Source: Planctomycetota bacterium (GTDB lineage: Bacteria; Planctomycetota; MHYJ01; JACPTZ01). Taken from it: DNA of 64,000 bases. Within the stretch, counting starts at the first letter, position 1. Each line of letters starts with the position of its first letter. The stretch covers positions 1-64,000 of the forward strand of contig JACPTZ010000073.1 in assembly GCA_016192525.1 (NCBI GenBank). Reading direction: 5' to 3'. This document shows, piece by piece, positions 1 to 64,000 of this stretch. The notes under the pieces were generated by a model. That model did no database searches. It was not told the DNA's origin and worked only from the letters and a program-made list of their open reading frames with translations. A program made the position numbers and the translations under genes.

Positions 1-120
1 AGCAGGACCCATGAGGCGCGTCCCCTGGCGCAGATGTGCGTGTCGCATTGAGTGCCGTCCCTTGCAGAAGTTCGAGGAATTCGTGAGTTTCTCGCCGGAT
101 GAACAGAAGGACTGACCGAA

Positions 121-281
121 CGAGGTTACCGTCCCGTCCCATTGTCATCCTGAGCCTCGGCCGCAGGCCGAGGCGAAGGATCGCCAGCGTGTGCGGTTTG
201 CAGACTCCGACGATGGTGATCCTTCGCCCAGCCGGCCAAACGACGGCCGGCTGGGCTCAGGATGACAATGCGGTAACCTCG
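121..281. repeat. Intergenic foldback element, copy 1
   Basis: The ends are an 11-bp inverted repeat, CGAGGTTACCG (121-131) and CGGTAACCTCG (271-281). Just inside lie ATTGTCATCCTGAGC and its inverse GCTCAGGATGACAAT, so the single strand folds back on itself. A second copy with the same ends and the same internal GGATCRCCAGC lies at 44092-44251. No protein is supported. The bases before it (1-120) show no gene. A small non-autonomous mobile element or REP-like structure is inferred; no transposase is nearby. Confidence 0.75.
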
Positions 282-319
282 TACGACTGACCTTCGACCG
301 AATGAGCCTGTTCTCTCGG

Positions 320-735
320 CTGTCATCTCCCTTGTTTCCGTTGTCGCCTCTTTCCTCGTTTCCGTTGTTTCTGTTTCATTAGCTGCCGCCTCCGTTTCTG
401 CTTATTCTGCCGCTTCCGTTTCAGTCGTTCCCGTTTCTGTCTTTCCCGCTTCTTCTGCCGTTTCCGCTGCTTCTGCCGTTTTGGTATCTTCTTCCGTTTT
501 CGCTTCTTCTTCCGTTTTCGCTTCTTCTGCCGTTTCCGCTTTTTCTGCCGTCTTGGTTTCTTCTTCCGTTTTCGCTTCTTCTGGCGTTTCCGCTGCTTCC
601 GCCGTTTTGGTTTCTTCTTCCGTTTTCGCATCTTCTGCCGTTTCCGCTGCTTCCGTTGTCTCCGTTTGAATTCGCGTAATTCGCGCCATTCGCGGTCGCC
701 CTTCGTCTGTTTCGCGTCATTCGCGGTTCTACCCC
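320..735. repeat. Degenerate pyrimidine-rich tandem repeat tract
   Basis: From about 320 to 660 the plus strand repeats short units built on TTCTTCYGCCGTTTYCG with substitutions. From 660 to 735 it changes to repeats of NATTCGCG (for example AATTCGCGTAATTCGCGCC). All frames that stay open here give Lys/Glu/Thr- or Ser/Val/Ala-only peptides, which reflects the repeat rather than a gene. The tract directly precedes glyQ. Similar but shorter tracts flank the second foldback element near 44050 and 44330. Confidence 0.7.
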
Positions 736-742
736 GAGGGCC

Positions 743-1660
743 ATGAACTTCCAAGAGATCATCCTCCGCCTGCACCAGTACTGGTCCGACCAGGGGTGCG
801 TCCTCTGGCAGCCCTACGACCTCGAAAAGGGCGCCGGCACCTTCAATCCCGCCACCTTCCTGCGCTCCCTCGGACCCGAGCCGTGGCGGGCCGCGTACGT
901 GGAGCCCTCCCGACGCCCCACCGACGGACGGTACGGGGAGAACCCGAACCGTCTCCAGCACTACTATCAGTACCAGGTGGTGCTCAAGCCGGCCCCGAGG
1001 AACTCCCAGCAGCTCTATCTCGACTCCCTCCGGGCCCTCGGCATCGATCTGGTCGCCCACGACTGCCGGTTCGTCGAGGACGACTGGGAGTCGCCGACGC
1101 TGGGCGCCACCGGCCTCGGCTGGGAGGTGTGGCTCGACGGCATGGAGGTGACCCAGTACACCTACTTCCAGCGGATTGGCGGATTCGATCTCAATCCGAT
1201 CACCGTCGAACTCACCTACGGGCTCGAACGGATCGCCATGTTCATCCAGCGCAAGTCGAGCGTCTTCGACCTCGTCTGGGCGCCGGGAATCACGTACGGC
1301 GAGATTCATCACGAGGATGAGGTGCAGTACTCGAAGTACAACTTCGAGGCGGCCGACACGGCGCTCCATCTTCGACTGTTCGACGACTACGAGAGGGACG
1401 GCCGGCGGCTGCTCGAAGCGGAACTCGTCCTCCCGGCCTACGACGCCGTGATGAAGTGCTCGCACACCTTCAATCTGCTGGACGCGCGACGGGCCATCAG
1501 CGTCGCCCAGCGGGCCGCCTATATCGGCCGGGTCCGCAAGCTGGCCTCCGCGGTGGCGAAGCAGTACCTGGCCCTCCGGGAACGCCTCGGACATCCGCTC
1601 CTCGTGGCGACGGCCGACACCCAGACGGACATCCCTTCGACGAAGGAGCCGGTGGCATGA
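743..1660 (+). CDS. glyQ: Glycine--tRNA ligase alpha subunit
   Basis: Charges tRNA-Gly together with the beta subunit of the bacterial alpha2beta2 enzyme. The 305-residue product starts [19 protein letters not shown], the invariant N-terminus of GlyQ, followed by the class II core ([19 protein letters not shown], then [21 protein letters not shown]). The usual length is about 290-300 residues. The beta subunit gene is not next to it and must be elsewhere. The stop overlaps the start of the next gene as ATGA, so the selenoprotein behind it is probably translationally coupled. Start chosen on family alignment; the preceding bases lack a strong Shine-Dalgarno sequence. Confidence 0.97.
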
Positions 1661-2151
1661 AAATCGGAGATCCAGTCCCCGACCTCGCCCTCACCGACCT
1701 CGCCGGCCACGCCGTCGACTGGCGCAAGACGGCGGACGAATCCCCGCTCTTCCTGGTGTTCTTCCGCGGCGCGTGGTGACCCCCCTGCCGCTCGAATCTC
1801 GTGAAGATTCAGAAGAACCTGCCGGAGTTTCAGAGACGCGGGGCGCGCGTGGCCGGGGTGAGCGGAGATCATCGGACGAGTCTCCGCAAGATGCGCGACC
1901 GGGACGAATTCGGCTATCCGATCCTGCGGGCCGGCGATCCGTCCGTCTTCCGCACGTTCGACGCGCTGAAGACGGAGAGCGACATCTTCCGCGGCCTGGC
2001 CCTCCCCTACCCGACCGGGCTTCTCATCGACGCCGCCGGCCGGCTCGTCTGGCAGATGACACGCCGGTCGCTCATCTTCCGCGTCACCCCCCGCCACCTC
2101 CTCGCCGCCTTCGATGAGAAGTACCCCGACGCGGCGAAGGCGAGGCCGTAG
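1657..2151 (+). CDS. Peroxiredoxin-like selenoprotein (Sec at residue 41)
   Basis: AhpC/TSA-type thioredoxin-fold protein, about 164 residues if TGA 1777-1779 is read as selenocysteine. The frame is continuous on both sides of the TGA: before it FFRGAW, after it [12 protein letters not shown], which gives an active site W-U-P-P-C where relatives have WCxxC. Downstream the fold continues ([13 protein letters not shown], then [17 protein letters not shown]) to TAG. Family knowledge: peroxiredoxin-like selenoproteins with a UxxC site reduce peroxides or act as thiol oxidoreductases. A SECIS-like hairpin sits 14 nt past the TGA. The start ATG overlaps the glyQ stop. The alternative is a nonsense-mutated pseudogene, but the TGA replaces exactly the catalytic Cys and no other lesion is seen. 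SelB/SelC lie outside the window. Confidence 0.85.
1777..1810 (+). promoter_or_regulatory. Recoding UGA and SECIS-like hairpin
   Basis: TGA at 1777-1779 is followed by GAATCT (1794-1799), loop CGTGA (1800-1804) and AGATTC (1805-1810), a perfect 6-bp stem. A G lies in the second loop position. The loop starts 21 nt after the UGA, within the range described for bacterial SECIS elements. It lies inside the coding sequence, as bacterial SECIS elements do. Confidence 0.65.
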
Positions 2152-2212
2152 TGGGCCTTCAAGATTGAAAAAGTACCCCTCAGCCGGATGAACCCCAAAA
2201 TCCAACGTCGGG

Positions 2213-2833
2213 CTACGGGCTCTTTTTCCGCTCGCGGTACTGCGAGAGCGCGATGGCGATGCACGAGGCGATCTCCCCGAGGGCGCGTTCGTGCTGCTGG
2301 GTGAGCACTTCGGCGTCGAAGCACCCCACGTTGAAGGTGCCGATGGTCCTCCCGTTCGCCCGAAGCGGAAGAATCAGTTCGCAGCCGTACGAGGTCTTCG
2401 CGAACTTCGTATCGGACTTGAAGCGGACCTGCTGGGGCGGAATGCGGGTCCGCAGGAGGGGGGCATTGGAGCGCACGACCTGCGCGATGTGGTCGTCCTC
2501 GATGAGCGACGGGTTTTCGTCGTTCACCACCACCCGGCCGCGCCGGACCAGGAAGGGGATGCGGAAACGGTCGCCGTCCGACTCGACCAGCGCGATGCTC
2601 AACCGGTCGTACGGGCAGAGCGTCTTGAGATTCGCCGCAAACACCTGAAGCAGGGTCTCGAGGGAGGCGTTCGAGGCGATGGCGCCGAGAATCCCGTGCA
2701 CGATGGCGAGAGATTCCGACTTGATCTCCAGCTCGCGCAGGAGCCGCCGACAGGCGGCATCCGACTCGGCCAACTGGGCGCGGAGCTCCGAAGCGGGCGG
2801 TGCTCCGTCGCGCTTGCCATTCCGTGGAGCCAT
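2213..2833 (-). CDS. GAF-domain protein
   Basis: A 206-residue protein. A short helical N-terminus (ELRAQLAESDAACRRLLREL) leads into a single GAF domain (about 40-195) with the typical strands LSIALVESDGDRF and TIGTFNVGCFDAE. GAF domains bind small ligands or cyclic nucleotides or serve as dimer sensors. There is no attached enzyme domain, so the output is unknown. Start ATG at 2833 is supported by a perfect AGGAGG seven bases upstream and a good promoter at 2862-2891; an upstream in-frame start would lie before that promoter. It converges with the selenoprotein gene and is divergent from the zinc-ribbon gene. Confidence 0.85.
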   Translation of the reverse strand: MAPRNGKRDGAPPASELRAQLAESDAACRRLLRELEIKSESLAIVHGILGAIASNASLETLLQVFAANLKTLCPYDRLSIALVESDGDRFRIPFLVRRGRVVVNDENPSLIEDDHIAQVVRSNAPLLRTRIPPQQVRFKSDTKFAKTSYGCELILPLRANGRTIGTFNVGCFDAEVLTQQHERALGEIASCIAIALSQYRERKKSP

Positions 2834-2861
2834 GCGGGGTCCTCCTGGGGGAACGGGCCGG

Positions 2862-2891
2862 ATTATAGGCCGGGAATCCGTGTTCTGGCAA
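2862..2891 (-). promoter_or_regulatory. Sigma-70-type promoter of the GAF gene
   Basis: On the minus strand TTGCCA (2891-2886), an 18-bp spacer and TATAAT (2867-2862) precede AGGAGG and ATG at 2833. The -10 box is perfect and the -35 box matches 5 of 6. Confidence 0.65.
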
Positions 2892-2936
2892 TGAATCGAC
2901 TTGGAGCCGGGGACCGCTTTCGCTATCATGTCCGCC

Positions 2937-3983
2937 ATGATCGAGTTCATGTGTCCCCACTGCAGGTCCAGACTCGGCCTCGACGAGAGGTTCGCGGGCA
3001 AGCGCGCCCGGTGCCCCCGGTGCTCCGAGACCATCTCCGTCCCGCCCCTCCCGCCGTCGGCCTCCGTCCCGGTGGCGGAACTCGCCGGGGAACCCCCGGC
3101 GCCGGGAGTCCCGCAGATCGGCGCGGAGATCGGGAGCACCATCGGGGACTTCGCGACCCGCGCCGGAGAGTTGGTCCGCGAAGAGCGGGAGACCGTGAGG
3201 TCCGGACTGCAGTCGGCGACCGGTCAGGCGAAGGAGGCCGTCCGGGAGGAGTGGCGCGACGCCAAGGCGGCGGCGGCCCAGGCCCTCCGGCGCCGGGAGG
3301 AGCTGCTGAAGCAGCAAGTGTCCGCGGCGAAAGATCGCGCGAAGGAACGCATTCGGGAAAAGGCGAAGGCGGCAAGCCCCTCGATCGTGCGCACCTGCGC
3401 CGGGTGCCTCGTCACGCTTTGCGTGATCGGGGCGTTCATCGGGCTCATCGTCGTGAAGGCGTCGCGGCCCCCGCGAATGGTGCAGGACGAGGAGATGCGA
3501 CGCCAACTGGAACAGGCCGACAATGAGTCCCCGGGGGGGCCCCCGGTCCGGCTGTCGGAGCGGACGGGGCCTCTGACGAATGAAGACGACCGGCTGGTGG
3601 CCGAACTGTTCCGGCGTCTCAGCCATCGCGATGGAGGGGTCCGGAACGACGCGCTGGACCGGATTCGCGCCCTCATCCGCCGCGACACCCTCGGAATGCT
3701 CGACCGTCTCAAGGCGGAGTGCGAAGCCAACGAAGAAGACCGGTTCGTCGAGGCGGCGGCCGATCTTCTGTTCACCCAGTTCGGCGAACTGGGGCACGAA
3801 CACGCCGTCCATCTGGCGTCCGCGCACGCCGACCGGATCAGTTACGTGGCGCGGCTCGTCTCGGGGGCCAAACAGCAGCCGGAACCGGATCAGGTTCGCC
3901 GGGCCCTCGAGCGCCTGGAGCAGGCCACCCGGGGAGGAAAGGCCCACGGGACGGTGCTCATGGAACTGGAAAAGGTGAAGTGA
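2937..3983 (+). CDS. Zinc-ribbon membrane protein of unknown function
   Basis: A 348-residue protein with an N-terminal zinc ribbon (C6, C9, C26, C29) of the type common in Planctomycetota. A Pro-rich linker follows, then a long charged helix rich in Arg, Glu, Ala and Lys (about 75-145, probable coiled coil), one membrane span (about 155-174) and a helical C-terminal domain with a HEAT-like look (RLSHRDGGVRNDALDRIRAL). The last part resembles repeats that count protein segments, but no catalytic motif is visible. An ATG nine bases upstream (2928) is an alternative start. The chosen one places the ribbon at the usual distance from the N-terminus. Function unknown. Confidence 0.8.
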   Translation: MIEFMCPHCRSRLGLDERFAGKRARCPRCSETISVPPLPPSASVPVAELAGEPPAPGVPQIGAEIGSTIGDFATRAGELVREERETVRSGLQSATGQAKEAVREEWRDAKAAAAQALRRREELLKQQVSAAKDRAKERIREKAKAASPSIVRTCAGCLVTLCVIGAFIGLIVVKASRPPRMVQDEEMRRQLEQADNESPGGPPVRLSERTGPLTNEDDRLVAELFRRLSHRDGGVRNDALDRIRALIRRDTLGMLDRLKAECEANEEDRFVEAAADLLFTQFGELGHEHAVHLASAHADRISYVARLVSGAKQQPEPDQVRRALERLEQATRGGKAHGTVLMELEKVK

Positions 3984-3989
3984 CGGACG

Positions 3990-4892
3990 CTACGGCTCCT
4001 CGTGCAACGCCCACCAGTTGCGGGGGACCCAGGGGGCGGCGGGCACAATCACCGTCGTCTTCACCTGCGTCACCTTGAGGAATGGAAGCTGGATGTTGGT
4101 GGGGTTCTCGGCGCCGGGATTGATCGGAAGGGTGCGGAGCGACTTCACCTCAACGTTGGTCGCGATCGTCGTCAGCGTCACGTCCTGCGACTGGAGTTCG
4201 GCGATCACCCTCCAGACGGCATCGTAGTACTCCTTCACCTCGTCCGCGATCTCCAGCACCCTGGGCATGTTTTCGGTCTTCGCGATCGCCCTCATCTCGC
4301 GGTGGCCGTCGGAGCGAAGCGTGGGGCTTCCGCACCCCATCCGCTTGAGGCACGAGTCGAGCTTGCGATTAACGAGCCGGGCGTGTTCCTGCTTCTCCGT
4401 GGCCTCGGCGAGCGCCTGCGCCTCCTCCGGCGACAGCCAGCGGTCCCCCACTTTCTGATAGCCGCGGGCCGCCATCGCCGCGTCGTGCGGCAACCACTCG
4501 TCCCCCACCTTCTCGTGACCGAGCAGTTTCCGGGCCTCGGAGTGGTCCCGGTCGATCCGGACGATGTCCTCGCAGGCGATCCTCCTCAGCCCGGGGGCGC
4601 CGCTCGCCCGCGCCCATTCCGCCAGGGCCCAGTGGCCGTCCAGGTCGTCGACCGCAAGAGCCCCCCGGTCGGCCAAGAACTTCTCGACGAGGCCGGACTT
4701 CCGTTCGATCGACGCGACCTCCGCCGCCGGCACCGTGCAGGTCCCGTACTTCGTCACGACCCGGTACGTTTCTCCCTCCCTCGTGAAGACCCCCTCGACC
4801 CGGCCGCCCGCCTTGAGGTGGAGCGTGTCGGCGCACGCGACCGCATTCAGCGCGCACACGAACAGGCCGCCGTGGAAGAACGCGCCCCGCAT
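3990..4892 (-). CDS. Secreted protein of unknown function
   Basis: A 300-residue protein with a signal peptide (hydrophobic residues about 6-21, cleavage near ACA-DT). The start of the mature region (TLHLKAGGRVEGVFTREGETYRVVT) resembles the beta-rich segments found in planctomycete secreted proteins that have HWALAEWAR and KVGDEWL modules. Those modules occur here as HWALAEWARASG (about 86) and two copies of KVGDxWL (about 127 and 147). The C-terminal third is a predicted beta domain ending in a Trp-rich tail. No enzyme motif is visible. It is convergent with the zinc-ribbon gene (6-bp gap) and divergent from the clostripain-like gene. Confidence 0.8.
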   Translation of the reverse strand: MRGAFFHGGLFVCALNAVACADTLHLKAGGRVEGVFTREGETYRVVTKYGTCTVPAAEVASIERKSGLVEKFLADRGALAVDDLDGHWALAEWARASGAPGLRRIACEDIVRIDRDHSEARKLLGHEKVGDEWLPHDAAMAARGYQKVGDRWLSPEEAQALAEATEKQEHARLVNRKLDSCLKRMGCGSPTLRSDGHREMRAIAKTENMPRVLEIADEVKEYYDAVWRVIAELQSQDVTLTTIATNVEVKSLRTLPINPGAENPTNIQLPFLKVTQVKTTVIVPAAPWVPRNWWALHEEP

Positions 4893-5029
4893 GCGAAGAT
4901 GCCTCTCTTTCCGGTTGAATCCTAGCCCGCCCGCGGCCGCCTGTCAATAGCCCCATCTTTTCCTTTCCGATTCCCATCCCTCACAGATAGTCTGTTCGTC
5001 CCTTCGCCCCCGAAACGGAGTCCGCCGCC

Positions 5030-6919
5030 ATGCGCCAACCGATCCTCGCCCTCGTACTTCTCGCCGCCATCCTCCCCCTTCGCGCCCAGGAGGCGCCCGC
5101 GGCGGACTGGACGATCCTGATGTACGCAATCGCCGACACCGATCTCGAAGACTACATGGTGCAGGACCTCGCCGAGATGGCCCTGGCCCGACCCTCCGAC
5201 CGGGTCCGCGTACTCATCCAGTTCGACCGCGCCGAGGAGGACGACGAGGACGAGGGATACTCCTCCGAGCCGGTCGGAGAGATCGGCGATTTCGACAGCG
5301 TCAAGCGGCTCACCCTGAGGGACGGGAAGATCGTCGAGGTCTCCGACCTCGGCGAGTTGAACATGGGCGACCCGAAGACCCTCTCAGATTTCCTCGCCTG
5401 GGGCCTGAAGACGGCGCCCGCAAAGCGATGCGCGCTCATTCTCCAGGACCACGGCCTCGGATGGGCCGGATTCGGCGGCGACGGCAGCCACGAGGACGAC
5501 GACCTCCCGCTCGACGAACTCTCCGGCGCCATCGCGAGCGGGCTGAAACAGGGCGGCGTCGATCGCCTGGACCTCCTGTGCTTCGACTGCTGCCTCATGG
5601 GCGATCTCGACGTGATGACCTCGATGCAGAAGTTCGCCCGATACCTGATCGCCTCCCAGGACCTGGAGCCGGGTGAGGGGTGGGACAACGACGCCTGGCT
5701 CAGCGCCCTCGCCGAACATCCCGAAATGCCTCCGGAGGCGATCGGGCGAGTCATCTGCGACACCTTCCTGAAGTCCTATGAAGAGAGCGATGACGAGGAG
5801 ATGAGACTCTCGGGGACGGACGTGACGCTCGCCCTCGTCGACCTGTCGAAAGTGCCGAGGGTGACGGCGGCGGCGCAGGCCCTGGGGCAGTCGCTCGCGG
5901 CAGCCCTCAAGAAGAAGGACCCGAGGGCGGACTGGGAGCGGATCGCGCGCGCCGGTCTTGAAACAGAGCAGTACGATGCCGGAGACGAACCCTCGTACGT
6001 GTTCGATCTGCACGACCTGGCCTCCCGGCTGAAGGGGGTGGGATGCGACGCGGAGGCGGCGGAGGCGGTCCGCGCCGTCGAGGCGGCCGTCATTCACCAC
6101 GTGGGAGGTCGGAATCGCCCGAAGGGCTCGGGAATCTCCGTCTACCTTCCCCGCGAAGTGGACGCGTTCGACGAACTGTATCGCGACTCCGCCTTCTCGG
6201 CCTCGTGGGTCTCGATGATCGAGGCCTATCTGGCGATCCAGGCCGCGGACGAGGAGCCGCCGGAGGTTTCCGACCCGATCGCCGCCGACGACACCCTCGC
6301 GAAAGGGGAATCGACCCCGGTGAAAGCCGAGGCCCGCGGAAGCGACATCGCGGAAACCTACTTCGTCCTCGCCCAGCCCTCGGGCGACGAGCAAGTCATC
6401 CTCGGCATGCTTCCGGCCACGTTGAACGGCTCCCGGCTCGAATCGAATTTCAGACGGTCGTGGCTGGCCATCGGCGACGCCGGGCACCAGGTGCTGGCAC
6501 CGATCGTCTACTACGAGAAGATACCGGGAGAGGCGGACAGGTACTCGGTGGATGTGGACGCCGAGTATTGCGGGCCCAAGGGCAAGCGATGGCAGGACAT
6601 CATCCTGACGTTTGAAGTGACCTGGAGCGAGAAGGAAATCTCGGGCAAGTTCGTCTCCGCGTATCGCACCTCGGAAGACGGAACGACCCCGATGGAACTG
6701 CGAGAGGGGGGGAGGATCCGGCCGGTCTACACGGTGGTGACCGCAGAGGGAGAAGAGGAGGACCGCACGCTGGAGAACGCCCCGACACTGGTCGTGGACG
6801 CAGAGGGGATCCGGATGCTGGAGACCGATCTGCCCGCCGGAACCTACGACGTGGGCTTCCTCGCGGTGGACCTCGCGGGGAACATCGGGGAGGCGTATGT
6901 GGGGATCGAGGTGGAGTAG
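5030..6919 (+). CDS. Secreted clostripain-family (C11) cysteine peptidase
   Basis: A 629-residue protein with a signal peptide (about 1-19, cleaved after LRA). The C11 core begins WTILMYAIADTDLEDYM. The catalytic His is H141 in ILQDHGLGWAG and the catalytic Cys is C188 in FDCCLMG, where the family has FDACLMG. Family knowledge: clostripain-like peptidases cleave after basic residues and are often activated by self-cleavage. The C-terminal part (about 410-629) is beta-rich and could be a substrate-binding domain; it ends with a Gly/Asp-rich Ig-like segment. Start at ATG with signal peptide directly following. It probably acts outside the cytoplasm. Confidence 0.88.
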   Translation: MRQPILALVLLAAILPLRAQEAPAADWTILMYAIADTDLEDYMVQDLAEMALARPSDRVRVLIQFDRAEEDDEDEGYSSEPVGEIGDFDSVKRLTLRDGKIVEVSDLGELNMGDPKTLSDFLAWGLKTAPAKRCALILQDHGLGWAGFGGDGSHEDDDLPLDELSGAIASGLKQGGVDRLDLLCFDCCLMGDLDVMTSMQKFARYLIASQDLEPGEGWDNDAWLSALAEHPEMPPEAIGRVICDTFLKSYEESDDEEMRLSGTDVTLALVDLSKVPRVTAAAQALGQSLAAALKKKDPRADWERIARAGLETEQYDAGDEPSYVFDLHDLASRLKGVGCDAEAAEAVRAVEAAVIHHVGGRNRPKGSGISVYLPREVDAFDELYRDSAFSASWVSMIEAYLAIQAADEEPPEVSDPIAADDTLAKGESTPVKAEARGSDIAETYFVLAQPSGDEQVILGMLPATLNGSRLESNFRRSWLAIGDAGHQVLAPIVYYEKIPGEADRYSVDVDAEYCGPKGKRWQDIILTFEVTWSEKEISGKFVSAYRTSEDGTTPMELREGGRIRPVYTVVTAEGEEEDRTLENAPTLVVDAEGIRMLETDLPAGTYDVGFLAVDLAGNIGEAYVGIEVE

Positions 6920-6944
6920 AGCCGGAGATTGAGGGAGACGCCAG

Positions 6945-8087
6945 GTGAACTCGCACGCGGGTGGCCCGCCCATCACGATCGTCTATCGACGGAGATTCGG
7001 TCATTCCCTGGCCCTCAAGTTTGCCACGGCGTTTCTTGGTTTCGGGGCCATGTCCTGGTTTGGTATCGCCTTCATTGTCTGGGACACAGGAAGCGCCGGC
7101 GATCTCTCCCTCGCCAATGCCGTCTTTCTGGTTCTTGCCGTCCCCTTTCTCGTCGTGTGGACATACCTCTTCACTCGTTCCCGGTGCACTCTCGATCTCT
7201 ACCCGGACCACGGAGTGACTTCGCTTGGCGACCGTTGGGGGTCGGGCCAGAAGCGATTCCTGGTCCCCCGGGGCGTGGGGCTGCGGAGGGACCCTGTTTT
7301 CGTCGGAGAGGTCAAGACCGAATGCTGGGCGGTATGCGTGGAGCCCGGACCGCCGTCGGTTGTGGCGCGAAAGGAAAATGCGGAGATGGAGATGCGCGCC
7401 ATCGCTGAACGGGCGGCGAAGTACTACAGGGTACCGCTCCGGCTGCCCCTCGACGAAGGGGAGGGGACCGTGGTGATCTCTCCCGACGATCTGGATCTTC
7501 CGTTCAAGTCACGCGCCCTGAAGTACCCCCAGATTCTGGGTGATCCTGGGCGAGGATTGACCGGAGTCTCCGTCGTCCACGACGTCCACGGCGCGACGCT
7601 TGGGTGGCGAGCGCTCAGCTCGCGTCTCGCCCTCCTGATCTGCGTGACCACGCTGGGGGCTCCCTTCACGCATCGTCGCGGAGTTCAGCTCTTCCTGCGC
7701 GATCCGGGACAGGTTTCGGCCATGCTCGTGGCGTTGGTCGGCGCCGAGCTGTTCGTCGCGGCCTTCCTCCGCTGGTCGCTTCGCGTCAGTTCCCGGGAGG
7801 TTCGACTGACGACCTCATGGCTGTTGCCCTTCCGCACCCGTTCGGTGGCGGTGGAGGATATCGAGGACATCCGGTGTGAAGGGGCAACCGTCCGCATCAT
7901 CTCCGACCGCGCCATCCTGCGTGCCACGTTCCATGACCCGTGTGCGGAGGAAATCGCCGATAGTGTGGCCCGGTATCTGAGACGGAGGTTGATGACCCTC
8001 GACGATTCCGGTGCGGAACAGGTCCGTCCGCCATCGGAATCGCCCCGCGCGGGTGATTTTCCGGAGAGCCCGCCGAGCAGCCCATAG
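6945..8087 (+). CDS. Membrane protein of unknown function
   Basis: A 380-residue protein starting at GTG (GGAGACGCCAG upstream supports it). Two membrane spans (about 28-48 and 58-77) are followed by a soluble part (about 80-225), then two more spans (about 229-250 and 265-290). A small beta domain follows (LRVSSREVRLTTSWLLPFRT, then VAVEDIEDIRC) that resembles membrane-associated PH-like domains, and a Pro/Ser-rich tail closes the protein. No catalytic motif recognised. It follows the peptidase by 25 bp on the same strand and may be cotranscribed. Confidence 0.75.
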   Translation: MNSHAGGPPITIVYRRRFGHSLALKFATAFLGFGAMSWFGIAFIVWDTGSAGDLSLANAVFLVLAVPFLVVWTYLFTRSRCTLDLYPDHGVTSLGDRWGSGQKRFLVPRGVGLRRDPVFVGEVKTECWAVCVEPGPPSVVARKENAEMEMRAIAERAAKYYRVPLRLPLDEGEGTVVISPDDLDLPFKSRALKYPQILGDPGRGLTGVSVVHDVHGATLGWRALSSRLALLICVTTLGAPFTHRRGVQLFLRDPGQVSAMLVALVGAELFVAAFLRWSLRVSSREVRLTTSWLLPFRTRSVAVEDIEDIRCEGATVRIISDRAILRATFHDPCAEEIADSVARYLRRRLMTLDDSGAEQVRPPSESPRAGDFPESPPSSP

Positions 8088-8143
8088 CCTGCATGCGCCG
8101 CTGCGGGACCGTCAGGAAAATAACTCAAGCGATTCGGGCGAGC

Positions 8144-8249
8144 GTAGGGGCGACCCTTGCCTGCCCTGAGCCCCGCCGAAGGGCGGTCGCCCCCTGTCGC
8201 GGGGCGAGTACGCCGGTCGACAGGGGGCGGGGGCAAGCCCCGCCCCTAC
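8144..8249. repeat. Foldback repeat with GTAGGGGCG ends
   Basis: The ends GTAGGGGCG (8144-8152) and CGCCCCTAC (8241-8249) are perfect inverses. Inside are GGGCGGTCGCCCCCTGTCGCG and its near inverse CGACAGGGGGCGG. The whole 8088-8361 gap holds this and no gene. It is a second, unrelated family of intergenic foldback repeats in this window. Confidence 0.65.
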
Positions 8250-8361
8250 GGCTGGGCGGTTCTGAAACAGCCTCTTAGCGGCGAGAGGGATGGCCGACGG
8301 TCCAGCGACCCGAAGAGCGGCGGCGAGTCGCCGTCGTCCGAACCCGGCGGGAGTCCCCTTC

Positions 8362-8994
8362 CTACACCTTCTCCACGTACATCGTCCCGCCGCGCCGCTG
8401 CTGGACGGCGGTGCGGATCCTCTCCTTCACGCCGTGCGGGTCCTTGATCCGGTCGAGGTGAAGGACCGGATCGGTGCTGTCGGTGGAGTAGACGGCGACC
8501 TGTCCGGCCCCGCTGAGGCGTTCGAGCAGGCCCTGGGTGACGGTGGTGTCCTTCACCCGGATCAGTTCGAGTTCACGGGTCTGGCGGATCAGAATGCCGA
8601 CCGACTCGAAGAGACGCTGCGAGGTAAGCCGGTAGGAATGGGAGAGGGCATCGGCCCCGATGGCGGCCGCGAGGTACAGGGCGGGGAGTCCGGCGGCCGC
8701 GACGGGGACCCACCACCATCGGGCGACTCCTTCGCGGCCGGGCCAGACCACGACCGACAGCGTCCCGATGGCCGCCCACCACAATCCCAGCAGGAGGAAG
8801 TGCGACAGATAGGCGGCCGGGGAGGGACGCCCGGTCCAGAGGTCAATCTCGACGTTCGCGGGGGGTCCGGAGGCCGCGGCCCGCGGATCGGGGTTCGCCG
8901 GCGCCGTCGCGGAGGCCGCCCTGGCGGGCCTCCCACAGGAGTTGCAGAACTGGCTGCCGTCCGGGTTGTTCGCGCCGCAGGAGGGGCAGAGCAT
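8362..8994 (-). CDS. Zinc-ribbon membrane protein with PH-like domain
   Basis: A 210-residue protein. An N-terminal zinc ribbon (C3, C6, C17, C20) and an Ala/Pro linker precede two membrane spans (about 65-85 and 94-113). A bacterial PH-2-type domain follows (about 115-205), with the recognisable SYRLTSQRLFESVGILIRQTRELELIRVKDTTVTQGLLERL. Such bPH2/YdbS-like proteins are membrane-associated and of poorly known function. It stands alone downstream of clpP on the same strand, separated by a hairpin repeat. Confidence 0.8.
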   Translation of the reverse strand: MLCPSCGANNPDGSQFCNSCGRPARAASATAPANPDPRAAASGPPANVEIDLWTGRPSPAAYLSHFLLLGLWWAAIGTLSVVVWPGREGVARWWWVPVAAAGLPALYLAAAIGADALSHSYRLTSQRLFESVGILIRQTRELELIRVKDTTVTQGLLERLSGAGQVAVYSTDSTDPVLHLDRIKDPHGVKERIRTAVQQRRGGTMYVEKV

Positions 8995-9063
8995 ATGCCT
9001 TTGAACCCGGGAGAGTCACGGGGGGACATGGGCGGCATGTCCGCCCGTGCCGGGGCGCCTCGA

Positions 9064-9087
9064 GCACGGGCCGCCAGCGGCCCGTGC
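9064..9087. repeat. Perfect 11-bp hairpin between clpP and PH gene
   Basis: GCACGGGCCGC (9064-9074), a 2-base loop and GCGGCCCGTGC (9077-9087). It lies in a 128-bp gap just after the clpP stop on the minus strand and could help terminate clpP transcription, but no T-run follows. The surrounding text, with CATGGGCGGCATGTCCGCCCGTGCC, looks like another dispersed foldback unit. Confidence 0.5.
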
Positions 9088-9122
9088 CACCCATAGACTC
9101 GGGCGTCACGAACCAGTCCAGG

Positions 9123-9725
9123 CTACATCTCCGTATGCGATTTCACGATCTTACCCACCAGTCCATATTCGGCGGCCTGGGGGGGAGAGAGCCAGAAGTC
9201 GCGGTCGGCGTCCTTCGTGATCTGGTCCAGCGACTTTCCGGTCTCGGCCGCTACGATCTCGTTGTACCGCTTACGGAGATTGATGATCTCCAGGGCGTTG
9301 ATCTCGATGTCGGAGGCGCTGCCCATCATCTGCGTCGAGGGCTGATGGAGCAGGAACCGCGAGTTCGGAAGGGAGTAGCGGCGCTTCCGCTCGGCCGAGA
9401 GGTAGATCAGCACCGCGGCGCTGGCACAGAGACCGTTGCAGACGGAGCGGATCGGCGGACGCACGAACCGGAGCATGTCGTAGATGGCGAATCCGCAGTC
9501 GGCGCTTCCGCCGGGGGAGTTCACGTAGAGGGTGATCGGGCTCTCGGCGTCGGCGTCCTGCAGGGCGATGAGCTGGGCGGCCACGTTGCGGGCCAGCTTG
9601 GGCGTCACCGCCTCCGAGACCAGGATGGTCCGGGCGCGGAAGAGTCGACGGCCGATGAAGGCGGAATCGTCGTCCTTCTTCTTCTCTTCCTCGGGGGCGG
9701 GCATGAAGCGGGGATCGTCGGACAT
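9123..9725 (-). CDS. clpP: ATP-dependent Clp protease proteolytic subunit
   Basis: A 200-residue serine peptidase (S14) forming the chamber of Clp complexes. Visible family features are YVNSPGGSADCGFAIYDML, the nucleophile Ser in NGLCASAAVLIYLS (family GxAASMG), and the catalytic His in SRFLLHQPS. The N-terminus carries a short charged extension (EEEKKKDDD). Start ATG at 9725 follows GGAGACTCCCC; the reading frame stays open far upstream but that part is antisense to another gene. The active-site context CASAAVL differs from the common AASMGA, a feature of divergent or secondary ClpP paralogues. No clpX is adjacent. Confidence 0.93.
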   Translation of the reverse strand: MSDDPRFMPAPEEEKKKDDDSAFIGRRLFRARTILVSEAVTPKLARNVAAQLIALQDADAESPITLYVNSPGGSADCGFAIYDMLRFVRPPIRSVCNGLCASAAVLIYLSAERKRRYSLPNSRFLLHQPSTQMMGSASDIEINALEIINLRKRYNEIVAAETGKSLDQITKDADRDFWLSPPQAAEYGLVGKIVKSHTEM

Positions 9726-9814
9726 GGGGAGTCTCCGGTAGAGGTTCGGGGGGGGATTGTACCCGCTTCGCGGGCGGGAATAAAACGTAAAACGAAGGGC
9801 GCAGGCGAGGCGTC

Positions 9815-12004
9815 TCAGACCCGTTTCGTGAACCTCTGGAACATCGCCGCTCCGCCCGCCCCGGCGATGGCTCCGGGAAGGCCGTCCGGGACCACGGCCG
9901 ACATCGGCTCGCGATCGAGCGCCTTGCGGCAAAGGAGATACTGAACGCTCTGCGAGACGCACAGATAGGCCAGCGGAAAGGAGGCCGCCAGCCCGAGGAA
10001 GCCGGTCAGCCATGCGGTGACCATCACGCGCGAGGCGTGGACCAGCCCCCGGGGCGCTGTCTCCGGGCCGCTCCCGAAAGCATACCCAAGGAGCCCGTCG
10101 CCGGTCTCCCCCATCCCTCCGGCGACCGCGAAAAGGGCGATCCCGGCCGCGGCGAGCGAGAATCCCCCGACGTACAGGCTGCTGAGCAGTCCGTGACCGA
10201 GCGCGCAGAACTGATAGGCCACCAGTTCGGGCAGCTGCAGGAGGAGATACCGGATCGCGCGTATCAGCGCCGCCATTCCGCCACACCGCTCGGCGGAGAT
10301 CGCCGCCGAAGCCTGCAGACTCACGATGAGCAGCGCGATTCCGACAAACGGCAGAAGAATCGCCAGCGCCTGGGGGATCTCGCCCTTGGCGTATTCGCGC
10401 CCCTGGGGAAGGCCGAGCGCGAGCGGAAGAAGACCCAGCCCGGCGAGTGAAGCCAGCGCCCCGACGGCCCCCGGGACCGCGGTGAGCGCGTAGCTCCCCC
10501 ATCGTTCCGCGGCAAAACGGATGGCCGCCCGCGTCGGGAGCCGCCGGTCCCACGCCACCTCGGCCATCACGGCCCGGCTCACCACCCCGCCGACCAGTCC
10601 CCAGACCGCCGCCATCGCCAGGATGCCCCCTCCCAGGACCGCGGCGCTGACCAGCGGCCGCGACTGCAGGCCCCGCAGCGCGGCCACCACCATCGCCGAG
10701 GCCCCGCGCGGCCCGAGATCGAGCACGTCGGTCCAGTTCCCGAATCCGTACGCAGTCTGGAAATGCAGCGTCATCGCGGAGATCAGGACGGCGCTCGTCC
10801 CGGCGGCGAGAAAAACGAGCGTCAGCTTCGTGAGATCCAGGGAGATCCGGAAGGCCATCCAGAGGTCGCGCCACGTCTCGGTGAAGTTCCGGGCCTCCAG
10901 GGGGGCCGAGGGATCGCCGAAATCACCCCCGATCTTCACCCCGGCCTGGAATCGGCGGGTATGGGCCCGCGCCGGGGACTCCGGAGACTCAGAGACGGCG
11001 ACGGCGTCGGCCATCTCGGCGGAGGGACGAGGCCGGCGGGGGGAAAGGAGTTCCGCATTCCATTCATCGAGCGGGGTCTTGTCGACGAGTTCGCGGAGGT
11101 GGAGGTACAGGCTGAGATTCCCGCGTGTCGCTTCGAGGAGAGCGAACGCCAGCACCAGAGCGAGGATCGCGAGCCACGCGGGGTGATCGGCCGGGACCAG
11201 GCCCTGACTCTCGGCCCACGCCCGACCGTACCCGGCCACCAGTCCCGGGATCGAGGCCCTGAAGAAGGTCTGCACCTCCCCCCAGAGATAGGTCCAGGGC
11301 CGGGCGTAGACGAAGGCCAGGGCGCGGGACACGGCGTCGAAGAGGTCGGTCCCCTCGACGGAGAGGGCCGGCATGAGAAGGGGGGCGGCCGCGATGGCGC
11401 CGAATCCGACGAAGGTGGCGATCACCGACAGGATGAGGGCGGGGAGAAACAGGATCGCGACGAGCAACTCGCCCAGTCCCCACGGCAGGGGGAACCGGGC
11501 GAGCACCCCCAGGATGGCGATGGCGCCGACGAGGAACCAGGCGACCAGAACGACCACGGGCCAGCACCAGAGGAGACTGCGGGACCAGTCGCGGACGAAG
11601 TCGAGGGCGCCGGCCGACTCGATCTCCTCGCGCCTGTGCCTCCTCAGAACGGCCCAGCGCGCCAGAAGGCCGCGGAGCGGGGCCGTCATGATCCAGACGA
11701 GGATGAGCATCCCCGTCCAGGCGAGAGCGCGGGTGAGCGCCCCCCACCGGAGACTGGCCTCCAGGGCCGCCCGCAGGGTGTCGATCGGCCGTGTGCCGAA
11801 GGTCTCGAAGTAGGCTTCCGGCCGGCCGAGGCAGATCCAGCCCCAGCCGACGAGCGTGGCCACCGCGATGAAAACGACGAGGAGGGCGACGGCGACGGGC
11901 CGCGGACTCAGGAGGAGCGGCAGCGGTCCGAGGCCGGGGGAGGGTCGCCGCCGGCGATCGCGCTCAGGACGGTTCTCGTCTCCGGAGTCCACGAGGGGTC
12001 TCAC
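9815..12004 (-). CDS. Large multi-pass membrane protein of unknown function
   Basis: A 729-residue protein with about ten predicted membrane spans in two similar halves. Each half opens with a pair of spans (VALLVVFIAVATLVGWGW, then LAWTGMLILVWIM; and later LTLVFLAAGTSAVLISAM) and carries a long soluble insert. The central segment (about 320-400) is hydrophilic and Pro/Arg-rich. No transport or enzyme motif is recognised. It starts at GTG 12004; a GTG 12 bases downstream is equally plausible. It precedes clpP on the same strand by about 90 bp. Confidence 0.7.
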   Translation of the reverse strand: MRPLVDSGDENRPERDRRRRPSPGLGPLPLLLSPRPVAVALLVVFIAVATLVGWGWICLGRPEAYFETFGTRPIDTLRAALEASLRWGALTRALAWTGMLILVWIMTAPLRGLLARWAVLRRHRREEIESAGALDFVRDWSRSLLWCWPVVVLVAWFLVGAIAILGVLARFPLPWGLGELLVAILFLPALILSVIATFVGFGAIAAAPLLMPALSVEGTDLFDAVSRALAFVYARPWTYLWGEVQTFFRASIPGLVAGYGRAWAESQGLVPADHPAWLAILALVLAFALLEATRGNLSLYLHLRELVDKTPLDEWNAELLSPRRPRPSAEMADAVAVSESPESPARAHTRRFQAGVKIGGDFGDPSAPLEARNFTETWRDLWMAFRISLDLTKLTLVFLAAGTSAVLISAMTLHFQTAYGFGNWTDVLDLGPRGASAMVVAALRGLQSRPLVSAAVLGGGILAMAAVWGLVGGVVSRAVMAEVAWDRRLPTRAAIRFAAERWGSYALTAVPGAVGALASLAGLGLLPLALGLPQGREYAKGEIPQALAILLPFVGIALLIVSLQASAAISAERCGGMAALIRAIRYLLLQLPELVAYQFCALGHGLLSSLYVGGFSLAAAGIALFAVAGGMGETGDGLLGYAFGSGPETAPRGLVHASRVMVTAWLTGFLGLAASFPLAYLCVSQSVQYLLCRKALDREPMSAVVPDGLPGAIAGAGGAAMFQRFTKRV

Positions 12005-12079
12005 TTCGCAGAACTTGGGCGGCCCTCAAGAGAACCGATCCTGATTGTCGGCCGGATCCTGCCTTCCGACCGGCCTGCC

Positions 12080-12190
12080 GTTGTTTCCCTCCCCCCGCCG
12101 GGGGGAGGGCAGGGAAGGGGGAGGCGCCTGTCCCTGGAAGAGCCGTTCCCCTCCTCCTACCCCCTCCCCTCCGGGGAGGGGGAGACAACC
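12080..12190. repeat. Foldback repeat with CCCTCCCC ends
   Basis: The left end GTTGTTTCCCTCCCCC (from 12080) is inverted at the right end GGGGGAGACAACC (to 12190). Between them lie more short C-rich/G-rich inverse units. It fills most of the gap 12005-12221, which has no gene. It is a third foldback family in the window. Confidence 0.6.
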
Positions 12191-12221
12191 GATGGCGGTT
12201 CGAGCGCTCAGGATGGACGGA

Positions 12222-12749
12222 TCATCGGGGACGCGGCGGTGTCTTCCGGTAGTTCGCCACGCACCCGAGGTAGTTCAGCGCCCCCTCCTTCACCCGGACC
12301 TGCTCCTCCGGGGTCAGCGGGCGACGCACTTTTGCCGGAAAGCCGAGAACAAGCGACCCCGGCGGGCAGTGAAACCCTTCGGTGACGAGGCTCCCGGCGG
12401 CCACCAGCGATCCCGCACCGATCTCCGCCCCGTCCATGACCGTCGCGGACATCCCGATGAGACACCCGTCGCCGATGTGACATCCGTGGAGCATGGCGCG
12501 GTGGCCGACCGTCACGTCGGCCCCGATCACTGTATCGTACTTATCGTGCGTCACGTGCACCACGGTCAGATCCTGGAGGTTGGTGCGCGGCCCGATCCGG
12601 ATCGGATGGACATCCCCGCGGACCACCGTGTGAAACCAGAGCGAGCAGTCCTCGGAGATCTCGACGTCACCGATCACGCAGGCCCCCTCCGCCAGGAAGA
12701 CGGAGGGATGGACGCGGGGATATGAGTTGAGGTAGGGAAGCAGAGGCAT
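12222..12749 (-). CDS. Gamma-class carbonic anhydrase-like protein
   Basis: A 175-residue left-handed beta-helix protein with hexapeptide repeats (for example IGDVEIS, IGADVTV, IGDGCLIG, IGAGSLVA). The three metal His candidates are in VVHVTHD and in VGHRAMLHG, placed as in the YrdA/PaaY group of gamma-carbonic anhydrases. These proteins hydrate CO2 or act as acyl-carrier-like partners, and activity varies, so the enzymatic role is unproven. The start at ATG 12749 has GAAGAGG eight bases upstream, located in the tail of nadB. The gene follows nadB by 5 bp, indicating cotranscription. Confidence 0.88.
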   Translation of the reverse strand: MPLLPYLNSYPRVHPSVFLAEGACVIGDVEISEDCSLWFHTVVRGDVHPIRIGPRTNLQDLTVVHVTHDKYDTVIGADVTVGHRAMLHGCHIGDGCLIGMSATVMDGAEIGAGSLVAAGSLVTEGFHCPPGSLVLGFPAKVRRPLTPEEQVRVKEGALNYLGCVANYRKTPPRPR

Positions 12750-12754
12750 GGAGT

Positions 12755-14347
12755 TCACCTCTTCCACGTCAGGTGTCGCTTCCAGCGCCCGTCATCCATG
12801 ATCGGGAAGTCGCTCCGGAAGTGGGTGCCGCGGGACTCGCGGCGGCGGCGGGCGGCGCCGGAGATCAGTCGGCCGAGCGTCAGAAGATTCTGGAGCTCCC
12901 ACCCCGCCGGCTCGCCGAACGAGACTCGAAGCAGGTAGCCCGACCAGAAGTCGATTCGCGTAATCGCGTCGGCGAGCCCCCGCTCCTCCCGTTCCACCCC
13001 CACCGAGCGCCACGTGAGACTCCGGAGCGAGTTCGACGCGTCCACGATGTTGATTCCGAGCGCGTCCCCCTCCCCCGCCTCGATCCGCATCCGGGGAAAG
13101 TCGCGACGCTTCTTCGGGAGCCGTTCCCCGGCGTGCGCGCCGGCCCGGGCGCCGAAGACGAGACCCTCGAGGAGCGAGTTGCTGCCCAGCCGGTTCGCGC
13201 CGTGAAACCGGGCGCCGCCGCACTCCCCGGCCGCGTACAGACCCGGAATCGAGGTGCGGCCGTTCGCGTCGATCTTCACGCCGCCGACGAAGTAGTGCGC
13301 GCTCGGACGAATCGGGATCAGGTCCTTCCCGATGTCGATCCCGAAGGTGCGGCACAGTTCGGCGAGACGCGGGAACCGTTCGCGGACCTGACGGGCGGGG
13401 AGATGAGTGAGGTCGAGGTAGACGCTCGGATCGTGAGTAATCTGGATCTGCCGCACAATCGCCCGGCTCACCACGTCCCGCGGAGCCAGCTCCGCCATCG
13501 GGTGATACTCCGGCATGAAGCGTTTGCCGGTCTTGTCCCGGAGGATCGCCCCTTCGCCGCGCACCGCCTCGCTGATCAGGGCGCGGGAGGCGCCGGCGAC
13601 GTAGAACGTGGTCGGGTGGAACTGGACGAACTCCATGTCCTCCAGAACGGCGCCGGCCCTCCAGGCGGCGGCGATTCCGTCGCCCGTGGCGATCGCCGGA
13701 TTCGTCGTCTCGCGATAGAGCTGTCCGAGGCCCCCGGTGGCGAGGATCGTCCGGGAGGCGTCGATCGCGTGCGGCGGAATCTTGCCGCCGATGGAGACGA
13801 GCGCGCCGCGACACTCCCCGTGGCGGACGAGCAGATCGAGGCAGAAGGTGTTCTCGAGGACCTGGATGTTCGAGGTGGCGCGCACGCGGTCGACGAGACA
13901 GTCGACGATCGCCTGCCCGGTGGCGTCGCCCCCGGCATGCAGGATGCGCGCCCGCGAGTGGCCTCCTTCGCGGGTAAAGTCGAGCCGCCCGGCCACGCGG
14001 TCGAAGCGGGCCCCCCACTCCAGGAGTTCCTCGATCCTCGGAACGGCGTCGCGGATCACCCCCTCGACGATCCGGCGGTCGCAGAGCCCGTGTCCGGCCT
14101 GAAGCGTGTCCTCGACGTGCGAGCGGACGGAATCGCCGCGGCTCATCGGAACGGCCACGCCGCCCTGGGCGTACCGGGTGTTGCTCTCCACCAGCGCGGC
14201 CTTGGTGAGGAGAAGGACGCGACCGTGCCGGGCCGCCTCGAGCGCGGCCCTCATGCCGGCCACGCCGGAGCCGATCACGCAGAGATCGGTCTCGATCCGG
14301 TCGAGACGGGAGGTGTCGAAGGAGAGAAGGGCGCGGGGGGTGGACAT
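12755..14347 (-). CDS. nadB: L-aspartate oxidase
   Basis: FAD enzyme oxidising L-aspartate to iminoaspartate, the first step of NAD biosynthesis. The 530-residue product has the FAD motif VIGSGVAGMRAALEA, then NTRYAQGGVAVPM, the substrate region REGGHSRARILHAGGDATG, and EDMEFVQFHPTTFY and ARDVVSRAI-like signatures typical of NadB. The C-terminal helical domain is complete. The length is usual for the family. The partner genes nadA and nadC are not adjacent. It heads a two-gene unit with the gamma-carbonic anhydrase gene. Confidence 0.96.
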   Translation of the reverse strand: MSTPRALLSFDTSRLDRIETDLCVIGSGVAGMRAALEAARHGRVLLLTKAALVESNTRYAQGGVAVPMSRGDSVRSHVEDTLQAGHGLCDRRIVEGVIRDAVPRIEELLEWGARFDRVAGRLDFTREGGHSRARILHAGGDATGQAIVDCLVDRVRATSNIQVLENTFCLDLLVRHGECRGALVSIGGKIPPHAIDASRTILATGGLGQLYRETTNPAIATGDGIAAAWRAGAVLEDMEFVQFHPTTFYVAGASRALISEAVRGEGAILRDKTGKRFMPEYHPMAELAPRDVVSRAIVRQIQITHDPSVYLDLTHLPARQVRERFPRLAELCRTFGIDIGKDLIPIRPSAHYFVGGVKIDANGRTSIPGLYAAGECGGARFHGANRLGSNSLLEGLVFGARAGAHAGERLPKKRRDFPRMRIEAGEGDALGINIVDASNSLRSLTWRSVGVEREERGLADAITRIDFWSGYLLRVSFGEPAGWELQNLLTLGRLISGAARRRRESRGTHFRSDFPIMDDGRWKRHLTWKR

Positions 14348-14419
14348 GGAGGGAAGTGAGACGCGGGGGACGGGGTGAGGGAAGCAGCGACGGCCAACCC
14401 CCGCACGCTCCGGATGGAC

Positions 14420-15922
14420 CTAGCCCGTGATGACCCCGCTCTTGCCGCCCGTGAAGAGCGACCCCTTCTGATTGGCGAGGAGAAGCGCCTCCACCACCTT
14501 GTCGTCGTACTCGAAGCCGCCCCGCTTGCCGATCGTCATCAGGGCGTCCTTCGTCGAGGAGCCGAGGCCGTCCATCCCGCCCGAGGAGGTCATGTTGTCG
14601 AAGTCGTTCGCCACGCACAGAATCTTCCCCATGAGCGGGATGTCGTTCCCCTGGACGCCATTCGGGAAACCGGTGCCGTCCAGTTTCTCGTGGTGAAACT
14701 TGATTCCGGGGATCAGGTCCTCAAACCCCTCGAGCGAGGACAGGAATTTCTCGCCGAGGAGGACGTGCTCCGCCTTGGCCTTGGCCGGATCCTGTCCGGG
14801 AACGGGTACCTCGCGGGCCCCGATCTTGCCGATGTCGTGGAGGTAGGCGGCGAGATAGAGCCGGTGGATCTCCTCGGGAGGCAGGTTCATCTGCTGGGCG
14901 ATCGCCACCGCGTAGTTCGCCACGCGCTCGGAGTGCCCCTTCCGCTTCGGATCGGACAGTTCCATCGCCACGACGAGCCCCTTGACCGCGTTCGAAAAGG
15001 TCTTGCGGGCCCGCTCCGAGGCGGTGAACGTGGTGATCGCCATCCCGAGCTGGATCGCCGTCGCCGTGGCCAGTTCCAGCGATTCCGAGGTGAACGGCTG
15101 GATGGGGTTCGAGGAATGGAGGTACATGACGCCGATCGTCTGGTCCATCGAAACGAGCGGGGCGCAGATGACCGACTTGATCGACTTCATCACGATGCTC
15201 TGACTGGACGAGAAGCGCGAGTCGGCCCCGGCGTCCGAGGTGAGCACGGCTCGGGCGCCCGTCATCACCCGCTTCACGATTGTGCGGCTGATCTTCGCGC
15301 CGCCCTTCATCTTCTCGACCACCGCTTTCGGAAGCAGTTTGCCCGTGGTCTTCTCGAACATGAACACGTAGCCGTTGTCGGCGTGGATCGCCTCGACGGT
15401 GAGTTCGGTCACCTTCGTGAGAAGGCCCTCCAGCGACTTCTCGGAGCCGATGATCCGCGCGACTTCGTACAGCGTCGCGAGGTGCTGCGAGTCCATCTCC
15501 TGGCCGAGGGAGTCGATCTTCTGCTTGAGTTCCCCCTTCCGGTCGAGCCGGAGCTCGATCGTGGTCTCCCCGGCTTCGGGGGGGGCCTCATGGGTCTCGA
15601 ACTCCACCCGCTTCTGGATCTCATCGAGTTCCGCGACGGTGTCCTCGAAGGCGAGGACGGTGAGGCCGATGCGGATCTGGTCGCCGGGGCGCAGGAGCTC
15701 CTCGCCGATCTTGATCTCGTTGACGTAGGTGCCGTTGGTGCTGCCGAGGTCGCGGATGAAACTCATGTCGCCGATCCTGAAGACCTCGGAGTGATGGCGG
15801 GAGACCCCCTGATCGTTGATCTGGATCGTCTCCCCGGGATCGCGACCGAGGCGGATGACCTCTTCGCGAACCTCAAATGTCTGCCCCTTGTTGGGGCCGT
15901 TCTTGACCTTGAGGACGGCCAT
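14420..15922 (-). CDS. FHA-GAF-HD-GYP signalling protein
   Basis: A 500-residue protein. An FHA domain (about 1-95) has VSRHH at 40-44 and LGSTNGTYVN at 59-68, so it should bind phosphothreonine. A GAF domain follows (about 150-310). The C-terminal HD-GYP domain has HDIGKIG (about 362-368) and HHEKLDGTGFP (about 410); the GYP motif reads GFP. HD-GYP proteins hydrolyse cyclic di-GMP, so this links a Ser/Thr kinase signal to c-di-GMP turnover. The giant kinase gene lies next to it upstream on the same strand, a plausible partner. The start at 15922 is fixed by AAGGAG five bases upstream. Confidence 0.93.
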   Translation of the reverse strand: MAVLKVKNGPNKGQTFEVREEVIRLGRDPGETIQINDQGVSRHHSEVFRIGDMSFIRDLGSTNGTYVNEIKIGEELLRPGDQIRIGLTVLAFEDTVAELDEIQKRVEFETHEAPPEAGETTIELRLDRKGELKQKIDSLGQEMDSQHLATLYEVARIIGSEKSLEGLLTKVTELTVEAIHADNGYVFMFEKTTGKLLPKAVVEKMKGGAKISRTIVKRVMTGARAVLTSDAGADSRFSSSQSIVMKSIKSVICAPLVSMDQTIGVMYLHSSNPIQPFTSESLELATATAIQLGMAITTFTASERARKTFSNAVKGLVVAMELSDPKRKGHSERVANYAVAIAQQMNLPPEEIHRLYLAAYLHDIGKIGAREVPVPGQDPAKAKAEHVLLGEKFLSSLEGFEDLIPGIKFHHEKLDGTGFPNGVQGNDIPLMGKILCVANDFDNMTSSGGMDGLGSSTKDALMTIGKRGGFEYDDKVVEALLLANQKGSLFTGGKSGVITG

Positions 15923-16084
15923 GTCCGCTCCTTGCATACCGGGTTCGGGATTCGACGGGTGACCGGCCGAGGGTGAATCGAACCCGTGATGCTAGCGCAG
16001 GATGGGGCGGACGGTCAAGGCAAATGGGCATCACTTCCGGCCCGCCCCGCGCCGGAGAGTCTCTCTTCCGACGGTCCGCCCGGG

Positions 16085-19000
16085 TCAGTAGTGGGTTCGG
16101 ACGTAGGCCCTCCACTCGTCATCGAGCTGCCCGTAGTTCCATTGAAATGCCTCCTGCAGCGCCTTCTCCTGTTCGGTTCCCTGTGAGAGGCGCCGCAGGA
16201 AGTCCAGAAACCTCTGCTGCCGCGAAGGGACCGCCAGAAAGAAATCGACCAGGCTCCACGCCTTCCCCATCTGAGGCCGGTTGACCGTGTCGAGGGAACC
16301 GTTCAAGACCCCGAAGATGTCCGCGTCCTCTCCCTTGACGACTATTTCGCGCATCCTTTCCTTCCAAACGGTGGTGTCTCCTCCCCCGAACCCGACGGCG
16401 CCGGACACCTGCTCCCACCCCATGCAGCAGGAGGTCGCGGTGCCGAGAAGCGAGTTGCTGTAGAAAAAGGCGACTCCCTCCCAGAGCCAGGGACTTCCAC
16501 ACCATCTCAGGCCCGACACCTTTGAAAGCAGCATGTGGGCGACCGCGTGAATCGTGGCATCCTCCTCCTCCTTCCCGTCCCGGTCAAACCACTCGCATCG
16601 CTGTTGACTCAGGTAGCCCGTCGCGTGCTTCTTGATCCACTCCTTTCGCTCCGGAGAGAGATCGGTCAGGGTATCCACGTAATTCCGGTGGTCCGCCTCG
16701 GTCGCCAGATGGATGACCTCATAGTCCCGACCCAGTCGCTCCTCCGTGACGCCGAAGTCGTGCAGAAACCGCGCGTAGACCGTCTCGGCGAGGCGGACGT
16801 GCCGCTTGATCTGTTCCTGATTCGCGTCTCCCTGGACGAGAAAGTGCTTCGAACGCCGCTTGCTCAGGTGAACCATGGCGCCCTTTTCGACGGCGGTGGG
16901 TTCATTGACGATTTCCCCTTCTTCCGCGGCCCGGAGTTCGGCCGCCATCGCTTCGTCGGCTTCCTTCACGCCGGACGAGACCCATCGTTCCCCGACCCGG
17001 AGAAATCCAAGCGCTTGTCGGGCCTTGGCGTTGTCCGGGTCGTAGTCGAGCGCCCGGGTGAAATCGGAGGCCGCCACGGAGGGGAGCGCGGCGCCGGCGC
17101 ACCACTCCGCGAGGGAGACCAGGTCGGCCGCGACACTCTGATCCACGATTCTCTTCTTCTCCTGCGCCGTCTCTCGCACCTGATAGGCGACGTCGTCCGT
17201 GACCTGGTCCGTGGTGACAATCTTCGCCTTCGGATCCCTCTCCCATCCGGTTCCGGAGCGGCGCTGTCCGCTTCTCTTCCGGGCCTTCTCGTGATCGGAG
17301 TCATGGGCGAGGGTAAGCGCCAGATACGCCTGGGCCACCCCGAAACATTTGCGACTCACGCACCCCTCGGCGATTTCGAAATAGCCCCGAGCGGCCTTCC
17401 TTCGGAGGTCGAGCAGGCGTCGGTCATGTTCGGCGGATCGCGCGGGGTCGGGCTCGCCTCCTGGCGGTTCGCCCGGGCTCTCCGGAGTCTTGCCGCCGGC
17501 GGGAGGAGCGATGCCCGCGGCACGCGCGGACAGAACGGCCCGGCGGGCCTCCTCGATCCGGGGGTGCAGGGGGCTCGCCGACCCAGCCAGGGAGAGGGCC
17601 TTGTCATATCCGGCCAGAGCCCCATCGAGGTCCCCCTTCCCCTGCCGGGCCGCCCCGACGCCGAAGTGCAGTTCCGACCGATTCGGATCGAGGCGGACAC
17701 CCTCCTCAAAGTCAGCCAAGGCGCGATCGAACTCGCCCAGTTCCAGCAGGCTGCGGCCGCGTTCGTACAGGAGATCGATGTCGCCGTGCTTGAACTTCAG
17801 CGCCTCGCCGTAATCGGATACGGCGCGTGAGTAGTCCCCCTGCTCGTAGTAGACGCGACCGCGTTCCAGATGAGCGTCCGCCGACCTCGGATCGAGCCTC
17901 AACACTTCCGTAAAGTCCGCGATGGCCAGGTTGAATTCCCTCCGGTCCCGCCGGACCGCTCCGCGGTTGAGAAGGGCGATCACGCAGCGCGGATCGATCT
18001 CCAGGGCGAGATTCAGGTCCTCCAGCGCCCCGGCGAAGTCGCCGGTATCGGCTCGAGCGGCGCTCCGATTGGTCAGCGCCTGGACGCGGCGAGGATCCCG
18101 TTTCAGGCACTCGTCGAGGTCGGCGAGGGCGCCCCGGACATCCCCGGTCCGGTAGCGTCCGACGCTGCGGGCATACCAGGAATGGGGATCCTCCGGAGAA
18201 ACTCTGATCCACTCCGTCTCATCTTCGAGAGCGCCCTGCTCGTCTCCCATCCGGACCCGGGCGAAGGCTCGGACGCTGAGGGCATAGGCCGACCTCGGGT
18301 GCATCTTCAGCGTCGCCGAATAATCCGCGACCGCGGCATCAAGGTCTCCGAAATAGTCGTGGATCGTCCCTCGAAGCTGCAGAGCCTCCGGATAATTCGG
18401 GCGGATTCCCAGCGCCTTCGTCAGGCTCTGCACCGCCTCTTTGGGATTCCTCATGGACTGCGTCATCCCCTTGAGACGGTAGAATACTTCAACGCCCAGG
18501 GTGCTCTCGCCGAATTCCCTGAGGTAGCGGTCGCAGAGTTCCTCGGCCCCGGCCGGATTCGACTGCGTGATGGGCCATACGGCTTCCACGAGGCAAGCCT
18601 CGATTCTCATCCGCCCGCTGAGAAGGGAGGACTTCTTCAGGAACCGCTCGAGGTCGGCCGCCGCCCGCCGGAGGTGGGCATTCGGCTCCTCCGTTTCCCT
18701 GTTCCGGGAGCGATTCGTCAGAAACGCCTCTTCCCAGGCGTCGACATGAAGCCGTGCACGATCGGCGAGAGCCAGGGCGAACTCCGGGTCTCTCTCCAGA
18801 GCGGCGTCGTAGTTCTTCATCGCTTCGGTCTTGTCGAACAGCAGTTCGTTGGCCCGTCCCTTCGCCCAATAGGCGTCCGCGAGGTCGGGGTCGATGCGCA
18901 GAGCCTCGTCGAACGCGGGCATCGCGACGAGGATATCCTTCCGCATGGGATCCAGCGGACCGGTCCTGTAGAGATAGGCCGACGCCTCCTTCACGATCGC

Positions 19001-20731
19001 CTCCGCCGTCTTGAGAACCCCCAAGGCCTGCGTCCGTCGCTGCTGCTTCTCTTTGACGGATCTGCTCTCCTCGACGGCCTTTCGTTCACCCGCCTTGGCC
19101 AGGTCTGTCTCGCTCCGACGGCGCTCCTCGACCGACTGCAGTCCCGCCCTGGCCTTCTCGAGCAGGAGAGGCACCTCCGGCTGTTCCGGATCGCTCTCGG
19201 CGGCGGCGAGGAGGAGGTCGTTCGCGCCGCGGAAGTCGCTCCGGGCGAGGCACTTCTGCGCATCGGCAATCTGTCCCGCGACGCGGATCCGGCGGGACCG
19301 CTCCGAGACCGACTGCCCGATCACGACCCCTCCGACGACGACCAGCGCGGCGGCGACCGGGATGACGGCCGCGCGGTGCTTGACGGCCCGACGCCAGAGC
19401 CTGCCGACCGCGGATATCGGTCGCGCCTCTATCGGCTCCCCGTCAAGACAGCGCTGCAGATCCGATGCGAAGTCGGCGATCGTGGAGTATCGACGCGTCG
19501 GATTCTTCTCAAGGGCCTTGAGGCAAAGGGTCTCGACATCGCGATGAAGGCGCGGGGCCACACTCGAGGGCCGAGCGGGTTCGTCGCGCTCGATGCGCTT
19601 GAGCAACTGGAGGAGGGTCTGACCCTGAAAAGGGGCGCGCCCCGTCAGCAGTTCGTAGAGCACCACCCCAAGTGAGAACTGATCGCTGGCCGGTCCGACC
19701 CCTCCCCTGGCGCCGGTCGCCTGCTCGGGGCTCATGTACTGGGGCGTGCCGAGGATGGCCCCGCTCATCGTCAAGGCCTCCCCCTTCCTGCGGGCGTGGG
19801 GTTCCAGATCGACTTCCTTGGCCAGCCCGAAGTCCATGACATGGAGGTGGCCTTTGCCGTCAATAAGGAAATTCCCGGGCTTGACGTCACGATGCACGAC
19901 GCCCTGGGCGTGGGCATACGCGAGCGCGTCGGCCGCGGTCTTCACCCAGAGCAGGGCCTGTTTCACGGACACGGGCTTTCGACGCGCCGCCCCCTCCCGG
20001 ACGCCCATGAGGCGATCGAGCGACTGACCGGCGATGAACTCCGTCGTGAAAAAATGATGCCCTTCCTCCATCCCCACGTCGTAGACGGAGACGATGTGGG
20101 GATGCCGGAGCTTGGCGGCGAGCCTGGCCTCGCGCATGAAACGGGCGACATCGGAGGAATCGCCTCGATCCTCGTGCAGAATTTGCTTGAGGGCCACCAT
20201 GCGCTTGAGCTGGGTGTCCCAGGCTTTCCACACGACGCCCATCCCCCCGCGCCCCAGCTCCTCGAGAAGGCGGTAGCGCCCGAACCGCTTCCCTTGTCGA
20301 TCGCGGGCGTCGTCGGGAACCCGAACCGACGGCATGGAGTCGTGCGTCTCGTGAGCGTCGATGGTCAGATCGGAGTGAGGGGGAACAAGGTGGACGGAGC
20401 AGGTGGGGCAGAATACTTCCCGCTCCGGTCGCCAGTTCTTGACGTTGAAGTTTCGACCGCACTTTGGGCAGTGGAGGAGTTGCTTTCCGGCGAGTTGGAG
20501 AAACTGCCTGACCTGGTCCGCCGTCAACAGCCCTTGACGTACCAGGACCTCCCCGAGGCGCAAACTGATCCCCTGGGCCGCCATCTGTTTCTGGGTGCGG
20601 ACCGCCGTCCGAATCTGTTCCTCGTCGAGCACCCCTTCGCGGATGAGAGTCTTGCCGAACAGATTGTCGCGATCAGGCGAGGGGGAAGGTGTGGGAAGCG
20701 GGGCGGCGTCGCCCCGGTCGGTCTCGGACAT
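16085..20731 (-). CDS. Giant Ser/Thr kinase with TPRs and degenerate peptidase-like domain
   Basis: A 1548-residue transmembrane receptor-type kinase. The N-terminus (about 20-80) resembles the MshEN/GspE-N fold. A zinc ribbon follows (C88, C91, C108, C111), then the kinase domain (about 150-430) with GRGGMG at 160-165, K182, HRDVKPGN with D282 and DFG at 300-302: all catalytic residues present. A membrane span lies at 454-474. The outside part has many TPRs (about 600-1050). The last 250 residues resemble the MA-like gluzincin peptidases, but the zinc motif HExxH is HAVAH (1395-1399) and only the distal Glu (WLWEG, E1418) remains, so it is probably inactive. Start has GGAGG six bases upstream. 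Confidence 0.9.
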   Translation of the reverse strand: MSETDRGDAAPLPTPSPSPDRDNLFGKTLIREGVLDEEQIRTAVRTQKQMAAQGISLRLGEVLVRQGLLTADQVRQFLQLAGKQLLHCPKCGRNFNVKNWRPEREVFCPTCSVHLVPPHSDLTIDAHETHDSMPSVRVPDDARDRQGKRFGRYRLLEELGRGGMGVVWKAWDTQLKRMVALKQILHEDRGDSSDVARFMREARLAAKLRHPHIVSVYDVGMEEGHHFFTTEFIAGQSLDRLMGVREGAARRKPVSVKQALLWVKTAADALAYAHAQGVVHRDVKPGNFLIDGKGHLHVMDFGLAKEVDLEPHARRKGEALTMSGAILGTPQYMSPEQATGARGGVGPASDQFSLGVVLYELLTGRAPFQGQTLLQLLKRIERDEPARPSSVAPRLHRDVETLCLKALEKNPTRRYSTIADFASDLQRCLDGEPIEARPISAVGRLWRRAVKHRAAVIPVAAALVVVGGVVIGQSVSERSRRIRVAGQIADAQKCLARSDFRGANDLLLAAAESDPEQPEVPLLLEKARAGLQSVEERRRSETDLAKAGERKAVEESRSVKEKQQRRTQALGVLKTAEAIVKEASAYLYRTGPLDPMRKDILVAMPAFDEALRIDPDLADAYWAKGRANELLFDKTEAMKNYDAALERDPEFALALADRARLHVDAWEEAFLTNRSRNRETEEPNAHLRRAAADLERFLKKSSLLSGRMRIEACLVEAVWPITQSNPAGAEELCDRYLREFGESTLGVEVFYRLKGMTQSMRNPKEAVQSLTKALGIRPNYPEALQLRGTIHDYFGDLDAAVADYSATLKMHPRSAYALSVRAFARVRMGDEQGALEDETEWIRVSPEDPHSWYARSVGRYRTGDVRGALADLDECLKRDPRRVQALTNRSAARADTGDFAGALEDLNLALEIDPRCVIALLNRGAVRRDRREFNLAIADFTEVLRLDPRSADAHLERGRVYYEQGDYSRAVSDYGEALKFKHGDIDLLYERGRSLLELGEFDRALADFEEGVRLDPNRSELHFGVGAARQGKGDLDGALAGYDKALSLAGSASPLHPRIEEARRAVLSARAAGIAPPAGGKTPESPGEPPGGEPDPARSAEHDRRLLDLRRKAARGYFEIAEGCVSRKCFGVAQAYLALTLAHDSDHEKARKRSGQRRSGTGWERDPKAKIVTTDQVTDDVAYQVRETAQEKKRIVDQSVAADLVSLAEWCAGAALPSVAASDFTRALDYDPDNAKARQALGFLRVGERWVSSGVKEADEAMAAELRAAEEGEIVNEPTAVEKGAMVHLSKRRSKHFLVQGDANQEQIKRHVRLAETVYARFLHDFGVTEERLGRDYEVIHLATEADHRNYVDTLTDLSPERKEWIKKHATGYLSQQRCEWFDRDGKEEEDATIHAVAHMLLSKVSGLRWCGSPWLWEGVAFFYSNSLLGTATSCCMGWEQVSGAVGFGGGDTTVWKERMREIVVKGEDADIFGVLNGSLDTVNRPQMGKAWSLVDFFLAVPSRQQRFLDFLRRLSQGTEQEKALQEAFQWNYGQLDDEWRAYVRTHY

Positions 20732-20746
20732 GGCGCACCTCCGATC

Positions 20747-20788
20747 CTGCAGGGTCGTAGGCCCCGCAGATTATCCGGGACCCTGCAG
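20747..20788. other. 10-bp inverted repeat at the lolD/kinase junction
   Basis: CTGCAGGGTC (20747-20756) and GACCCTGCAG (20779-20788) are perfect inverses across 22 bases. One arm overlaps the lolD 3' end, the other lies in the kinase leader. On the minus strand it could act as an attenuator or mild terminator between the two genes. No T-run is present. Confidence 0.4.
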
Positions 20789-21517
20789 AGGTGTCAAGAG
20801 CGGCGTCGACTCGCTCAAGCCGGGCGCCCCGACGAACATCCCGTCCACCATGTGGAGGACCCGGTGGGCCCGGGTGGCGATCCGCTCGTCGTGCGTGACG
20901 ATCACGAACGACTTTCCGAGGTCGCGATTCATCCCCCACAACAGTTCCTGGATCTGGAGGCTGGTGGCGGTGTCGAGGTTCCCCGTCGGCTCATCGCAGA
21001 AGACGATCTCGGGGTCGTTGCAGAGGGCGCGCGCGATGGCGACCCGCTGGCGTTCTCCGCCGGAGAGCTGGCCCGGCCGGTGCCGGAGACGCTCCCCCAG
21101 ACCGAGACGGGTGAGCCACTGCACGGCATCGGCCCGGGCCTTCGACCGCCGACCGGGCCAGCACAGAAGCGGCGAGGCGATCATCCGGGGAAGCATGGCG
21201 TTTTCGACGGCCGTGAGCTCGGGGATCAGGTGATAGAACTGGAACACAAAACCGAACTTCTCGTTCCGGAAGGAGGCCTGCCGGCCCGCAGAAAGGTCGG
21301 TGAGCACGGTGTCACGAAACCTCAAGGAGCCTTCCGCCGGCCGGTCCAGCAGGCCGAGGATGTGCAGCAGCGTGCTCTTCCCCGCGCCCGACGGCCCGAC
21401 GATCGCCAGAATCTCGCCCGGCTGCACGTCGAGATCGATCCCGCGCACGACGTGAAGGGTGGTGGTTCCCTCGACGTAGCGCTTGTGGATGTTGCGGGCG
21501 GTGAAGATAGGGGTCAT
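20771..21517 (-). CDS. lolD: Lipoprotein-export ABC transporter ATPase (LolD-like)
   Basis: A 248-residue ABC ATPase. Walker A is GPSGAGKST, the Q-loop is in VFQFYHLIPELTAVENAMLP (typical of the LolD/MacB group), the signature is LSGGERQRVA and Walker B is IVFCDEPTGNLD, with the H-loop VTHD. Its start overlaps the stop of the permease gene (ATGA), so the two form a LolCDE-type complex that extracts lipoproteins from the inner membrane. The reading frame stays open upstream, but that part is antisense to the permease; ATG 21517 is the coupled start. Confidence 0.95.
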   Translation of the reverse strand: MTPIFTARNIHKRYVEGTTTLHVVRGIDLDVQPGEILAIVGPSGAGKSTLLHILGLLDRPAEGSLRFRDTVLTDLSAGRQASFRNEKFGFVFQFYHLIPELTAVENAMLPRMIASPLLCWPGRRSKARADAVQWLTRLGLGERLRHRPGQLSGGERQRVAIARALCNDPEIVFCDEPTGNLDTATSLQIQELLWGMNRDLGKSFVIVTHDERIATRAHRVLHMVDGMFVGAPGLSESTPLLTPLQGPG

Positions 21518-22776
21518 TCGTATCTCAACGCCTCCACCGGATCGAGGCGGGAGGCCCGGAGCGCGGCCGGAATGCTGAAGAAGACGGCGGTGCCGAAACC
21601 GGCGAGCGCGATCCGCAACATCACCGATGGACGGTGCTGGGTTGGAATCTCGCTGAGAAAGTAGATGCTCTTGGGAAACGGATGCCATCCGGTCCACTGA
21701 TCGATGAGATCCGCGATCGGATTCAGATTCTCGACGAGAAGATAGCCGAAGAGCAGGCCGAGCGCGGCGCCCAGAAGTCCCAGAATGACGCCCTGTCCAA
21801 CATAGAGACCGACGATTCCCGTCCGGCTGGCCCCGAGAGACCGCAGAATTCCGATGTCCCGGGTCTTCTCCCGGGCCATCATGCTCAGGAGCGCTCCAAT
21901 CATGAATCCGGCCACGAGGGAGATGAAGAAGAGCAGGAGCACCACGAGCCCCTGCTCCTGATAGACGGCATTGACGAGGAAGCGCTTCTCGTCCTCCCAG
22001 GTGCGTACTTCAAAGAAGCCGTACTTGCGGATCGCGGTCCGCATGGAGTCGCGCACCTCCTCCGCCTTGCTGTAGTCGTCCAGGGCGACGGACAGGTGCG
22101 TGACCCCCTTCTCCTTCTCCACTCCGAGGTACCTCCGGGCCGCCTCGATCGGCACGTAGATGTGTGTACTGTCCACCTCGTCGAAGCCGGACTCGAATCT
22201 CGCGACGATGGTGAAGGTCGTCTGGCGGGGCTGAATCAGCCTTCCCTCCGGACGAATCGTCGTCATCCGAAGCGGGACCCCCTGCATCCCGAAGTCGCCC
22301 TTGTCGTCGAAGTAACCGAAGAGGGTCGAACCGATGATCGCCCCGGGGTTCTTCGCCTCCTCGGGTGTCAGATCGGGCGGCAAGGTGAATGCGGCCGGAT
22401 GCCCGTCTCTCATGTACTCCGCCAGCTTCCCCACCCGGCACTCCTGCACCGGGTCGATCCCCACCATCCAGGCGTATTGTTTGCCGTCCCCGAGCAGAAC
22501 GAGCCACTCGATCTTCGGCGACACGGCCACGACGTGCGGGATCCGGCGGATCGACTCGATGAGCCGGTCCGGCTCCGGAATGAACTCCCCGGCATAGGTG
22601 GAGACGTTGAGGTGCGCCGAGGTCCCCCGGATGCGGTCGCGGAGGTCGTCCGCGAACCCGCCCATGACCGAGGTGACGACGATGAGCGTCATGACGCCGA
22701 CGGCGAGGCCCATGACCGCGAAGAAGACGATCTTTCGGGACTGGAGGTAGCGGAAGGCGAGGAAGAGTTTGTACAT
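21514..22776 (-). CDS. Lipoprotein-export ABC permease (LolC/LolE family)
   Basis: A 420-residue inner-membrane protein with the LolC/E architecture: one N-terminal span (about 18-40), a periplasmic MacB-like domain (about 45-260) and three C-terminal spans with the FtsX-type signature MMAREKTRDIGILRSLGASR. It partners LolD. Only one permease gene is seen, so it may be a homodimer-type LolC/E system, as in many non-proteobacterial lineages. Several lipoprotein genes nearby (29353, 32358, 35088) are possible substrates. The upstream small gene ends 14 bp before its start. Confidence 0.92.
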   Translation of the reverse strand: MYKLFLAFRYLQSRKIVFFAVMGLAVGVMTLIVVTSVMGGFADDLRDRIRGTSAHLNVSTYAGEFIPEPDRLIESIRRIPHVVAVSPKIEWLVLLGDGKQYAWMVGIDPVQECRVGKLAEYMRDGHPAAFTLPPDLTPEEAKNPGAIIGSTLFGYFDDKGDFGMQGVPLRMTTIRPEGRLIQPRQTTFTIVARFESGFDEVDSTHIYVPIEAARRYLGVEKEKGVTHLSVALDDYSKAEEVRDSMRTAIRKYGFFEVRTWEDEKRFLVNAVYQEQGLVVLLLFFISLVAGFMIGALLSMMAREKTRDIGILRSLGASRTGIVGLYVGQGVILGLLGAALGLLFGYLLVENLNPIADLIDQWTGWHPFPKSIYFLSEIPTQHRPSVMLRIALAGFGTAVFFSIPAALRASRLDPVEALRYE

Positions 22777-22790
22777 CGGGGACGCAGGGA

Positions 22791-23141
22791 TTATCGGCCA
22801 AGTAGCCCGGACATCTCAAGCAGCCTGTCCGACCAGGCGCGAGCCTCGGCGGCGAGCGATTGTCTCCGGGAGGGATCCCGCCATGGGAAGGGCCAGGTTC
22901 GGAGCCATCGGGCAATCCCGATCTGCAGATCGACGAGGGATTCTCCCCGCTCGGGTGTCACCTCCGGCGCCGTCCACTCGATCAGGCGTTCGGACTCCTC
23001 GAGCATGTGCTCCACCGCACCGGCGTGTTCCTCCCGGTCGGAGAACGAACTGACGCGAGCCATATTGGCCGCCAGAGCCCCGAGGCGGCGCTCCGGCGTG
23101 TCTCGCAGATACCTTTCCTTCAGATCGTCCCAGTCGCTCAC
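22791..23141 (-). CDS. Small protein paired with DUF5674
   Basis: A 116-residue acidic, helical protein (SDWDDLKERYLRDTPERRLG, then LAANMARVSSFSD). It is not recognised. It starts at GTG 23141, overlapping the TGA of the preceding DUF5674 gene by four bases (GTGA). Its helical, Arg/Glu-rich look and the tight coupling to a small partner make a toxin-antitoxin or complex-forming role possible, but no motif proves it. The end overlaps nothing; lolC/E follows after 14 bp. Confidence 0.6.
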   Translation of the reverse strand: MSDWDDLKERYLRDTPERRLGALAANMARVSSFSDREEHAGAVEHMLEESERLIEWTAPEVTPERGESLVDLQIGIARWLRTWPFPWRDPSRRQSLAAEARAWSDRLLEMSGLLGR

Positions 23142-23488
23142 ACACCCTCCAGCAGAGCCCTGACCACAGTTTCCACCTTCTTGCAGAGCGCCTGATCCTG
23201 AAGGGTCGTGGATCGATTCCCCAGACGGGGTCGGATGTTGATCAACGCCTCGAACTTCACGGAGCGGGTTCTCGGGACCCAGTCCGCTCCCCACACGTCG
23301 TCGGGCAAGCTCCCCCGTTCGAGAAGTACTTCCTCACAATCGGCATGAAGGGCCCCGCCACCGGCGAGGACCTCCTTCCGGACATCAACAGCCACTTTCA
23401 CGAAGTCCCCGATCGCATCGAGCATCTCGTTCATCTGCTCCGGCGTTGCAGGCGATGTCAGGAAGTGGACCTTGAATCGTCGCGGCAC
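23138..23488 (-). CDS. DUF5674 family protein
   Basis: A 116-residue protein matching the DUF5674 pattern as I know it: VAVDVRKEVLAGGGALHADCEEVLLERGS, then DDVWGADW, and at the end EALINIRPRLGNRSTTLQD. Function unknown. It starts at GTG 23488, 15 bp after the lysS stop, so it sits inside a lysS to lolD transcription unit. Confidence 0.8.
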   Translation of the reverse strand: MPRRFKVHFLTSPATPEQMNEMLDAIGDFVKVAVDVRKEVLAGGGALHADCEEVLLERGSLPDDVWGADWVPRTRSVKFEALINIRPRLGNRSTTLQDQALCKKVETVVRALLEGV

Positions 23489-23503
23489 GAAAGCCCCCCC
23501 GGA

Positions 23504-24946
23504 TCAGGATGCTTCCTGCTCCCTCATCATCGGAAACAGGATCACATCCCGGATCGACTTCGAATTCGTGAGCAGCATCACCACGCGGTCGATCCCGATC
23601 CCGAGCCCGCCGGCGGGAGGCATTCCGTAGCCCAGGGCGTCGAGGAAGTTTTCGTCGATCCGGGCCATCCCCTCGTCCTTGTTGGCCAGCTGACACTCGA
23701 ACCGGGCCCGCTGGTCGATCGGATCATTGAGTTCGGTGAAGGCGTTGGCGATCTCCATCCCGGCCACGTGCGCCTCGAACCGCTCGCAGATCTCCGGCCG
23801 GTCCCGCTTCGCCTTCGTCAGGGGACAGATCGCCGTGGGATAGTCGATCACGAACACCGGTCCCGTGAGCGTCGGCTCGCAGTACTTCTCGAACAGGTCG
23901 TTGGCGACCGCTTCCACCGGCCGGGAACCGGTGGGAAGGCCCGCCGCGGCCGCCTTCGCGCGGATCGCCGCGGCATCGCCCCAGGCCACCCCGGCGTGTT
24001 CCCGGAACAGGTCCATATAAGCCACCCGGCGCCAGGGAGGGGTGAAGTCGTAGACGGCGCCGTCGAACGGGATCCGGTGGGCGGGAGACACCTCGCGCGC
24101 CAGGGTCGCGACGAGCTGTTCCGTGAGTTCCATCATCGTCGAGTAGTCGCCGAGGGCCTCATAGACCTCCATCATCGTGAATTCAGGATTGTGCTTCGTC
24201 GAGAATCCCTCGTTCCGGAAGTTCCGGTTGATCTCGTAGACCTTCGGGAATCCCCCGACGAGCAGACGTTTCAGGTAGAGCTCGGGGGCGATCCGGAGGT
24301 AGAGGTCCATGTCGAGACTGTTGTGATGCGTGATGAACGGCCGCGCCGCCGCCCCGCCGGGGATCGGATGCATCATCGGGGTCTCGACCTCGACGAACCC
24401 CCGGGCGTCCAGTTCCCGCCGGATCGAGGCGATGATGCGGGTCCTCCGGAGGAACGTCTCCCGCACTTCCGGGTTGGCGATGAGATCGAGGTAGCGCTTG
24501 CGGTACCGGACTTCGACGTCCGTCAGTCCGTGCCACTTCTCCGGGGGTGGATTGAGCGCCTTCGCGAGCGGGGTCAGTTCGCGCGCCGCGATCGTGACTT
24601 CGCCGGTCCGGGTCCGGAAGAGGGTCCCGGAGACGCCGAGGAGATCGTAGAGGTCGAGGTGGGGAAATCGCGCCGCCTGCGCCGGGTCCATCTTGTCTTC
24701 GCGGACATAGACCTGGATCTTCCCCGTGATATCGTGAAGATCGGCGAACTGGGCCTTCCCCATCTTCCGCAGCGCCATGAGACGGCCGGCGACCGTGACC
24801 GCGACGTCTTCCCGGCCCTCGACAAAGAGCCCGAGCGCCTCGCGGACGGGGATCGCCCCCGGGAAACGCTGCCCGTACGGATCCAGCCCCAGCTCCCGCA
24901 GGGCCGCCAGTTTCTTCAGTCTCGCCTGCCGCAGATCGTCGGACAT
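23504..24946 (-). CDS. lysS: Lysine--tRNA ligase, class II
   Basis: A 480-residue enzyme charging tRNA-Lys. An OB-fold anticodon-binding domain (VAGRLMALRKMGKAQFADLHD) is followed by the class II core with motif 2 (INRNFRNEGFSTKHNPEFTM) and motif 3 (GIGIDRVVMLLTNSKSIRDV). N-terminal length is normal. The upstream small membrane protein ends seven bases before the start. Confidence 0.97.
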   Translation of the reverse strand: MSDDLRQARLKKLAALRELGLDPYGQRFPGAIPVREALGLFVEGREDVAVTVAGRLMALRKMGKAQFADLHDITGKIQVYVREDKMDPAQAARFPHLDLYDLLGVSGTLFRTRTGEVTIAARELTPLAKALNPPPEKWHGLTDVEVRYRKRYLDLIANPEVRETFLRRTRIIASIRRELDARGFVEVETPMMHPIPGGAAARPFITHHNSLDMDLYLRIAPELYLKRLLVGGFPKVYEINRNFRNEGFSTKHNPEFTMMEVYEALGDYSTMMELTEQLVATLAREVSPAHRIPFDGAVYDFTPPWRRVAYMDLFREHAGVAWGDAAAIRAKAAAAGLPTGSRPVEAVANDLFEKYCEPTLTGPVFVIDYPTAICPLTKAKRDRPEICERFEAHVAGMEIANAFTELNDPIDQRARFECQLANKDEGMARIDENFLDALGYGMPPAGGLGIGIDRVVMLLTNSKSIRDVILFPMMREQEAS

Positions 24947-24952
24947 GTCGCC

Positions 24953-25150
24953 CTACCACCTCCCGTACGGACTGTATTTCGGCTTCCCCCACCCGCCCCC
25001 GAAAGGCCCGATCCGCCAGCCGGCGGGACGCCGCCTCGGCCGGCGGCGCGCCCCCTCCTGTACGCGCCGAAGACGACGACGCCACCGGAGCCCCATCCGG
25101 GTCAGGAGAAGGGCCAGAATCGCGGCGAAAACCCAGGAACCCTCTTCCAT
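24953..25150 (-). CDS. Small basic single-span membrane protein
   Basis: A 65-residue protein: N-terminal membrane helix (about 7-22), then an Arg-rich segment and a Gly/Trp/Pro tail (GGGWGKPKYSPYGRW). It begins four bases after the upstream gene and ends just before lysS, which is why it is taken as real. Not recognised. Confidence 0.5.
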   Translation of the reverse strand: MEEGSWVFAAILALLLTRMGLRWRRRLRRVQEGARRRPRRRPAGWRIGPFGGGWGKPKYSPYGRW

Positions 25151-25154
25151 GTCT

Positions 25155-25881
25155 TCAGAGACTCATCTGATCCACGATCTCGGCCAGCCGCATCGCCGTC
25201 TTCAGAAACCGCTCGAACACCGCCCGATGCTCCGTGGGGTGGAGGCGACGCCCGCTGAGGCGCTGATCCAGGAGACGCTGAAAAGGGCTGACGTCGCATC
25301 CGTAGGCGGACCCCGTGACGCTCACGAGCCGCGGACGACTGCGGGGGACCTCCACCTTCGCCAGCACGAGGAGGGCGCGCAGGACCGGCGTCAGGGCGGA
25401 GAAGGCCTCGTGCAGAATCTCGGGCAGTTCGTCCATCTTCCCGGCCGCGCGCACCCGGTACTGCTGGAGCTGGAGCACCGTCCCTTTGAGTTCACGTTCA
25501 CACCCGAGCCGGAGGAAGGTCGGATCGACCGTGTACTCCCCCAGCAGGTCTTTCCCGGCGATCGTGACGTGTTCGAGTTGCAGATTCAGAAACTCGACCG
25601 GGAAGGAGTCGAGCGACATCTGCACGTACGGCACCGTGAAGCAGAGCGGGGCCGTGATCATCCGGGGGCCGTACTTCTCCCCGAGCGGCGCGACGCGGTC
25701 GAGATCCTCGATCCGCACCTCGTCGAGAAAGAGGGGTGGCGGCGCTCCCCACCACGGCCAGCGAGCCGCATCGCTCCCCGAACGCGCGCAGGAGTTCGTC
25801 GGCGAAGTCCTGGATCGTGGAGGCGACGCCGACGTCGAGATGGGTGAAGCGGAGCTGCAGGCGGGGAGCGGCGTCAGGCAT
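25155..25881 (-). pseudogene. Nucleotidyltransferase-fold gene broken by deletion and frameshift
   Basis: Two frames together make one protein. The first (25881 down to about 25740) gives MPDAAPRLQLRFTHLDVGV, then SLAVVGSAA, the start of the nucleotidyltransferase GS motif. The second (about 25735 to 25155) continues LFLDEVRIEDLDRVAPL, DSFPVEFLNLQLEH and a helical C-terminus typical of this family. At the junction the GGDYVPGRSDxN stretch expected after GSAA is missing (about 14 codons, inferred from the family), together with the catalytic Asp pair. A GTG at 25718 could start the C-terminal part alone, but it would lack the catalytic core. It lies in the arg/lysS operon between argH and the small membrane protein. 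Confidence 0.6.
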
Positions 25882-25884
25882 CGA

Positions 25885-27222
25885 TCACAGATTCCTCATC
25901 GCCCGCGCGATCCGGGCGCGGGTGGAGCGGACCCAGCGGCCCTGCGCGCCCAGGGCGGCGCGCGTCGTCCGAAGGTCCAGGTTTCCGGGCGCCCCGACAT
26001 GGCGCTTCCGGGCGATGTTGGCGGCGGGGTCGGAAGCGGCCAGACTCGCGAGCGTCGCGGCGGCGGCGCGATAGGCCGACCTGAAGGGAACGCCCTGCCG
26101 GGCCGCCTCGAGGGCCGCATCGGTCGCGAAGATCTCGGGGGTGCAGGCGGCCCGGGCCCGCGCCGCATCGACCTCCACCCCGTCCAGCACCCGCGCCGCG
26201 ATGGCGAGCGCGTCTCTCGAACTTCGCAGTCCCCGGAGAAACGGCTCCTTGGTCAACTGGAGGTCCCGATTGTAGCCGGAGGGAAGCCCGGCGAGAAGCG
26301 ATTTGATCCGGAACTCGTCGGCGCAGACGGCCGGGCAGGCGGCGCGGATGAGTTCGAGCACGTCCGGGTTCCGCTTGTTCGGCATGAGCGAACTGCCGGT
26401 GCAGAAGCGGTCGGGCAGCCGGACGAATCCGAATTCGGGCGTCGAGTACCAGATGAGGTCGACCGCCATCCGGTGGGCGGTGGCGAGCGGCTGGGTGCAG
26501 GCGGCGAGGACGGCGGCCTCGATCTTGCCCCGGGAGTTCTGGACGTGCTGGGCGTTGCGCTGGACCCGGGAGAAGCCGAGGAGGCGGGCGGTGAACGCGC
26601 GATCGAGCGGGAGCAGGGTCCCGAACCCGGCGGCCGCCCCGAGCGGGGACTGGTCGAGGAGGTCCCAGGCCGCGCGGAGCCCCGCCACGTCGTCCACGAT
26701 CGCCTCGGCGAACGCGCCCGCCCAGAACCCGAACGAGGAGGGCATCGCCCGCCGCGTGTGGGTGTAGCCGGGCATGGGGGTGCGGGCATGCCGGGCGGCG
26801 AAACGGGCCGCGGAGGCCCCCAGCGCCAGGGCGGCCTCCGTCACGTCGAGAAGCGTCTCGCGACCGTACAGGCGGAGCGCCGTGAGGACCTGGTCGTTGC
26901 GCGACCGGCCGGTGTGGACCCGTCGTCCGGTATCGCCCAGCCGCTCCGTCAGGCGGCGCTCGATGGCCGTGTGAACGTCCTCGTCCTCGGGGCGGATCGA
27001 AAACCGGCCGGCCTCGTGAAGCGCCCGGATCGCGGTCAGTTCGCGCCGCAGCCGCGCCACCTCCCGGGCCGTCAGGAGCCGCAGCCGTCCGAGCATCCGG
27101 ACATGCGCGATGCTCCCGGCGACGTCGAAGGGGATGAGCACCGCATCGAGTTCAGGGTCGTTTCCGGTGCAGAAGCGGACGATGGCCGCATCGACCGGCC
27201 CGCCCTTGTCCCAGAGCGTCAC
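25885..27222 (-). CDS. argH: Argininosuccinate lyase
   Basis: Splits argininosuccinate into arginine and fumarate, the last step of arginine synthesis. The 445-residue product has HTGRSRNDQVLTALRLYGRE and the fumarase/aspartase signature GSSLMPNKRNPD. N-terminus LWDKGGPVDAAIVRFCTGND shows a slightly altered KLWGGRF. Start at GTG 27222 overlaps the argC stop (GTGA). Length is typical. It is coupled to argC, which catalyses an earlier step. Confidence 0.96.
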   Translation of the reverse strand: MTLWDKGGPVDAAIVRFCTGNDPELDAVLIPFDVAGSIAHVRMLGRLRLLTAREVARLRRELTAIRALHEAGRFSIRPEDEDVHTAIERRLTERLGDTGRRVHTGRSRNDQVLTALRLYGRETLLDVTEAALALGASAARFAARHARTPMPGYTHTRRAMPSSFGFWAGAFAEAIVDDVAGLRAAWDLLDQSPLGAAAGFGTLLPLDRAFTARLLGFSRVQRNAQHVQNSRGKIEAAVLAACTQPLATAHRMAVDLIWYSTPEFGFVRLPDRFCTGSSLMPNKRNPDVLELIRAACPAVCADEFRIKSLLAGLPSGYNRDLQLTKEPFLRGLRSSRDALAIAARVLDGVEVDAARARAACTPEIFATDAALEAARQGVPFRSAYRAAAATLASLAASDPAANIARKRHVGAPGNLDLRTTRAALGAQGRWVRSTRARIARAMRNL

Positions 27223-28214
27223 GGGCCGCGCCTCCCCGCCGGGAACGGCGTGAGATCGGTCAACCCGCGCCCCTCCGCCTCGCCGAACATGACGTTCATG
27301 TTCTGGATCGCCTGCCCGGCGGCGCCCTTGACCAGGTTGTCGAGCGTGGCGATCACGACCGCCCGACCGGTCTCGTCCACCTCGAACCCGCCGAGGGCGC
27401 AGAGGTTCGTCCCCTGGACGTCGTGAAGTTCGGGGGGGCGATCTTCGACGAACCGGAGGAACGGTTCCCGGTCGTACACCTCGTGGAACAGGGAGCGGAT
27501 CTGCTGGCCGCACTTCTCCGGGGAGGTGTCCGGCCGGTCATGCAGATGCACGGTTCGCAGCAGACAGTGCGTCGTCATCAGGATGCCGCGGAAGGTCGGA
27601 ATCACGTGCGGGGTGAAGCCGACGGCGTGCCGGAGCACGCGGCCGATCTCGGCCCGGTGCCGGTGCTGGGTGAGCTTGTAGGCGATCGTGTTGTCCGTGA
27701 AGTGGACCGGGTCGTTGACATAGGCGGGCGCGCGACCCGCCCCGCTGTACCCGGACTTGCCGTCGAAGATGAGCGAGCCGGCCAGTTCATGGCGCACCAG
27801 CGGCCAGGCCGAGAGGATGGCGGCCGTGGCGTAGCAGCCGGGGTTCGCCACGATCCGGGCCCGCGGGAGCGCGGCGCGGAAGAGCTCCGGGAGGCCGTAC
27901 GGCACGTTCTCGTCCGCCCGGAAGTCGGCGGAGAGATCGATGACCCGGGAGGTGAGCCGGGGGGCGGTCTCGAGCGCGAACCCCGCCGGCATCGCGCAGA
28001 AAACGACGTCGCACCGGTCGGCGTTCAGCTCCCCCACCGGGCGGTTCGTGAACCGCAGTTCGCGGGGAGCCTCCGGAACCACGTTCGAGACCGGCTCGCC
28101 GGCATGGTTTTCGGAATTCAGGGCGACGAACTCGATTCCGCCGTGCCGGAGCCCGAGACGGATGAGTTCGTTTCCCGCGTACCCGCTGGCGCCCAGTATC
28201 GCCGCACGAATCAT
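27219..28214 (-). CDS. argC: N-acetyl-gamma-glutamyl-phosphate reductase
   Basis: A 331-residue NADPH enzyme of arginine synthesis. N-terminal dinucleotide motif ILGASGYAGNELIRL, active-site Cys in NPGCYATAAIL, then GKSGYSGAGR and HRHRAEIGR. The start at 28214 is preceded by GAGGT at normal spacing; the frame stays open further up but runs into the next gene. It is coupled to argH by a 4-base overlap. Confidence 0.96.
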   Translation of the reverse strand: MIRAAILGASGYAGNELIRLGLRHGGIEFVALNSENHAGEPVSNVVPEAPRELRFTNRPVGELNADRCDVVFCAMPAGFALETAPRLTSRVIDLSADFRADENVPYGLPELFRAALPRARIVANPGCYATAAILSAWPLVRHELAGSLIFDGKSGYSGAGRAPAYVNDPVHFTDNTIAYKLTQHRHRAEIGRVLRHAVGFTPHVIPTFRGILMTTHCLLRTVHLHDRPDTSPEKCGQQIRSLFHEVYDREPFLRFVEDRPPELHDVQGTNLCALGGFEVDETGRAVVIATLDNLVKGAAGQAIQNMNVMFGEAEGRGLTDLTPFPAGRRGP

Positions 28215-28224
28215 CGGGGGGACC

Positions 28225-29142
28225 TCACTTGCCCGCGAGTTTTTTCCGCAAGGCATAGTCCTTGAGGAGGTCCCGTACGCCGGCGTCCGAGACGTCGGCG
28301 AAGCGGACCTTTCCGGTCTCGTCGATGATGAACGAGACCGGCGTTGTCTTGACGGCCCAGGACCTGGAGAGGTCCCCCTTCACGTCGTGGACCACCGTGA
28401 TCCCCTCGGCGCTCTGCGGCGTGAGGAACTCATTCACCCTCTCGATCGTTCCCCCCTTGGCCACCGTGAGGATGACAAAGTCGGTGTCCTGCTCGCGCTC
28501 GCGCCTGAGCCCCACCACGTTGGGGAAGTCCTGGGAGCAAGCATCGGAGCCCGCCTCCCAGAAATAGACCCAGACGAACTTTCCCTTGAGCGCGGCCAGA
28601 TCGACCGGAATCCCCTTCAGATCGGTGGCGACCAGCTTCTTGGGCGGCTTGCCGATGGCGTCGAGAAAGGGAACTCCTTTCTGGAGCTTCACCGCGCAGG
28701 CGCTCTTCGGGACGCGCGTCACGATCGTCGAGCCCGCCGACCGGACGAGTCCGGCGTCGCCCGAGCGGCTCGCGGCGGACCAGAGCCGGTTCGCCAGCGC
28801 GTCCTTCCAGCCCGCGTCCGAGGCCGATTCCAGCGCCTTCATGAGCGTCTGGACCGCCTCCCGGAAGGCGCCGCGGGCCATCTGGATCCGGGCGAGGTCC
28901 TCGGCGACCCGGTTCTTGAAGTTGGCGTCGAAGTTGGCCCCCAGCACGTTTTCGAGGATCCCCTGCCGCCGCGTGAGTTCGTCGTAGTTCGCCACGGGAT
29001 CTTCGAGAAGTCCATCGAGGCCGTACGACGCCTCCTGATAGTCGGACGATCCCTGGCCCCGCAGGAGCGGTCGACCGGCCCCCGGCGCAACCGTCGCCAG
29101 CGTCAGAAACACCCAGATTCCGAATCGCCCGGCACGCATCAT
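28225..29142 (-). CDS. Secreted thioredoxin-like protein (TlpA/ResA type) lacking the first Cys
   Basis: A 305-residue exported protein: signal peptide (about 8-20, after which GAGRPLLRGQ), a helical N-terminal domain (about 60-130), and a C-terminal thioredoxin-like domain. The latter has FVWVYFWEAGSDACSQDFP, where relatives have WATWCPPC; the nucleophilic Cys is Ser here, leaving SxxC. The fold continues with TPVSFIIDETGKVRF, the cis-Pro region. It may bind rather than reduce, or the Cys may form mixed disulfides. It heads the arg operon with a 10-bp gap to argC. Start has GGAGG overlapping closely. Confidence 0.85.
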   Translation of the reverse strand: MMRAGRFGIWVFLTLATVAPGAGRPLLRGQGSSDYQEASYGLDGLLEDPVANYDELTRRQGILENVLGANFDANFKNRVAEDLARIQMARGAFREAVQTLMKALESASDAGWKDALANRLWSAASRSGDAGLVRSAGSTIVTRVPKSACAVKLQKGVPFLDAIGKPPKKLVATDLKGIPVDLAALKGKFVWVYFWEAGSDACSQDFPNVVGLRREREQDTDFVILTVAKGGTIERVNEFLTPQSAEGITVVHDVKGDLSRSWAVKTTPVSFIIDETGKVRFADVSDAGVRDLLKDYALRKKLAGK

Positions 29143-29352
29143 CCTCCCTCCGGACGGCCCCGGGCCGTCCCCGTACACCCGGCGCAGACACCCGTCTGCC
29201 CCGCCCCGGCGGCTGACGAATTCAGACTACGCCCTTGGACGGGCGGCGTCAAGCAAGGAACACCGGTTTGACTGGACCGGCACCGGCCGGGGAAATACAA
29301 TTGCTGGCGCCGGACCCTCCGCTACCACCCGACACCCAAAGGACACACGATC

Positions 29353-30135
29353 ATGGACACGCCCCGATGCCGGTCCCTCTGGCCCACCCTCTCCCTCGCC
29401 GCCGCGCTGATCGGAGCAGGGTGCACGAATCCGGAAATCTCCACGCGGACCCCGCGACCCGACGAGGAGACCTTCGGTCGTTCGCACCAGGAACGCCCGC
29501 ACCCCGCGACGGAGCGGAACTTCGAGAATGTCCAGATCGACGTCGAGGTGGTCGAAGTCCAGGAGGCGGAGGCCGCCGGATTCGAGGGCCTCTGGCAGGG
29601 GGTGGACGAGACGGTCCTCGGGGGAGGCGTGAAAGACGCGTACGCGAAAAACGGATTGCGCCTGGGACTGGGCGGGACGCGTTTCGCGCCGCTGCTCGAC
29701 GCCACGATCCTGAAGACGAAGGGCCGCACCCGCTCGCTGACCTCGGTGACCACCCCCGGCGGCCGTCCGGCGTCGATTGCGGTGGGCGAGACGATTCTCG
29801 AACCGGTCTCCATCGTGGTCTGGAACGCCGCCACGGTGTCGGAGTCCCATTCCGTCCAGCGGGCCGCGTTCACGATTGAGGTGACGCCCACCGTGCTCGA
29901 CGGCGGGCGCATCCGGATCGACCTCCTCCCCCGGCTGGCGCACTCTGACCCGGCGGCGAAGGCGGTCCCGTTGACGGAGCTCTCCGCCTCCCTGATCGTG
30001 CGTGAGGGAACGCCGCTGGTGATCGGACGATTCGGCGCCGAGCCCCAGACGATCGGGACCACCTTCCTCAAGGCCCACGGCGGCGGGGCGCAGTCGACGA
30101 TGTGGCTGGTGCTGACCCCGCGCCCGTTGCGCTAA
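29353..30135 (+). CDS. Lipoprotein with a secretin-like C-terminal segment
   Basis: A 260-residue protein with an N-terminal signal and a lipobox-like ALIGAGC (C23). It has a charged linker, then a beta-rich domain. Segments such as FTIEVTPTVLDGGRIRIDLLPRL and TELSASLIVREGTPLVIGRFG resemble strands of the secretin C-domain family, but it is too short to be a pore-forming secretin. It may be a secretin-related accessory, in keeping with the secretin gene at 35088. Its TAA overlaps the stop of the convergent phosphatase gene by four bases. Confidence 0.7.
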   Translation: MDTPRCRSLWPTLSLAAALIGAGCTNPEISTRTPRPDEETFGRSHQERPHPATERNFENVQIDVEVVEVQEAEAAGFEGLWQGVDETVLGGGVKDAYAKNGLRLGLGGTRFAPLLDATILKTKGRTRSLTSVTTPGGRPASIAVGETILEPVSIVVWNAATVSESHSVQRAAFTIEVTPTVLDGGRIRIDLLPRLAHSDPAAKAVPLTELSASLIVREGTPLVIGRFGAEPQTIGTTFLKAHGGGAQSTMWLVLTPRPLR

Positions 30136-31934
30136 CGGGGCGTCGGCGACGGCATCCGGATCCGCGCCGTGTCGGGGCTTCGGGCGTGGTCGAGGGGGGA
30201 CGAGATCTTCGTGACGACGAGGGTGATGTCGTCGTGCTGGGGGGCGCCGGCGCAGAACTCCCGCACTTCGTTGTCGATCGCCTCGATGATCTCCGACGCC
30301 TTCTTCAGGTGATTCCGGCGCACGGCCTCCATCAGCCGCTCCCTCCCCCACGAGTCGCCGTTCAGGTTCATCGCCTCCCAGACGCCGTCGGTCGAGAAGA
30401 GCAGGACGTCCCCCACCTTCAGGCCGTTCACCTGCACCGTCTCAAAGTCGAGGTCCGGGAACATCCCGAGGGGGGGGCCTGTGCTCTCCAGCTCCTGAAA
30501 GCGGTCCTCCGCCGTCCGGTAGAGGAGCGGGGCATCGTGTCCGGCGCTCACGTAGGACATCCGTGCGGCGTCCGGGTCGAGGATGCAGAGGAACATCGTC
30601 ATGAAGCGGTCGTCTTCCATGTCCCGCTCGAGCATGTTGTTGAGCATCCGGAAGAGCAGGCTGAGGTCCTGGGTCGTGTCGATCATGGCCCTCAGAAAGG
30701 CGCGCGCGGTGGCCATGAGGAGGGCGGAGGCGATTCCATGCCCGGAGACGTCGCCGATGACCAGCCCGAGGGAGGTCTCGAGCGTCCCGAGAAAATCGTA
30801 GTAGTCCCCGCCGGTTTCGTCGCAGGGGGCGCTCCATCCGCTGATCTCCAGCCCCCGCATCTTCGGCGCCCGGTCCGGCAGGAGGCTCTTCTGAATCTGG
30901 CTCGCGATCTTGAGCTGCTCCGCCATCCGCTCCCGCTCGAGCGAATTCCGGTAGAGGATGGCGTTCTCGACCGCGATGGCCGCCAGGTCGGTCATCGTCT
31001 GGAGGACGTCGAGGTCCTGCTCCGTCACTTCGCGCGAGGCCTCGGCGTTGACGATGTTGATGACGCCCAGCGGCTTTTCCTTCGTGGTCAGCGGGAGGCA
31101 AAGGAAGGAGTTGACGCCCGCGTGAAGCTCGGCGAGGTCGAGCCCCGGCTCGTCCCGGAGGTGCGGAAGGTAGCAGACCTGCCCTTCGCGGGAAACCTGC
31201 TCGGCCAGGGCCGGTCCATCCTTCCGCCGGATCGCCCCCACGACGGCGTCGGTGAGCCCCCACTCGACCTTGCTGACGAGGGCGTTTCCCTCCCACAACA
31301 TGAGGGAGCCCACCTCGGCATTGACGATGTGCAGCGACAATTCGAGGATTTTTGTCAGCAGGACATCGAGATCGAGCTGGGTGAGGAGCTGCGCCACCTC
31401 GTGCAGCACCTCGAGCTTCGTCTTGCCCGTCTCGGCGGCGATCTCCGTCTCGGCATACAGATCCAGGAGGGTCAGACGCGCGGCCGCCTGTTCGGCGATG
31501 AGGGGGAGCCATTCGAAGCGCGCGGGGTCCCCTGCTTCCGACTCGGAGTACCGGTGGATCAGCAGAAGTCCGACCGGCTGCGAGCGGTGGACGAGCGGAT
31601 CGGCGGTGAGAACCGGGAGGGGCCCGCCGTTGAGGGAGAGGGCGACCGTCGAACCGGGGCGAAGCGGGGTCCCGCTCCGGAAGACTCCGGCCAGCGGCCC
31701 CGGGTCCCCGATGACCTGCGGCAGCGGGCCGGGAAGGTGCGAGGCGTACTCGAGCAGGAACGACTCGTTGACCGGATCGTGGGTCAGGATCGAGTACTCG
31801 ACGCCCGGGAACAGGGGGTCCAGGACGGTGGAGATCGCCACGAAAAGCTCGGTCTTGCGTTCGGCGCCGCCGAGGCTGTTGGCGATGTGGCGGAGCCGCG
31901 CGAAGGAATCCGGATTTTCGTAGAAGGACGCCAA
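30132..31934 (-). CDS. GAF-GAF-SpoIIE-type phosphatase (RsbU-like)
   Basis: A 600-residue protein: two GAF-like domains (about 20-180 and 195-345), a short coiled coil, and a C-terminal PPM/SpoIIE phosphatase domain (about 370-590) with the metal Asp motifs GDYYDF, GDVSGHG and FSTDGVWEA, and the final APQHDDITLVVTK. It should dephosphorylate an anti-sigma-antagonist type partner; none is adjacent. Start is TTG 31934 with GGAGGGG upstream: no ATG precedes LASFYENPD in frame near it. Convergent with the lipoprotein gene (4-base overlap). Confidence 0.87.
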   Translation of the reverse strand: MASFYENPDSFARLRHIANSLGGAERKTELFVAISTVLDPLFPGVEYSILTHDPVNESFLLEYASHLPGPLPQVIGDPGPLAGVFRSGTPLRPGSTVALSLNGGPLPVLTADPLVHRSQPVGLLLIHRYSESEAGDPARFEWLPLIAEQAAARLTLLDLYAETEIAAETGKTKLEVLHEVAQLLTQLDLDVLLTKILELSLHIVNAEVGSLMLWEGNALVSKVEWGLTDAVVGAIRRKDGPALAEQVSREGQVCYLPHLRDEPGLDLAELHAGVNSFLCLPLTTKEKPLGVINIVNAEASREVTEQDLDVLQTMTDLAAIAVENAILYRNSLERERMAEQLKIASQIQKSLLPDRAPKMRGLEISGWSAPCDETGGDYYDFLGTLETSLGLVIGDVSGHGIASALLMATARAFLRAMIDTTQDLSLLFRMLNNMLERDMEDDRFMTMFLCILDPDAARMSYVSAGHDAPLLYRTAEDRFQELESTGPPLGMFPDLDFETVQVNGLKVGDVLLFSTDGVWEAMNLNGDSWGRERLMEAVRRNHLKKASEIIEAIDNEVREFCAGAPQHDDITLVVTKISSPLDHARSPDTARIRMPSPTPR

Positions 31935-32010
31935 GGGACCCCTCCGATGTCGCGCGATGCACCCGATGGTACGAGGGCGCGGGGGGGGAGTGCAAGCACA
32001 AACGGGAAGA

Positions 32011-32358
32011 TCAGCGCGACGCCGGCGTCCGGGAGGCGAGGTAGTGCTCCGGATTGGAGAGGAATCGCCTCCGGCAGCGTTCCGAGCAGAACCAGCGCGG
32101 CGTTCCGGCGTGAACGACGCGCAGGGCCGCGTCTCGCGCCACCGACTCGCCGGAGACGAGACAGGTGACCCGCTCTTCGGCCGCGGGGGACGGCTCGGCC
32201 GGAACGGCGCGGGGCGGGGCCACACCGGGGGTTCCGTGGAGGGAACTCCGGGGTCCCGGAACGGGATCGCTCCGCGATGTCGGATGGCACCCCGCGAGAA
32301 CCGCCGCGAGGCCCGGGGCGAGAAAGACGGGGAAGGCGCGGAAGATCGGGAGGTTCAT
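32011..32358 (-). CDS. Lipoprotein with YHS/TRASH-like metal-binding domain
   Basis: A 115-residue lipoprotein: signal peptide with lipobox LAGC (about residue 24), Pro-rich linker, then a YHS-like domain (VTCLVSGESV, then WFCSERCRRRFLSNPEHYL). These domains bind heavy metals, especially copper or iron, using the Cys seen here. It probably sits at a membrane as a metal-trafficking or sensing factor. The start at 32358 is supported by GAGAGGA upstream. It lies between the phosphatase and the secretin on the same strand. Confidence 0.8.
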   Translation of the reverse strand: MNLPIFRAFPVFLAPGLAAVLAGCHPTSRSDPVPGPRSSLHGTPGVAPPRAVPAEPSPAAEERVTCLVSGESVARDAALRVVHAGTPRWFCSERCRRRFLSNPEHYLASRTPASR

Positions 32359-32409
32359 GGCGTCCTCTCTACCATGACTCCCGGCCCGGGTCAAGGAAGG
32401 CGCAACACT

Positions 32410-35088
32410 CTACTGATTGGCGCGACGCGCCTCCTCCTCCTCCATGATGATGATCTTCGCCCGGATCAGGATGAGCAGGCTCCGCTTCCGCTTCCCCTCG
32501 ACCTTTCGGTCGAACAGGCTGCTGACGATCGGAATGTCGGACACGACCGGAACCCCGCTGTTGATCCGATCGTCATAGACGTTCGTCAGCCCGCCGACCA
32601 GAAGCGTTCCGCCGTCCGGCATGGTCACCGTCGTCCGGACCCTCTGAATGCGGATCCGGGGCGTCTCGATCTGCACGCGGGCGACGAGGGTCTGCAGGGT
32701 ATTCTGGCCGAGGAACGTCTGGACGAAGAGCGGGTAGATGCCGCTGATCACGGGCGGGGGATCGAGAACGGCGACGGTGGGCCGGAGTTCCAGCGTGATG
32801 TACTTCCGATCGGCGCTGATGGTCGGCCGAACGTCGAGCGTGATCCCGTCCTGAACGGTGCCCGGGATGGGGTCGGCGATGACGGCATCGGCGGCCACTT
32901 CCACGTCGTAGTCGCGGATGTAGGTGAACTGGTTCGCGACGAAGATGTTCGCCCGCTGGGTGTTGAAGACCGTCACCCGCGGCGCGGTGAGGAGGCGGGC
33001 GCGCTGGTGTCGTTCGACGGCGCGGATGATCGCCTCGACCAGCGTGGGGTCGATGAGGGTGAATTGGAGGGAGGCCCCGCCGGCGTTCGAGTAGATCGTT
33101 CTGAAGAAGTTCGAGATGAGCTGGTCGTTGGTGAGCAGGTTCTCGATCCGGCTGCGGAGCTGGATGTCGCCACCCGAGTAGGAACTGACGATGCCCGCCA
33201 GCGGCTCGGCGTTGTTGGATCCGGGGTTGTTCTCCGCGTTGAAGAAGTTGTACGGGGGATTCTGGAAGTCGTCCATGGTGGTCTGACGCCGGTCCGTGAC
33301 CGCGTCGAGGCCCCGCCAGTCGATGCCGACGTCGTGCAGGAAGTGCTCCTCGACGGTCAGGAATCGTGACTCGATGCTGACCAGCATCCCGGTGGAACGG
33401 CGAAGGTCCGAGAGGAGCGTCTGGATCTGGCGCTGGGTGGCCGGCGTGTGGCGGACGATGAGGAGCCCGTTGTTGATCTCGATCGAGTTCGGAGCGGTCT
33501 CCCAGGTCCCCTTGGCGATGTTCCCCTTGATCAGCTCGATGAGCTCGTCGGTGCCGACGGGCGGCGGCGGGGCCGCTCCGCCGACGGACGTCCCGCCGGT
33601 GTCGTCGCTGGGCGAGGCGAGACTGATCTCCGGGGCGGGGAAGTCGTTGATGACCGCCGTCAGGTCCTGGACCCGGTACATCTGGAACACCGTCTCGGTT
33701 TCAAGGTTGGCTCGGGTCGTGACGACAATGACCCCCTGATCCACCTTGTACCCGAGCTCCCACATGCGCAGGATCAGGTCGAAGGCCTGGTCGAACGGAA
33801 GGTTGTCCACCCGGAACGTGACCTTGATTCCCGCCGGGTCGTCCACGCCCTTCAGGACGATGTTGAGGTTGGTGAACTCGCGGAGCCACGAGATGACTTC
33901 GGGAAGCGGCGTTTCGGAGAAGTTCAGGGAGATGTTCTGCGACTTCATCCGGTTGACGATCTCCAGGTCCTCCGGAGCCATCTTCTCCTCGGCGGAGGTC
34001 CCGCCGTCCTGGGCTCGACCGGCCACCCGGTCGTCCCAGTCGTCCGGGAATTCCACCCCCTCCACCGGAATCGTCTTCATATTGATGGACTCGAACTGCT
34101 TCCGCCACTCTTCGGTGTAGGCTTCGAGGTTTCGCTTGTCCCGCTGGGCATGCTTGGCGGCCCGGGCGATGGAGTAGAGCTCCTGGGCGTGCTTGTTGTT
34201 CGGGTCGGTCTTGAGGAGCTGGGCGCACAGAAGTTCGGCCCTCTCGTAACGCTCCGCCTCGAATTCGCTCTGGGCTTCTTCGAACAGGCGCTTGATCCGC
34301 TCGATCACCATGTCCTTGCGCTTCTGTTCCTCCTGTTTCGCCAGTTCCTGGACCATCGCCTCGCGCTTGCGCTCGCTGTCGCGCGCCTTGGCCTGGGCCA
34401 GTTCCTTGGAGCGTTCGAGATAGTCCTGCGCCTGGCGGACGAGGCCGGACATGTCGACATTGAACGGGAACCACTTTTCCGCCTCGACGACGTGCGTGAA
34501 CTCCTCGACCGCGCTCTCGTAGTCTTCGTCGTGGAAGTATCGCTCTCCCTTGCGGAAGTGGTTCTGCACGGCGATCTGGCCCTGCTTCATCTTGACGATT
34601 TCTTCGTTCTGGGCGTCACGCATGATGTCGCCGACGTCCCCCTGGACATGCTCTCCGAGCTGCGCCCGGACCTCCGTGAGGAGGCGTCGGGCCTCAGGGT
34701 GATCCGGATTCAGCATCAGGGCGCTCTCGAGATTCTGCTTGGCCTTCTCCCACTCCAGTTCGTTGTAGTACTTCTGCGCCACCTGGACGTACCCTTCGGC
34801 GAGCGCGTCCTTGTTCCCTCCGCCGGCGCCCCCGCCCAGCGCGGCCAGGGCATCGTCGGCGGCGTCGCGGTTCATGGAGCCGCCGCCGCGAAGCTCGTTC
34901 TCGAGCTGACGGATGCGGCTCTCGATGGCGGACCGCTCGTCGGTCGGCGCAGGGGCCACGGCGCGCGGAGGCGGCGGCATCATCATCGGGGGAGGCGGGG
35001 GCGGAGGCCCGTAACGCATGCATCCGGCCGTCGCCAGCAGGGCGAAGGCTCCCACGGACCCGAGACGGCGAACGCATGGCATGCTCAT
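32410..35088 (-). CDS. TPR-containing secretin (type II/IV secretion)
   Basis: An 892-residue outer-membrane pore protein. Signal peptide with a lipobox-like LLATAGC, Pro-rich segment, TPR-like region (about 105-270), N-type domains (LNFSETPLPEVISWLREFTNLN) and the C-terminal secretin core, with GGLTNVYDDRINSGVPVVSDIPIVSSLF and LLILIRAKII. The ending matches the GspD/PilQ family. Start at 35088 follows GGGAGACGC. The TPR region is an uncommon N-terminal addition that may replace a separate pilotin such as PilF. The PilM-type cluster lies just upstream, separated by a terminator, so this gene probably has its own promoter. Confidence 0.93.
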   Translation of the reverse strand: MSMPCVRRLGSVGAFALLATAGCMRYGPPPPPPPMMMPPPPRAVAPAPTDERSAIESRIRQLENELRGGGSMNRDAADDALAALGGGAGGGNKDALAEGYVQVAQKYYNELEWEKAKQNLESALMLNPDHPEARRLLTEVRAQLGEHVQGDVGDIMRDAQNEEIVKMKQGQIAVQNHFRKGERYFHDEDYESAVEEFTHVVEAEKWFPFNVDMSGLVRQAQDYLERSKELAQAKARDSERKREAMVQELAKQEEQKRKDMVIERIKRLFEEAQSEFEAERYERAELLCAQLLKTDPNNKHAQELYSIARAAKHAQRDKRNLEAYTEEWRKQFESINMKTIPVEGVEFPDDWDDRVAGRAQDGGTSAEEKMAPEDLEIVNRMKSQNISLNFSETPLPEVISWLREFTNLNIVLKGVDDPAGIKVTFRVDNLPFDQAFDLILRMWELGYKVDQGVIVVTTRANLETETVFQMYRVQDLTAVINDFPAPEISLASPSDDTGGTSVGGAAPPPPVGTDELIELIKGNIAKGTWETAPNSIEINNGLLIVRHTPATQRQIQTLLSDLRRSTGMLVSIESRFLTVEEHFLHDVGIDWRGLDAVTDRRQTTMDDFQNPPYNFFNAENNPGSNNAEPLAGIVSSYSGGDIQLRSRIENLLTNDQLISNFFRTIYSNAGGASLQFTLIDPTLVEAIIRAVERHQRARLLTAPRVTVFNTQRANIFVANQFTYIRDYDVEVAADAVIADPIPGTVQDGITLDVRPTISADRKYITLELRPTVAVLDPPPVISGIYPLFVQTFLGQNTLQTLVARVQIETPRIRIQRVRTTVTMPDGGTLLVGGLTNVYDDRINSGVPVVSDIPIVSSLFDRKVEGKRKRSLLILIRAKIIIMEEEEARRANQ

Positions 35089-35252
35089 GAAGCGTCTCCC
35101 TTTCCCTGCCGATCGCCGGAAGGACAACCCGGTCGTGCGCCCTGATTCCCGAAGGGACCGCGGCGACGGCCGTCGCCGAGGCGGGGGGCGATACCCGCCG
35201 TTCGTCTATCGTCAAAAGTGCGGAGGGACTTGCGCCGGGATGGAATGACGAC

Positions 35253-35285
35253 AAAAAAAGCCGCAGGGGGTTCATCCCCGGCGGC
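35253..35285 (-). terminator. Rho-independent terminator of the pilM operon
   Basis: On the minus strand a stem GCCGCC/GGCGGC-type hairpin (35285-35260) with a GGGG/CCCC core is followed by seven Ts (35259-35253). It ends the transcript running from accB through the PilM-type genes. The rest of 35089-35349 contains nothing else I can support. Confidence 0.85.
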
Positions 35286-35349
35286 TTGCTTCCTGCCTGT
35301 TACCTCTTGTCTCGTACCTCGGACCCGTGACCCCGGCCCGTCCGCCCCG

Positions 35350-36402
35350 TCACTTCTTCTCCTTCTTTTCGTCCTTCTTCGGCGGGCTGCCGCTTCCCCC
35401 TCCGGCGGTGTCCGTTCTCCAGAGCGGCTCGCACAGTTTCCCCTCCTCGTCCTTGTAGATAATCTGCCATTCCTTGATTTCCTCGACGATCTCCTTGTCG
35501 TCGGGAACGCGGACTCCGTCCACCTCCTTGTAGCCCGGGACGATCCGGGTCCGTTTCTTCTTCTCCTGCTTGATCTCGACCAAGGTGTACCCCGTGCTCA
35601 TGTCGACAGCAACGACCTGGTTGCCCTCGCGGCGCTTCTCCACCTGTCCGATCTTCTCCCCCTTCTTGACGAAGTAGTTCTTCTCCTCCCACTTGCCCCG
35701 AACGAATTTCCGGATGAGGACGCTGGCCTGGAGCGCGGCGGCGTCTCCCCCGACCATGGTCAGTCGCAGCTCGATGACCCCCATGGCCATGGCGGAAACC
35801 TCATTGCTCCAGTCGCTCTCGCGGGCCTTCGCCTTCTTGTCCTCGGTGACGGCGCGAACCCGGTAGGTGTACGTGATTTTCGGGACGACGTCCTGGTCGT
35901 CATAGGAGCCGGCGTCGATCGGTTCGGTCGTCAGGAGACGCCAGTCCTTGTCGGGCCCGCCCTTGCGGGCCACCTCGTAACCGTTCACTTCGGCCGTGGA
36001 GCGGTCGTCGGGCTCCCAGGACAGGGTGAGTTTTCCGAAATCGACCGACGGCTCCGAGGCCTTGGGGGCCAGCAAAGTATGGGGACCCTCGACCACCACC
36101 TTCACCAGCTTCGGCTCGAACTTGACGGGGTGGTAGGCAATCCAGTTGTTCGCCGGCTCCATGGGGAGGCGCTTCGTCCATGAGTCGTTGACGTCCTTGC
36201 TGAAGCCCAGTCGCGGATTCGCCGGGGGTTCGGAAGTTCCGAGCTTTCCCTCGATGTCGGACACGAGTTTCATCAATCCGGCCTGGGTGGGGTCCGCCCC
36301 GCCGAACATGGCGCTGTAGACGAAGTACGCGAGGAAAAGAAGAACCGCGGCCCCGAGGGCCATCTTTTCGCCATGCCTGCTTCCCAGTGATTTCAGGTCC
36401 AT
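35350..36402 (-). CDS. Membrane protein with fibronectin-III-like domain, pilus-assembly neighbour
   Basis: A 350-residue protein with one N-terminal membrane span (about 15-34), an extracytoplasmic part with a fibronectin-III-like domain (LTLSWEPDDRSTAEVNGYEV, then TYTYRVRAVTEDKK), and a Lys-rich C-terminal tail. Its place behind the PilN/PilO-like gene fits a PilP-like role connecting the inner-membrane platform to the secretin. The similarity is by order and layout only. Start has GGAGG six bases upstream. A terminator follows 64 bp after its stop. Confidence 0.7.
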   Translation of the reverse strand: MDLKSLGSRHGEKMALGAAVLLFLAYFVYSAMFGGADPTQAGLMKLVSDIEGKLGTSEPPANPRLGFSKDVNDSWTKRLPMEPANNWIAYHPVKFEPKLVKVVVEGPHTLLAPKASEPSVDFGKLTLSWEPDDRSTAEVNGYEVARKGGPDKDWRLLTTEPIDAGSYDDQDVVPKITYTYRVRAVTEDKKAKARESDWSNEVSAMAMGVIELRLTMVGGDAAALQASVLIRKFVRGKWEEKNYFVKKGEKIGQVEKRREGNQVVAVDMSTGYTLVEIKQEKKKRTRIVPGYKEVDGVRVPDDKEIVEEIKEWQIIYKDEEGKLCEPLWRTDTAGGGSGSPPKKDEKKEKK

Positions 36403-36444
36403 CCTCAACCTCCAGTCTGAATCGCTCCGGAGCTCCGCCCGGGA

Positions 36445-37470
36445 CTACTGCCCCGGAGCAGGAACGGCCGCCACCCCGTCCGATCCGGCGTCGCCCTTCC
36501 ATTCCGTGTCCTTGATCTCAAAGTCCAGCACGTCTCCGGTGACGCTCAGGCGGATGGTCTGGACCGGCGTGGGGGGAGGAGTCCAGGTATCCTTGTCGGT
36601 CTCCGGCACGTCGACCGACTTGCGGTCGGGCAACGCGGCCAGCGCCTCCTTCGTCTGGGTGATCGTCCAGTCCCGGATCCTGAGGCAGTACGAGGTCTTC
36701 GGATCGTACTCGAAGAGCCGGGCGAGGAACACCGGGACGTCCTCGTTCTTGCTGAGGAGTTCCACCCGGAACTGGAAGTAGATGCCGAGGTTGTGCGGGA
36801 GTCCGATGGCTTCGAGACGGGCCTGCTCGGGCGTCGTGCCCGCTCCGCCGCTCTCGATCTTGGGGGGGGGGAAGGTGATCTTCTCCAGACGAACGACCTT
36901 CGCCGCCCTGGCCGTTTCGGCGATGTGCTTCTGGATCCAGAAGTGTTTCATCATCGTCTTCATGTCGGTCTTGCTGTCGGCCGTGGGGTCCTCGAGCACG
37001 AAACCGCCCTGCTCCTCAGAACCGCCGGAGGCGGCTCCGAAGCCCGTGGCGGCCGCCTTGGGGTATCCCACTTCGATCGAGGCGCCCTGCAGCATCGTCT
37101 TCAGGCCGTTGATCCCCGTCGCCAGTTCGGTCTTCAGGTCGCCCTGTGAAGGCAGGCCCTCCGGCTGGGTGTCGAGTTTCTCGAACCAGCGCTCGAGGCG
37201 CTTGTCGGCCTCCCGGTAGAACTTCAGACAGCTCGAATACTCGGTCTTCGCGGCGGTCTCGTACTCCTCGGCGGACTTGCACCACCGGTCCCCGGGAATG
37301 TCGTTTCGGGAGCCGAGGCCGTCGATCGTCGATCGCTTGGACAGCACGCTTCCTTCGGCCTGCCCGGCCGCGTTCCAGGCGCCGAGAACAAGGTAGACGA
37401 AAGCGCCCACGATCGCGACGGAAACGACGCTGATCCCCACCACGAACCCGTTCCCCTTCATCTTGTCCAT
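36445..37470 (-). CDS. Single-span membrane protein, PilO-like by position
   Basis: A 341-residue protein with an N-terminal membrane helix (about 9-29) and a periplasmic part. The membrane span plus a helical stretch and an alpha/beta domain (about 200-330) is the layout of PilO/GspM platform proteins and of the Amuc_1100-type group. No direct signature is seen. It is between the PilM-type gene and the fibronectin-III protein, so the four proteins with the secretin resemble an inner-membrane to outer-membrane assembly. Start ATG follows GGAAG. Confidence 0.7.
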   Translation of the reverse strand: MDKMKGNGFVVGISVVSVAIVGAFVYLVLGAWNAAGQAEGSVLSKRSTIDGLGSRNDIPGDRWCKSAEEYETAAKTEYSSCLKFYREADKRLERWFEKLDTQPEGLPSQGDLKTELATGINGLKTMLQGASIEVGYPKAAATGFGAASGGSEEQGGFVLEDPTADSKTDMKTMMKHFWIQKHIAETARAAKVVRLEKITFPPPKIESGGAGTTPEQARLEAIGLPHNLGIYFQFRVELLSKNEDVPVFLARLFEYDPKTSYCLRIRDWTITQTKEALAALPDRKSVDVPETDKDTWTPPPTPVQTIRLSVTGDVLDFEIKDTEWKGDAGSDGVAAVPAPGQ

Positions 37471-37492
37471 GACCGCTTCCTTCCCCTGGGGG

Positions 37493-39451
37493 TTACTTGT
37501 TGTTGGAGCCCTCTTTCGGCGGAGGGGTCGGCGCGGCCTCGGCCGGCGTCGACGAAGGAGCGGCCGCATCATGGGCCTTCTTCGCCTCGGCGCGCTCCCG
37601 TACTCCGACGATCAGATTCCACTGCACGTTGAACCGGAAGTAGCGTCCCTCGCCCTTCGGGGTCACCCCTCCCCCCAGCCCGCCGCCGAATCCCCCCCCT
37701 CCGGAGCCGGTCTCGTGCTCTTTGGTGACCAGCTTCTCGATGGGATCGGCCGGATCCGGCACGGGGGAGGGTTTGTCGACCGTGAACTTCTCGGCAATGG
37801 GGTTGACCAGCTTGTCCTTCACCCATTGCTGGGAGGCCGACACATCCGGTTTCCCCTCGGCGTTCTTGCGACAGGCGATCCCGACCACCGCGATGATCCG
37901 CACCCGGGGGGTCTTCCGTCGTTCCACGACGAATTCGGCCTGGGAAAGAAACTCGGGATTCTCGGCCTGCTCGGCGGTCATCCCCTCCGGAATCTTGGGC
38001 GTCCGCACCTCCACGATCTCGTCGTACGACTCCGCTCCGAGAGAGAGAATCCAGAGCTTCTCCTCCTCCGCCACGGCGAGATCGCCGTTCCTCTGGATGG
38101 CCGGCAGCTGGTTGATCGCATTCAGGACCTTGAGGGAAAGATCCCGCTCGGGCGCCACCTTTCCGACCTCCCGGAGCGCGGCCTCGATCGGCGGAATCCG
38201 GCCGCGCACCTTCTTGTACTTGTTTTCCATCTCCTCCTGACTGCCGAGAACCGTCTGCACCCGGGTCAGATTCTGCTGGGCGGCTGTCGCCTTGGCGCCC
38301 GCCGACATGGCCATGTAGCCGACCAGCAGCCCGACGACCCCCACGGCCGCCGCGACGAACGGACGCTTTTGCGAGGCCTCCTTCTTGCGGATCATCTCGG
38401 GCGGCAGCAGGTTGATCTTGTTGGAAGCGACCCCCAGCCCCTGCAGGGCGAGACCGCACGCCACGCCCAGAGAGCAGAGGGTGTTCTGGAGTTTCGTGTC
38501 GTCCACCCGGGAACCCGCCTCGAGATTGCCGAGTTTCGAGAGGCGATTCACCGTCATCTGCAGGTTCTGCGACAGGAACTTCTGGAAATTCAGCGTCTTC
38601 GACGCGCTCCCGACCATCAGTATCTTGTCGAACTTCGCGGTCTTGGAGAGCGACTTGTAGTAACCGATCGAGCGGTGCACCTCGCCCACGAGATCGCGCA
38701 GGACGGGCTGGATGACCCCGAAGATCTTCGTCGCCTGCGGGGAACGGGCCGCGTTCACCTTCAGCTTCTCGGCCTCGTCGTAGGGGATCTGGAACTTCTT
38801 CTGGAGCGCCTTGGTGATGTCGTTTCCGGCGATCGGGAGGTTCCGGATCCAGAACTTCTCGCCGTCGATGATCACGAGGTCGGTGTTGTCGCCTCCGATG
38901 TCGAGAATGACGCAGGAATTCCCCGGGTCCTGGTCGTGCATGACGTAGTTGTACAGGGCCACCGGGGCGAACTGGAGGGCGTCCACGACCACCTCCGCCC
39001 CCTGGAGGGTCTCGAGGAAGGACGTGACGATGTCGCGCTTGATGGCGAAGAGCACGACCTCCATCTCCTCGCCCACTTCGTAGGCCTTGTCGATCTTCTG
39101 ATAGTCCCAGATCACGTCGTCGAGCGGGAAGGGGATGTGCTGCTGGGCCTCGTACCGCACGATTTCGGGGATCTTCTTCTCCTCGACGGGCGGCAGCTTG
39201 ATGAACCGGTTGAAGGCGGCGTGGGAGGGAAAGCAGGAGACGATCGGCGCGTCCTTCATCCGGTTCCGCTTGACGATCTCCGCGATCGCCTCTTTCATCG
39301 CGGCGGTGGGGTCGTGATCCTCCCCCTCGCCGGGACGCGGGATGTCCTCCACGTCCATCGCGGCGAGCTGGACCGAACTGCCGGAGCGAACGAGCTTGAC
39401 GGCCTTGATCGAGAAGTTGCTGACGTCCAGTCCCCAGGCGGCCTTGGCCAT
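37493..39451 (-). CDS. pilM: PilM-type ATPase with C-terminal PilN-like part
   Basis: A 652-residue protein. Residues 1-345 are the actin-like PilM fold (LDVSNFSIKAVKL, then CVILDIGGDNTDLVI at about 180-194). After that a membrane span (364-384) and a long periplasmic part with a coiled coil and an alpha/beta domain follow, which is the layout of PilN/GspL C-terminus. It looks like a PilM-PilN fusion. Separate PilM and PilN are usual; GspL-like fusions are the comparable case in type II secretion. Cytoplasmic part would interact with an assembly ATPase not in the window. Start at 39451 preceded by GAGG. Confidence 0.9.
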   Translation of the reverse strand: MAKAAWGLDVSNFSIKAVKLVRSGSSVQLAAMDVEDIPRPGEGEDHDPTAAMKEAIAEIVKRNRMKDAPIVSCFPSHAAFNRFIKLPPVEEKKIPEIVRYEAQQHIPFPLDDVIWDYQKIDKAYEVGEEMEVVLFAIKRDIVTSFLETLQGAEVVVDALQFAPVALYNYVMHDQDPGNSCVILDIGGDNTDLVIIDGEKFWIRNLPIAGNDITKALQKKFQIPYDEAEKLKVNAARSPQATKIFGVIQPVLRDLVGEVHRSIGYYKSLSKTAKFDKILMVGSASKTLNFQKFLSQNLQMTVNRLSKLGNLEAGSRVDDTKLQNTLCSLGVACGLALQGLGVASNKINLLPPEMIRKKEASQKRPFVAAAVGVVGLLVGYMAMSAGAKATAAQQNLTRVQTVLGSQEEMENKYKKVRGRIPPIEAALREVGKVAPERDLSLKVLNAINQLPAIQRNGDLAVAEEEKLWILSLGAESYDEIVEVRTPKIPEGMTAEQAENPEFLSQAEFVVERRKTPRVRIIAVVGIACRKNAEGKPDVSASQQWVKDKLVNPIAEKFTVDKPSPVPDPADPIEKLVTKEHETGSGGGGFGGGLGGGVTPKGEGRYFRFNVQWNLIVGVRERAEAKKAHDAAAPSSTPAEAAPTPPPKEGSNNK

Positions 39452-39485
39452 GACAAACCTCGGTTTCAATGACCGTAAAGCAACA

Positions 39486-40316
39486 CTATCCCTTGCTCTT
39501 CATTTCGGCGACCTTGGCCACGATCTTCTTCAAATCTTCGCGCACGATCCCGATGTCGCCCGGCGTCCGCAGCAGATAGGCGGGGTGATAGGTCGGCATC
39601 ACCGGCACCCCGTCGCGCGTCTGAAACCGCCCGCGAACCTGTCCCATCGGGGCATCCACCCGCAGCAGGGTCGTAACGGCGAACTTGCCCATCGCGCCGA
39701 TCACCCTGGGGCGGACGAGGGCCAGCTGATCCCGCAGGTACGGCTGGCACCTCACCACCTCCTCGGGCTCGGGGGGGCGGTTCCTCCGCCTCCCGTTCTC
39801 CAGCACCGACGGCCGGCACTTCACCACGTTGCAGATGTAGACGTCCGCCCGCCGCAGTCCCGCCTCCGACAGAATCTGGTTCAGCAGCTGACCGGCGCGC
39901 CCCACGAACGGCTCACCGAGCCGGTCTTCGTCCTCCCCGGGCGCCTCTCCGACCAGGCAGATGTCGGCATCCGGGTTCCCGGTCCCGAACACCACCTGCG
40001 TCCGGGTCTCGCAGAGTCGGCACAACCGGCAGGCTTTCGCCCGGGTCTCGAGCGCGGCGAGCGCGGCGGCCTTGACGGGATCGACGCTCACCTGCAGGGC
40101 GGGCGAGACCGGGACGCCGGCCTTCGACGCCGCCGGCGTTCCGCCCGAACGGCTCGGGGAGCGGTCGGAGGGAGGCGCCCCCGGGCGGACAGAAGTCTGG
40201 ATCGGGGCGGCGGGGGGACGACGCGCGAGCGCGGCGCGCGGAACCGGGAGCAGATCGGCCCCGCAGGCCCGTTCGAGGGCCAGCCGCGCGCGAAGGGTGT
40301 CACGAAGCGTGGTCAC
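39486..40316 (-). CDS. Uracil-DNA glycosylase, family 4
   Basis: Removes uracil from DNA as the first step of base excision repair. The 276-residue product has an Ala/Pro-rich N-terminal tail (about 1-85) not present in most relatives. The family 4 core has iron-sulphur Cys in [10 protein letters not shown] and CNVVKCRPS, the motif [23 protein letters not shown] and the C-terminal TYHPAYLLR. Start is GTG, overlapping the preceding gene's end by 17 bases. It is part of the acc to pilM transcription unit. Confidence 0.93.
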
Positions 40317-41325
40317 GTTTCATCCTGGCGCGGACCTCGCCCACGACCCGGCGCTCCACCGACGCGAGCGATCCCCGCAGGGTCACACCGGCGGCCCGGA
40401 CGTGTCCGCCGCCGCCGTGACGGGTGCAGAACTTCGCCGCGTCGAACGAGCCGTCGGTCCGCAGGCTCACCTTCACCTCGCCGTCCCGGGACAGCGGCCG
40501 GAAGAGGATGGCCACGGCCACCCCCTTGAGATTCTTGGCCACCTGGACGAACTCCTGGGTGTCGGTGGGGACATACCCGGCGCTCCGGAACATCGCGTCG
40601 GTCATCCGGATCCAAGCGACGCGTCCGTCCGGACTCCGCCGGAGACTCCGGATCACGGCGGCGTGCAGTTTCAGCTCGGGAAGCGTCCGGCTCCCGTAGA
40701 GGTGCCGGTGCACCAGGTCCGGGTCCACCCCATGCCCCAGAAGATCGGCCGCCACGCGGTGAGTGGACACGTGCGTGTTCGAGAACGAGAAACGGCCCGT
40801 GTCCTCCACGATGGCCGTGTAGATCGGCATCGCGATCTCGCGGGAGAGGGGAATCCGGGCGGCGCGGACGAGCCGGTAGACCATTTCGCCGACGGCGCTG
40901 GCCTCGGGATCGATCCAGTTCACATTGCCATAGAGCGTGTTCGTAACGTGATGGTCGATGTTGATCACCTGCACGTCCGGCGGGAGCCCCTGGAGCACCC
41001 GCTCCAGCCGGTCCAAGTTGCCGCAGTCGACGGTAAAGAGCAGATCGTACGGAGGGCGGCAGTCTCGCGGTCCCCGGCCGATCCCGCCGGCCCCGGGGAG
41101 GAACATCAGCTCCGCCGGCGGCCCCCCGTCCGTCACCATATGGGCCTGCTTGCCCATCTTGCGCAGGAGATGGACGAGGGCCAGTCCCGCCCCCACGGCG
41201 TCTCCGTCACACCGGACGTGACTGGAAACCACGCAGCGGCGAGCCTTCCGGATCCGGCCCAGAATCTCCCGTAGAATCCTCGGAGAGTTACCGGACAGTC
41301 GCCGGCCATGGACGGTCTTCAGCAT
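40300..41325 (-). CDS. nrnA: DHH-family oligoribonuclease/pAp phosphatase
   Basis: A 341-residue DHH-DHHA1 phosphoesterase. Metal motifs: [40 protein letters not shown]1 end has [14 protein letters not shown]. NrnA enzymes degrade nano-RNA, and some cleave linear dinucleotides such as pApA, an intermediate of cyclic di-AMP breakdown, which is relevant because a DAC-type protein occurs at 60939. Start ATG 41325 is uncertain: a TTG 45 bases upstream is possible and no strong Shine-Dalgarno is seen at either. Confidence 0.92.
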
Positions 41326-41408
41326 AGGAGACGATTCCGGGAAGGGGAATCCCTGCAATGAGTGGAACAATTCGTGGGAGTGCGGATTATCTCTTACAGC
41401 ACAACATC

Positions 41409-42068
41409 TTACGCCGGATAGTCGTAGTCCGTAGGATACTGGGGGCCTCGGAAATCCGCCTCTACGCCGGCCGTGGTCCGTCTCGTGTCCCCCTTTCGGG
41501 GTTCCTTGGAGGTGAACTTGGTGAGGGCGATCTCGAATTCCGGCTCTTGGGGGATGTCGATGATTTCCTGGAACCGCAGACGGATCACCTCCCGGATCTT
41601 GTCGGTCACTTCTTTGACGTTGGTTCCCTCATACGTCGAATAGCCGGTGTAGATGCGGAGCGGCTTGTCCTCGCGGCCCTTCTCCTTGTAAATGCGAACC
41701 CACACCTCATAGATTTCGGGGAGCTTCTTGACGGCCCGGCGCAGCGACTCCTCCACGGCCGAGAGCGCGATCGTCACCTCGAGGTTGTTCGAGCGGATGC
41801 GGAAGTGGGTGTCGTAGCGGCTGACCATGATCGCCAGCAGGACGTACAGCCCGTGCGAGAGCAGCAGGTAGAGTCCGACGAGGATGGCCCCCTGCTGCCA
41901 GACCAGCCCGGGTCCCGCCGAAGCGGCGCCGCTCGAGTAGACGCGGTCCAGCCCGCGGTACACCTCCGCCGGGGCAACGACCCCCGCCCCCAGCGCGAGA
42001 AGGCCGGCGGCCAGCGCGAGGGCGATCAGGATGTCGACCAGGAGCAGGATCCATCGAAAGGCGGTCAT
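41409..42068 (-). CDS. AmaP-like two-span membrane protein
   Basis: A 219-residue protein with two N-terminal membrane spans (about 8-30 and 60-85) and a C-terminal alpha/beta domain (LEVTIALSAVEESLRRAVKK, then VKEVTDKIREVIRLRFQEII). This is the layout of AmaP, the membrane anchor for Asp23-type proteins; similarity is structural rather than strong in sequence. The tail (GDTRRTTAG, PTDYDYPA) is variable. It follows accC by 62 bp on the same strand. Confidence 0.65.
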   Translation of the reverse strand: MTAFRWILLLVDILIALALAAGLLALGAGVVAPAEVYRGLDRVYSSGAASAGPGLVWQQGAILVGLYLLLSHGLYVLLAIMVSRYDTHFRIRSNNLEVTIALSAVEESLRRAVKKLPEIYEVWVRIYKEKGREDKPLRIYTGYSTYEGTNVKEVTDKIREVIRLRFQEIIDIPQEPEFEIALTKFTSKEPRKGDTRRTTAGVEADFRGPQYPTDYDYPA

Positions 42069-42130
42069 GACAGTCTCCAGACCACGGCCGGGACTCAGGG
42101 GCGCCGGCGCGCCGACCGGCGCGGGACGGC

Positions 42131-43480
42131 CTATCCCCGTTTCCCGAGATAGGTCTCCACGAAATTGGTGTCGATGTCGCTCGAAAGAAACTGGGCGTTC
42201 GAGAAGAGATCCAGGAAGAACGGAATCGTCGTCTGCACGCCCTCGACCACGAACTCCTCGAGGGCCCGCCTCATGGTGAGGAGCGCCTCCTCGCGGGACG
42301 GGCGATGGACGATGAGCTTTCCGATCATGGAGTCGTAGGTCGGGGGAATCGTGTACCCGGCGTGGGCGTGCGTATCCACGCGGACCCCGAGGCCGCCGGG
42401 GAGGATGAACCGGCGGATGAGCCCCGGCGAGGGCCGGAATCCGTCCATCGAGTCCTCGGCGTTGATCCGGCACTCGATGGCGGCGCCCCGGAGCCGGACA
42501 TCCTCCTGCCGGTAGCCGAGCGGCCGGCCGGCGGCGATCCGGATCTGCTCCTTCACCAGGTCGATCCCGGTCACCATCTCCGTCACCGGATGCTCCACCT
42601 GGATCCGGGCGTTCATCTCCATGAAAAAGAAGTTCCCGTCGTCGTCCACCAGGAACTCGACCGTCCCGGCGTTGGTGTATCGGGCGGCGCGGGCGAACCG
42701 GACGGCGCACTCCCCCATCCGGCGGCGCAGATCCTCGGTGAGGACCGGGGACGGGGATTCCTCGACCAGTTTCTGGTGGCGGCGCTGCGTCGTGCAGTCG
42801 CGCTCTCCCAGATGAACCAGATTCCCGTACTCGTCGCCGAGAACCTGGATCTCGACATGCCGCGGGTGCTCGACCAGCTTCTCGATGTAGACGGAGGGGT
42901 CCTTGAAGGCCGCCTGCGCCTCGGCCTGGGCCGCATAGAGATTGCTGACGAGGGAGACGTCGTTCCGGGCCACCCGCATCCCCCGTCCCCCCCCCCCGGC
43001 GGCCGCCTTGATCATCACGGGGAAGCCGATTTCGTGCGCGATCCGGACCGCCTCCTTCTCGTCGGCCACCGGCTTGTCGCTTCCGGGCGAGACCGGAATC
43101 CCGAGTTCGATCGCGAGGGCCCGCGCCCGGACCTTGTCCCCCACGGCGCGCGACGCCTCGGGCGACGGACCGATGAACTGGATGTTGCAGGAGCGGCAGA
43201 CTTCGGCGAAGTGGGAGTTCTCGGCGAGGAATCCATAACCGGGATGGATCGCCTGGACGTCGGTGATCTCCGCCGTCGAGATGATCCTCGCGATGTCCAG
43301 ATACGACTTCGCCGCCGGGGCCGGACCGATGCAGATCGACTTGTCGGCGTACTGGAGGTAGATCGCACCCGCATCCGCCTCCGAGTAGACGGCGACCGTC
43401 TCGATTCCGAGCTCCTTGCAGGCCCGGATGACGCGGAGGGCGATCTCGCCGCGGTTCGCGACGAGAATCCGCGAGAACAT
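42131..43480 (-). CDS. accC: Acetyl-CoA carboxylase biotin carboxylase
   Basis: A 449-residue ATP-grasp enzyme carboxylating biotin on AccB, first step of fatty acid synthesis. Starts [20 protein letters not shown], with the ATP-grasp loop [11 protein letters not shown] and catalytic [14 protein letters not shown]. Length is usual. An in-frame ATG at 43537 would add a poorly conserved segment; [11 protein letters not shown] is the family start. accB follows (upstream) by 60 bp. Confidence 0.97.
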
Positions 43481-43540
43481 CGGCGGTCTCTCGTTCGCCG
43501 GCGGGGTCAGCTCGGTCTTGGAGTCGGTTCGCGGCATCGG

Positions 43541-43975
43541 CTACGGCTTTCTCACCCGGAAGAGGACCTGGCCGAATTCGACCGGCTGACCGTTCTCGAT
43601 GCAGACCTCGACGATCTCACCCTCGCACTCGGCCTTGATCTCGTTCATCACCTTCATCGCCTCGATGATGCACACCACCTTCTCCGGGCCGATCCGGTCG
43701 CCGGTCTCGACGAAGACATCGGCGCCCGGTTTCGGAGAGCGATAGAAGGTGCCCACCAGCGGTGCCTTGATCTCGTGCAGGCCCGGCGCCGGAGCGGCCG
43801 GAACGGGTGCGGAGGCTCCGGGCCCCGGTGCGGACAGCGCGGGCCCCTCGATGACGCGCCCCTCGGGGCCCGCCTTCTTGAGCCGGTAGCGCCCCTCCGG
43901 GTCCTCGACCTCCAGCTCGCTGAGACCGTGCTCGGTCATGAGCTGGGCGAGCCGCTTCAGGTTTTCAAAGTTCAT
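43541..43975 (-). CDS. accB: Biotin carboxyl carrier protein of acetyl-CoA carboxylase
   Basis: A 144-residue carrier. N-terminal helix MNFENLKRLAQLMTEHGLSELEV, Ala/Pro-rich linker (about 50-80), biotinyl domain (81-144) with biotin site EAMKVMNEI (Lys in AMKV). The first gene of the accB-accC pair, with a probable promoter at 44008-44037. Confidence 0.95.
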   Translation of the reverse strand: MNFENLKRLAQLMTEHGLSELEVEDPEGRYRLKKAGPEGRVIEGPALSAPGPGASAPVPAAPAPGLHEIKAPLVGTFYRSPKPGADVFVETGDRIGPEKVVCIIEAMKVMNEIKAECEGEIVEVCIENGQPVEFGQVLFRVRKP

Positions 43976-44007
43976 GCGGAGTCCACGGGTTCGGGGTTGA
44001 ACACCGT

Positions 44008-44037
44008 ATGATAGCGGCGAGGTGGGCGGGCAGTAAA
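44008..44037 (-). promoter_or_regulatory. Probable promoter of accB-accC
   Basis: Minus strand TTTACT (44037-44032), 18-bp spacer, TATCAT (44013-44008). The -10 matches 5 of 6 and the -35 matches 4 of 6. It lies 33 bp before the accB start. Confidence 0.45.
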
Positions 44038-44091
44038 GCCAAAATGAAAAACGTGGGAAACGGAGACAGCAGAGGAAGAAGAAAGGGTGTA

Positions 44092-44251
44092 CGAGGGTAC
44101 CGCCCCTGGCGTTGTCATCCTGAGCCCTGCCCGCCTCCGTCCGGTGGGCAGGGCGAGGGATCACCAGCACTGGAGCGTACCTGGCGTATGAGCTGGCGAT
44201 CCTTCGCGTCCGCCTGCGGCGGACGCTCAGGATGACAATGCGGTGACCTCG
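44092..44251. repeat. Intergenic foldback element, copy 2
   Basis: Ends CGAGGGTACCG (44092-44102) and CGGTGACCTCG (44241-44251), with internal GTTGTCATCCTGAGC and GCTCAGGATGACAAT as inverted repeat. Sequence between differs from copy 1 (121-281) but GGATCRCCAGC is shared. Outer bases extend the inverse to GTACGAG/CTCGTAC. No gene. Confidence 0.75.
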
Positions 44252-44716
44252 TACGAAAGGGTTTGTCCGGCTGAAGCATACTCGTCCATATGCGAACCCG
44301 GAACGGAATGAACCACGAATCTCACGAACTTGTTGCTTTCCTCTCCTCCCTCCGTTTCAGTGGCCTCAGCGGTTTCAGGGGTTCCCTCTTTCTGTCGTTC
44401 TGAGCCGTGCGTCGCTTGGAGGATGGTCCCCGGCATTCGTGAACTTCGCGGTCTCCCTGCCGGATGGACCGGAGAAGTACACTTCACCCGGATGAGCCGG
44501 AGAAAAGACAGTGGCGGCGGCGCCAGGAGTGGGCGAGGAGGCGCTGCGGACTTGGAGCGAGCGTGGGTGAATGCGCCGGGAAACGCAGGCGGAGGCACGC
44601 GGGGGTCGCGGACAGTGTCGGCTCGGGACGGCGGCGGCCCGGACAGGCGCCGGCCGGCTTGCCTCCTCTCTCTGTGTCGTTTCTCATCTTACGTTTTACG
44701 TTTTACGCTTCAGATT
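44252..44716. other. Gene-free low-complexity stretch
   Basis: Bases are short degenerate repeats (CCTCCGTTTCAGTGGCCTCAGCGG, then ACGTTTTACGTTTTACG). Frames open here look like chance. A shorter ACGTAAAACG repeat occurs also near 9780. I see no convincing gene. Confidence 0.5.
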
Positions 44717-44744
44717 GGTACCCCCACGGGGGGTTGAACCTCCC
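44717..44744 (-). other. tRNA/tmRNA 3'-end-like remnant
   Basis: On the minus strand GGAGGTTCAACC and a final GGGGGTACCA resemble a T-arm plus acceptor 3' strand and CCA. No matching 5' acceptor or anticodon arm follows, and the T stem has two mismatches. It coincides with the switch from core to accessory genes, so it may be a leftover attachment site for an integrated element. This is speculative. Confidence 0.25.
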
Positions 44745-45020
44745 TCGATAGTACAGTCCCTGGTCGACAGGTTCCATCTAAAGATAGCGTAGGCGAACGA
44801 CCCGACTGCCGCCGCCCGCGGACGCAGTGGAGCTCCAGTCCCGCTCTGGGAGTGCGCCAGCACGCAAGATTATGTTCCGGAACAGGTTGCACGTGCTTTT
44901 GGTGTGCCTAGACGTTCTGGAGGTCTCGGGCGTATAACCCCTGGAAAGACTTGAGGAGCGACTCCAGAATGCTCGCGCAACCACGCCTCGTGGCGAGGAT
45001 CTTGCGGAGGATCCCCTATC

Positions 45021-46088
45021 GCGGCCGGGATCCCCCCCTCAAAGAACTGGAAGTTCATCTTCGAGACGATGAGCCGTTACGCGATGAGCGGCAAGCCGGT
45101 GGACTTGATCGCCATCTCGCCGCTGTCCGGGGTGGCGAAGGGTGCAGACCAGTTCCCGTTGGTGACACGGTTTGTGGATCTACCCAGGGTAGATTACCTG
45201 AAGGTGCTGGCCTCGACGCACGTCGTGGTGAATGCCTCTCACGAAGAAGGCTTCACGATCGCGGTGATCGAGCAGTTGTACTCGGGCTGTGTTGTCCTGC
45301 TGCCCCGCCGTCCCTGGGTGAAGGCCCTGATCCGGGAATGCTACGAGGACTGCCCGTGGCGGTACTCGACACAGGAAGAGGCGTATGCGAAACTGAAGAT
45401 GAATCGCAGAGACTACGCGGCGGCTCAGCGAGCGATGGCCCCGGTCCGGGCCATGATCCGCCGGGACTACGACTCTCGTAGGGTGGTCGCGGACACGTTC
45501 GGTACGATCGCCCGGGTGGTCGACGAAGGCCGGGCGGGGTTGGGCATGAGTGCGGACGTCCACGATCTGATCCGACAGGCGACGCTGGGTCTGGGGTCGA
45601 TGTTCCGGTTCTCGAAGTTCTGTGAGACCCTCAAAGCCCTGGCTCGTCTGCCGGCGCAGGTCTTCGACCGTGATGTCCCGGTGGCCACGTTCCCAGGGAA
45701 GCTCCAGGTGTACTGGGCGCTGCAGGAGTTGGGCTACGTGGACAGTATGGACTCGCCGGATCCGTTGATGGTGAAGACGGGAACGACAGTGCTTGCGGCA
45801 AGGCCGTGGAAAGGAGGAACGCGCTACAGTGGCAGGGACGTCCCAACAGGGCATCCGGTCACGCGACGGGGGTCTACCCTGGTAGACTGTAACCCGTTAC
45901 TAGCACAGTCTTTACAATTCGCCCGCGACTGGCGCGAGACGAAGAGTTCCGTACGGCCATTGCGGGAAGGATCTCGCCCGTGGGGAAGTAGCAGGATTGA
46001 GGCGCCCCACAGGCGCCAGGCGCCAATCTCGGGCTCGTGGTGGCCAGGCTTGGGAGCCGTTCCGGGTCGTGAGGTCTTCCTCACGTGA
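45021..46088 (+). pseudogene. Truncated glycosyltransferase (GT4-like) remnant
   Basis: The open frame (start ATG 45069, readable back to about 45021 as KNWKFIFETMS) gives the C-terminal half of a GT4-type glycosyltransferase: LASTHVVVNASHEEGFTIAVIEQLYSGCVVLLP, then a helical tail to about LGYVDSMDSPDPLMVK (45774). The N-terminal nucleotide-sugar half is missing and a stop (44952-44954) lies before it. After about 45790 the translation turns compositionally random and runs into the leader of the reverse transcriptase. It appears cut at both ends by the insertion of neighbouring elements. Confidence 0.6.
46068..46085 (+). other. Perfect 7-bp hairpin upstream of the reverse transcriptase
   Basis: CGTGAGG (46068-46074), TCTT loop and CCTCACG (46079-46085) lie 80 bases before the RT start. 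It is one of several inverted repeats in 45830-46165 (for example GTCTACCCTGGTAGAC at about 45869). They may be part of a structured RNA or simply a leader hairpin. Confidence 0.45.
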
Positions 46089-46165
46089 ACTCCCCTGCGA
46101 GACGGCACCTGAACCGTGGTGATGCCATCGCGAGCCCGGCGGTGCGTGGTGGTGGAGGGACGACG

Positions 46166-47635
46166 ATGAGCGAGAATGTCATGGGCATGTGTGAGTATGG
46201 CGAAGAGGAGGTCGTCGAACTGTCACCGCCGGAGTGTCGGCACGGGTTCCTGCAGGCGCATCGGCTGCGTCAAGCCGCGCGCGCGAGGGTCTCCAAGAAG
46301 CAGGAGGGTCTTCGCGGGCAGGTCGAAGAGAATTGGGATCGCGAGTTCGCAGAGCTGTATGACATGGTCTGTGATCAAGACACGCTTTGGGTGGCCTGGT
46401 TCGCCGTGCACAAGAACGATGGGGCCTGTGGCGTCGATGAGGAGACAATCGAGGCGGTGGAGAGGCAAGGCGTCAGCTCCTTCCTGGAGAGCCTCTCGCA
46501 TGATCTGCGGGTCGAATCCTATGTCGCCACACCGGTGCGGAGAGAGTACATCCCGAAGGACTCGGGAGACCTGCGTCCCTTAGGGATCCCGACCGTCCGT
46601 GACCGGGTTGTCCAGACCGCCGTGAATCTCGTGCTTGAGGCGATCTTCGAGGCCGACTTCCTGCCCTGCTCATTCGGTTTTCGCCCCGGGAAGAGCATCT
46701 ACCACGCTGTGGCCCAGATCAGACGCCTGCTTCGAAAGGACCTACCGGTGGTTTTCGAGGCAGATATCACGAAGTTCTTCGACAGAATGGACCAGGGTTT
46801 GCTCTTGGATGCCGTACGGCGGCGCGTGTCTGATGAGAGAATTCTGGCCCTGATCTCGATGTGGCTCAAGATAGGGGCGCTGGATCACGGCATTCTCCAA
46901 CCTTCGACGACAGGGACGCCGCAGGGCGGGGTGATCAGCCCGCTTCTGGCGAACATCTACCTCCACGCGCTTGATTCGGAGATTCGGACTAGGAGCAAGG
47001 GACGATTCTACCTCGTACGGTACGCCGATGACTTCGTGATTCCTTGCCGCGCTGGAGCGAGTGTTGAGGCGGAATGCGTTGTTCGGGAGATCATGTCCGG
47101 ATTGATACTGGAACTTCACCCACGCAAGACCGGCATGCGCGACGTGTCGTCCGGGTTTGATTTCTTGGGTTTCACCTTCCAGGTTCAAAGGGCGGCACAT
47201 GGTCGCAGGGCGGTTCTGATCAGGCCAGCGAAGGAGTCCGTGGACAGGTTCATCTCCGACTTGGCGACCGTCTCCACCAAGTGTCGCAGACCGAAGGGAA
47301 GGCGGTCTCCGCCACCGGCTCCGCTCGATGCCTATGCGGAGAGGCTTCGCAGCTGGGTAGGACACGTAGGGAGCAGGGAAGTCAACGGCGTGAAGATCAA
47401 GGTGGATAGTTACGAGGAACGAAAGAGGGTCGCGGAGGCGGCCATCGCGGCTTTCCCCGCATTCGCTCGGCTGCGTGCTCCGACCTCTCACGAAGCGCCG
47501 AGTCTCGCGCTGATTGAGGAGACAGTCAGGACGATTTGCCTCAAGCTGATTGCTTGTGAAGGCGCTCGCGCAAAAACACCGAGTCGGAGCGTGGGGGCAG
47601 GAACGATTGGATCAGGCGCTGCCTCTGAGGCGTGA
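46166..47635 (+). CDS. Group II-intron-like reverse transcriptase
   Basis: A 489-residue protein. RT motifs are complete: FEADITKFFD (197-206, first Asp), TPQGGVISPLLAN (251-263) and RYADD (285-289), with LRPLGIPTVRDRVVQ before. These place it in the group II-intron or group II-like branch, not diversity-generating retroelements, whose motifs differ at the SQ position. A 75-residue helical N-terminal stretch precedes the RT fold. The C-terminal part (about 350-489) has DAYAERLRSWVGHVG, which is only weakly like maturase X, and there is no HNH endonuclease. I found no domain V downstream. Start ATG 46166 has GGAGG seven bases upstream; an in-frame ATG lies further up. Confidence 0.88.
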   Translation: MSENVMGMCEYGEEEVVELSPPECRHGFLQAHRLRQAARARVSKKQEGLRGQVEENWDREFAELYDMVCDQDTLWVAWFAVHKNDGACGVDEETIEAVERQGVSSFLESLSHDLRVESYVATPVRREYIPKDSGDLRPLGIPTVRDRVVQTAVNLVLEAIFEADFLPCSFGFRPGKSIYHAVAQIRRLLRKDLPVVFEADITKFFDRMDQGLLLDAVRRRVSDERILALISMWLKIGALDHGILQPSTTGTPQGGVISPLLANIYLHALDSEIRTRSKGRFYLVRYADDFVIPCRAGASVEAECVVREIMSGLILELHPRKTGMRDVSSGFDFLGFTFQVQRAAHGRRAVLIRPAKESVDRFISDLATVSTKCRRPKGRRSPPPAPLDAYAERLRSWVGHVGSREVNGVKIKVDSYEERKRVAEAAIAAFPAFARLRAPTSHEAPSLALIEETVRTICLKLIACEGARAKTPSRSVGAGTIGSGAASEA

Positions 47636-47663
47636 CGAAACCAGGGCTGATGAGTGTGGAGCG

Positions 47664-47691
47664 TTGACATCGTGGGGCGCGGCTGTATGAT
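47664..47691 (+). promoter_or_regulatory. Near-consensus sigma-70 promoter
   Basis: TTGACA (47664-47669), a 16-bp spacer and TATGAT (47686-47691). The -35 is perfect and the -10 has 5 of 6. It lies 28 bp after the RT stop and 27 bp before the first small regulator-like gene. Confidence 0.75.
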
Positions 47692-47717
47692 GGCATGAGA
47701 GAATTTGGACTACATGG

Positions 47718-48029
47718 ATGCCCGGAGAAGCGAGCAAGAACGTGAAGCGTGCGGCGAAAACTCCAGAGAAGAGATCAGGCCGAAGGTCCAAGTACTTGAT
47801 GGTCAATGTCACGCTGTCGAACGAACTGGACGAGTTTCTTCAGTCTGTCGGCAACAGGGCGCGGAAGTCCGGAGGGTACAAGTTGCCGAAGACCCTGATT
47901 CTGCGGGGACTTGCTCGCGTGCTTCGTGAACTGGTCGAGGCGGACCGAATCGATCTTGCCGGGTTGAAGACGGAGGAGGAATTCGTGAAGGCCCTTCGCA
48001 CAGGGATGGGACTGGGTGGGAGCAGGTGA
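47718..48029 (+). CDS. Ribbon-helix-helix-like small protein, copy A
   Basis: A 103-residue protein. After a Lys/Arg-rich N-terminus (about 1-24) comes a ribbon-helix-helix-like segment: strand KYLMVNVTL, helix SNELDEFLQSVGNRA, helix LPKTLILRGLARVLREL. The C-terminus is LAGLKTEEEFVKALRTG. It is related to the next gene across this whole core. Possible roles are a DNA-binding regulator or antitoxin. It is the first gene behind the strong promoter and the sharp separation from the RT suggests independent expression. Confidence 0.7.
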   Translation: MPGEASKNVKRAAKTPEKRSGRRSKYLMVNVTLSNELDEFLQSVGNRARKSGGYKLPKTLILRGLARVLRELVEADRIDLAGLKTEEEFVKALRTGMGLGGSR

Positions 48030-48075
48030 TGCTCTCTTTATCACCATTCTGAGTTATAGATATCAATAAGTGCCC

Positions 48076-48357
48076 ATGACGCGACCCAAACTCGCCAAGA
48101 CGCAACGGAAAATGCTCTGCCTGACATTCCCGCCGGAGTTGATCCAGTTCCTGGACAGCTTGGCATGGGATCTGGCCCGGGAGTCGGGATGTGCACACAG
48201 GCTTGATCGGATGACCCTGCTTCGCGGGCTCGTCCGAGCCTTCCGGAGGGGCAAGTTCGACGTCACGGGCATTCGCACAGAAGATGAGTTCGTGAAGAGC
48301 ATCCTGGCGCAGATCCGCGAACGAAAGAGGGGAAAGGTGAAGGTCGGCAGGAAATGA
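48076..48357 (+). CDS. Ribbon-helix-helix-like small protein, copy B
   Basis: A 93-residue paralogue of the preceding gene: MLCLTFPPELIQFLDSLAWDLA, then MTLLRGLVRAFR and VTGIRTEDEFVKSILAQIR align with LMVNVTLSNELDEFL, TLILRGLARVLR and LAGLKTEEEFVKAL. A highly basic tail (RERKRGKVKVGRK) follows. Two diverged tandem copies next to a reverse transcriptase are unusual. The start ATG (48076) lies two codons after an in-frame GTG. Confidence 0.7.
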   Translation: MTRPKLAKTQRKMLCLTFPPELIQFLDSLAWDLARESGCAHRLDRMTLLRGLVRAFRRGKFDVTGIRTEDEFVKSILAQIRERKRGKVKVGRK

Positions 48358-48680
48358 CGTGCTGTTCGTTCGGAGTGCCCGCGCCCTCTTCACGAACCGG
48401 GGATCGTCTGAAGAGGCGGGGAGGGCGGCCTACGGGGAGGCGAATTGGTGAGAGTCCTCGATGCCTCCTCGCTGGCTTTCACCGGAACTCTCGGCGACAA
48501 CGATGGCTTCGTCCGAAGGGCCGTGAAGAAGACGGGGCTCGCCATGGTGGCGCCAGGCGCTGTCTCATGAGTGCTGGTGGGAGGCCGTCGGATTCCCTCG
48601 ATCGAATTCCGGAGGCGCGACATTACGTTGTCGGCCCCGGCCCAAATCTCTACGGAATTTCATCGTCGAAAGGGAGGACC
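48358..48680. other. Gap without supported gene
   Basis: Between the small regulators and the TPR gene. A reading frame runs through it into the TPR gene but is not supported by family start or Shine-Dalgarno sequence. No repeat or tRNA is seen. Confidence 0.5.
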
Positions 48681-49391
48681 ATGAGCCGCGACGACACGTT
48701 CGACGACCTGATTGATGAAGCCTGCCAGGCCATCGACACGAACGACCTGCTTCACGCCATTCGCACGCTCACGACGGTGATCGAGGCCCTTCCCCAAGGG
48801 GTCGACGCGCTCACTCTGCGTGGGATTGTTCAGCTTCGCCTGGACAACCTGCACGCAGCAATGGGCGATCTCTCGCGGGCGATCGAGGCGTCACCCGATG
48901 CCCCCCTGGCCTTCTACTGGAGGGGACTTGTTCACTTCAGGCTGGGCAGGCCGAGGGAAGCCTGTGAGGATCTCACCGCCGTGCTCCAGAAGGGTCTGCA
49001 GATTGGACCGGTCTTCTGGGCGAGGGCATTGACCCTGATGGAGATGCGGGACTGGCATGGTGCTCTGGATGATCTCATCGCGGCTCAGACCCATGATCCG
49101 AATCGGAAGGAAGTAGGCGAGATGATCGCTGTCGTTCGGCAAAACATGGCCGGTAGTCGTGCAGACGTGCCCGAATCCATCACAAAGGAGGACGAGATGG
49201 GCAAGAACTGGTGGGGCCCGTTCCCCGGATCGCCTGGGAGCCCTGCAGAGGCCATGGAGTCCGAATCTCCCGTCGAACTCCGCATCGATCCGAATCGATG
49301 GCAGGAAGGCAGGAGAGTCAGAATCGTCATAGACGCCATGGTGGAGCGCTCGGATGGAGCAGAGGGGCGCGTCGAGGGCGCTGCCTCCTGA
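48681..49391 (+). CDS. TPR protein
   Basis: A 236-residue protein with about four TPR-type helix pairs (DLLHAIRTLTTVIEALPQG, then LTLRGIVQLRLDNLHAAMGD, APLAFYWRGLVHFRLGRP, then a further pair). The C-terminal 70 residues are acidic and unstructured-looking, ending in AEGRVEGAAS. It likely works as a scaffold. Start ATG follows GGGAGG. The stop TGA overlaps the next ATG (TGATG), opening a four-gene coupled series with the nuclease and SprT genes. Confidence 0.8.
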   Translation: MSRDDTFDDLIDEACQAIDTNDLLHAIRTLTTVIEALPQGVDALTLRGIVQLRLDNLHAAMGDLSRAIEASPDAPLAFYWRGLVHFRLGRPREACEDLTAVLQKGLQIGPVFWARALTLMEMRDWHGALDDLIAAQTHDPNRKEVGEMIAVVRQNMAGSRADVPESITKEDEMGKNWWGPFPGSPGSPAEAMESESPVELRIDPNRWQEGRRVRIVIDAMVERSDGAEGRVEGAAS

Positions 49392-49765
49392 TGGCGAAAC
49401 CGTCCACCCGATCTTCGCCGCGGCAGGCGGAGTCGCCGCGTCCTGGAGGAGGCAAGAACATGGTTGGCGATGGAAAGTCCTCCAACGGAGAGACTCTTCT
49501 CTCCCGCCTGGACGTCTCACCCGAACTCATCCGTTCGCTCAAACTCGGCAAGACGTACGAGGTCCGGCTCAGATCAGCCTTGTTGGACCGGAACCAGCGC
49601 GCCTATCTGGCCGACGGGTTGGACCCCGTGCTGGCGTCTCCGGAGTCTGGCGAGTTGGAACTTCTGGGCGCTGCCGCGATCATCAAGCAGACGCTCGTTG
49701 AAATTGCCAGATGGAAGGCCACCCATCCGGACAAGCCGTTCCCGGAGAAGAGAGGACAAGAGTGA
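49391..49765 (+). CDS. Small protein of unknown function
   Basis: A 124-residue protein: a basic, Ser/Pro-rich N-terminal third, then a folded-looking part (ETLLSRLDVSPELIRSLKLG, then ELLGAAAIIKQTLVEIARWK). Not recognised. Start overlaps the TPR stop and its own stop overlaps the nuclease start (GTGA). Coupling suggests equal amounts and a possible complex with the nuclease. Confidence 0.6.
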   Translation: MAKPSTRSSPRQAESPRPGGGKNMVGDGKSSNGETLLSRLDVSPELIRSLKLGKTYEVRLRSALLDRNQRAYLADGLDPVLASPESGELELLGAAAIIKQTLVEIARWKATHPDKPFPEKRGQE

Positions 49766-51258
49766 AGACCGCACGGATTTCCCTTTCCGATCTGCTCGAC
49801 CGCACGGCGGTGGCAGGCAGACCATCCGGCGACCGGACGTTGAAGGCATCCTCGGTCTATTTCCTGGTCACGGACCCGTTCTGGACATGGTGCGATCTCC
49901 ACGCTCCGCGGGCGGAAGCCGTCGTCGAGGAGAGCGACTACGACCGAATTCGGATGCAGCGTGGCGTCGAATTCGAGACCCAGTGGGTGCACGATCACTT
50001 TCCCGACGCCCTACGAATAGAACCGGAATTCGGAGATGAGGCGCTGGTGAACACGATCAGGGCCATGCGGGACGGGGTCCGGGCGATCTACCAGCCGCAT
50101 CTCTCGCTGCGAGGAGGGAGAATCTGTGGGAGGGGAGATCTCCTCATTCGGGTGGATGGCAAGGAGTCCGACCTGGGCGACTATTCCTATCGCGTTCTTG
50201 AGGTCAAGCGGAGTCGGGAGGTGAAGCGATATCACGCCCTTCAAGCAGCCTTCTACCATCACATCGTCTCCGCCATTCAGGGCCGGACGCTGACGGACTT
50301 CACGGTCGTCCTCGCCGCCGGGGAGATCACGCTGGAGTACGCGCAGTACGAAGGCGCGATGCGGGAGGCCATCGATCTGTGGCGGAGGTTGCTCGCCAAT
50401 CAGATCCAGCCGGATCCGCCCGGCGCGGACAAGACTCAGTCTCCCTGGCGCCTGTACGCGAATCGCGTGCTCCGTGACAGACACGACCTGACTCTGCTCC
50501 CCGGCGTCGGCCCGAAGACTCGCGAGAGAATCCGAAAGGACCTCGGGGCCCAGAGTGTTACCGACCTCTTTGAGTGCTCTCCCGGAGAACTGATCGGCGC
50601 GTTGGGACCGGCGCTCGGGACGAGCATCTACTACGGCGCGATCGCCTATCGCTTGCAGAAACCAGTCCCTGTCCCCGGCAATCGGGTGATCATCCCACGC
50701 GGCGCGAGGGCGACGTATGCGCTGGACTTCGAGACGAGCGACTCTCTCGGTCCTCAGGTCTCCCAACCGCCCCACTGCTATCTTGCCGGACTTTGGGACT
50801 TCCAGACGGATCGGTTCGTCCGTTTCTTCGCTCGCGGTCCTTCCGACGAGTCGAGGATGTTCGAGGAGATGCTGGACTACGTTGGAGACCTGGACGGGGT
50901 CTGTGTGCACACCTGGACCGCCTTCGAGAACGGCGTTCTCGGCGAGGCCACCGGACGCCATCCCCACCTCGCCGACCGCCTCAAGGCATTCACGGCCTGC
51001 TGCGTGGATCTCAAGGATGCCCTCAAGTCGCAGGTCCACCTTCCTGTCCCGACGTGGAGCATCAAGCAGGTGGGGCCCGCGCTCGGGTTTCATTGGAGAC
51101 ACTCCGGTTTCGGCGCCTTCGATTCCATGACGGCCTACTGGCGTTTTCTGGAGACGGGAGACGAGTCCCTGATGCAGGAGCCGTTCGATTACCACGAGGA
51201 TGACGTCGCGGCCATGGCGCACATCGCGAAGGCGCTCGACGGGTTGGGTGATTCATGA
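49762..51258 (+). CDS. TM0106-type RecB-like nuclease with RNase-H-like domain
   Basis: A 498-residue protein. N-terminal PD-(D/E)XK domain: GRGDLLIRVDG, then YRVLEVKRSREVKRYHALQAAFY (EVK with E147). A helix-hairpin-helix region (LTLLPGVGPKTRERIRKDLG, about 248) follows, then an RNase-H/exonuclease-like domain (YALDFETSDSL, about 322, with later VCVHTWTAFENGVL). This is the architecture of TM0106/YprB-like putative nucleases often linked with CRISPR or plasmid-defence loci. Start GTG overlaps the previous stop; the stop overlaps the SprT start (ATGA). Confidence 0.88.
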   Translation: MKTARISLSDLLDRTAVAGRPSGDRTLKASSVYFLVTDPFWTWCDLHAPRAEAVVEESDYDRIRMQRGVEFETQWVHDHFPDALRIEPEFGDEALVNTIRAMRDGVRAIYQPHLSLRGGRICGRGDLLIRVDGKESDLGDYSYRVLEVKRSREVKRYHALQAAFYHHIVSAIQGRTLTDFTVVLAAGEITLEYAQYEGAMREAIDLWRRLLANQIQPDPPGADKTQSPWRLYANRVLRDRHDLTLLPGVGPKTRERIRKDLGAQSVTDLFECSPGELIGALGPALGTSIYYGAIAYRLQKPVPVPGNRVIIPRGARATYALDFETSDSLGPQVSQPPHCYLAGLWDFQTDRFVRFFARGPSDESRMFEEMLDYVGDLDGVCVHTWTAFENGVLGEATGRHPHLADRLKAFTACCVDLKDALKSQVHLPVPTWSIKQVGPALGFHWRHSGFGAFDSMTAYWRFLETGDESLMQEPFDYHEDDVAAMAHIAKALDGLGDS

Positions 51259-51662
51259 ACTCGAAGGCGAGCATGGCGCGGCCTATCCCGAGACCCGCAG
51301 ACAGCGAGTGTGAAGAGTTGTTCGCTCGGTTCAACTCGGCGTTCTTCGATGGCCGGATTCCGGCGTATCACATCCGAGTTCAAGCCGACCCCGTCCTCTC
51401 TCCGGGCGGGCGCGGGTACCACGATCGCAAGGGACGAACGATCACGCTCCTGCTGCTCCCTCGCCCGGAGCTCGACGGCACACTCGTACACGAGATGGCT
51501 CACGCTTCAACAAACGACTATCACGGACCGAGGTGGGTGAACGAGATGCGGAGGCTCTTCCGGCGCGGGGCGCCCCTCTCGGAGTTGGATCTTCGTCGAC
51601 TCTGTCTGCGTCCCAACGACGGGGTCCAGTGTCCGCCCCTGGCCGACTCTTGGGGATGGTGA
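51255..51662 (+). CDS. SprT-like zinc metalloprotease
   Basis: A 135-residue protein with HEMAH (H79, E80, H83) and third ligand H90 in NDYHGPRW, preceded by TITLLLLPRPELDG, the SprT fold. SprT-like proteases (SPRTN-type) digest DNA-crosslinked proteins in eukaryotes; bacterial short versions are unstudied. There is no zinc ribbon or DNA-binding tail as in full-length SprT. It is the last gene of the coupled series; a nuclease and a DNA-protein-crosslink-type protease together suggest action on protein-bound DNA. Confidence 0.85.
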   Translation: MNSKASMARPIPRPADSECEELFARFNSAFFDGRIPAYHIRVQADPVLSPGGRGYHDRKGRTITLLLLPRPELDGTLVHEMAHASTNDYHGPRWVNEMRRLFRRGAPLSELDLRRLCLRPNDGVQCPPLADSWGW

Positions 51663-51755
51663 TTCCCACGCAGGCTGACCCGGGTGCGAAGCGGCACCTG
51701 TTGGAGCACCTCCGACTGCCTGCTGGCGGGAATCGTGAATTGGAGGGACAACTCG

Positions 51756-52937
51756 ATGATCAAATTCCTCTGCCCGGGATGCGGCAAGAAGCTCGGGGCC
51801 CGCGACGAGATTGCCGGCAAGAAGGTGAAGTGTCCGGGATGCGGAAAGCCCGTGCCGGTACCGGCCACGTCTGCTCTTCCCCCACCCCCGCAGCCCGGTG
51901 TGACGCGCAAGACCGACTACAATGTCACCGCCATTCCGGAAGCGGTCCCGGCCGATCTGCATGCGGGTGTGGCGCCCGCGGGCCGAGGGGCCCCTGCGCC
52001 TTCCAACGTCTCGAACAGGCAGAGGGCCACCGCGTGGTATTTCGCTCCCGTCGTCGTGATCCTCTCACTCATTTGCTGCTTTCCGCTCGGGCTCATCCTG
52101 CTATGGGTCGGCAGACTGTGGACACAGACGATCCGGATAGTCGTGACGGGCACGCTCGCGTTTCTCGTGATTGCCGTCTCAGTCTCACAGCACTCTCGAC
52201 CGACTGGAGTCACAGACAGTGGTTCCGCCGTGAACGGGGCATCTGCGAGCGGAACTTCGTCCTCCTCCGGCGGGGCCTCTCCGGCGGTCGAAACCGGGGG
52301 CGGGGCGACGCCAGTTCACGATTGGATCAACGCGCGGCCTCCAGAGGAATGGGAAGCCATGACCGCAGGAAAGACCTATGAGGTGTTCGGGCATGTGGGT
52401 GACTCGCACGACGGCTGGAACCTGTTCACGCGGAAGGACTCCCGGTTCCGCTTTGTGTTCTCCGACTCTGAGGCGGCAAGCGCTCTCTTGGCCGGGGAGC
52501 TGTCCAAGCGGTCCTTCAAACGGGCCTATGTCCTCATTTCCGCCCGCTATGCGGGTACCAAAGACATTCGCACGACCAACTCGCTCCTCTTCTCCCCTGA
52601 CGACCCGAGGGCGAAGGAGACGGAAAAGGTGCACGCATTCGAGAGTGTCCAATTCAAGGGGTTGGCGTTCGACTACGAGGAGATGTTCCGCGGAAAGCCC
52701 GAGCGCGGGACAGTGTACCTCGTGCAAGGGAAATTCGAGGGTTCGGTGGATGGGTACGAACTGATTCATACGTTGCCCGAGTGGAAGATAGCCTTCCGCC
52801 TCTCGACACCCGTAGAGCAGGCGTCCGGAGGCACCGTCACCATCATCGGAGAGTTCGACGGATTCAAGGACTTCAAGACCGTGTTGGGAGCGCCTCTCCG
52901 AGTTCCCTTCTTGAACAACGCGGAACTGCTGGAGTGA
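51756..52937 (+). CDS. Zinc-ribbon membrane protein
   Basis: A 393-residue protein: N-terminal zinc ribbon MIKFLCPGCGKKLG, then CPGCGKPVPVP, Pro-rich linker, membrane spans at about 98-118 and 128-146, then a soluble, Ser/Gly-rich region and a beta-type C-terminal domain (YEVFGHVGDSHDGWNLF, then TVTIIGEFDGFKDFK). The ribbon-linker-membrane layout matches the gene at 2937 (which has only one span), but the soluble domain is different. Start at 51756 has GGAGG upstream. Its presence inside the defence-like region is unexplained. Confidence 0.75.
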   Translation: MIKFLCPGCGKKLGARDEIAGKKVKCPGCGKPVPVPATSALPPPPQPGVTRKTDYNVTAIPEAVPADLHAGVAPAGRGAPAPSNVSNRQRATAWYFAPVVVILSLICCFPLGLILLWVGRLWTQTIRIVVTGTLAFLVIAVSVSQHSRPTGVTDSGSAVNGASASGTSSSSGGASPAVETGGGATPVHDWINARPPEEWEAMTAGKTYEVFGHVGDSHDGWNLFTRKDSRFRFVFSDSEAASALLAGELSKRSFKRAYVLISARYAGTKDIRTTNSLLFSPDDPRAKETEKVHAFESVQFKGLAFDYEEMFRGKPERGTVYLVQGKFEGSVDGYELIHTLPEWKIAFRLSTPVEQASGGTVTIIGEFDGFKDFKTVLGAPLRVPFLNNAELLE

Positions 52938-52996
52938 ACGGAGGGCGGCCAGGACCGCGTCTCCGCTCTTTCCCAAAGCGAGCAACGGAGGTCAGC

Positions 52997-55348
52997 ATGG
53001 CGACATCAACCTGGACGGTACAGCAGATCGTCGAGAAGGAATACGGCCGACTTGGCGTCCCCCACTTCCAGCGCGGCCTCGTGTGGAACAAGGACTCGGT
53101 CGCCAGGCTTCTGGAGTCGCTCTACTACGACACGCCTTGCGGGACCCTGATCCTCTGGAAGCCGTTGAGGATCGAAGATGAGGGGATTCCCCTCCCTGGG
53201 TCCCGGAAGATCGAGTACCTGATCATCGACGGACAGCAGCGCATCCGGAGTCTGCACGACGCGATTTCCGGTCTGTCCACCGAGACTCCAGACGCCGACC
53301 CCGGCGAGGGTTCGGGGGGAGAGGCGGACGCGGAGGTCGGTCGAGTGTGGTGTTTGAACCTGACGCGGATTCCAGAGTTGTCTGACCTCCTGAAGGACGA
53401 TCTCCTCGACTTCCCCTTCTTCATGAAGGTCCGCGATCCCCGTACAGAGGTGCGCGATCCGCGCCGAGCGGGACCCGCCCGCTTTCGGTTCAACCTCGTT
53501 CCGCTCTCAGAGTTCTTCGGTAGCGACGGCCACCGCGATCTCGGCCCGCTCATCAAGCCCAGCGGTCCCGTGGATGTTGTCCTCCGGAGGATCCGCGAAA
53601 TCGGCTTGGAGCGGCGGGTGCAGGCTATCAGGGAGCGTACGTTTCCCATCCTCATCAAGAATGAGGAACGCGGCGGGGAGAACGGACTGGTCGATCTCGT
53701 GCAGATGTACAACCGCATCAATAGCAGCGGTGTCCGCGTGGAGGCCGAAGAGCGGGCGTATGCGACTCTGGTCGCCATCCGCCGAGACGTTGTCGATGGA
53801 TGGATGCGGGGCCTCTTTCGGAAGATCCACGACGAGGGCGTGCCCAGGGAGGGGACGCGGTTGGAACGCGACGACGTGCTCCGACGGACCAAGGAGAAGA
53901 ACTTCGGGTTCAAGTTCTTCGTTCGCACGTTAGTTCAGACGTGCAACTACTACCTGCAGCAGGGTCTCGGCACCAGCGCTTTGTCGTTCGATGCCCTGAA
54001 CAAGCCGTCCACGCTTCGAAATCTCAGAGGCAAGGAGAATGCCGAGCGCTTCGGCCATATCCTGAAGGACTCGGAACGGCTGATCACCTACATCAGCGAG
54101 GTGGTGCGGGATGACCTCAAGTGCGACAGTTTCGCCTTTCTACCGGACACGTCCTCGTTTGCGCCGACGTTCCAGCTCTTGCTGAAGTACCCGCTGTTGG
54201 CCGAGCGCGGGGAGTATCGCCCGCTCGTCAGGCTCTTCGTCCTGAAGGCACTCCTGGCGAACCTGAACCAGCGCGACCTGCTCAAGCTGGTCGACAAGGT
54301 GCGCCGGACCAACGAGGTGAATGAGTGTGCCGGGATCATCAAGGACGTGGCGATACCTCCCCTCTCGAAGGTACTGGCGGGCGCAAACTCTCTCCAGAAC
54401 CGATACGTGCTTCTCCTCTACTGGCTCCTGCGGCAGCGCGGGGCCCGGGACTTCGACTATCGAAACCTGCCGAAGGGGACGCCTCCCGGCCTCAAGCGCC
54501 ACACAGAGGGCACCCGCGGGGTCCCGGTCGAGGCAGGGTTTTCGCCGGAGAAGCAACATGTTGTCCCGTATCATCACCTCGAAGAGATCTACGGGTTGAA
54601 AGACGGATCGCGCCAGAGCACGCATCCCGCCAACAATATCGGGAACCTCACCTACATCTCGCACGATGAGAACGAGTGCTTCGAGGGTGGATTGGGCCAT
54701 CGTCCGATCCGCTGGGAGCATGATGACCTCTCGAATCTCCGCAGTCACTTCCTGGTCGGAGATCGTGAGGAGATGCGCCAGGCAAGGACGTGGGAGCTGT
54801 ACGGCGCGGTTCTGGACCCGCAGGGACGGGATCGAAAGGCAAAGTTCGAGGAGTTCTGCCGACTTCGCGCCGGGTTCATCGCCAATCGTTTCGGGGTATG
54901 GTTGCGGGAGCTGGAGGCTGCCGTTCCCGCACTCGGTAGGATGGAGCCCTCCCCACCCCCGTTCGCCCCGACGATTCAGGTTCAGGATCGGGTTCGCGCC
55001 TTCGATCTGGACAATGACTTGGAGGACGAGATCCTGGCTCTCCTCCAGATGGGGCCTAGGATCAGCAAGCGCAAGGACTTCCCTCTCTGCTTGGGGTTCT
55101 TCCAGCCCATGAAGACTGGAAAGCGGCAGGTCGTGCAGATTCGACTGCGTCCGGAGGACGCGATCATCAAGTTCAACGACCTCAGTGCGGAGGTGGCGCA
55201 GACCGCCCTCAAGGCGGTCGGACCAGATCGAACGCGTGACCAGGACAAGGTCTTGCTGCCGGTGAGGGGCCCCGAGAGTCGCCTGACCCTCGCCGTGCTG
55301 AAGGCGATCAGCCTGTATCTTGGCCCAAGGAGGTCGGGTGTGACGTAG
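52997..55348 (+). CDS. DUF262-HNH protein (GmrSD-like)
   Basis: A 783-residue protein. N-terminal DUF262: VPHFQRGLVWNKDSVARLLES, then the ParB-like DGQQR (78-82). A long helical middle follows and an HNH-like domain has KQHVVPYHHL (about 518-528) and NNIGNLTYIS (about 545-555), similar to DUF1524 in GmrD. GmrSD enzymes cut modified (glucosylated) phage DNA. A C-terminal tail (about 650-783) is extra and of unknown fold. Start ATG 52997 follows GGAGGTCAGC. Confidence 0.85.
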   Translation: MATSTWTVQQIVEKEYGRLGVPHFQRGLVWNKDSVARLLESLYYDTPCGTLILWKPLRIEDEGIPLPGSRKIEYLIIDGQQRIRSLHDAISGLSTETPDADPGEGSGGEADAEVGRVWCLNLTRIPELSDLLKDDLLDFPFFMKVRDPRTEVRDPRRAGPARFRFNLVPLSEFFGSDGHRDLGPLIKPSGPVDVVLRRIREIGLERRVQAIRERTFPILIKNEERGGENGLVDLVQMYNRINSSGVRVEAEERAYATLVAIRRDVVDGWMRGLFRKIHDEGVPREGTRLERDDVLRRTKEKNFGFKFFVRTLVQTCNYYLQQGLGTSALSFDALNKPSTLRNLRGKENAERFGHILKDSERLITYISEVVRDDLKCDSFAFLPDTSSFAPTFQLLLKYPLLAERGEYRPLVRLFVLKALLANLNQRDLLKLVDKVRRTNEVNECAGIIKDVAIPPLSKVLAGANSLQNRYVLLLYWLLRQRGARDFDYRNLPKGTPPGLKRHTEGTRGVPVEAGFSPEKQHVVPYHHLEEIYGLKDGSRQSTHPANNIGNLTYISHDENECFEGGLGHRPIRWEHDDLSNLRSHFLVGDREEMRQARTWELYGAVLDPQGRDRKAKFEEFCRLRAGFIANRFGVWLRELEAAVPALGRMEPSPPPFAPTIQVQDRVRAFDLDNDLEDEILALLQMGPRISKRKDFPLCLGFFQPMKTGKRQVVQIRLRPEDAIIKFNDLSAEVAQTALKAVGPDRTRDQDKVLLPVRGPESRLTLAVLKAISLYLGPRRSGVT

Positions 55349-55497
55349 GCCGACACGGGAGGCCGCGCTTCCGAAGAGACGTTTCGAGCCGGCAGCCGGA
55401 CCCGAATGGGCCGGCGAGTACCCGTACGCGTGTGGCGAGGTGGGGCGTCACAGACGAGGTTCGCTGGTCCGGGTGCTCCGCCCGCCGGAGGTCCTCC

Positions 55498-56469
55498 GTG
55501 GAAGATCGGTCGATCGCAAAGTCACCTGATCGGACCTTGAGGCGAGGCAATCACGCCGACGCCCTGCAGGCCGCGGAACTCTTCGCGGACTGGTTCGCGG
55601 CCCTGTCCGAGGCCACGAGGCGCAACTACGCCCAGGACTTGGGCGCCTTCGCGGCCCACCTCGGCGTCCATGATCGGCGGCAGGCCGCGGTGGCCCTCTG
55701 CACCGCCACTCCACTCGACGCGCGAAGCCTCGTGCTCCGGTTCAAGACGGCGAGGCGCGACGCCGGCGAGGCGCCCGGCACCATCAACCGGCGGCTCTCG
55801 GCACTCCGATCGCTGTACCGGCACGTCACGGGCGTCCCGCTCGTCATCCCATCGATCAAGGCGGTCCCACGGAGGCGTGTGCATCGTGGCCCCGGCTCCC
55901 TCGTCGCATCGCTCTTGGCCACTGCTGCGACCGCACATGGGATCAAGGCACTCCGTGACGTCGCGCTGGTGGCAACGCTCCACGACAGCGGGCTCCGTCG
56001 CGCCGAAGCAGCGTCTCTGCGCGTGCGCGACCTCGATCTTGAAGCACGAGTCGCCCACGTCATCGCGAAGGGGCGCATGGGCGAGCGCGAGGCCGTGGAC
56101 CTCTCCGCGCCAGCGGTCGACGCCCTCAAGGCCTACCTGACCGCTCGTGGCGCATTGCTCCCCGACTCCCCCGTCTTCTCCTCGTGTGACAGGGCTCGAA
56201 AGGGCAACGGGGCGCTGACGGCGGACGGGATTCACTCGATTCTCTCAGCGCTCTCCGAGAGGGCCGGGTTCACCCAGCGCATCGCTCCGCACGATCTGCG
56301 GCGCTGCGGGGCACGCTCCCTGGCAAAGGCGGGCGCCGACGCCGAGACGCTTCGCCGATGGGGTCGGTGGGCCGACTACCGCACGCCAGCCCGCTACGTC
56401 GGCGAGGTGGCCGAGAAGGGGCGCGAGGCCGTCGATCTCCTGGCGCGGCTGCGGCAAGCGGCAGGGTAG
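55498..56469 (+). CDS. Tyrosine recombinase (XerC/D-like integrase)
   Basis: A 323-residue enzyme with a SAM-like N-terminal domain (ATRRNYAQDLGAFAAHLG) and a catalytic domain: R in DSGLRRAEA, K in AKGRMGEREAV, HDLRR (H-x-x-R) in APHDLRRCGARS, and the nucleophile Tyr in RTPARYVGEVAE. The His/Trp position reads RWGRWADY, so His is Trp. Start GTG 55498 is preceded by GGAGG; a longer in-frame start exists upstream. It could have moved this island or cassette. Confidence 0.9.
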   Translation: MEDRSIAKSPDRTLRRGNHADALQAAELFADWFAALSEATRRNYAQDLGAFAAHLGVHDRRQAAVALCTATPLDARSLVLRFKTARRDAGEAPGTINRRLSALRSLYRHVTGVPLVIPSIKAVPRRRVHRGPGSLVASLLATAATAHGIKALRDVALVATLHDSGLRRAEAASLRVRDLDLEARVAHVIAKGRMGEREAVDLSAPAVDALKAYLTARGALLPDSPVFSSCDRARKGNGALTADGIHSILSALSERAGFTQRIAPHDLRRCGARSLAKAGADAETLRRWGRWADYRTPARYVGEVAEKGREAVDLLARLRQAAG

Positions 56470-56478
56470 GGATTGCTC

Positions 56479-56712
56479 GTGGGCTTCGTGGTCTACATCA
56501 ACTGGACGGTCCGACGCGGAAGAGTCCATCGTGATGACTGCACGCACTACCGAAGTCGGAAGACCGAGGAGCAGGTCTCGGGCAGGAGCGACGAGTGGAT
56601 GGATAGCCCACCCTTCGACTCGCGAGACGAGGCCTTCGCCGCCCTGGAGCAGGCGATGAGGGTTCAGAACCTCGGGCACGACCACGGTCCTTGCGGGAAC
56701 TGCAGACCCTGA
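56479..56712 (+). CDS. Small Cys/His protein
   Basis: A 77-residue protein starting at GTG (INWTVRRGRVHRDDCTHY, then CGNCRP at the end). The pattern HxxDC near the N-terminus and CxxC at the end suggests a small metal-binding fold. Not recognised; next to the recombinase, which it may accompany. A strong palindrome follows four bases after its stop. Confidence 0.6.
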   Translation: MGFVVYINWTVRRGRVHRDDCTHYRSRKTEEQVSGRSDEWMDSPPFDSRDEAFAALEQAMRVQNLGHDHGPCGNCRP

Positions 56713-56715
56713 CCT

Positions 56716-56745
56716 TGTTCCCGAATACCGCCATTATCGGGAACA
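56716..56745. promoter_or_regulatory. Palindrome TGTTCCCGAATA/TATCGGGAACA
   Basis: An 11- to 12-bp inverted repeat with one mismatch around an eight-base centre (56716-56727 and 56735-56745). Possible uses are an operator for a helix-turn-helix regulator, a recombinase core site, or an RNA hairpin. It lies near the integrase and before the cyclase cassette. The rest of 56746-57002 has no supported gene; it carries a C-rich run and a CTGATCGACCC motif repeated at 60416. Confidence 0.5.
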
Positions 56746-57002
56746 TAATCACCCCGTTTCTGAGCCTCCCCCCCCCCTCCGCTCACTCTGGCTGATCGAC
56801 CCTCAAACTCCGGTCTGGCGCGCCTTGCGCCAAGGCACGGCCCTGGCGCGATACCTGCCGCAGGGCTACACCCCGGCGGAGACGCGGCACGCGACCCCCT
56901 CGGGAACGCTCACTCGAATGCGCGGAGACAAATGTTGGCACGAAGACCTCTGCCAGTCTATCCTGAGCATGTTCGGTGTGAGGATAGGGGCGGAGACTCA
57001 AT

Positions 57003-57182
57003 ATGGCTCTGCAGCAAGTCACGCTGGACGTTCCGCGGCAGGTCGAGGCGAAGTCCGGGCGTCCCATCCTCGTTGAACCCGAACCATCCCTCCCGCTCCT
57101 GGCGACCGTCAGGATCGCACGCGGTGATTCGCCGACCCACGTCGTGCGGCACAATCCCTCGGCGGAGCGTGCCCCCGGTTGA
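57003..57182 (+). CDS. Small duplicated gene, left copy
   Basis: A 59-residue protein: MALQQVTLDVPRQVEAKSG, then ILVEPEPSLPL and THVVRHNPSAERAPG. Start ATG has GGAG seven bases upstream. A second copy with matching residues (TLEALRQVEEKSG, ILVKPEPSLPL, AHVVRYNPAD) lies after the cyclase gene (60534-60938). Conservation in two places argues for a real gene. Function unknown. Confidence 0.6.
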   Translation: MALQQVTLDVPRQVEAKSGRPILVEPEPSLPLLATVRIARGDSPTHVVRHNPSAERAPG

Positions 57183-57192
57183 AGGATCTTCC

Positions 57193-58047
57193 ATGCCCCC
57201 TGCTCCATTGCCATCGGAACGTCGCACCGTCACGGTTCTCTTCTCCGACCTCCAGGGATTCACCTCACTTTCCGAAGGGAGTGATCCCGAGGAAGTTCGC
57301 GAGTTGATCGAAGCCCTCTTCACTCGCCTGCGCGCTGCCATCGAGGCCCAAGGGGGCACGGTCGACAAGTTCATCGGAGACGCGGTAATGGCGGTTTTCG
57401 GCGGTGAACAGGCGCACGAGGACGACGCGCTCAGGGCCGTTCGAGCCGGCTTGGTAATGCAATCGGAAATCGCTTCCTTCAACCAGGAGAAGAGCCTGTC
57501 GCTTGAACTCCGGATCGGGATCAACTCGGGTGAAGTGGTCTACGGCGCTATCGCGGGGGAGAAGGCGACCGTGATGGGTGATGCCGTCAACGTGGCGCAA
57601 AGACTCGAAGCGGCATGCCGGCCTGGTGGGATCCTGATCTCCGCCGCTGTCGAGCGCGCGACGAGAGGTTCCGTTCGAACCACGAGGTTGGACGAGATCA
57701 CGTTGAAGGGCCGGCAAGAGCGTGTCCAGCCCTACGAAGCGACGGGGCTGCTGGTGACCGATCGTCGCTACCGCAGGGCGGGAGCCGAAGCGCGACCGAT
57801 GATCGGGCGAGAACGGGAACTCTCGCGGCTTCGGGCGCTCTTTGAGGCGCGGAAGCCGGCGTTTGTCCTGATCGAAGGGGAGGCAGGGATCGGGAAGAGC
57901 CGCCTGATCTGGGAGTTCCATCAGTATCTGACGGGTGTCGAAGACGGTGTCTCGTGGAATCTAGGGCATTGCCGGGAGATGGGACCGCTGCCGATGGACC
58001 CTTGGGCGGAGATGCTGCGGAAGCGGGCGCGCAGGACCTGGCCGTGA
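57193..58047 (+). CDS. Class III nucleotide cyclase plus AAA N-terminal part
   Basis: The N-terminal product of a gene split by a frameshift (284 residues here). Cyclase homology domain (about 12-190): metal Asp D19 in LFSDLQGFTSL and D63 in KFIGDAVMAVFG, followed by GDAVNVAQRLEA. This makes cAMP or cGMP. After it IGRERELSRLRAL and Walker A EGEAGIGKSRL begin an AAA-type domain, which stops at MDPWAEMLRKRARRTWP. The rest of the ATPase is in the next frame. Start ATG follows AAGGATCTTCC. Confidence 0.85.
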   Translation: MPPAPLPSERRTVTVLFSDLQGFTSLSEGSDPEEVRELIEALFTRLRAAIEAQGGTVDKFIGDAVMAVFGGEQAHEDDALRAVRAGLVMQSEIASFNQEKSLSLELRIGINSGEVVYGAIAGEKATVMGDAVNVAQRLEAACRPGGILISAAVERATRGSVRTTRLDEITLKGRQERVQPYEATGLLVTDRRYRRAGAEARPMIGRERELSRLRALFEARKPAFVLIEGEAGIGKSRLIWEFHQYLTGVEDGVSWNLGHCREMGPLPMDPWAEMLRKRARRTWP

Positions 58048-60359
58048 ATCCGTCCATCGACGGAACAGAAAACGCGCAGGTCGTAGAACGGGAGAACCTG
58101 GCGCACCTGATGACGCTGTCGGTCGGCCTCGATGTGCCTGATGCCCGGGTGAAATCCATCCCCCCGGAGCGGCTGGGGATGGAGACTCGCCATGCCTGGG
58201 AGCGATGGCTGCGGGCTCTGACGGAGAAGCAACCCTTGGTGCTGGTGGTGGAAGACCTGCATTGGGCGCATCCGGGGCAGATTGAGTTTCTCGAACACCT
58301 GGCTTCGAAGATCGAGGGATGGGAAGCGGGCAAGGGCCGGGTGCTGTTCTTGGCCGTGACTCGGCCGGAGGGAAAGACGCTGACGGGGTTCGAGCGAATG
58401 CGGCTGGAGCCGCTGGGCTCCGAGGACTGCGGTCGGATAGCGGAGTTGGCGTTGCGGATGCCAGCGGCCGGGTCGTTGCTGAAGTTCCTCACAGACGAGT
58501 CTGGAGGGAACCCGTACTACGTAGAGGAACTGTCTCGATACCTGGTTGAGAAGAACCTGGTGGAGGTGCGCCCTTCCGAAGGCGGGGGAGTAGTCGTCAA
58601 GGCCCACCTGAAGCCCACGTCGGAAGTGCTGAAGGTTCCGGATACTCTGAACGGCCTCCTCGTGGGCCGCATTGATGGACTCGGGCGCGAGGAAAAGGAA
58701 GCGGTGAAGGGGGCGAGCGTGGTGGGCTCGATGTTCTGGCTGGGCGTGCTGGAGGCAGCGTTGAATCGGTCCGCGGATCGGGATGTGAAGGAACTCGAAG
58801 GGCGGGAGATGGTCAGGAAGCGAGTCGAGTCCGAACTGCCCGGCGAGGTGGAGTATGCGTTCCGGCACGCGCTTCTTCGCGATGCGGCATACTCGCTACT
58901 GACAAAGAGGGACCGGATGCGACTGCATGGGACGCTCGGGAAGGTCCTGGAAGCCAAGGGGACGACACGGGCGAAGGCGCTTGCGGCGGCGCACTGGAAG
59001 GAGGCGGGCGAGGCGGCGAGAGCGCACGGGCTCTACCGCGAAGCGGCGGGGGAGGCGCTGGAGCGGTCTGCGTTCGAGGAGGCGTTGGAGTACGCGACGC
59101 AAGGAGGGTCGGCGCTCCTGCGGGCGATTGCGCTGGCTCGCTTGGCGCGAAATGGCGAGGCCTTGGAAGCGGTCGAGGAGGTGCGCGGAGCGGCTGAGGC
59201 GAGCCCGGAGGAAAAGGGCCGGGCGCTGCTGGTGGCAGCCGGGGTGCATGAGAAGCGGGGAGAGATTGAACTGAGCCTCGGGGCGGCGGATGAGGTCTTG
59301 GGGACGGAGGGGATGCTGCCGCTTAGGGCGGAGGGGCTGCGCGCGAGGGGGGTGGCATTGTACTGCCTCGGAAGGTATAACGAGGCGCTGGTGGCGGTTA
59401 CGGAAGCGTTGCAGACTTTGCGTGAAGCCGCGGAAGCGACGTGTCCCACGCGAGCCGTTCGAAATAGGCTCGCGTTGGGGCTCAACAGCATGGGGAATGT
59501 GCACTACGTTCGAGGTGAATATGGGGAGGCGAGGAGGAGATATGAAGAGTCCTTGGCGATCCGACGGGAGCTCGGGGATCGGCACGGGATCGCAGGGAGC
59601 CTGAACAGCATGGGGAATGTGCACTACGCTCGGGGTGAGTATGGGGAGGCAAGAAGCAGGTATGAAGAGTCTCTGGCGATCCAGCGCGAGATCGGCGATC
59701 GGCACGGGATCGCGGGAAGCCTGAACAACATCGGGGCTGTGCATCAAGCCCGAGGCGAGCACGCGGAGGCGATGAAGGCAAACAAGGAGTCTCTGGCGAT
59801 CAATCGGGACATCGGGCATCGATCCGGGATCGCGACGAATCTCGATCAAATCGGGGCTGTGCATCAATCTCTGGGCGAGCACACGGCAGCGATGAGGACG
59901 CAGGAGGAGTCTTTGGCGATCAAACGCGAGATCGGAGATCGATCCGGGATCGCGGGGAGCCTGGGCAACATCGGGATCTTGCGTTTCGATCGGGGTGAGT
60001 ACGCGGAGGCGATGAAGGCGCACGAGGAGTCGCTGGCGTTGGTGCGGGAGATCGGGGATCGGCACGGAATTTCGGTGATCCTGAACAACATCGGGGCAGT
60101 GCATCAGGCCCGAGGCGAGTACGCGGGGGCGATGAAGGCACACAAGGAGTCGCTGATGGTGGCACGGGAGATTGGGGCGCGCGCCATGGAGGCGCGGGCA
60201 CTCATGGGCCTTGGCGAGGCGGAGGCCGCGCTTGGGGAGCCGGCAGAGGGGCTCGCGCACATGCAGCAGGGCGCGGCGCTATTCGGGTGTATGGGCATGA
60301 ACAAGGAAGCCGATCAGGCACGAGCGAAGATCGCCGATCTGGCACGCGTTCAGAAGTAG
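58044..60359 (+). CDS. AAA remainder plus TPR array, second part of split cyclase gene
   Basis: Continues the same protein in another frame: Walker B region PLVLVVEDLHWAHP, then LLVGRIDGLGREE, and a C-terminal TPR array of TPR_12-type repeats (about eight 40-residue copies, such as NSMGNVHYVRGEYGEARRRYEESLAI) to the stop. A GTG at 58044 overlaps the TGA of the first part (GTGA), so reading might continue by coupling rather than by a genuine frameshift. Splitting an AAA domain between two proteins is unusual; a sequence error or a mutation is more likely. Together they would form a CHD-AAA-TPR protein of about 1055 residues. Confidence 0.8.
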   Translation: MNPSIDGTENAQVVERENLAHLMTLSVGLDVPDARVKSIPPERLGMETRHAWERWLRALTEKQPLVLVVEDLHWAHPGQIEFLEHLASKIEGWEAGKGRVLFLAVTRPEGKTLTGFERMRLEPLGSEDCGRIAELALRMPAAGSLLKFLTDESGGNPYYVEELSRYLVEKNLVEVRPSEGGGVVVKAHLKPTSEVLKVPDTLNGLLVGRIDGLGREEKEAVKGASVVGSMFWLGVLEAALNRSADRDVKELEGREMVRKRVESELPGEVEYAFRHALLRDAAYSLLTKRDRMRLHGTLGKVLEAKGTTRAKALAAAHWKEAGEAARAHGLYREAAGEALERSAFEEALEYATQGGSALLRAIALARLARNGEALEAVEEVRGAAEASPEEKGRALLVAAGVHEKRGEIELSLGAADEVLGTEGMLPLRAEGLRARGVALYCLGRYNEALVAVTEALQTLREAAEATCPTRAVRNRLALGLNSMGNVHYVRGEYGEARRRYEESLAIRRELGDRHGIAGSLNSMGNVHYARGEYGEARSRYEESLAIQREIGDRHGIAGSLNNIGAVHQARGEHAEAMKANKESLAINRDIGHRSGIATNLDQIGAVHQSLGEHTAAMRTQEESLAIKREIGDRSGIAGSLGNIGILRFDRGEYAEAMKAHEESLALVREIGDRHGISVILNNIGAVHQARGEYAGAMKAHKESLMVAREIGARAMEARALMGLGEAEAALGEPAEGLAHMQQGAALFGCMGMNKEADQARAKIADLARVQK

Positions 60360-60533
60360 CATCTCCCTGATCGGGGGCACGGTCACCCCCCCCCTCCCTC
60401 GCCCACGAACACACCTGATCGACCCGCCACTCCCCACCCCTGGCGCCGAGCACGCAGAGGAAATGCCGGCGGGAAGACCCTCGCCAATCTGTTATGGTCG
60501 TGTCCGCGACACAGTTGAAAGCGAAGACTCGGA

Positions 60534-60938
60534 ATGGCTCCATCGCCCGGCACGCTGGAGGCCCTGCGGCAGGTCGAAGAGAAATCTGGCGCTACACGGT
60601 TTCGTGTGGGTGTCTCAGATGCACATTTTCTGGCAACCTCCTATGTTTTCGGCAGTTGTGTGGCGCATCCGGCCAACGCTTCTTCTCCATGCCCCTTGGG
60701 CTGTTGTCGGAGACCGTCGTATGGCAATGCCCCGGATGCCGCAAAGTAGGCCGATCCAGAGGCACCCCTCCACAAGACCCTCTGGAGCGCCGCCTCTCGA
60801 CCCACACGAAACCGTGAAGACCCTGAAATCTTGGCGACCGATCCTCGTGAAGCCCGAGCCCTCCCTCCCCCTGCAGACGTCCGGAAGAACCGCACGAGAT
60901 GATTCGCTGGCCCACGTCGTGCGATACAACCCCGCTGA
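60534..60938 (+). pseudogene. Small duplicated gene, right copy, split by an element
   Basis: The start (60534) gives MAPSPGTLEALRQVEEKSG, matching the left copy at 57003. It then breaks off and resumes after 60825 with SWRPILVKPEPSLPL, AHVVRYNP. Between the halves sits a 233-bp segment with terminal inverted repeats. Excising it restores one frame. After NPAD the frame continues into the end of the convergent DAC-like gene without a conserved stop. 60360-60533 holds a C-rich run and no gene. Confidence 0.65.
60592..60824. mobile_element. MITE-like element with 17-bp terminal inverted repeats
   Basis: The termini are CACGGTTTCGTGTGGGT (60595-60611) and its exact inverse ACCCACACGAAACCGTG (60800-60816). 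Flanks are near-identical direct repeats, GAAATCTGGCG (60581-60591) and GAAATCTTGGCG (60825-60836), compatible with a target-site duplication. No ORF in it looks like a transposase, so it is non-autonomous. It interrupts the right copy of the small gene. Confidence 0.75.
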
Positions 60939-62300
60939 CTACACACGGAAGACCTCCTTGCCCCCCGCGAAGAGCGTGATGTCGCCGTCTGAGCTCACCT
61001 TCAGTGCGAGACCGTAATGAGAAGCCCCGGTTGCGGCTTTCGTTCTACTACCCTCGGCAGAGTCGATTCTTCCCTTGCGCCTCGGATTGAGAACCGCCCC
61101 GTATGCCATGATGTAGCCCGTATTCTCAACGACGACCGCGCCATCGAGAGCGGAGATTTCGACCAGGATGTCTCTGGACATTGTCTGGATGGGCCGAGTC
61201 TTGAAGGCCGCGTCAAACGCCCGGTTTGTGGGAGAGCGCAACGATCCCTGCACGAGATCCGACTTGCGGGCGATGCTGTCGACGTTGCTGCGCTTCCGGA
61301 CGAGCACGAACAACGCTCCCGATCTTCGGAAAGACACATCCAGTGCGGCACGATAGAGCGTGTCCGCGATTCGTGATGTAGTCCTGATCGGAACTCGCTG
61401 TGACCGGGCTCGGTTGCGCATCATGTGGACGAGGTGGCCGTGGTTCCAGTATTGCCATCTTCCGAATCGATAGGTGAACCGCAGCGACCCCGCGTCGAGG
61501 ACGAGAATGTCGCCGTGTCGCGTCAGGCAGATGCCAAGCCGACTGCCCTGAGAGTGTCTCGCAATGTCGCTTGCCCACTCTGGACAGAAGGCCCTGTGTG
61601 CCGGAGTAGCCTTCCCCGACAGGGTCTGCAGGGAACGAAGTGCACCCTTTCCCGAGACGAGGTAGGCCGTGTGATACCCGTCAGACATGGCCCGAAATCT
61701 CTTGTGCTTCAGAAAATCAGCAGGGAACAGGGCGTCGTCCGGTGCCGCTCCCACGTCTTGCCTGTCGACAATGCAGGCAAAGGACAGGGCCTTGTTCTCG
61801 TAGCTTTGTTCGGCAAGGGAACGTGTCTGGCGAAAGAGGCTCGCAAGGTCGATGCCGAGCCTGTGGTGTTTCTTGAGGTGCGCCGCGACAACGAGTTCGT
61901 CGAATACCTCCCGCAGTGATTCCCGCACATCATCACCAGCGGGGAGACTGTTCATCATTGTGCTGACTTGCTCCACGATGCACACGCACACGTCTCGCTC
62001 ACGCTGGTCGAGTGTGCGGCTCACGGCCCCAACACCACTCTGGGCTCGTTGGCGTCGAATCCGACATTGGATACCCGCCTGGACGTTCGGGAAAGTGAGA
62101 CCGATCGATATCCTCAATTCCCGACGGTCTTGGTCTGCCCACCGCACGCTTTTCGTTGCCTTCGACACGTTCCTCCAGTCGAACGTCTCTGCGTGAGGGA
62201 GCAGCCGCGTGAATGCGGCGAGCGCGTGCTCAAGGAACGAGACACCTGAAGTGCCGAGACTCTTGGCAAAGCGCGAGTTTCGACGCACCCGGTAGTTCAT
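60939..62300 (-). CDS. DisA_N-like diadenylate-cyclase-domain protein
   Basis: A 453-residue protein. The last 110 residues resemble the DAC domain: ALFVLVRKRSNV, then DGAVVVENTGYIMAYGAVL with DGA at 386-388, and GSRTKAA at 417-423, where active DACs have GTRHRAA. The RHR triad is thus R-T-K, so activity is uncertain. The N-terminal 330 residues are not recognised and could be a sensor. Cyclic di-AMP would be the product if active. Start ATG 62300 follows GGAGAGGCGA; ATG 62345 is an alternative. It lies 72 bp downstream of brxL (28 bp from the longer start) and is probably cotranscribed. Confidence 0.75.
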   Translation of the reverse strand: MNYRVRRNSRFAKSLGTSGVSFLEHALAAFTRLLPHAETFDWRNVSKATKSVRWADQDRRELRISIGLTFPNVQAGIQCRIRRQRAQSGVGAVSRTLDQRERDVCVCIVEQVSTMMNSLPAGDDVRESLREVFDELVVAAHLKKHHRLGIDLASLFRQTRSLAEQSYENKALSFACIVDRQDVGAAPDDALFPADFLKHKRFRAMSDGYHTAYLVSGKGALRSLQTLSGKATPAHRAFCPEWASDIARHSQGSRLGICLTRHGDILVLDAGSLRFTYRFGRWQYWNHGHLVHMMRNRARSQRVPIRTTSRIADTLYRAALDVSFRRSGALFVLVRKRSNVDSIARKSDLVQGSLRSPTNRAFDAAFKTRPIQTMSRDILVEISALDGAVVVENTGYIMAYGAVLNPRRKGRIDSAEGSRTKAATGASHYGLALKVSSDGDITLFAGGKEVFRV

Positions 62301-62372
62301 TCGCCTCTCCGACTCCTGTCCGTCAGTCTTGCCCAGCTTCGCCATGTACACCGAGCAGTGAGGTCATCTGCG

Positions 62373-64000
62373 TCACTCCACCATCGCCTTGATCACCGCA
62401 TCCGCCGCGTCGCTGTAGAAATCGATGCGCACCTTCGTGGCCATCGCGTCGGGTAGGTCGAGGAGCTGACGGCGCGACGCGACGGGCATCAGGAGCGCCG
62501 TAGCCTGCTTCTCGATGGCGATCTCGGCAATGGCCGTCGCGTTCGGAATGAGTTCCACCGATCCGCCGAGATTCAGGCCCCCGACGACGATGAGCCCGCC
62601 CTTGGTGCTCCTCTCCAACAAAGCGCTGGTGAGAGCGACGAGCACCGGTAGTCCGAGCCCGCCCCCGGTCTTGTCCGCGTCCATCGCGCGGAGTTGGACG
62701 GAGAACTCGTGCGAGCGCGGATCGCGATCTCCGACCAGCTTGCGCGCCTGGGTGTAGAGATTCTGCTCGCCCACCCGCACGCTCTCCCTGAAGGCGGGCG
62801 GCGGAGGGGTGTTCAGGAGGTGAACGCCACCTCCCGGGCCTTGCGCGACCTCGATTCGGTAGAGCCCCGGTCCCGCCTCCCCGCCCCCCGGGCTGATCGC
62901 CCAGACCTGGCCCGGCGGCAGGGGGTCCGTCTCGATCGCCTCGTCGCTGTGCAGTTCCGGTGTGGAGACGAACTGCTCCACCCCCTCCACCCCGAGCGTG
63001 TAGCTGAAGTGCGTGTTGCGAAACTCGCTCTTCAGGCAACGCTTCTGCTGCTCCTTCACTCGGCGCCGCGATTCCAGCGCCATCCGGACGATCCGCTCCA
63101 GCGCCTCGTCCGGCACCGGCATCTGCGGGTCGGGGAACAGCAACTTGGTCAGGCCGCTCACGGTCTTGTTCACGGCCTCGATGTCTCTCCCGCTGAGGGC
63201 CCCTCCGAGATGCACCCGCTCGTGCATCACGTTCATGCGGCTCCCGAGGCGAAGCCTATTGCAGCACTCGCTCAGGAAGTCGCTGACCAGGCCGAAGTGA
63301 TTGGTGAAGTTCTCGCGCAAGCTGAGCTTCGGAAAGTCCCAACCTGGCGCGTAAGCGTGAATCCGGTCCATGAAGGCCGTGTCGTCCTGCATCTCAGCCG
63401 GCAATGGGCTGAGCAGGTGACCGATCCGCTGCTGGTGCGCCACGTCCGCGTCCAGATTCCCCAGCATGACCAGGCTGCCGTCCGCCCGGATGCTCTCCTT
63501 TCCCCGGCTGAATTCTCCCGAGGCCATGTAGCCCTTCATGATGTTGACGCCGTCCTTCTGGTCGAAGGAGATTCCAGACACCTCGTCGAAGCAGACGACG
63601 TCGTAGTGGCAGACGAGGCCTCGCTGCCCGCTGGAGTTGTTCACGAACATCTTCGCGACGGTCGCCTTCCCGCCCGAGATGAGGTGGGAATACGGCGAGA
63701 TCTGCTGATAGAGGTGGCTCTTCCCCGTGCCGCGCGGGCCCAGTTCCACGAAGTTGTAGTTCCGCTCCACGAAGGGGACCATCCTGAGCAGAGCGACTCC
63801 TTTTGCCCGATCCGTGAGGGCGGACGGCTCCAGACCGATGGATCGTAGAAGGAAGTCGATCCACTCTGCGAGGTTGAACGCCTGGCGTCCCTTCGCGAGG
63901 GCATCCAGCACGTCCGCCTTCGACATCTGGATCGGCCGCAGCCCGTCGATCGAGAAGGGATTGTCGTTCTGTTGCTGACCGATGAGGGGATCGTACGCCA
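62373..64000 (-). CDS. brxL: BREX-type AAA+ protein BrxL, partial
   Basis: The coding region runs off the right edge, leaving about 542 visible residues; the N-terminus is missing. The visible part matches the BrxL/TIGR02688 family: PFSIDGLRPIQM, GRQAFNLAEWIDFLLRSIG, then Walker A ELGPRGTGKSH, CFDEVSGISFDQKDGVNIMKGYMASG and LGNLDADV. The C-terminal region has a Lon-like fold, but the nucleophile motif DGPSAG reads DKTGGGLG and lacks Ser, so protease activity is doubtful. BrxL is a BREX effector that acts on DNA; the other BREX genes would be upstream, outside the window. Confidence 0.93.
   Translation of the reverse strand, partial: AYDPLIGQQQNDNPFSIDGLRPIQMSKADVLDALAKGRQAFNLAEWIDFLLRSIGLEPSALTDRAKGVALLRMVPFVERNYNFVELGPRGTGKSHLYQQISPYSHLISGGKATVAKMFVNNSSGQRGLVCHYDVVCFDEVSGISFDQKDGVNIMKGYMASGEFSRGKESIRADGSLVMLGNLDADVAHQQRIGHLLSPLPAEMQDDTAFMDRIHAYAPGWDFPKLSLRENFTNHFGLVSDFLSECCNRLRLGSRMNVMHERVHLGGALSGRDIEAVNKTVSGLTKLLFPDPQMPVPDEALERIVRMALESRRRVKEQQKRCLKSEFRNTHFSYTLGVEGVEQFVSTPELHSDEAIETDPLPPGQVWAISPGGGEAGPGLYRIEVAQGPGGGVHLLNTPPPPAFRESVRVGEQNLYTQARKLVGDRDPRSHEFSVQLRAMDADKTGGGLGLPVLVALTSALLERSTKGGLIVVGGLNLGGSVELIPNATAIAEIAIEKQATALLMPVASRRQLLDLPDAMATKVRIDFYSDAADAVIKAMVE

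Follow-up and report, generated by a model that had tools for sequence, protein, structure and literature searches.

An in-frame TGA at the active site of an AhpC/TSA-clan redoxin gene of a Planctomycetota bacterium as a probable selenocysteine codon

At the 3' end of glyQ, in a 64,000-nucleotide stretch of DNA from a Planctomycetota bacterium (the window, meaning this stretch at its full length), a frame on the forward strand is interrupted by a TGA at the place where a thioredoxin-fold enzyme has its catalytic residue, which raises the question of whether this TGA ends a protein, marks a broken gene, or encodes selenocysteine (Sec). The window comes from an 83-kb contig (C108) in a bin of 4.18 Mb that comprises 227 contigs and is 82% complete. 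The features concerned are the following.

743..1660, + strand: glyQ, glycyl-tRNA synthetase alpha subunit (PF02091, 6e-145); its TGA stop overlaps the ATG of the predicted selenoprotein gene
1643..1648, + strand: AAGGAG, likely ribosome-binding site of the predicted selenoprotein gene, judged by its sequence
1657..2151, + strand: predicted Prx-like UxxC selenoprotein gene (TGA-read translation, PF00578, full-length homologues, AlphaFold2)
1777..1779, + strand: in-frame TGA, read here as selenocysteine (U41), from the codons of homologues in the same column
1786..1788, + strand: TGC codon of C44, partner Cys in the UxxC motif
1794..1810, + strand: bSECIS-like hairpin, stem GAATCT/AGATTC, loop CGTGA (folding, slot comparison, synonymous-codon control)

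Direct reading of the frame at 1657-2151, from ATG 1657 to TAG 2149-2151, confirmed that it holds a single stop, the TGA at 1777-1779, and that translation through this codon gives a product of 164 aa with U41 in W-U-P-P-C (FFRGAWUPPCR), in coordinates and motif as the preliminary description of the locus had it. The two fragments into which ordinary annotation was expected to split the gene (1657-1779 and 1801-2151) exist as well. G+C content by codon position was 0.70/0.45/0.88 upstream of the TGA, 0.67/0.50/0.89 downstream of it, and 0.67/0.41/0.89 in glyQ; since the values are alike on either side of the TGA and match those of glyQ, both halves look coding, and in the same frame. At least 123 open codons follow 163 of 1548 TGAs in this G+C-rich DNA, and open read-through by itself is weak evidence against chance. 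The evidence that does exceed chance is homology spanning the TGA, together with the recurrence of TGA at one active-site column in independent genomes.

The read-through product matched AhpC-TSA (PF00578) over residues 3-132 (9.6e-22; 77.7 bits against a cut-off of 26). Its closest relatives, found in a search of 99 related genomes, are two full-length homologues: that of G027 has one TGA and 35% identity, and that of G058 has two TGAs and 38% identity. A pattern-based scan of genome contigs for close relatives returned one distant locus only. A wider set of homologues was obtained by searching 392 genomes from the same phylum and was placed in a common alignment. In the column of U41, the catalytic Cys column, TGA was present in 31 distinct homologues (this gene counted) and TGT or TGC in 19; the in-domain TGAs of the 31 all lie in this column, the sole extra one being at +3 in L027. 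Because TGA keeps to one column throughout the TGA homologues, it is very unlikely to have arisen by chance or from a sequencing error. The Cys homologues are continuous open reading frames, and C44 is invariant across 14 aligned relatives (Sec written as C in the alignment). The homologue with the extra codon, L027 / L102 (G058:C255:19259-19720), has two active-site TGAs, in W-U-L-V-U, and is thus of the UxxU form.

A 6-bp hairpin with a G in its loop had been described 14 nt past the TGA, and direct reading confirmed it at 1794-1810: GAATCT (1794-1799) and AGATTC (1805-1810) form the stem around a 5-nt loop, CGTGA (1800-1804), in which the second position is G, followed by U. The stem begins 14 nt after the TGA and the loop 20 nt after it. 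In the published bacterial SECIS model, the apical loop has 3-9 nt with a G in the first two positions, the upper stem has 4-16 bp, the UGA lies 16-37 nt from the apical loop, and the MFE is <= -7.5 kcal/mol (PMC13188914). The hairpin agrees with these rules in stem, loop, G, and spacing and falls short of the energy rule (MFE, -5.1 kcal/mol for 40-45 nt and -7.3 kcal/mol for 47 nt). Comparison of the MFE with dinucleotide shuffles in single-sequence folding revealed no excess stability (z, -0.33 to 0.27; -0.33 for this hairpin) and was uninformative. About 20% of the TGAs in the window precede a stem of at least 6 bp that satisfies the loop and spacing rules, and about 4.6% have such a stem in the narrower slot common to the relatives; on its own, the hairpin of this gene is weak evidence for a bSECIS element.

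Across the family, the hairpin evidence is strong, and the argument is carried by the Cys control. With the slot set at a loop 18-25 nt after the UGA, the slot stem measured 6.3 bp on average in the TGA homologues and 2.8 bp in the Cys homologues (Mann-Whitney P = 2e-7). When codons were swapped for synonyms drawn from the same gene, P was 0.017 for this gene, 8.5e-13 for the TGA genes (Fisher combined), and 0.93 for the Cys genes. All of these P values are on the optimistic side, as the sequences share ancestry and this gene had been seen before the slot was picked. In 12 genes of one register, the six pairs formed in every gene, and five of the six positions varied in pair type, which speaks for consistency and is not an independent test, the genes having been chosen for their register. 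A G-loop hairpin follows most of the TGAs at comparable spacing and is missing after the Cys codons; four TGA homologues (L108, L117, L124, and L125) have no stem in the slot.

Of the four sel genes to which the preliminary description had looked for support, the 82%-complete bin yielded selA and a truncated selB but neither selC nor selD. The selA gene is intact (C17:3200-4570; 571.9 bits against a cut-off of 267.9). The selB gene (C90:3-1619) is cut by the contig start and covers model positions 92-581, scoring 204 bits with TIGR00475 (cut-off, 242) versus 75 bits with EF-Tu models. For selC, a tRNA-Sec model, a stricter scan, and a pattern derived from the tRNA-Sec of relatives were used, and for selD only thiL-type matches were obtained; neither gene was found beside selA or selB on the bin's own contigs. 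Two candidates were rejected: C67:9886-9971 (49.5 bits with the tRNA-Sec model, above the cut-off), which is a tRNA-Ser(tga) by ARAGORN, and a selD candidate on C132, which is thiL. Among the class relatives fetched, selB adjoins selC in G004 (L098) only, and thus the cut end of the selB contig is not a sufficient explanation for the missing selC; we infer that the bin is incomplete at these loci and that selC and selD lie in genome sequence that the bin lacks. Absence of selC would count against selenocysteine in a complete genome, which does not apply here because the bin is 82% complete and its selB is cut.

Where an active-site TGA homologue was confirmed (13 related genomes), selA was present in 12 and selC in 11. 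This co-occurrence of selA and TGA agrees with Sec use without being decisive, since selA exceeds the cut-off in 71 of 99 related genomes anyway. selD scored above the cut-off in 29 of 40 genomes searched, and most of these genes contain one in-frame TGA and probably encode a Sec-containing SelD. One active-site TGA redoxin, L032 (G082:C69:74618-75082), is found in a genome that is 90% complete and has no clear selA or selC, which may reflect incompleteness or something else.

Exactly one TGA was present in 7 of the 14 AhpC-TSA matches in this genome, each time at the active site, with the motifs FWGFWUGPC, FFRGAWUPPC (this gene), FWGTWUGAC, FWGTWUPAC, TTWUGSC, YCUINC, and SYTUPPF. The other six are located as follows.

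L143 (contig C185), L145 (C164), L148 (C203), L150 (C164), L153 (C119), and L154 (C3): six other single-TGA AhpC/TSA-clan genes

The gene with YCUINC is a thioredoxin, that with SYTUPPF is deiodinase-like (PF00837 at 3e-17), and in several of the six the G-loop hairpin is strong (up to 9 bp; MFE, -25.6). These other active-site-TGA redoxins provide strong, independent support for the use of Sec by this genome. A shift of much of the host lineage's redoxin network to selenium, with Sec in half of its AhpC/TSA-clan genes, the deiodinase-like one included, is conceivable, though doubtful; if true, the host would be unusually selenium dependent for its phylum. When the 83-kb contig was crudely scanned for further TGAs in coding-like sequence with redox motifs, no other case was convincing. 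Elsewhere in the window, we observed a Clostripain family peptidase (5030-6919, + strand; PF03415, 7e-38) and an AhpC-TSA-like domain (28300-28653, - strand) with the motif FWEAGSDAC, which is without the first Cys/Sec of CxxC.

These observations allow other accounts of the TGA to be weighed. The codon is one base away from TGC and TGT, and in an ordinary Cys redoxin a Cys codon might have mutated or been miscalled, leaving a pseudogene or a sequencing error. Such an origin is hard to reconcile with a TGA in the same column of so many distinct homologues, with active-site TGAs in six further redoxins of the same genome, with a downstream part that is still conserved and coding, and with a hairpin that goes beyond amino-acid constraint, and we consider it very unlikely. 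A split into two proteins, in which the TGA would terminate a short N-terminal peptide and a second product would restart at GTG 1801, is favored by the fact that both fragments are open reading frames; however, it would break a single thioredoxin-like fold between its initial strands with the catalytic residue and the part from helix 42-53 onward, the Cys homologues show no such break, and GTG 1801 falls inside both the hairpin loop and helix 42-53, all of which makes the split most improbable. In-frame TGAs in several genes would also be expected if TGA had been reassigned to an amino acid genome-wide (code 4 or 25). Yet glyQ terminates at TGA 1658-1660, and with TGA serving as its normal stop the code is not reassigned; moreover, the TGAs within redoxins occur at active sites only, and selA, thiL, and the truncated selB are free of internal TGAs. 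We give reassignment practically no credence. What counts against a Sec codon is that the bin yielded no selC or selD although most genomes searched have selD, that the hairpin energy falls short of the published threshold, and that one TGA homologue belongs to a genome, G082, that lacks a clear selA. The TGA at 1777-1779 very probably encodes the active-site selenocysteine of a thioredoxin-fold enzyme, and the explanation that we favor, with high confidence, is that 1657-2151 is an AhpC/TSA-clan redoxin gene predicted to place Sec at position 41 through decoding of UGA by SelB and a stem-loop.

The product had been described as a peroxiredoxin-like selenoprotein. The TGA/Cys columns, the hairpin slot, selA, selB, and the six other TGA redoxins bear out this description, except that the Sec is not at the peroxidatic position. 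AlphaFold2 predicted a thioredoxin-like fold (pLDDT, 93.2) in which residue 41 directly precedes helix 42-53, and the best PDB matches to the predicted fold were PrxQ/Bcp and ResA. In sequence alignments, the counterpart of U41 is Thr45 in XcPrxQ and the first Cys in ResA, and the counterpart of C44 is the second Cys in ResA and C48, the peroxidatic Cys, in XcPrxQ; this register puts the Sec in the thioredoxin-like nucleophile position. The canonical PxxxTxxC(U) motif is absent: its Thr position is occupied by U41, there is no Pro-xxx-Thr, and C44 alone is in common. That the U41 protein might nonetheless be a functional peroxidase, a selenium peroxiredoxin in activity and not a thiol:disulfide oxidoreductase, is suggested by the Pfam family, by PrxQ/Bcp as the nearest fold, and by C44 at the peroxidatic position. 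Against this stand the alignment of the Sec with the Thr of peroxiredoxins, not with their peroxidatic Cys, and a genuine TxxU peroxiredoxin of a relative, L053, in which U is three residues further downstream, at the peroxidatic position. We regard peroxidase function as unlikely, if not negligibly so, and a thiol:disulfide oxidoreductase role would be at least as likely. L053 (G088:C40:25609-25998) is of the Bcp type, with its TGA in TPGU, and belongs to another selenoprotein family found in this phylum.

With U41 as Sec in a thioredoxin-like position, a mechanism can be proposed. UGA codon 41 would be decoded by SelB with Sec-tRNA(Sec), as directed by the short stem-loop directly after it. 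From its place at the helix 1 N-cap, the U41 selenolate would attack the substrate, either a disulfide or a peroxide, C44 would resolve the product into a selenenylsulfide, and cellular thiols or thioredoxin may reduce the latter.

The selenoprotein gene had also been described as coupled to glyQ. The local overlap is real, in that the glyQ stop (TGA 1658-1660) and the start of the selenoprotein gene share 4 bases (ATGA), and the Shine-Dalgarno-like AAGGAG lies 8 nt upstream of ATG 1657, within the 3' end of glyQ. Conservation of this arrangement was not found: no glyQ was present near other homologues in the stretches fetched, up to 1.5 kb on each side, and a conserved functional association with glyQ was rejected for the loci examined. 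The overlap is most likely incidental operon packing.

In the corrected gene model, two broken open reading frames are replaced and the catalytic residue is restored, and the genome has several predicted redoxin selenoproteins that are easily misannotated. The phylum-wide set amounts to a natural Sec/Cys exchange series at one column, with the hairpin found with Sec and absent with Cys, and may be of use in training selenoprotein predictors and in asking how short or weak a functional bSECIS may be. The understanding of selenocysteine decoding is unchanged.

Among known systems, the best NCBIfam match of the product was NF040769, SelL-related redox protein, which all 14 aligned relatives also matched; its score was 36.9 bits where the cut-off is 120, and by the NCBI rule the product is not a member. 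SelL proper has UxxU. PrxQ/Bcp (XcPrxQ, PDB 5iiz) shares the fold of the U41 protein (TM-score, 0.75), with C44 on C48, but differs in having Thr45 in place of U41, and the PxxxTxxC motif is not found in the U41 protein. ResA/TlpA (PDB 4nmu; TM-score, ~0.7) has its CxxC in register with UxxC; unlike ResA, the U41 protein has Sec for the first Cys and no apparent signal peptide or membrane anchor in its sequence, and it is probably cytosolic. Prx-like thiol:disulfide oxidoreductase selenoproteins have been known since 2005 (PMC1088965, PMC1794560, PMC2398784 ["Prx-like 1"], and PMC13188914), with both UxxC and UxxU listed for the Prx-like family, PF00578 (PMC13188914), and selenoproteins have also been reported for Planctomycetes isolates (PMC4807772). 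The gene at 1657-2151 is like the Prx-like selenoproteins in its PF00578 assignment, in UxxC at the thioredoxin-like position, and in the frequency of Cys homologues, and the UxxU form of its relative L027 is also among the published motifs; it is unlike them in overlapping glyQ and in its distant sequence, with 35-38% identity to the nearest relatives found, the likeness being one of Pfam family and motif. On these grounds, the predicted protein is to be placed with the published Prx-like UxxC/UxxU selenoproteins, as a new and distant member.

What the first reader, a model, noticed from the sequence alone, without database searches (positions are those of the whole stretch)
46166..48357. Group II-like reverse transcriptase followed by two tandem ribbon-helix-helix-like paralogues
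RT with no endonuclease, no clear maturase domain and no domain V found, so not an obvious mobile intron. It is followed by a strong promoter and two diverged copies of a small DNA-binding-type protein. This could be a group II-like defence RT or a new retroelement with its own regulators.
Basis: partly seen in the sequence, partly recalled or inferred. Interest (0 to 1): 0.62.

Follow-up and report, generated by a model that had tools for sequence, protein, structure and literature searches.

The report
Stranded group II intron reverse transcriptase
A bacterial reverse transcriptase gene that descends from a self-splicing mobile intron has lost the intron and the splicing part of the protein but kept its copying core, and it sits in a defence-gene island beside an unrelated pair of small, probably DNA-binding genes.

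Summary
The RT is real (46166-47635, 489 aa, YADD). It has no endonuclease, no detectable maturase domain and no group II intron RNA. A near-consensus promoter (47664-47691) precedes two 38%-identical small proteins. The RT lies inside the group II intron clade: its closest relatives (46-51% identity) are ordinary introns with domains D1-D4 and V. Its matches to defence-RT models are no better than those of introns. A custom domain V model scores 54-70 bits in held-out relatives and at most 9.3 bits near this gene. The RT core keeps all 51 positions conserved in at least 85% of 104 relatives. The maturase region has lost its GW..Y motif and has diverged more, relative to the core, than in any relative. 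This fits a free-standing, probably domesticated RT better than a decaying relic. It lies in a low-GC3 island beside a BREX system, so a defence role is possible but untested. The small-protein pair is a separate module: it has its own promoter, and the same ordered pair occurs in another genome without an RT within about 10 kb. Verdict: new member of a known kind (free-standing group II-like RT), not a new RT-plus-regulator retroelement.

The parts
46166..47635 (+). Free-standing group II-derived reverse transcriptase, 489 aa, YADD active site at residues 286-289
46346..47185 (+). RT fingers/palm core (aa 61-340); all 51 positions conserved in >=85% of relatives are kept
47186..47440 (+). Degenerate thumb/maturase (X) region; GW..Y motif lost (G396S, Y400H); no GIIM match
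47441..47632 (+). C-terminal tail of the RT frame without coding-phase G+C and without recognised homologue
46154..46159 (+). Shine-Dalgarno-like GGAGGG in front of ATG 46166
   Evidence: read from sequence
47664..47691 (+). Sigma-70-like promoter TTGACA-16-TATGAT, in front of the small-protein pair (not of the RT)
47718..48029 (+). Small RHH-like protein 1, 103 aa
48070..48357 (+). Small RHH-like protein 2, 95 aa, paralogue of protein 1

Best explanation
The gene was once the protein-coding part of a mobile group II intron. The ribozyme was lost and the maturase end of the protein decayed, while the polymerase core stayed under strong purifying selection. Shown: group II ancestry, absence of detectable intron RNA, selective loss of the maturase region, intact catalytic core. 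Inferred: it is now a free-standing host or island enzyme that copies an RNA or DNA template, working like other domesticated group II RTs (G2L4 in microhomology end joining; RTs of CRISPR adaptation). Its place in a defence island makes a role in repair or anti-phage DNA synthesis the most likely use. The adjacent small-protein pair is an independently transcribed, separately inherited module.
For: Nearest relatives at 46-51% identity are complete group II introns. Core-only tree puts the RT in a 44-row group II clade, support 100/96, terminal branch 1.06. Domain V model: 54-70 bits in held-out relatives, at most 9.3 bits near the gene and 12.9 bits, E 0.39, elsewhere in the window. Core keeps 51 of 51 conserved positions, maturase motif lost, unique among 105. 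Maturase identity given core identity is the lowest of 105 sequences: 16% against 29 +/- 6% at 45-50% core identity. GIIM 43-53 bits in intron controls, none here. Low-GC3 island with BrxL and other defence-type genes.
Against: No orthologue was found, so selection after the loss of the intron cannot be measured directly. The last ~65 codons look non-coding. No promoter or partner RNA for the RT was identified. The long branch may largely predate the loss of the intron. Defence or repair function is context only.
Confidence: 0.53

Rival explanations
1. Recently dead relic: a group II intron whose ribozyme and 3' end were cut away by deletion or rearrangement, leaving an open RT frame that has not yet decayed and has no function.
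For: Non-coding-like C-terminal tail; truncated glycosyltransferase-like ORF next door; no orthologue and no RT promoter found. Intron fragments are common in bacterial genomes (established knowledge).
Against: Full retention of conserved core positions on a long branch leaves little room for a neutral phase. The maturase region is alignable but strongly diverged, which points to a long period of unequal selection rather than a recent cut.
Confidence: 0.34
2. RT and small-protein pair form one functional unit: a retroelement or defence system with its own regulators.
For: Same strand, 82 nt apart, similar GC3.
Against: Separate promoter for the pair; the same ordered pair in G065 with no RT within about 10 kb; no pair at any of the sampled RT loci.
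Confidence: 0.06
3. Functional mobile group II intron with an RNA too divergent to be recognised.
For: The RT core is of intron type and intact.
Against: Domain V, the most conserved part, is found in nearly all of about 104 relatives with the same model and not here; Rfam negative; maturase motif lost; flanks fold no better than shuffled sequence.
Confidence: 0.03
4. Known DRT/UG, retron, DGR or CRISPR-associated RT system.
For: Many PADLOC RT models match, and the gene lies in a defence island.
Against: Ordinary introns score the same or higher on those models; no curated DRT or retron cut-off is reached; no multi-copy repeat array or template/variable repeat pair in 42-54 kb; no structured ncRNA beside the gene.
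Confidence: 0.04

Closest known systems
ORF-bearing mobile group II introns of the Rfam D1-D4-4/-6 type (nearest: L102-L105, same phylum)
   Same: RT core 46-51% identical, YADD, same clade
   Different: No intron RNA, maturase region degenerate, no GIIM match, non-coding-like C-terminal tail
Domesticated group II-like RT G2L4 (PMC12337344)
   Same: Free-standing group II-derived RT without intron RNA; fast-evolving; full-length structural match
   Different: YADD instead of YIDD; matches G2L4 structures worse than GsI-IIC (61 against 163 bits by sequence; rank 18 by fold)
G2L5 and other group II-like RTs lacking GIIM, e.g. the Planctomycete sequences (PMC4244168, PMC8934634)
   Same: RTs of group II type without intron RNA; at least one reported to lack GIIM
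CopG-type ribbon-helix-helix regulators
   Same: Strand-helix-helix sequence pattern; one orthologue matches RHH_1 weakly
   Different: Below the Pfam cut-off; conserved tandem paralogous pair with a third helix; not coupled to the RT

Membership tests
Mobile group II intron | Group II-type RT core with catalytic YADD | tested here: met
   TIGR04416 323 bits; 51/51 conserved positions; clade support 100/96
Mobile group II intron | Ribozyme with domain V | tested here: not met
   Rfam negative; custom model at most 9.3 bits near the gene against 54-70 in held-out controls
Mobile group II intron | Maturase (X/GIIM) domain | tested here: not met
   No GIIM against 43-53 bits in controls; GW..Y motif lost
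Group II-like RT, broad sense (group II-type RT without intron RNA) | Group II-type RT and no recognisable intron RNA | tested here: met
Group II-like RT, broad sense (group II-type RT without intron RNA) | Kinship with the published G2L1-G2L5 groups | not testable with these tools
   Reference sequences not held; only G2L4 could be compared, through PDB
G2L4 | YIDD motif and closest similarity to G2L4 | tested here: not met
   YADD at 286-289; 61 bits to G2L4 against 163 to GsI-IIC
DRT/UG defence RTs | Curated family score reached or clearly above intron background | tested here: not met
   Drt3a 62 bits against cut-off 200; UG17 134 bits here against 131-142 in introns
Retron | Retron RT score and structured msr-msd RNA next to the RT | tested here: not met
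   retron St85 52 bits against cut-off 235; flank folding z -1.33 and -0.77
Diversity-generating retroelement or CRISPR-associated RT | Template/variable repeat pair, or CRISPR repeats, near the RT | tested here: not met
   No such repeats in 42-54 kb
Ribbon-helix-helix (CopG) proteins | RHH profile match above cut-off | tested here: inconclusive
   15.5 bits for the G065 orthologue of protein 2 (cut-off 20.5), none for the window proteins; model and Foldseek uninformative

The most novel reading that the evidence does not exclude
An independently domesticated group II RT lineage, distinct from G2L4 and the DRTs, acting in anti-phage defence or break repair inside an island that also holds BREX.
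Probability: 0.2. Interest if true: 0.65.

Novelty: new member of a known kind. Interest (0 to 1): 0.34.

Why it matters
Group II RTs have been recruited repeatedly, for repair (G2L4) and for CRISPR adaptation. A case caught with a complete polymerase core, a decayed maturase domain and no ribozyme shows how such a recruitment can look. If active, it would be a candidate for a new host function of a mobile-intron enzyme. As a single unreplicated case from an incomplete genome (82% complete, 227 contigs), it is a lead rather than a discovery.

Tried and rejected
Hidden intron RNA: Rfam scans, a custom domain V model and nucleotide profiles of intron flanks found nothing; the nucleotide profiles had no held-out control, so they are weak evidence. 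A frameshifted maturase domain in another frame: none. Structured ncRNA beside the RT: no significant folding. DRT/UG membership by profile: rejected with intron controls. RT-pair linkage: the pair was sought in about 590 genome draws of the phylum (overlapping sets), in plasmids and in viral contigs, and was found as a pair only in G065, without an RT. A tRNA integration site at the left island edge: not confirmed by ARAGORN or Rfam. PDB profile search and Foldseek for the small proteins: uninformative. Literature searches for a BREX link or for orphan group II RTs gave nothing directly relevant.

Full report
WHAT IS THERE. The window carries an open frame for a reverse transcriptase, best read from ATG 46166 (GGAGGG at 46154-46159) to the stop at 47635, 489 aa. 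It matches RVT_1 and, above its curated cut-off, the group II intron RT/maturase model TIGR04416, but only over positions 2-300 of 353. No maturase (GIIM) or endonuclease domain is found. After 82 nt come two small genes, 47718-48029 and 48070-48357, whose products are 38% identical. A TTGACA-16-TATGAT promoter at 47664-47691 is the only such site in 5.2 kb.

ANCESTRY. The nearest relatives in the genome collection and in 392 genomes of the phylum are group II intron RTs, the best at 42-51% identity. In a tree of 105 RTs built on the core alone, the window RT lies inside a 44-row group II clade with support 100/96 and has the longest terminal branch, 1.06 changes per site. A tree on the full proteins agrees, with weaker support and a branch of 1.6. 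By predicted structure the best PDB match is the GsI-IIC group II RT. Its matches to PADLOC DRT/UG models look impressive alone (UG17 134 bits), but RTs from complete introns score 131-142 bits on the same model, so they carry no information.

NO INTRON. Rfam finds no group II RNA at gathering scores in the whole window, nor at E<=5 around the gene. A covariance model of domain V and its surroundings, built from 16 relatives, scores 54-70 bits in relatives held out of the model. It finds domain V in nearly all of about 104 relatives; at least two of the misses (L043, L082) lie near a contig end. Near the window RT the best score is 9.3 bits with all filters off; elsewhere in the window the best is 12.9 bits, E 0.39. 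The flanks fold no better than shuffled sequence.

WHAT WAS KEPT AND WHAT WAS LOST. Of 51 core positions conserved in at least 85% of relatives, the window RT violates none. In the maturase region it violates both near-invariant positions, G396S and Y400H of the GW..Y motif, which no other sequence does. Pairwise, maturase identity given core identity is the lowest among all 105: at 45-50% core identity it is 16%, against 29 +/- 6% for other pairs. Intron controls L102, L104 and L107 have GIIM at 43-53 bits; the window RT has none. The last ~65 codons lack coding-phase G+C, and no maturase homologue appears in another frame. So the polymerase was preserved while the splicing function was lost. 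A rough estimate (inference, from the branch length and the 51 kept positions, taking the branch-average rate as the neutral rate) lets only about 5% of the branch be neutral. This favours domestication over a recent relic, but without orthologues it is not proof.

SETTING. Codon GC3 drops from about 0.81-0.92 in the genes at 30-44 kb to 0.68-0.82 between about 45 and 62 kb. This stretch holds a truncated glycosyltransferase-like ORF, the RT, the small-protein pair, a TPR protein, a TM0106-type RecB-like nuclease, an SprT-like protein, a GmrSD_N protein, a phage-type integrase and a Pycsar-cyclase-like protein with a TPR neighbour. BrxL follows at 62373-63926. Beyond the window lie large ORFs that look like further BREX genes and a large serine recombinase; these were recognised by eye and not scanned. 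A defence or repair role for the RT is plausible from context only.

THE SMALL-PROTEIN PAIR. Another genome of the phylum, G065, carries the same ordered pair, with a gap of about 40 nt as in the window. First matches first and second matches second (scores 119 and 99, against 67-77 crosswise). No RT was seen within about 10 kb there, and no sampled RT locus carries the pair. The pair is therefore an old duplicated module that happens to lie next to the RT. It is probably a DNA-binding pair, judged by a weak RHH_1 match and by RHH-like sequence in two more distant homologues, in G185 and G096.

COMPARISON AND VERDICT. If it works, it works like a free-standing domesticated group II RT. It is not a mobile intron (two defining features tested and not met), not G2L4 (YADD, not YIDD) and not a recognised DRT. 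It meets the broad published notion of group II-like RTs without intron RNA (PMC4244168); the Planctomycete G2L5 sequences, one of which is reported to lack GIIM (PMC8934634), could not be compared. New member of a known kind, interest 0.34.

Noticed in passing
window 44700-62350 and G000:C108 beyond 64000 (L131): Low-GC3 island with integrase, defence-type genes and BrxL; beyond the window, large ORFs that look like the rest of a BREX system and a large serine recombinase.
   Followed up: partly
window 56932-60359: Class III-type nucleotide cyclase-like protein (PADLOC Pycsar cyclase model, 91 bits) followed by a large TPR protein in an overlapping frame.
   Followed up: partly
window 45069-45790: Glycosyltransferase-like ORF that matches only the C-terminal half of the fold and loses coding phase after about residue 240: probably truncated.
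   Followed up: partly
window 44715-44740: Stretch that reads like a tRNA 3' end on the minus strand at the left edge of the island; not confirmed by ARAGORN or Rfam.
   Followed up: partly
window 48054-48069: AT-rich imperfect palindrome TTATAGATATCAATAA directly before small protein 2; a possible operator, but 53 comparable palindromes occur in the window.
   Followed up: partly
L003 (G000:C71) and L002 (G000:C139): Two other RT matches in the same genome: one retron-like in sequence, one group II-like fragment at a contig end.
   Followed up: no
L127 (G109:C55) and L128 (G037:C6): Two long-branch group II RTs of the same phylum with no, or only a 15-bit, domain V match; possibly further orphan RTs, though both keep maturase-like sequence.
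   Followed up: partly
L095:9579-10238 (G065): Orthologous tandem pair of small RHH-like proteins in a stretch with AbiE-like, resolvase-like and nuclease-like ORFs (recognised by eye).
   Followed up: partly
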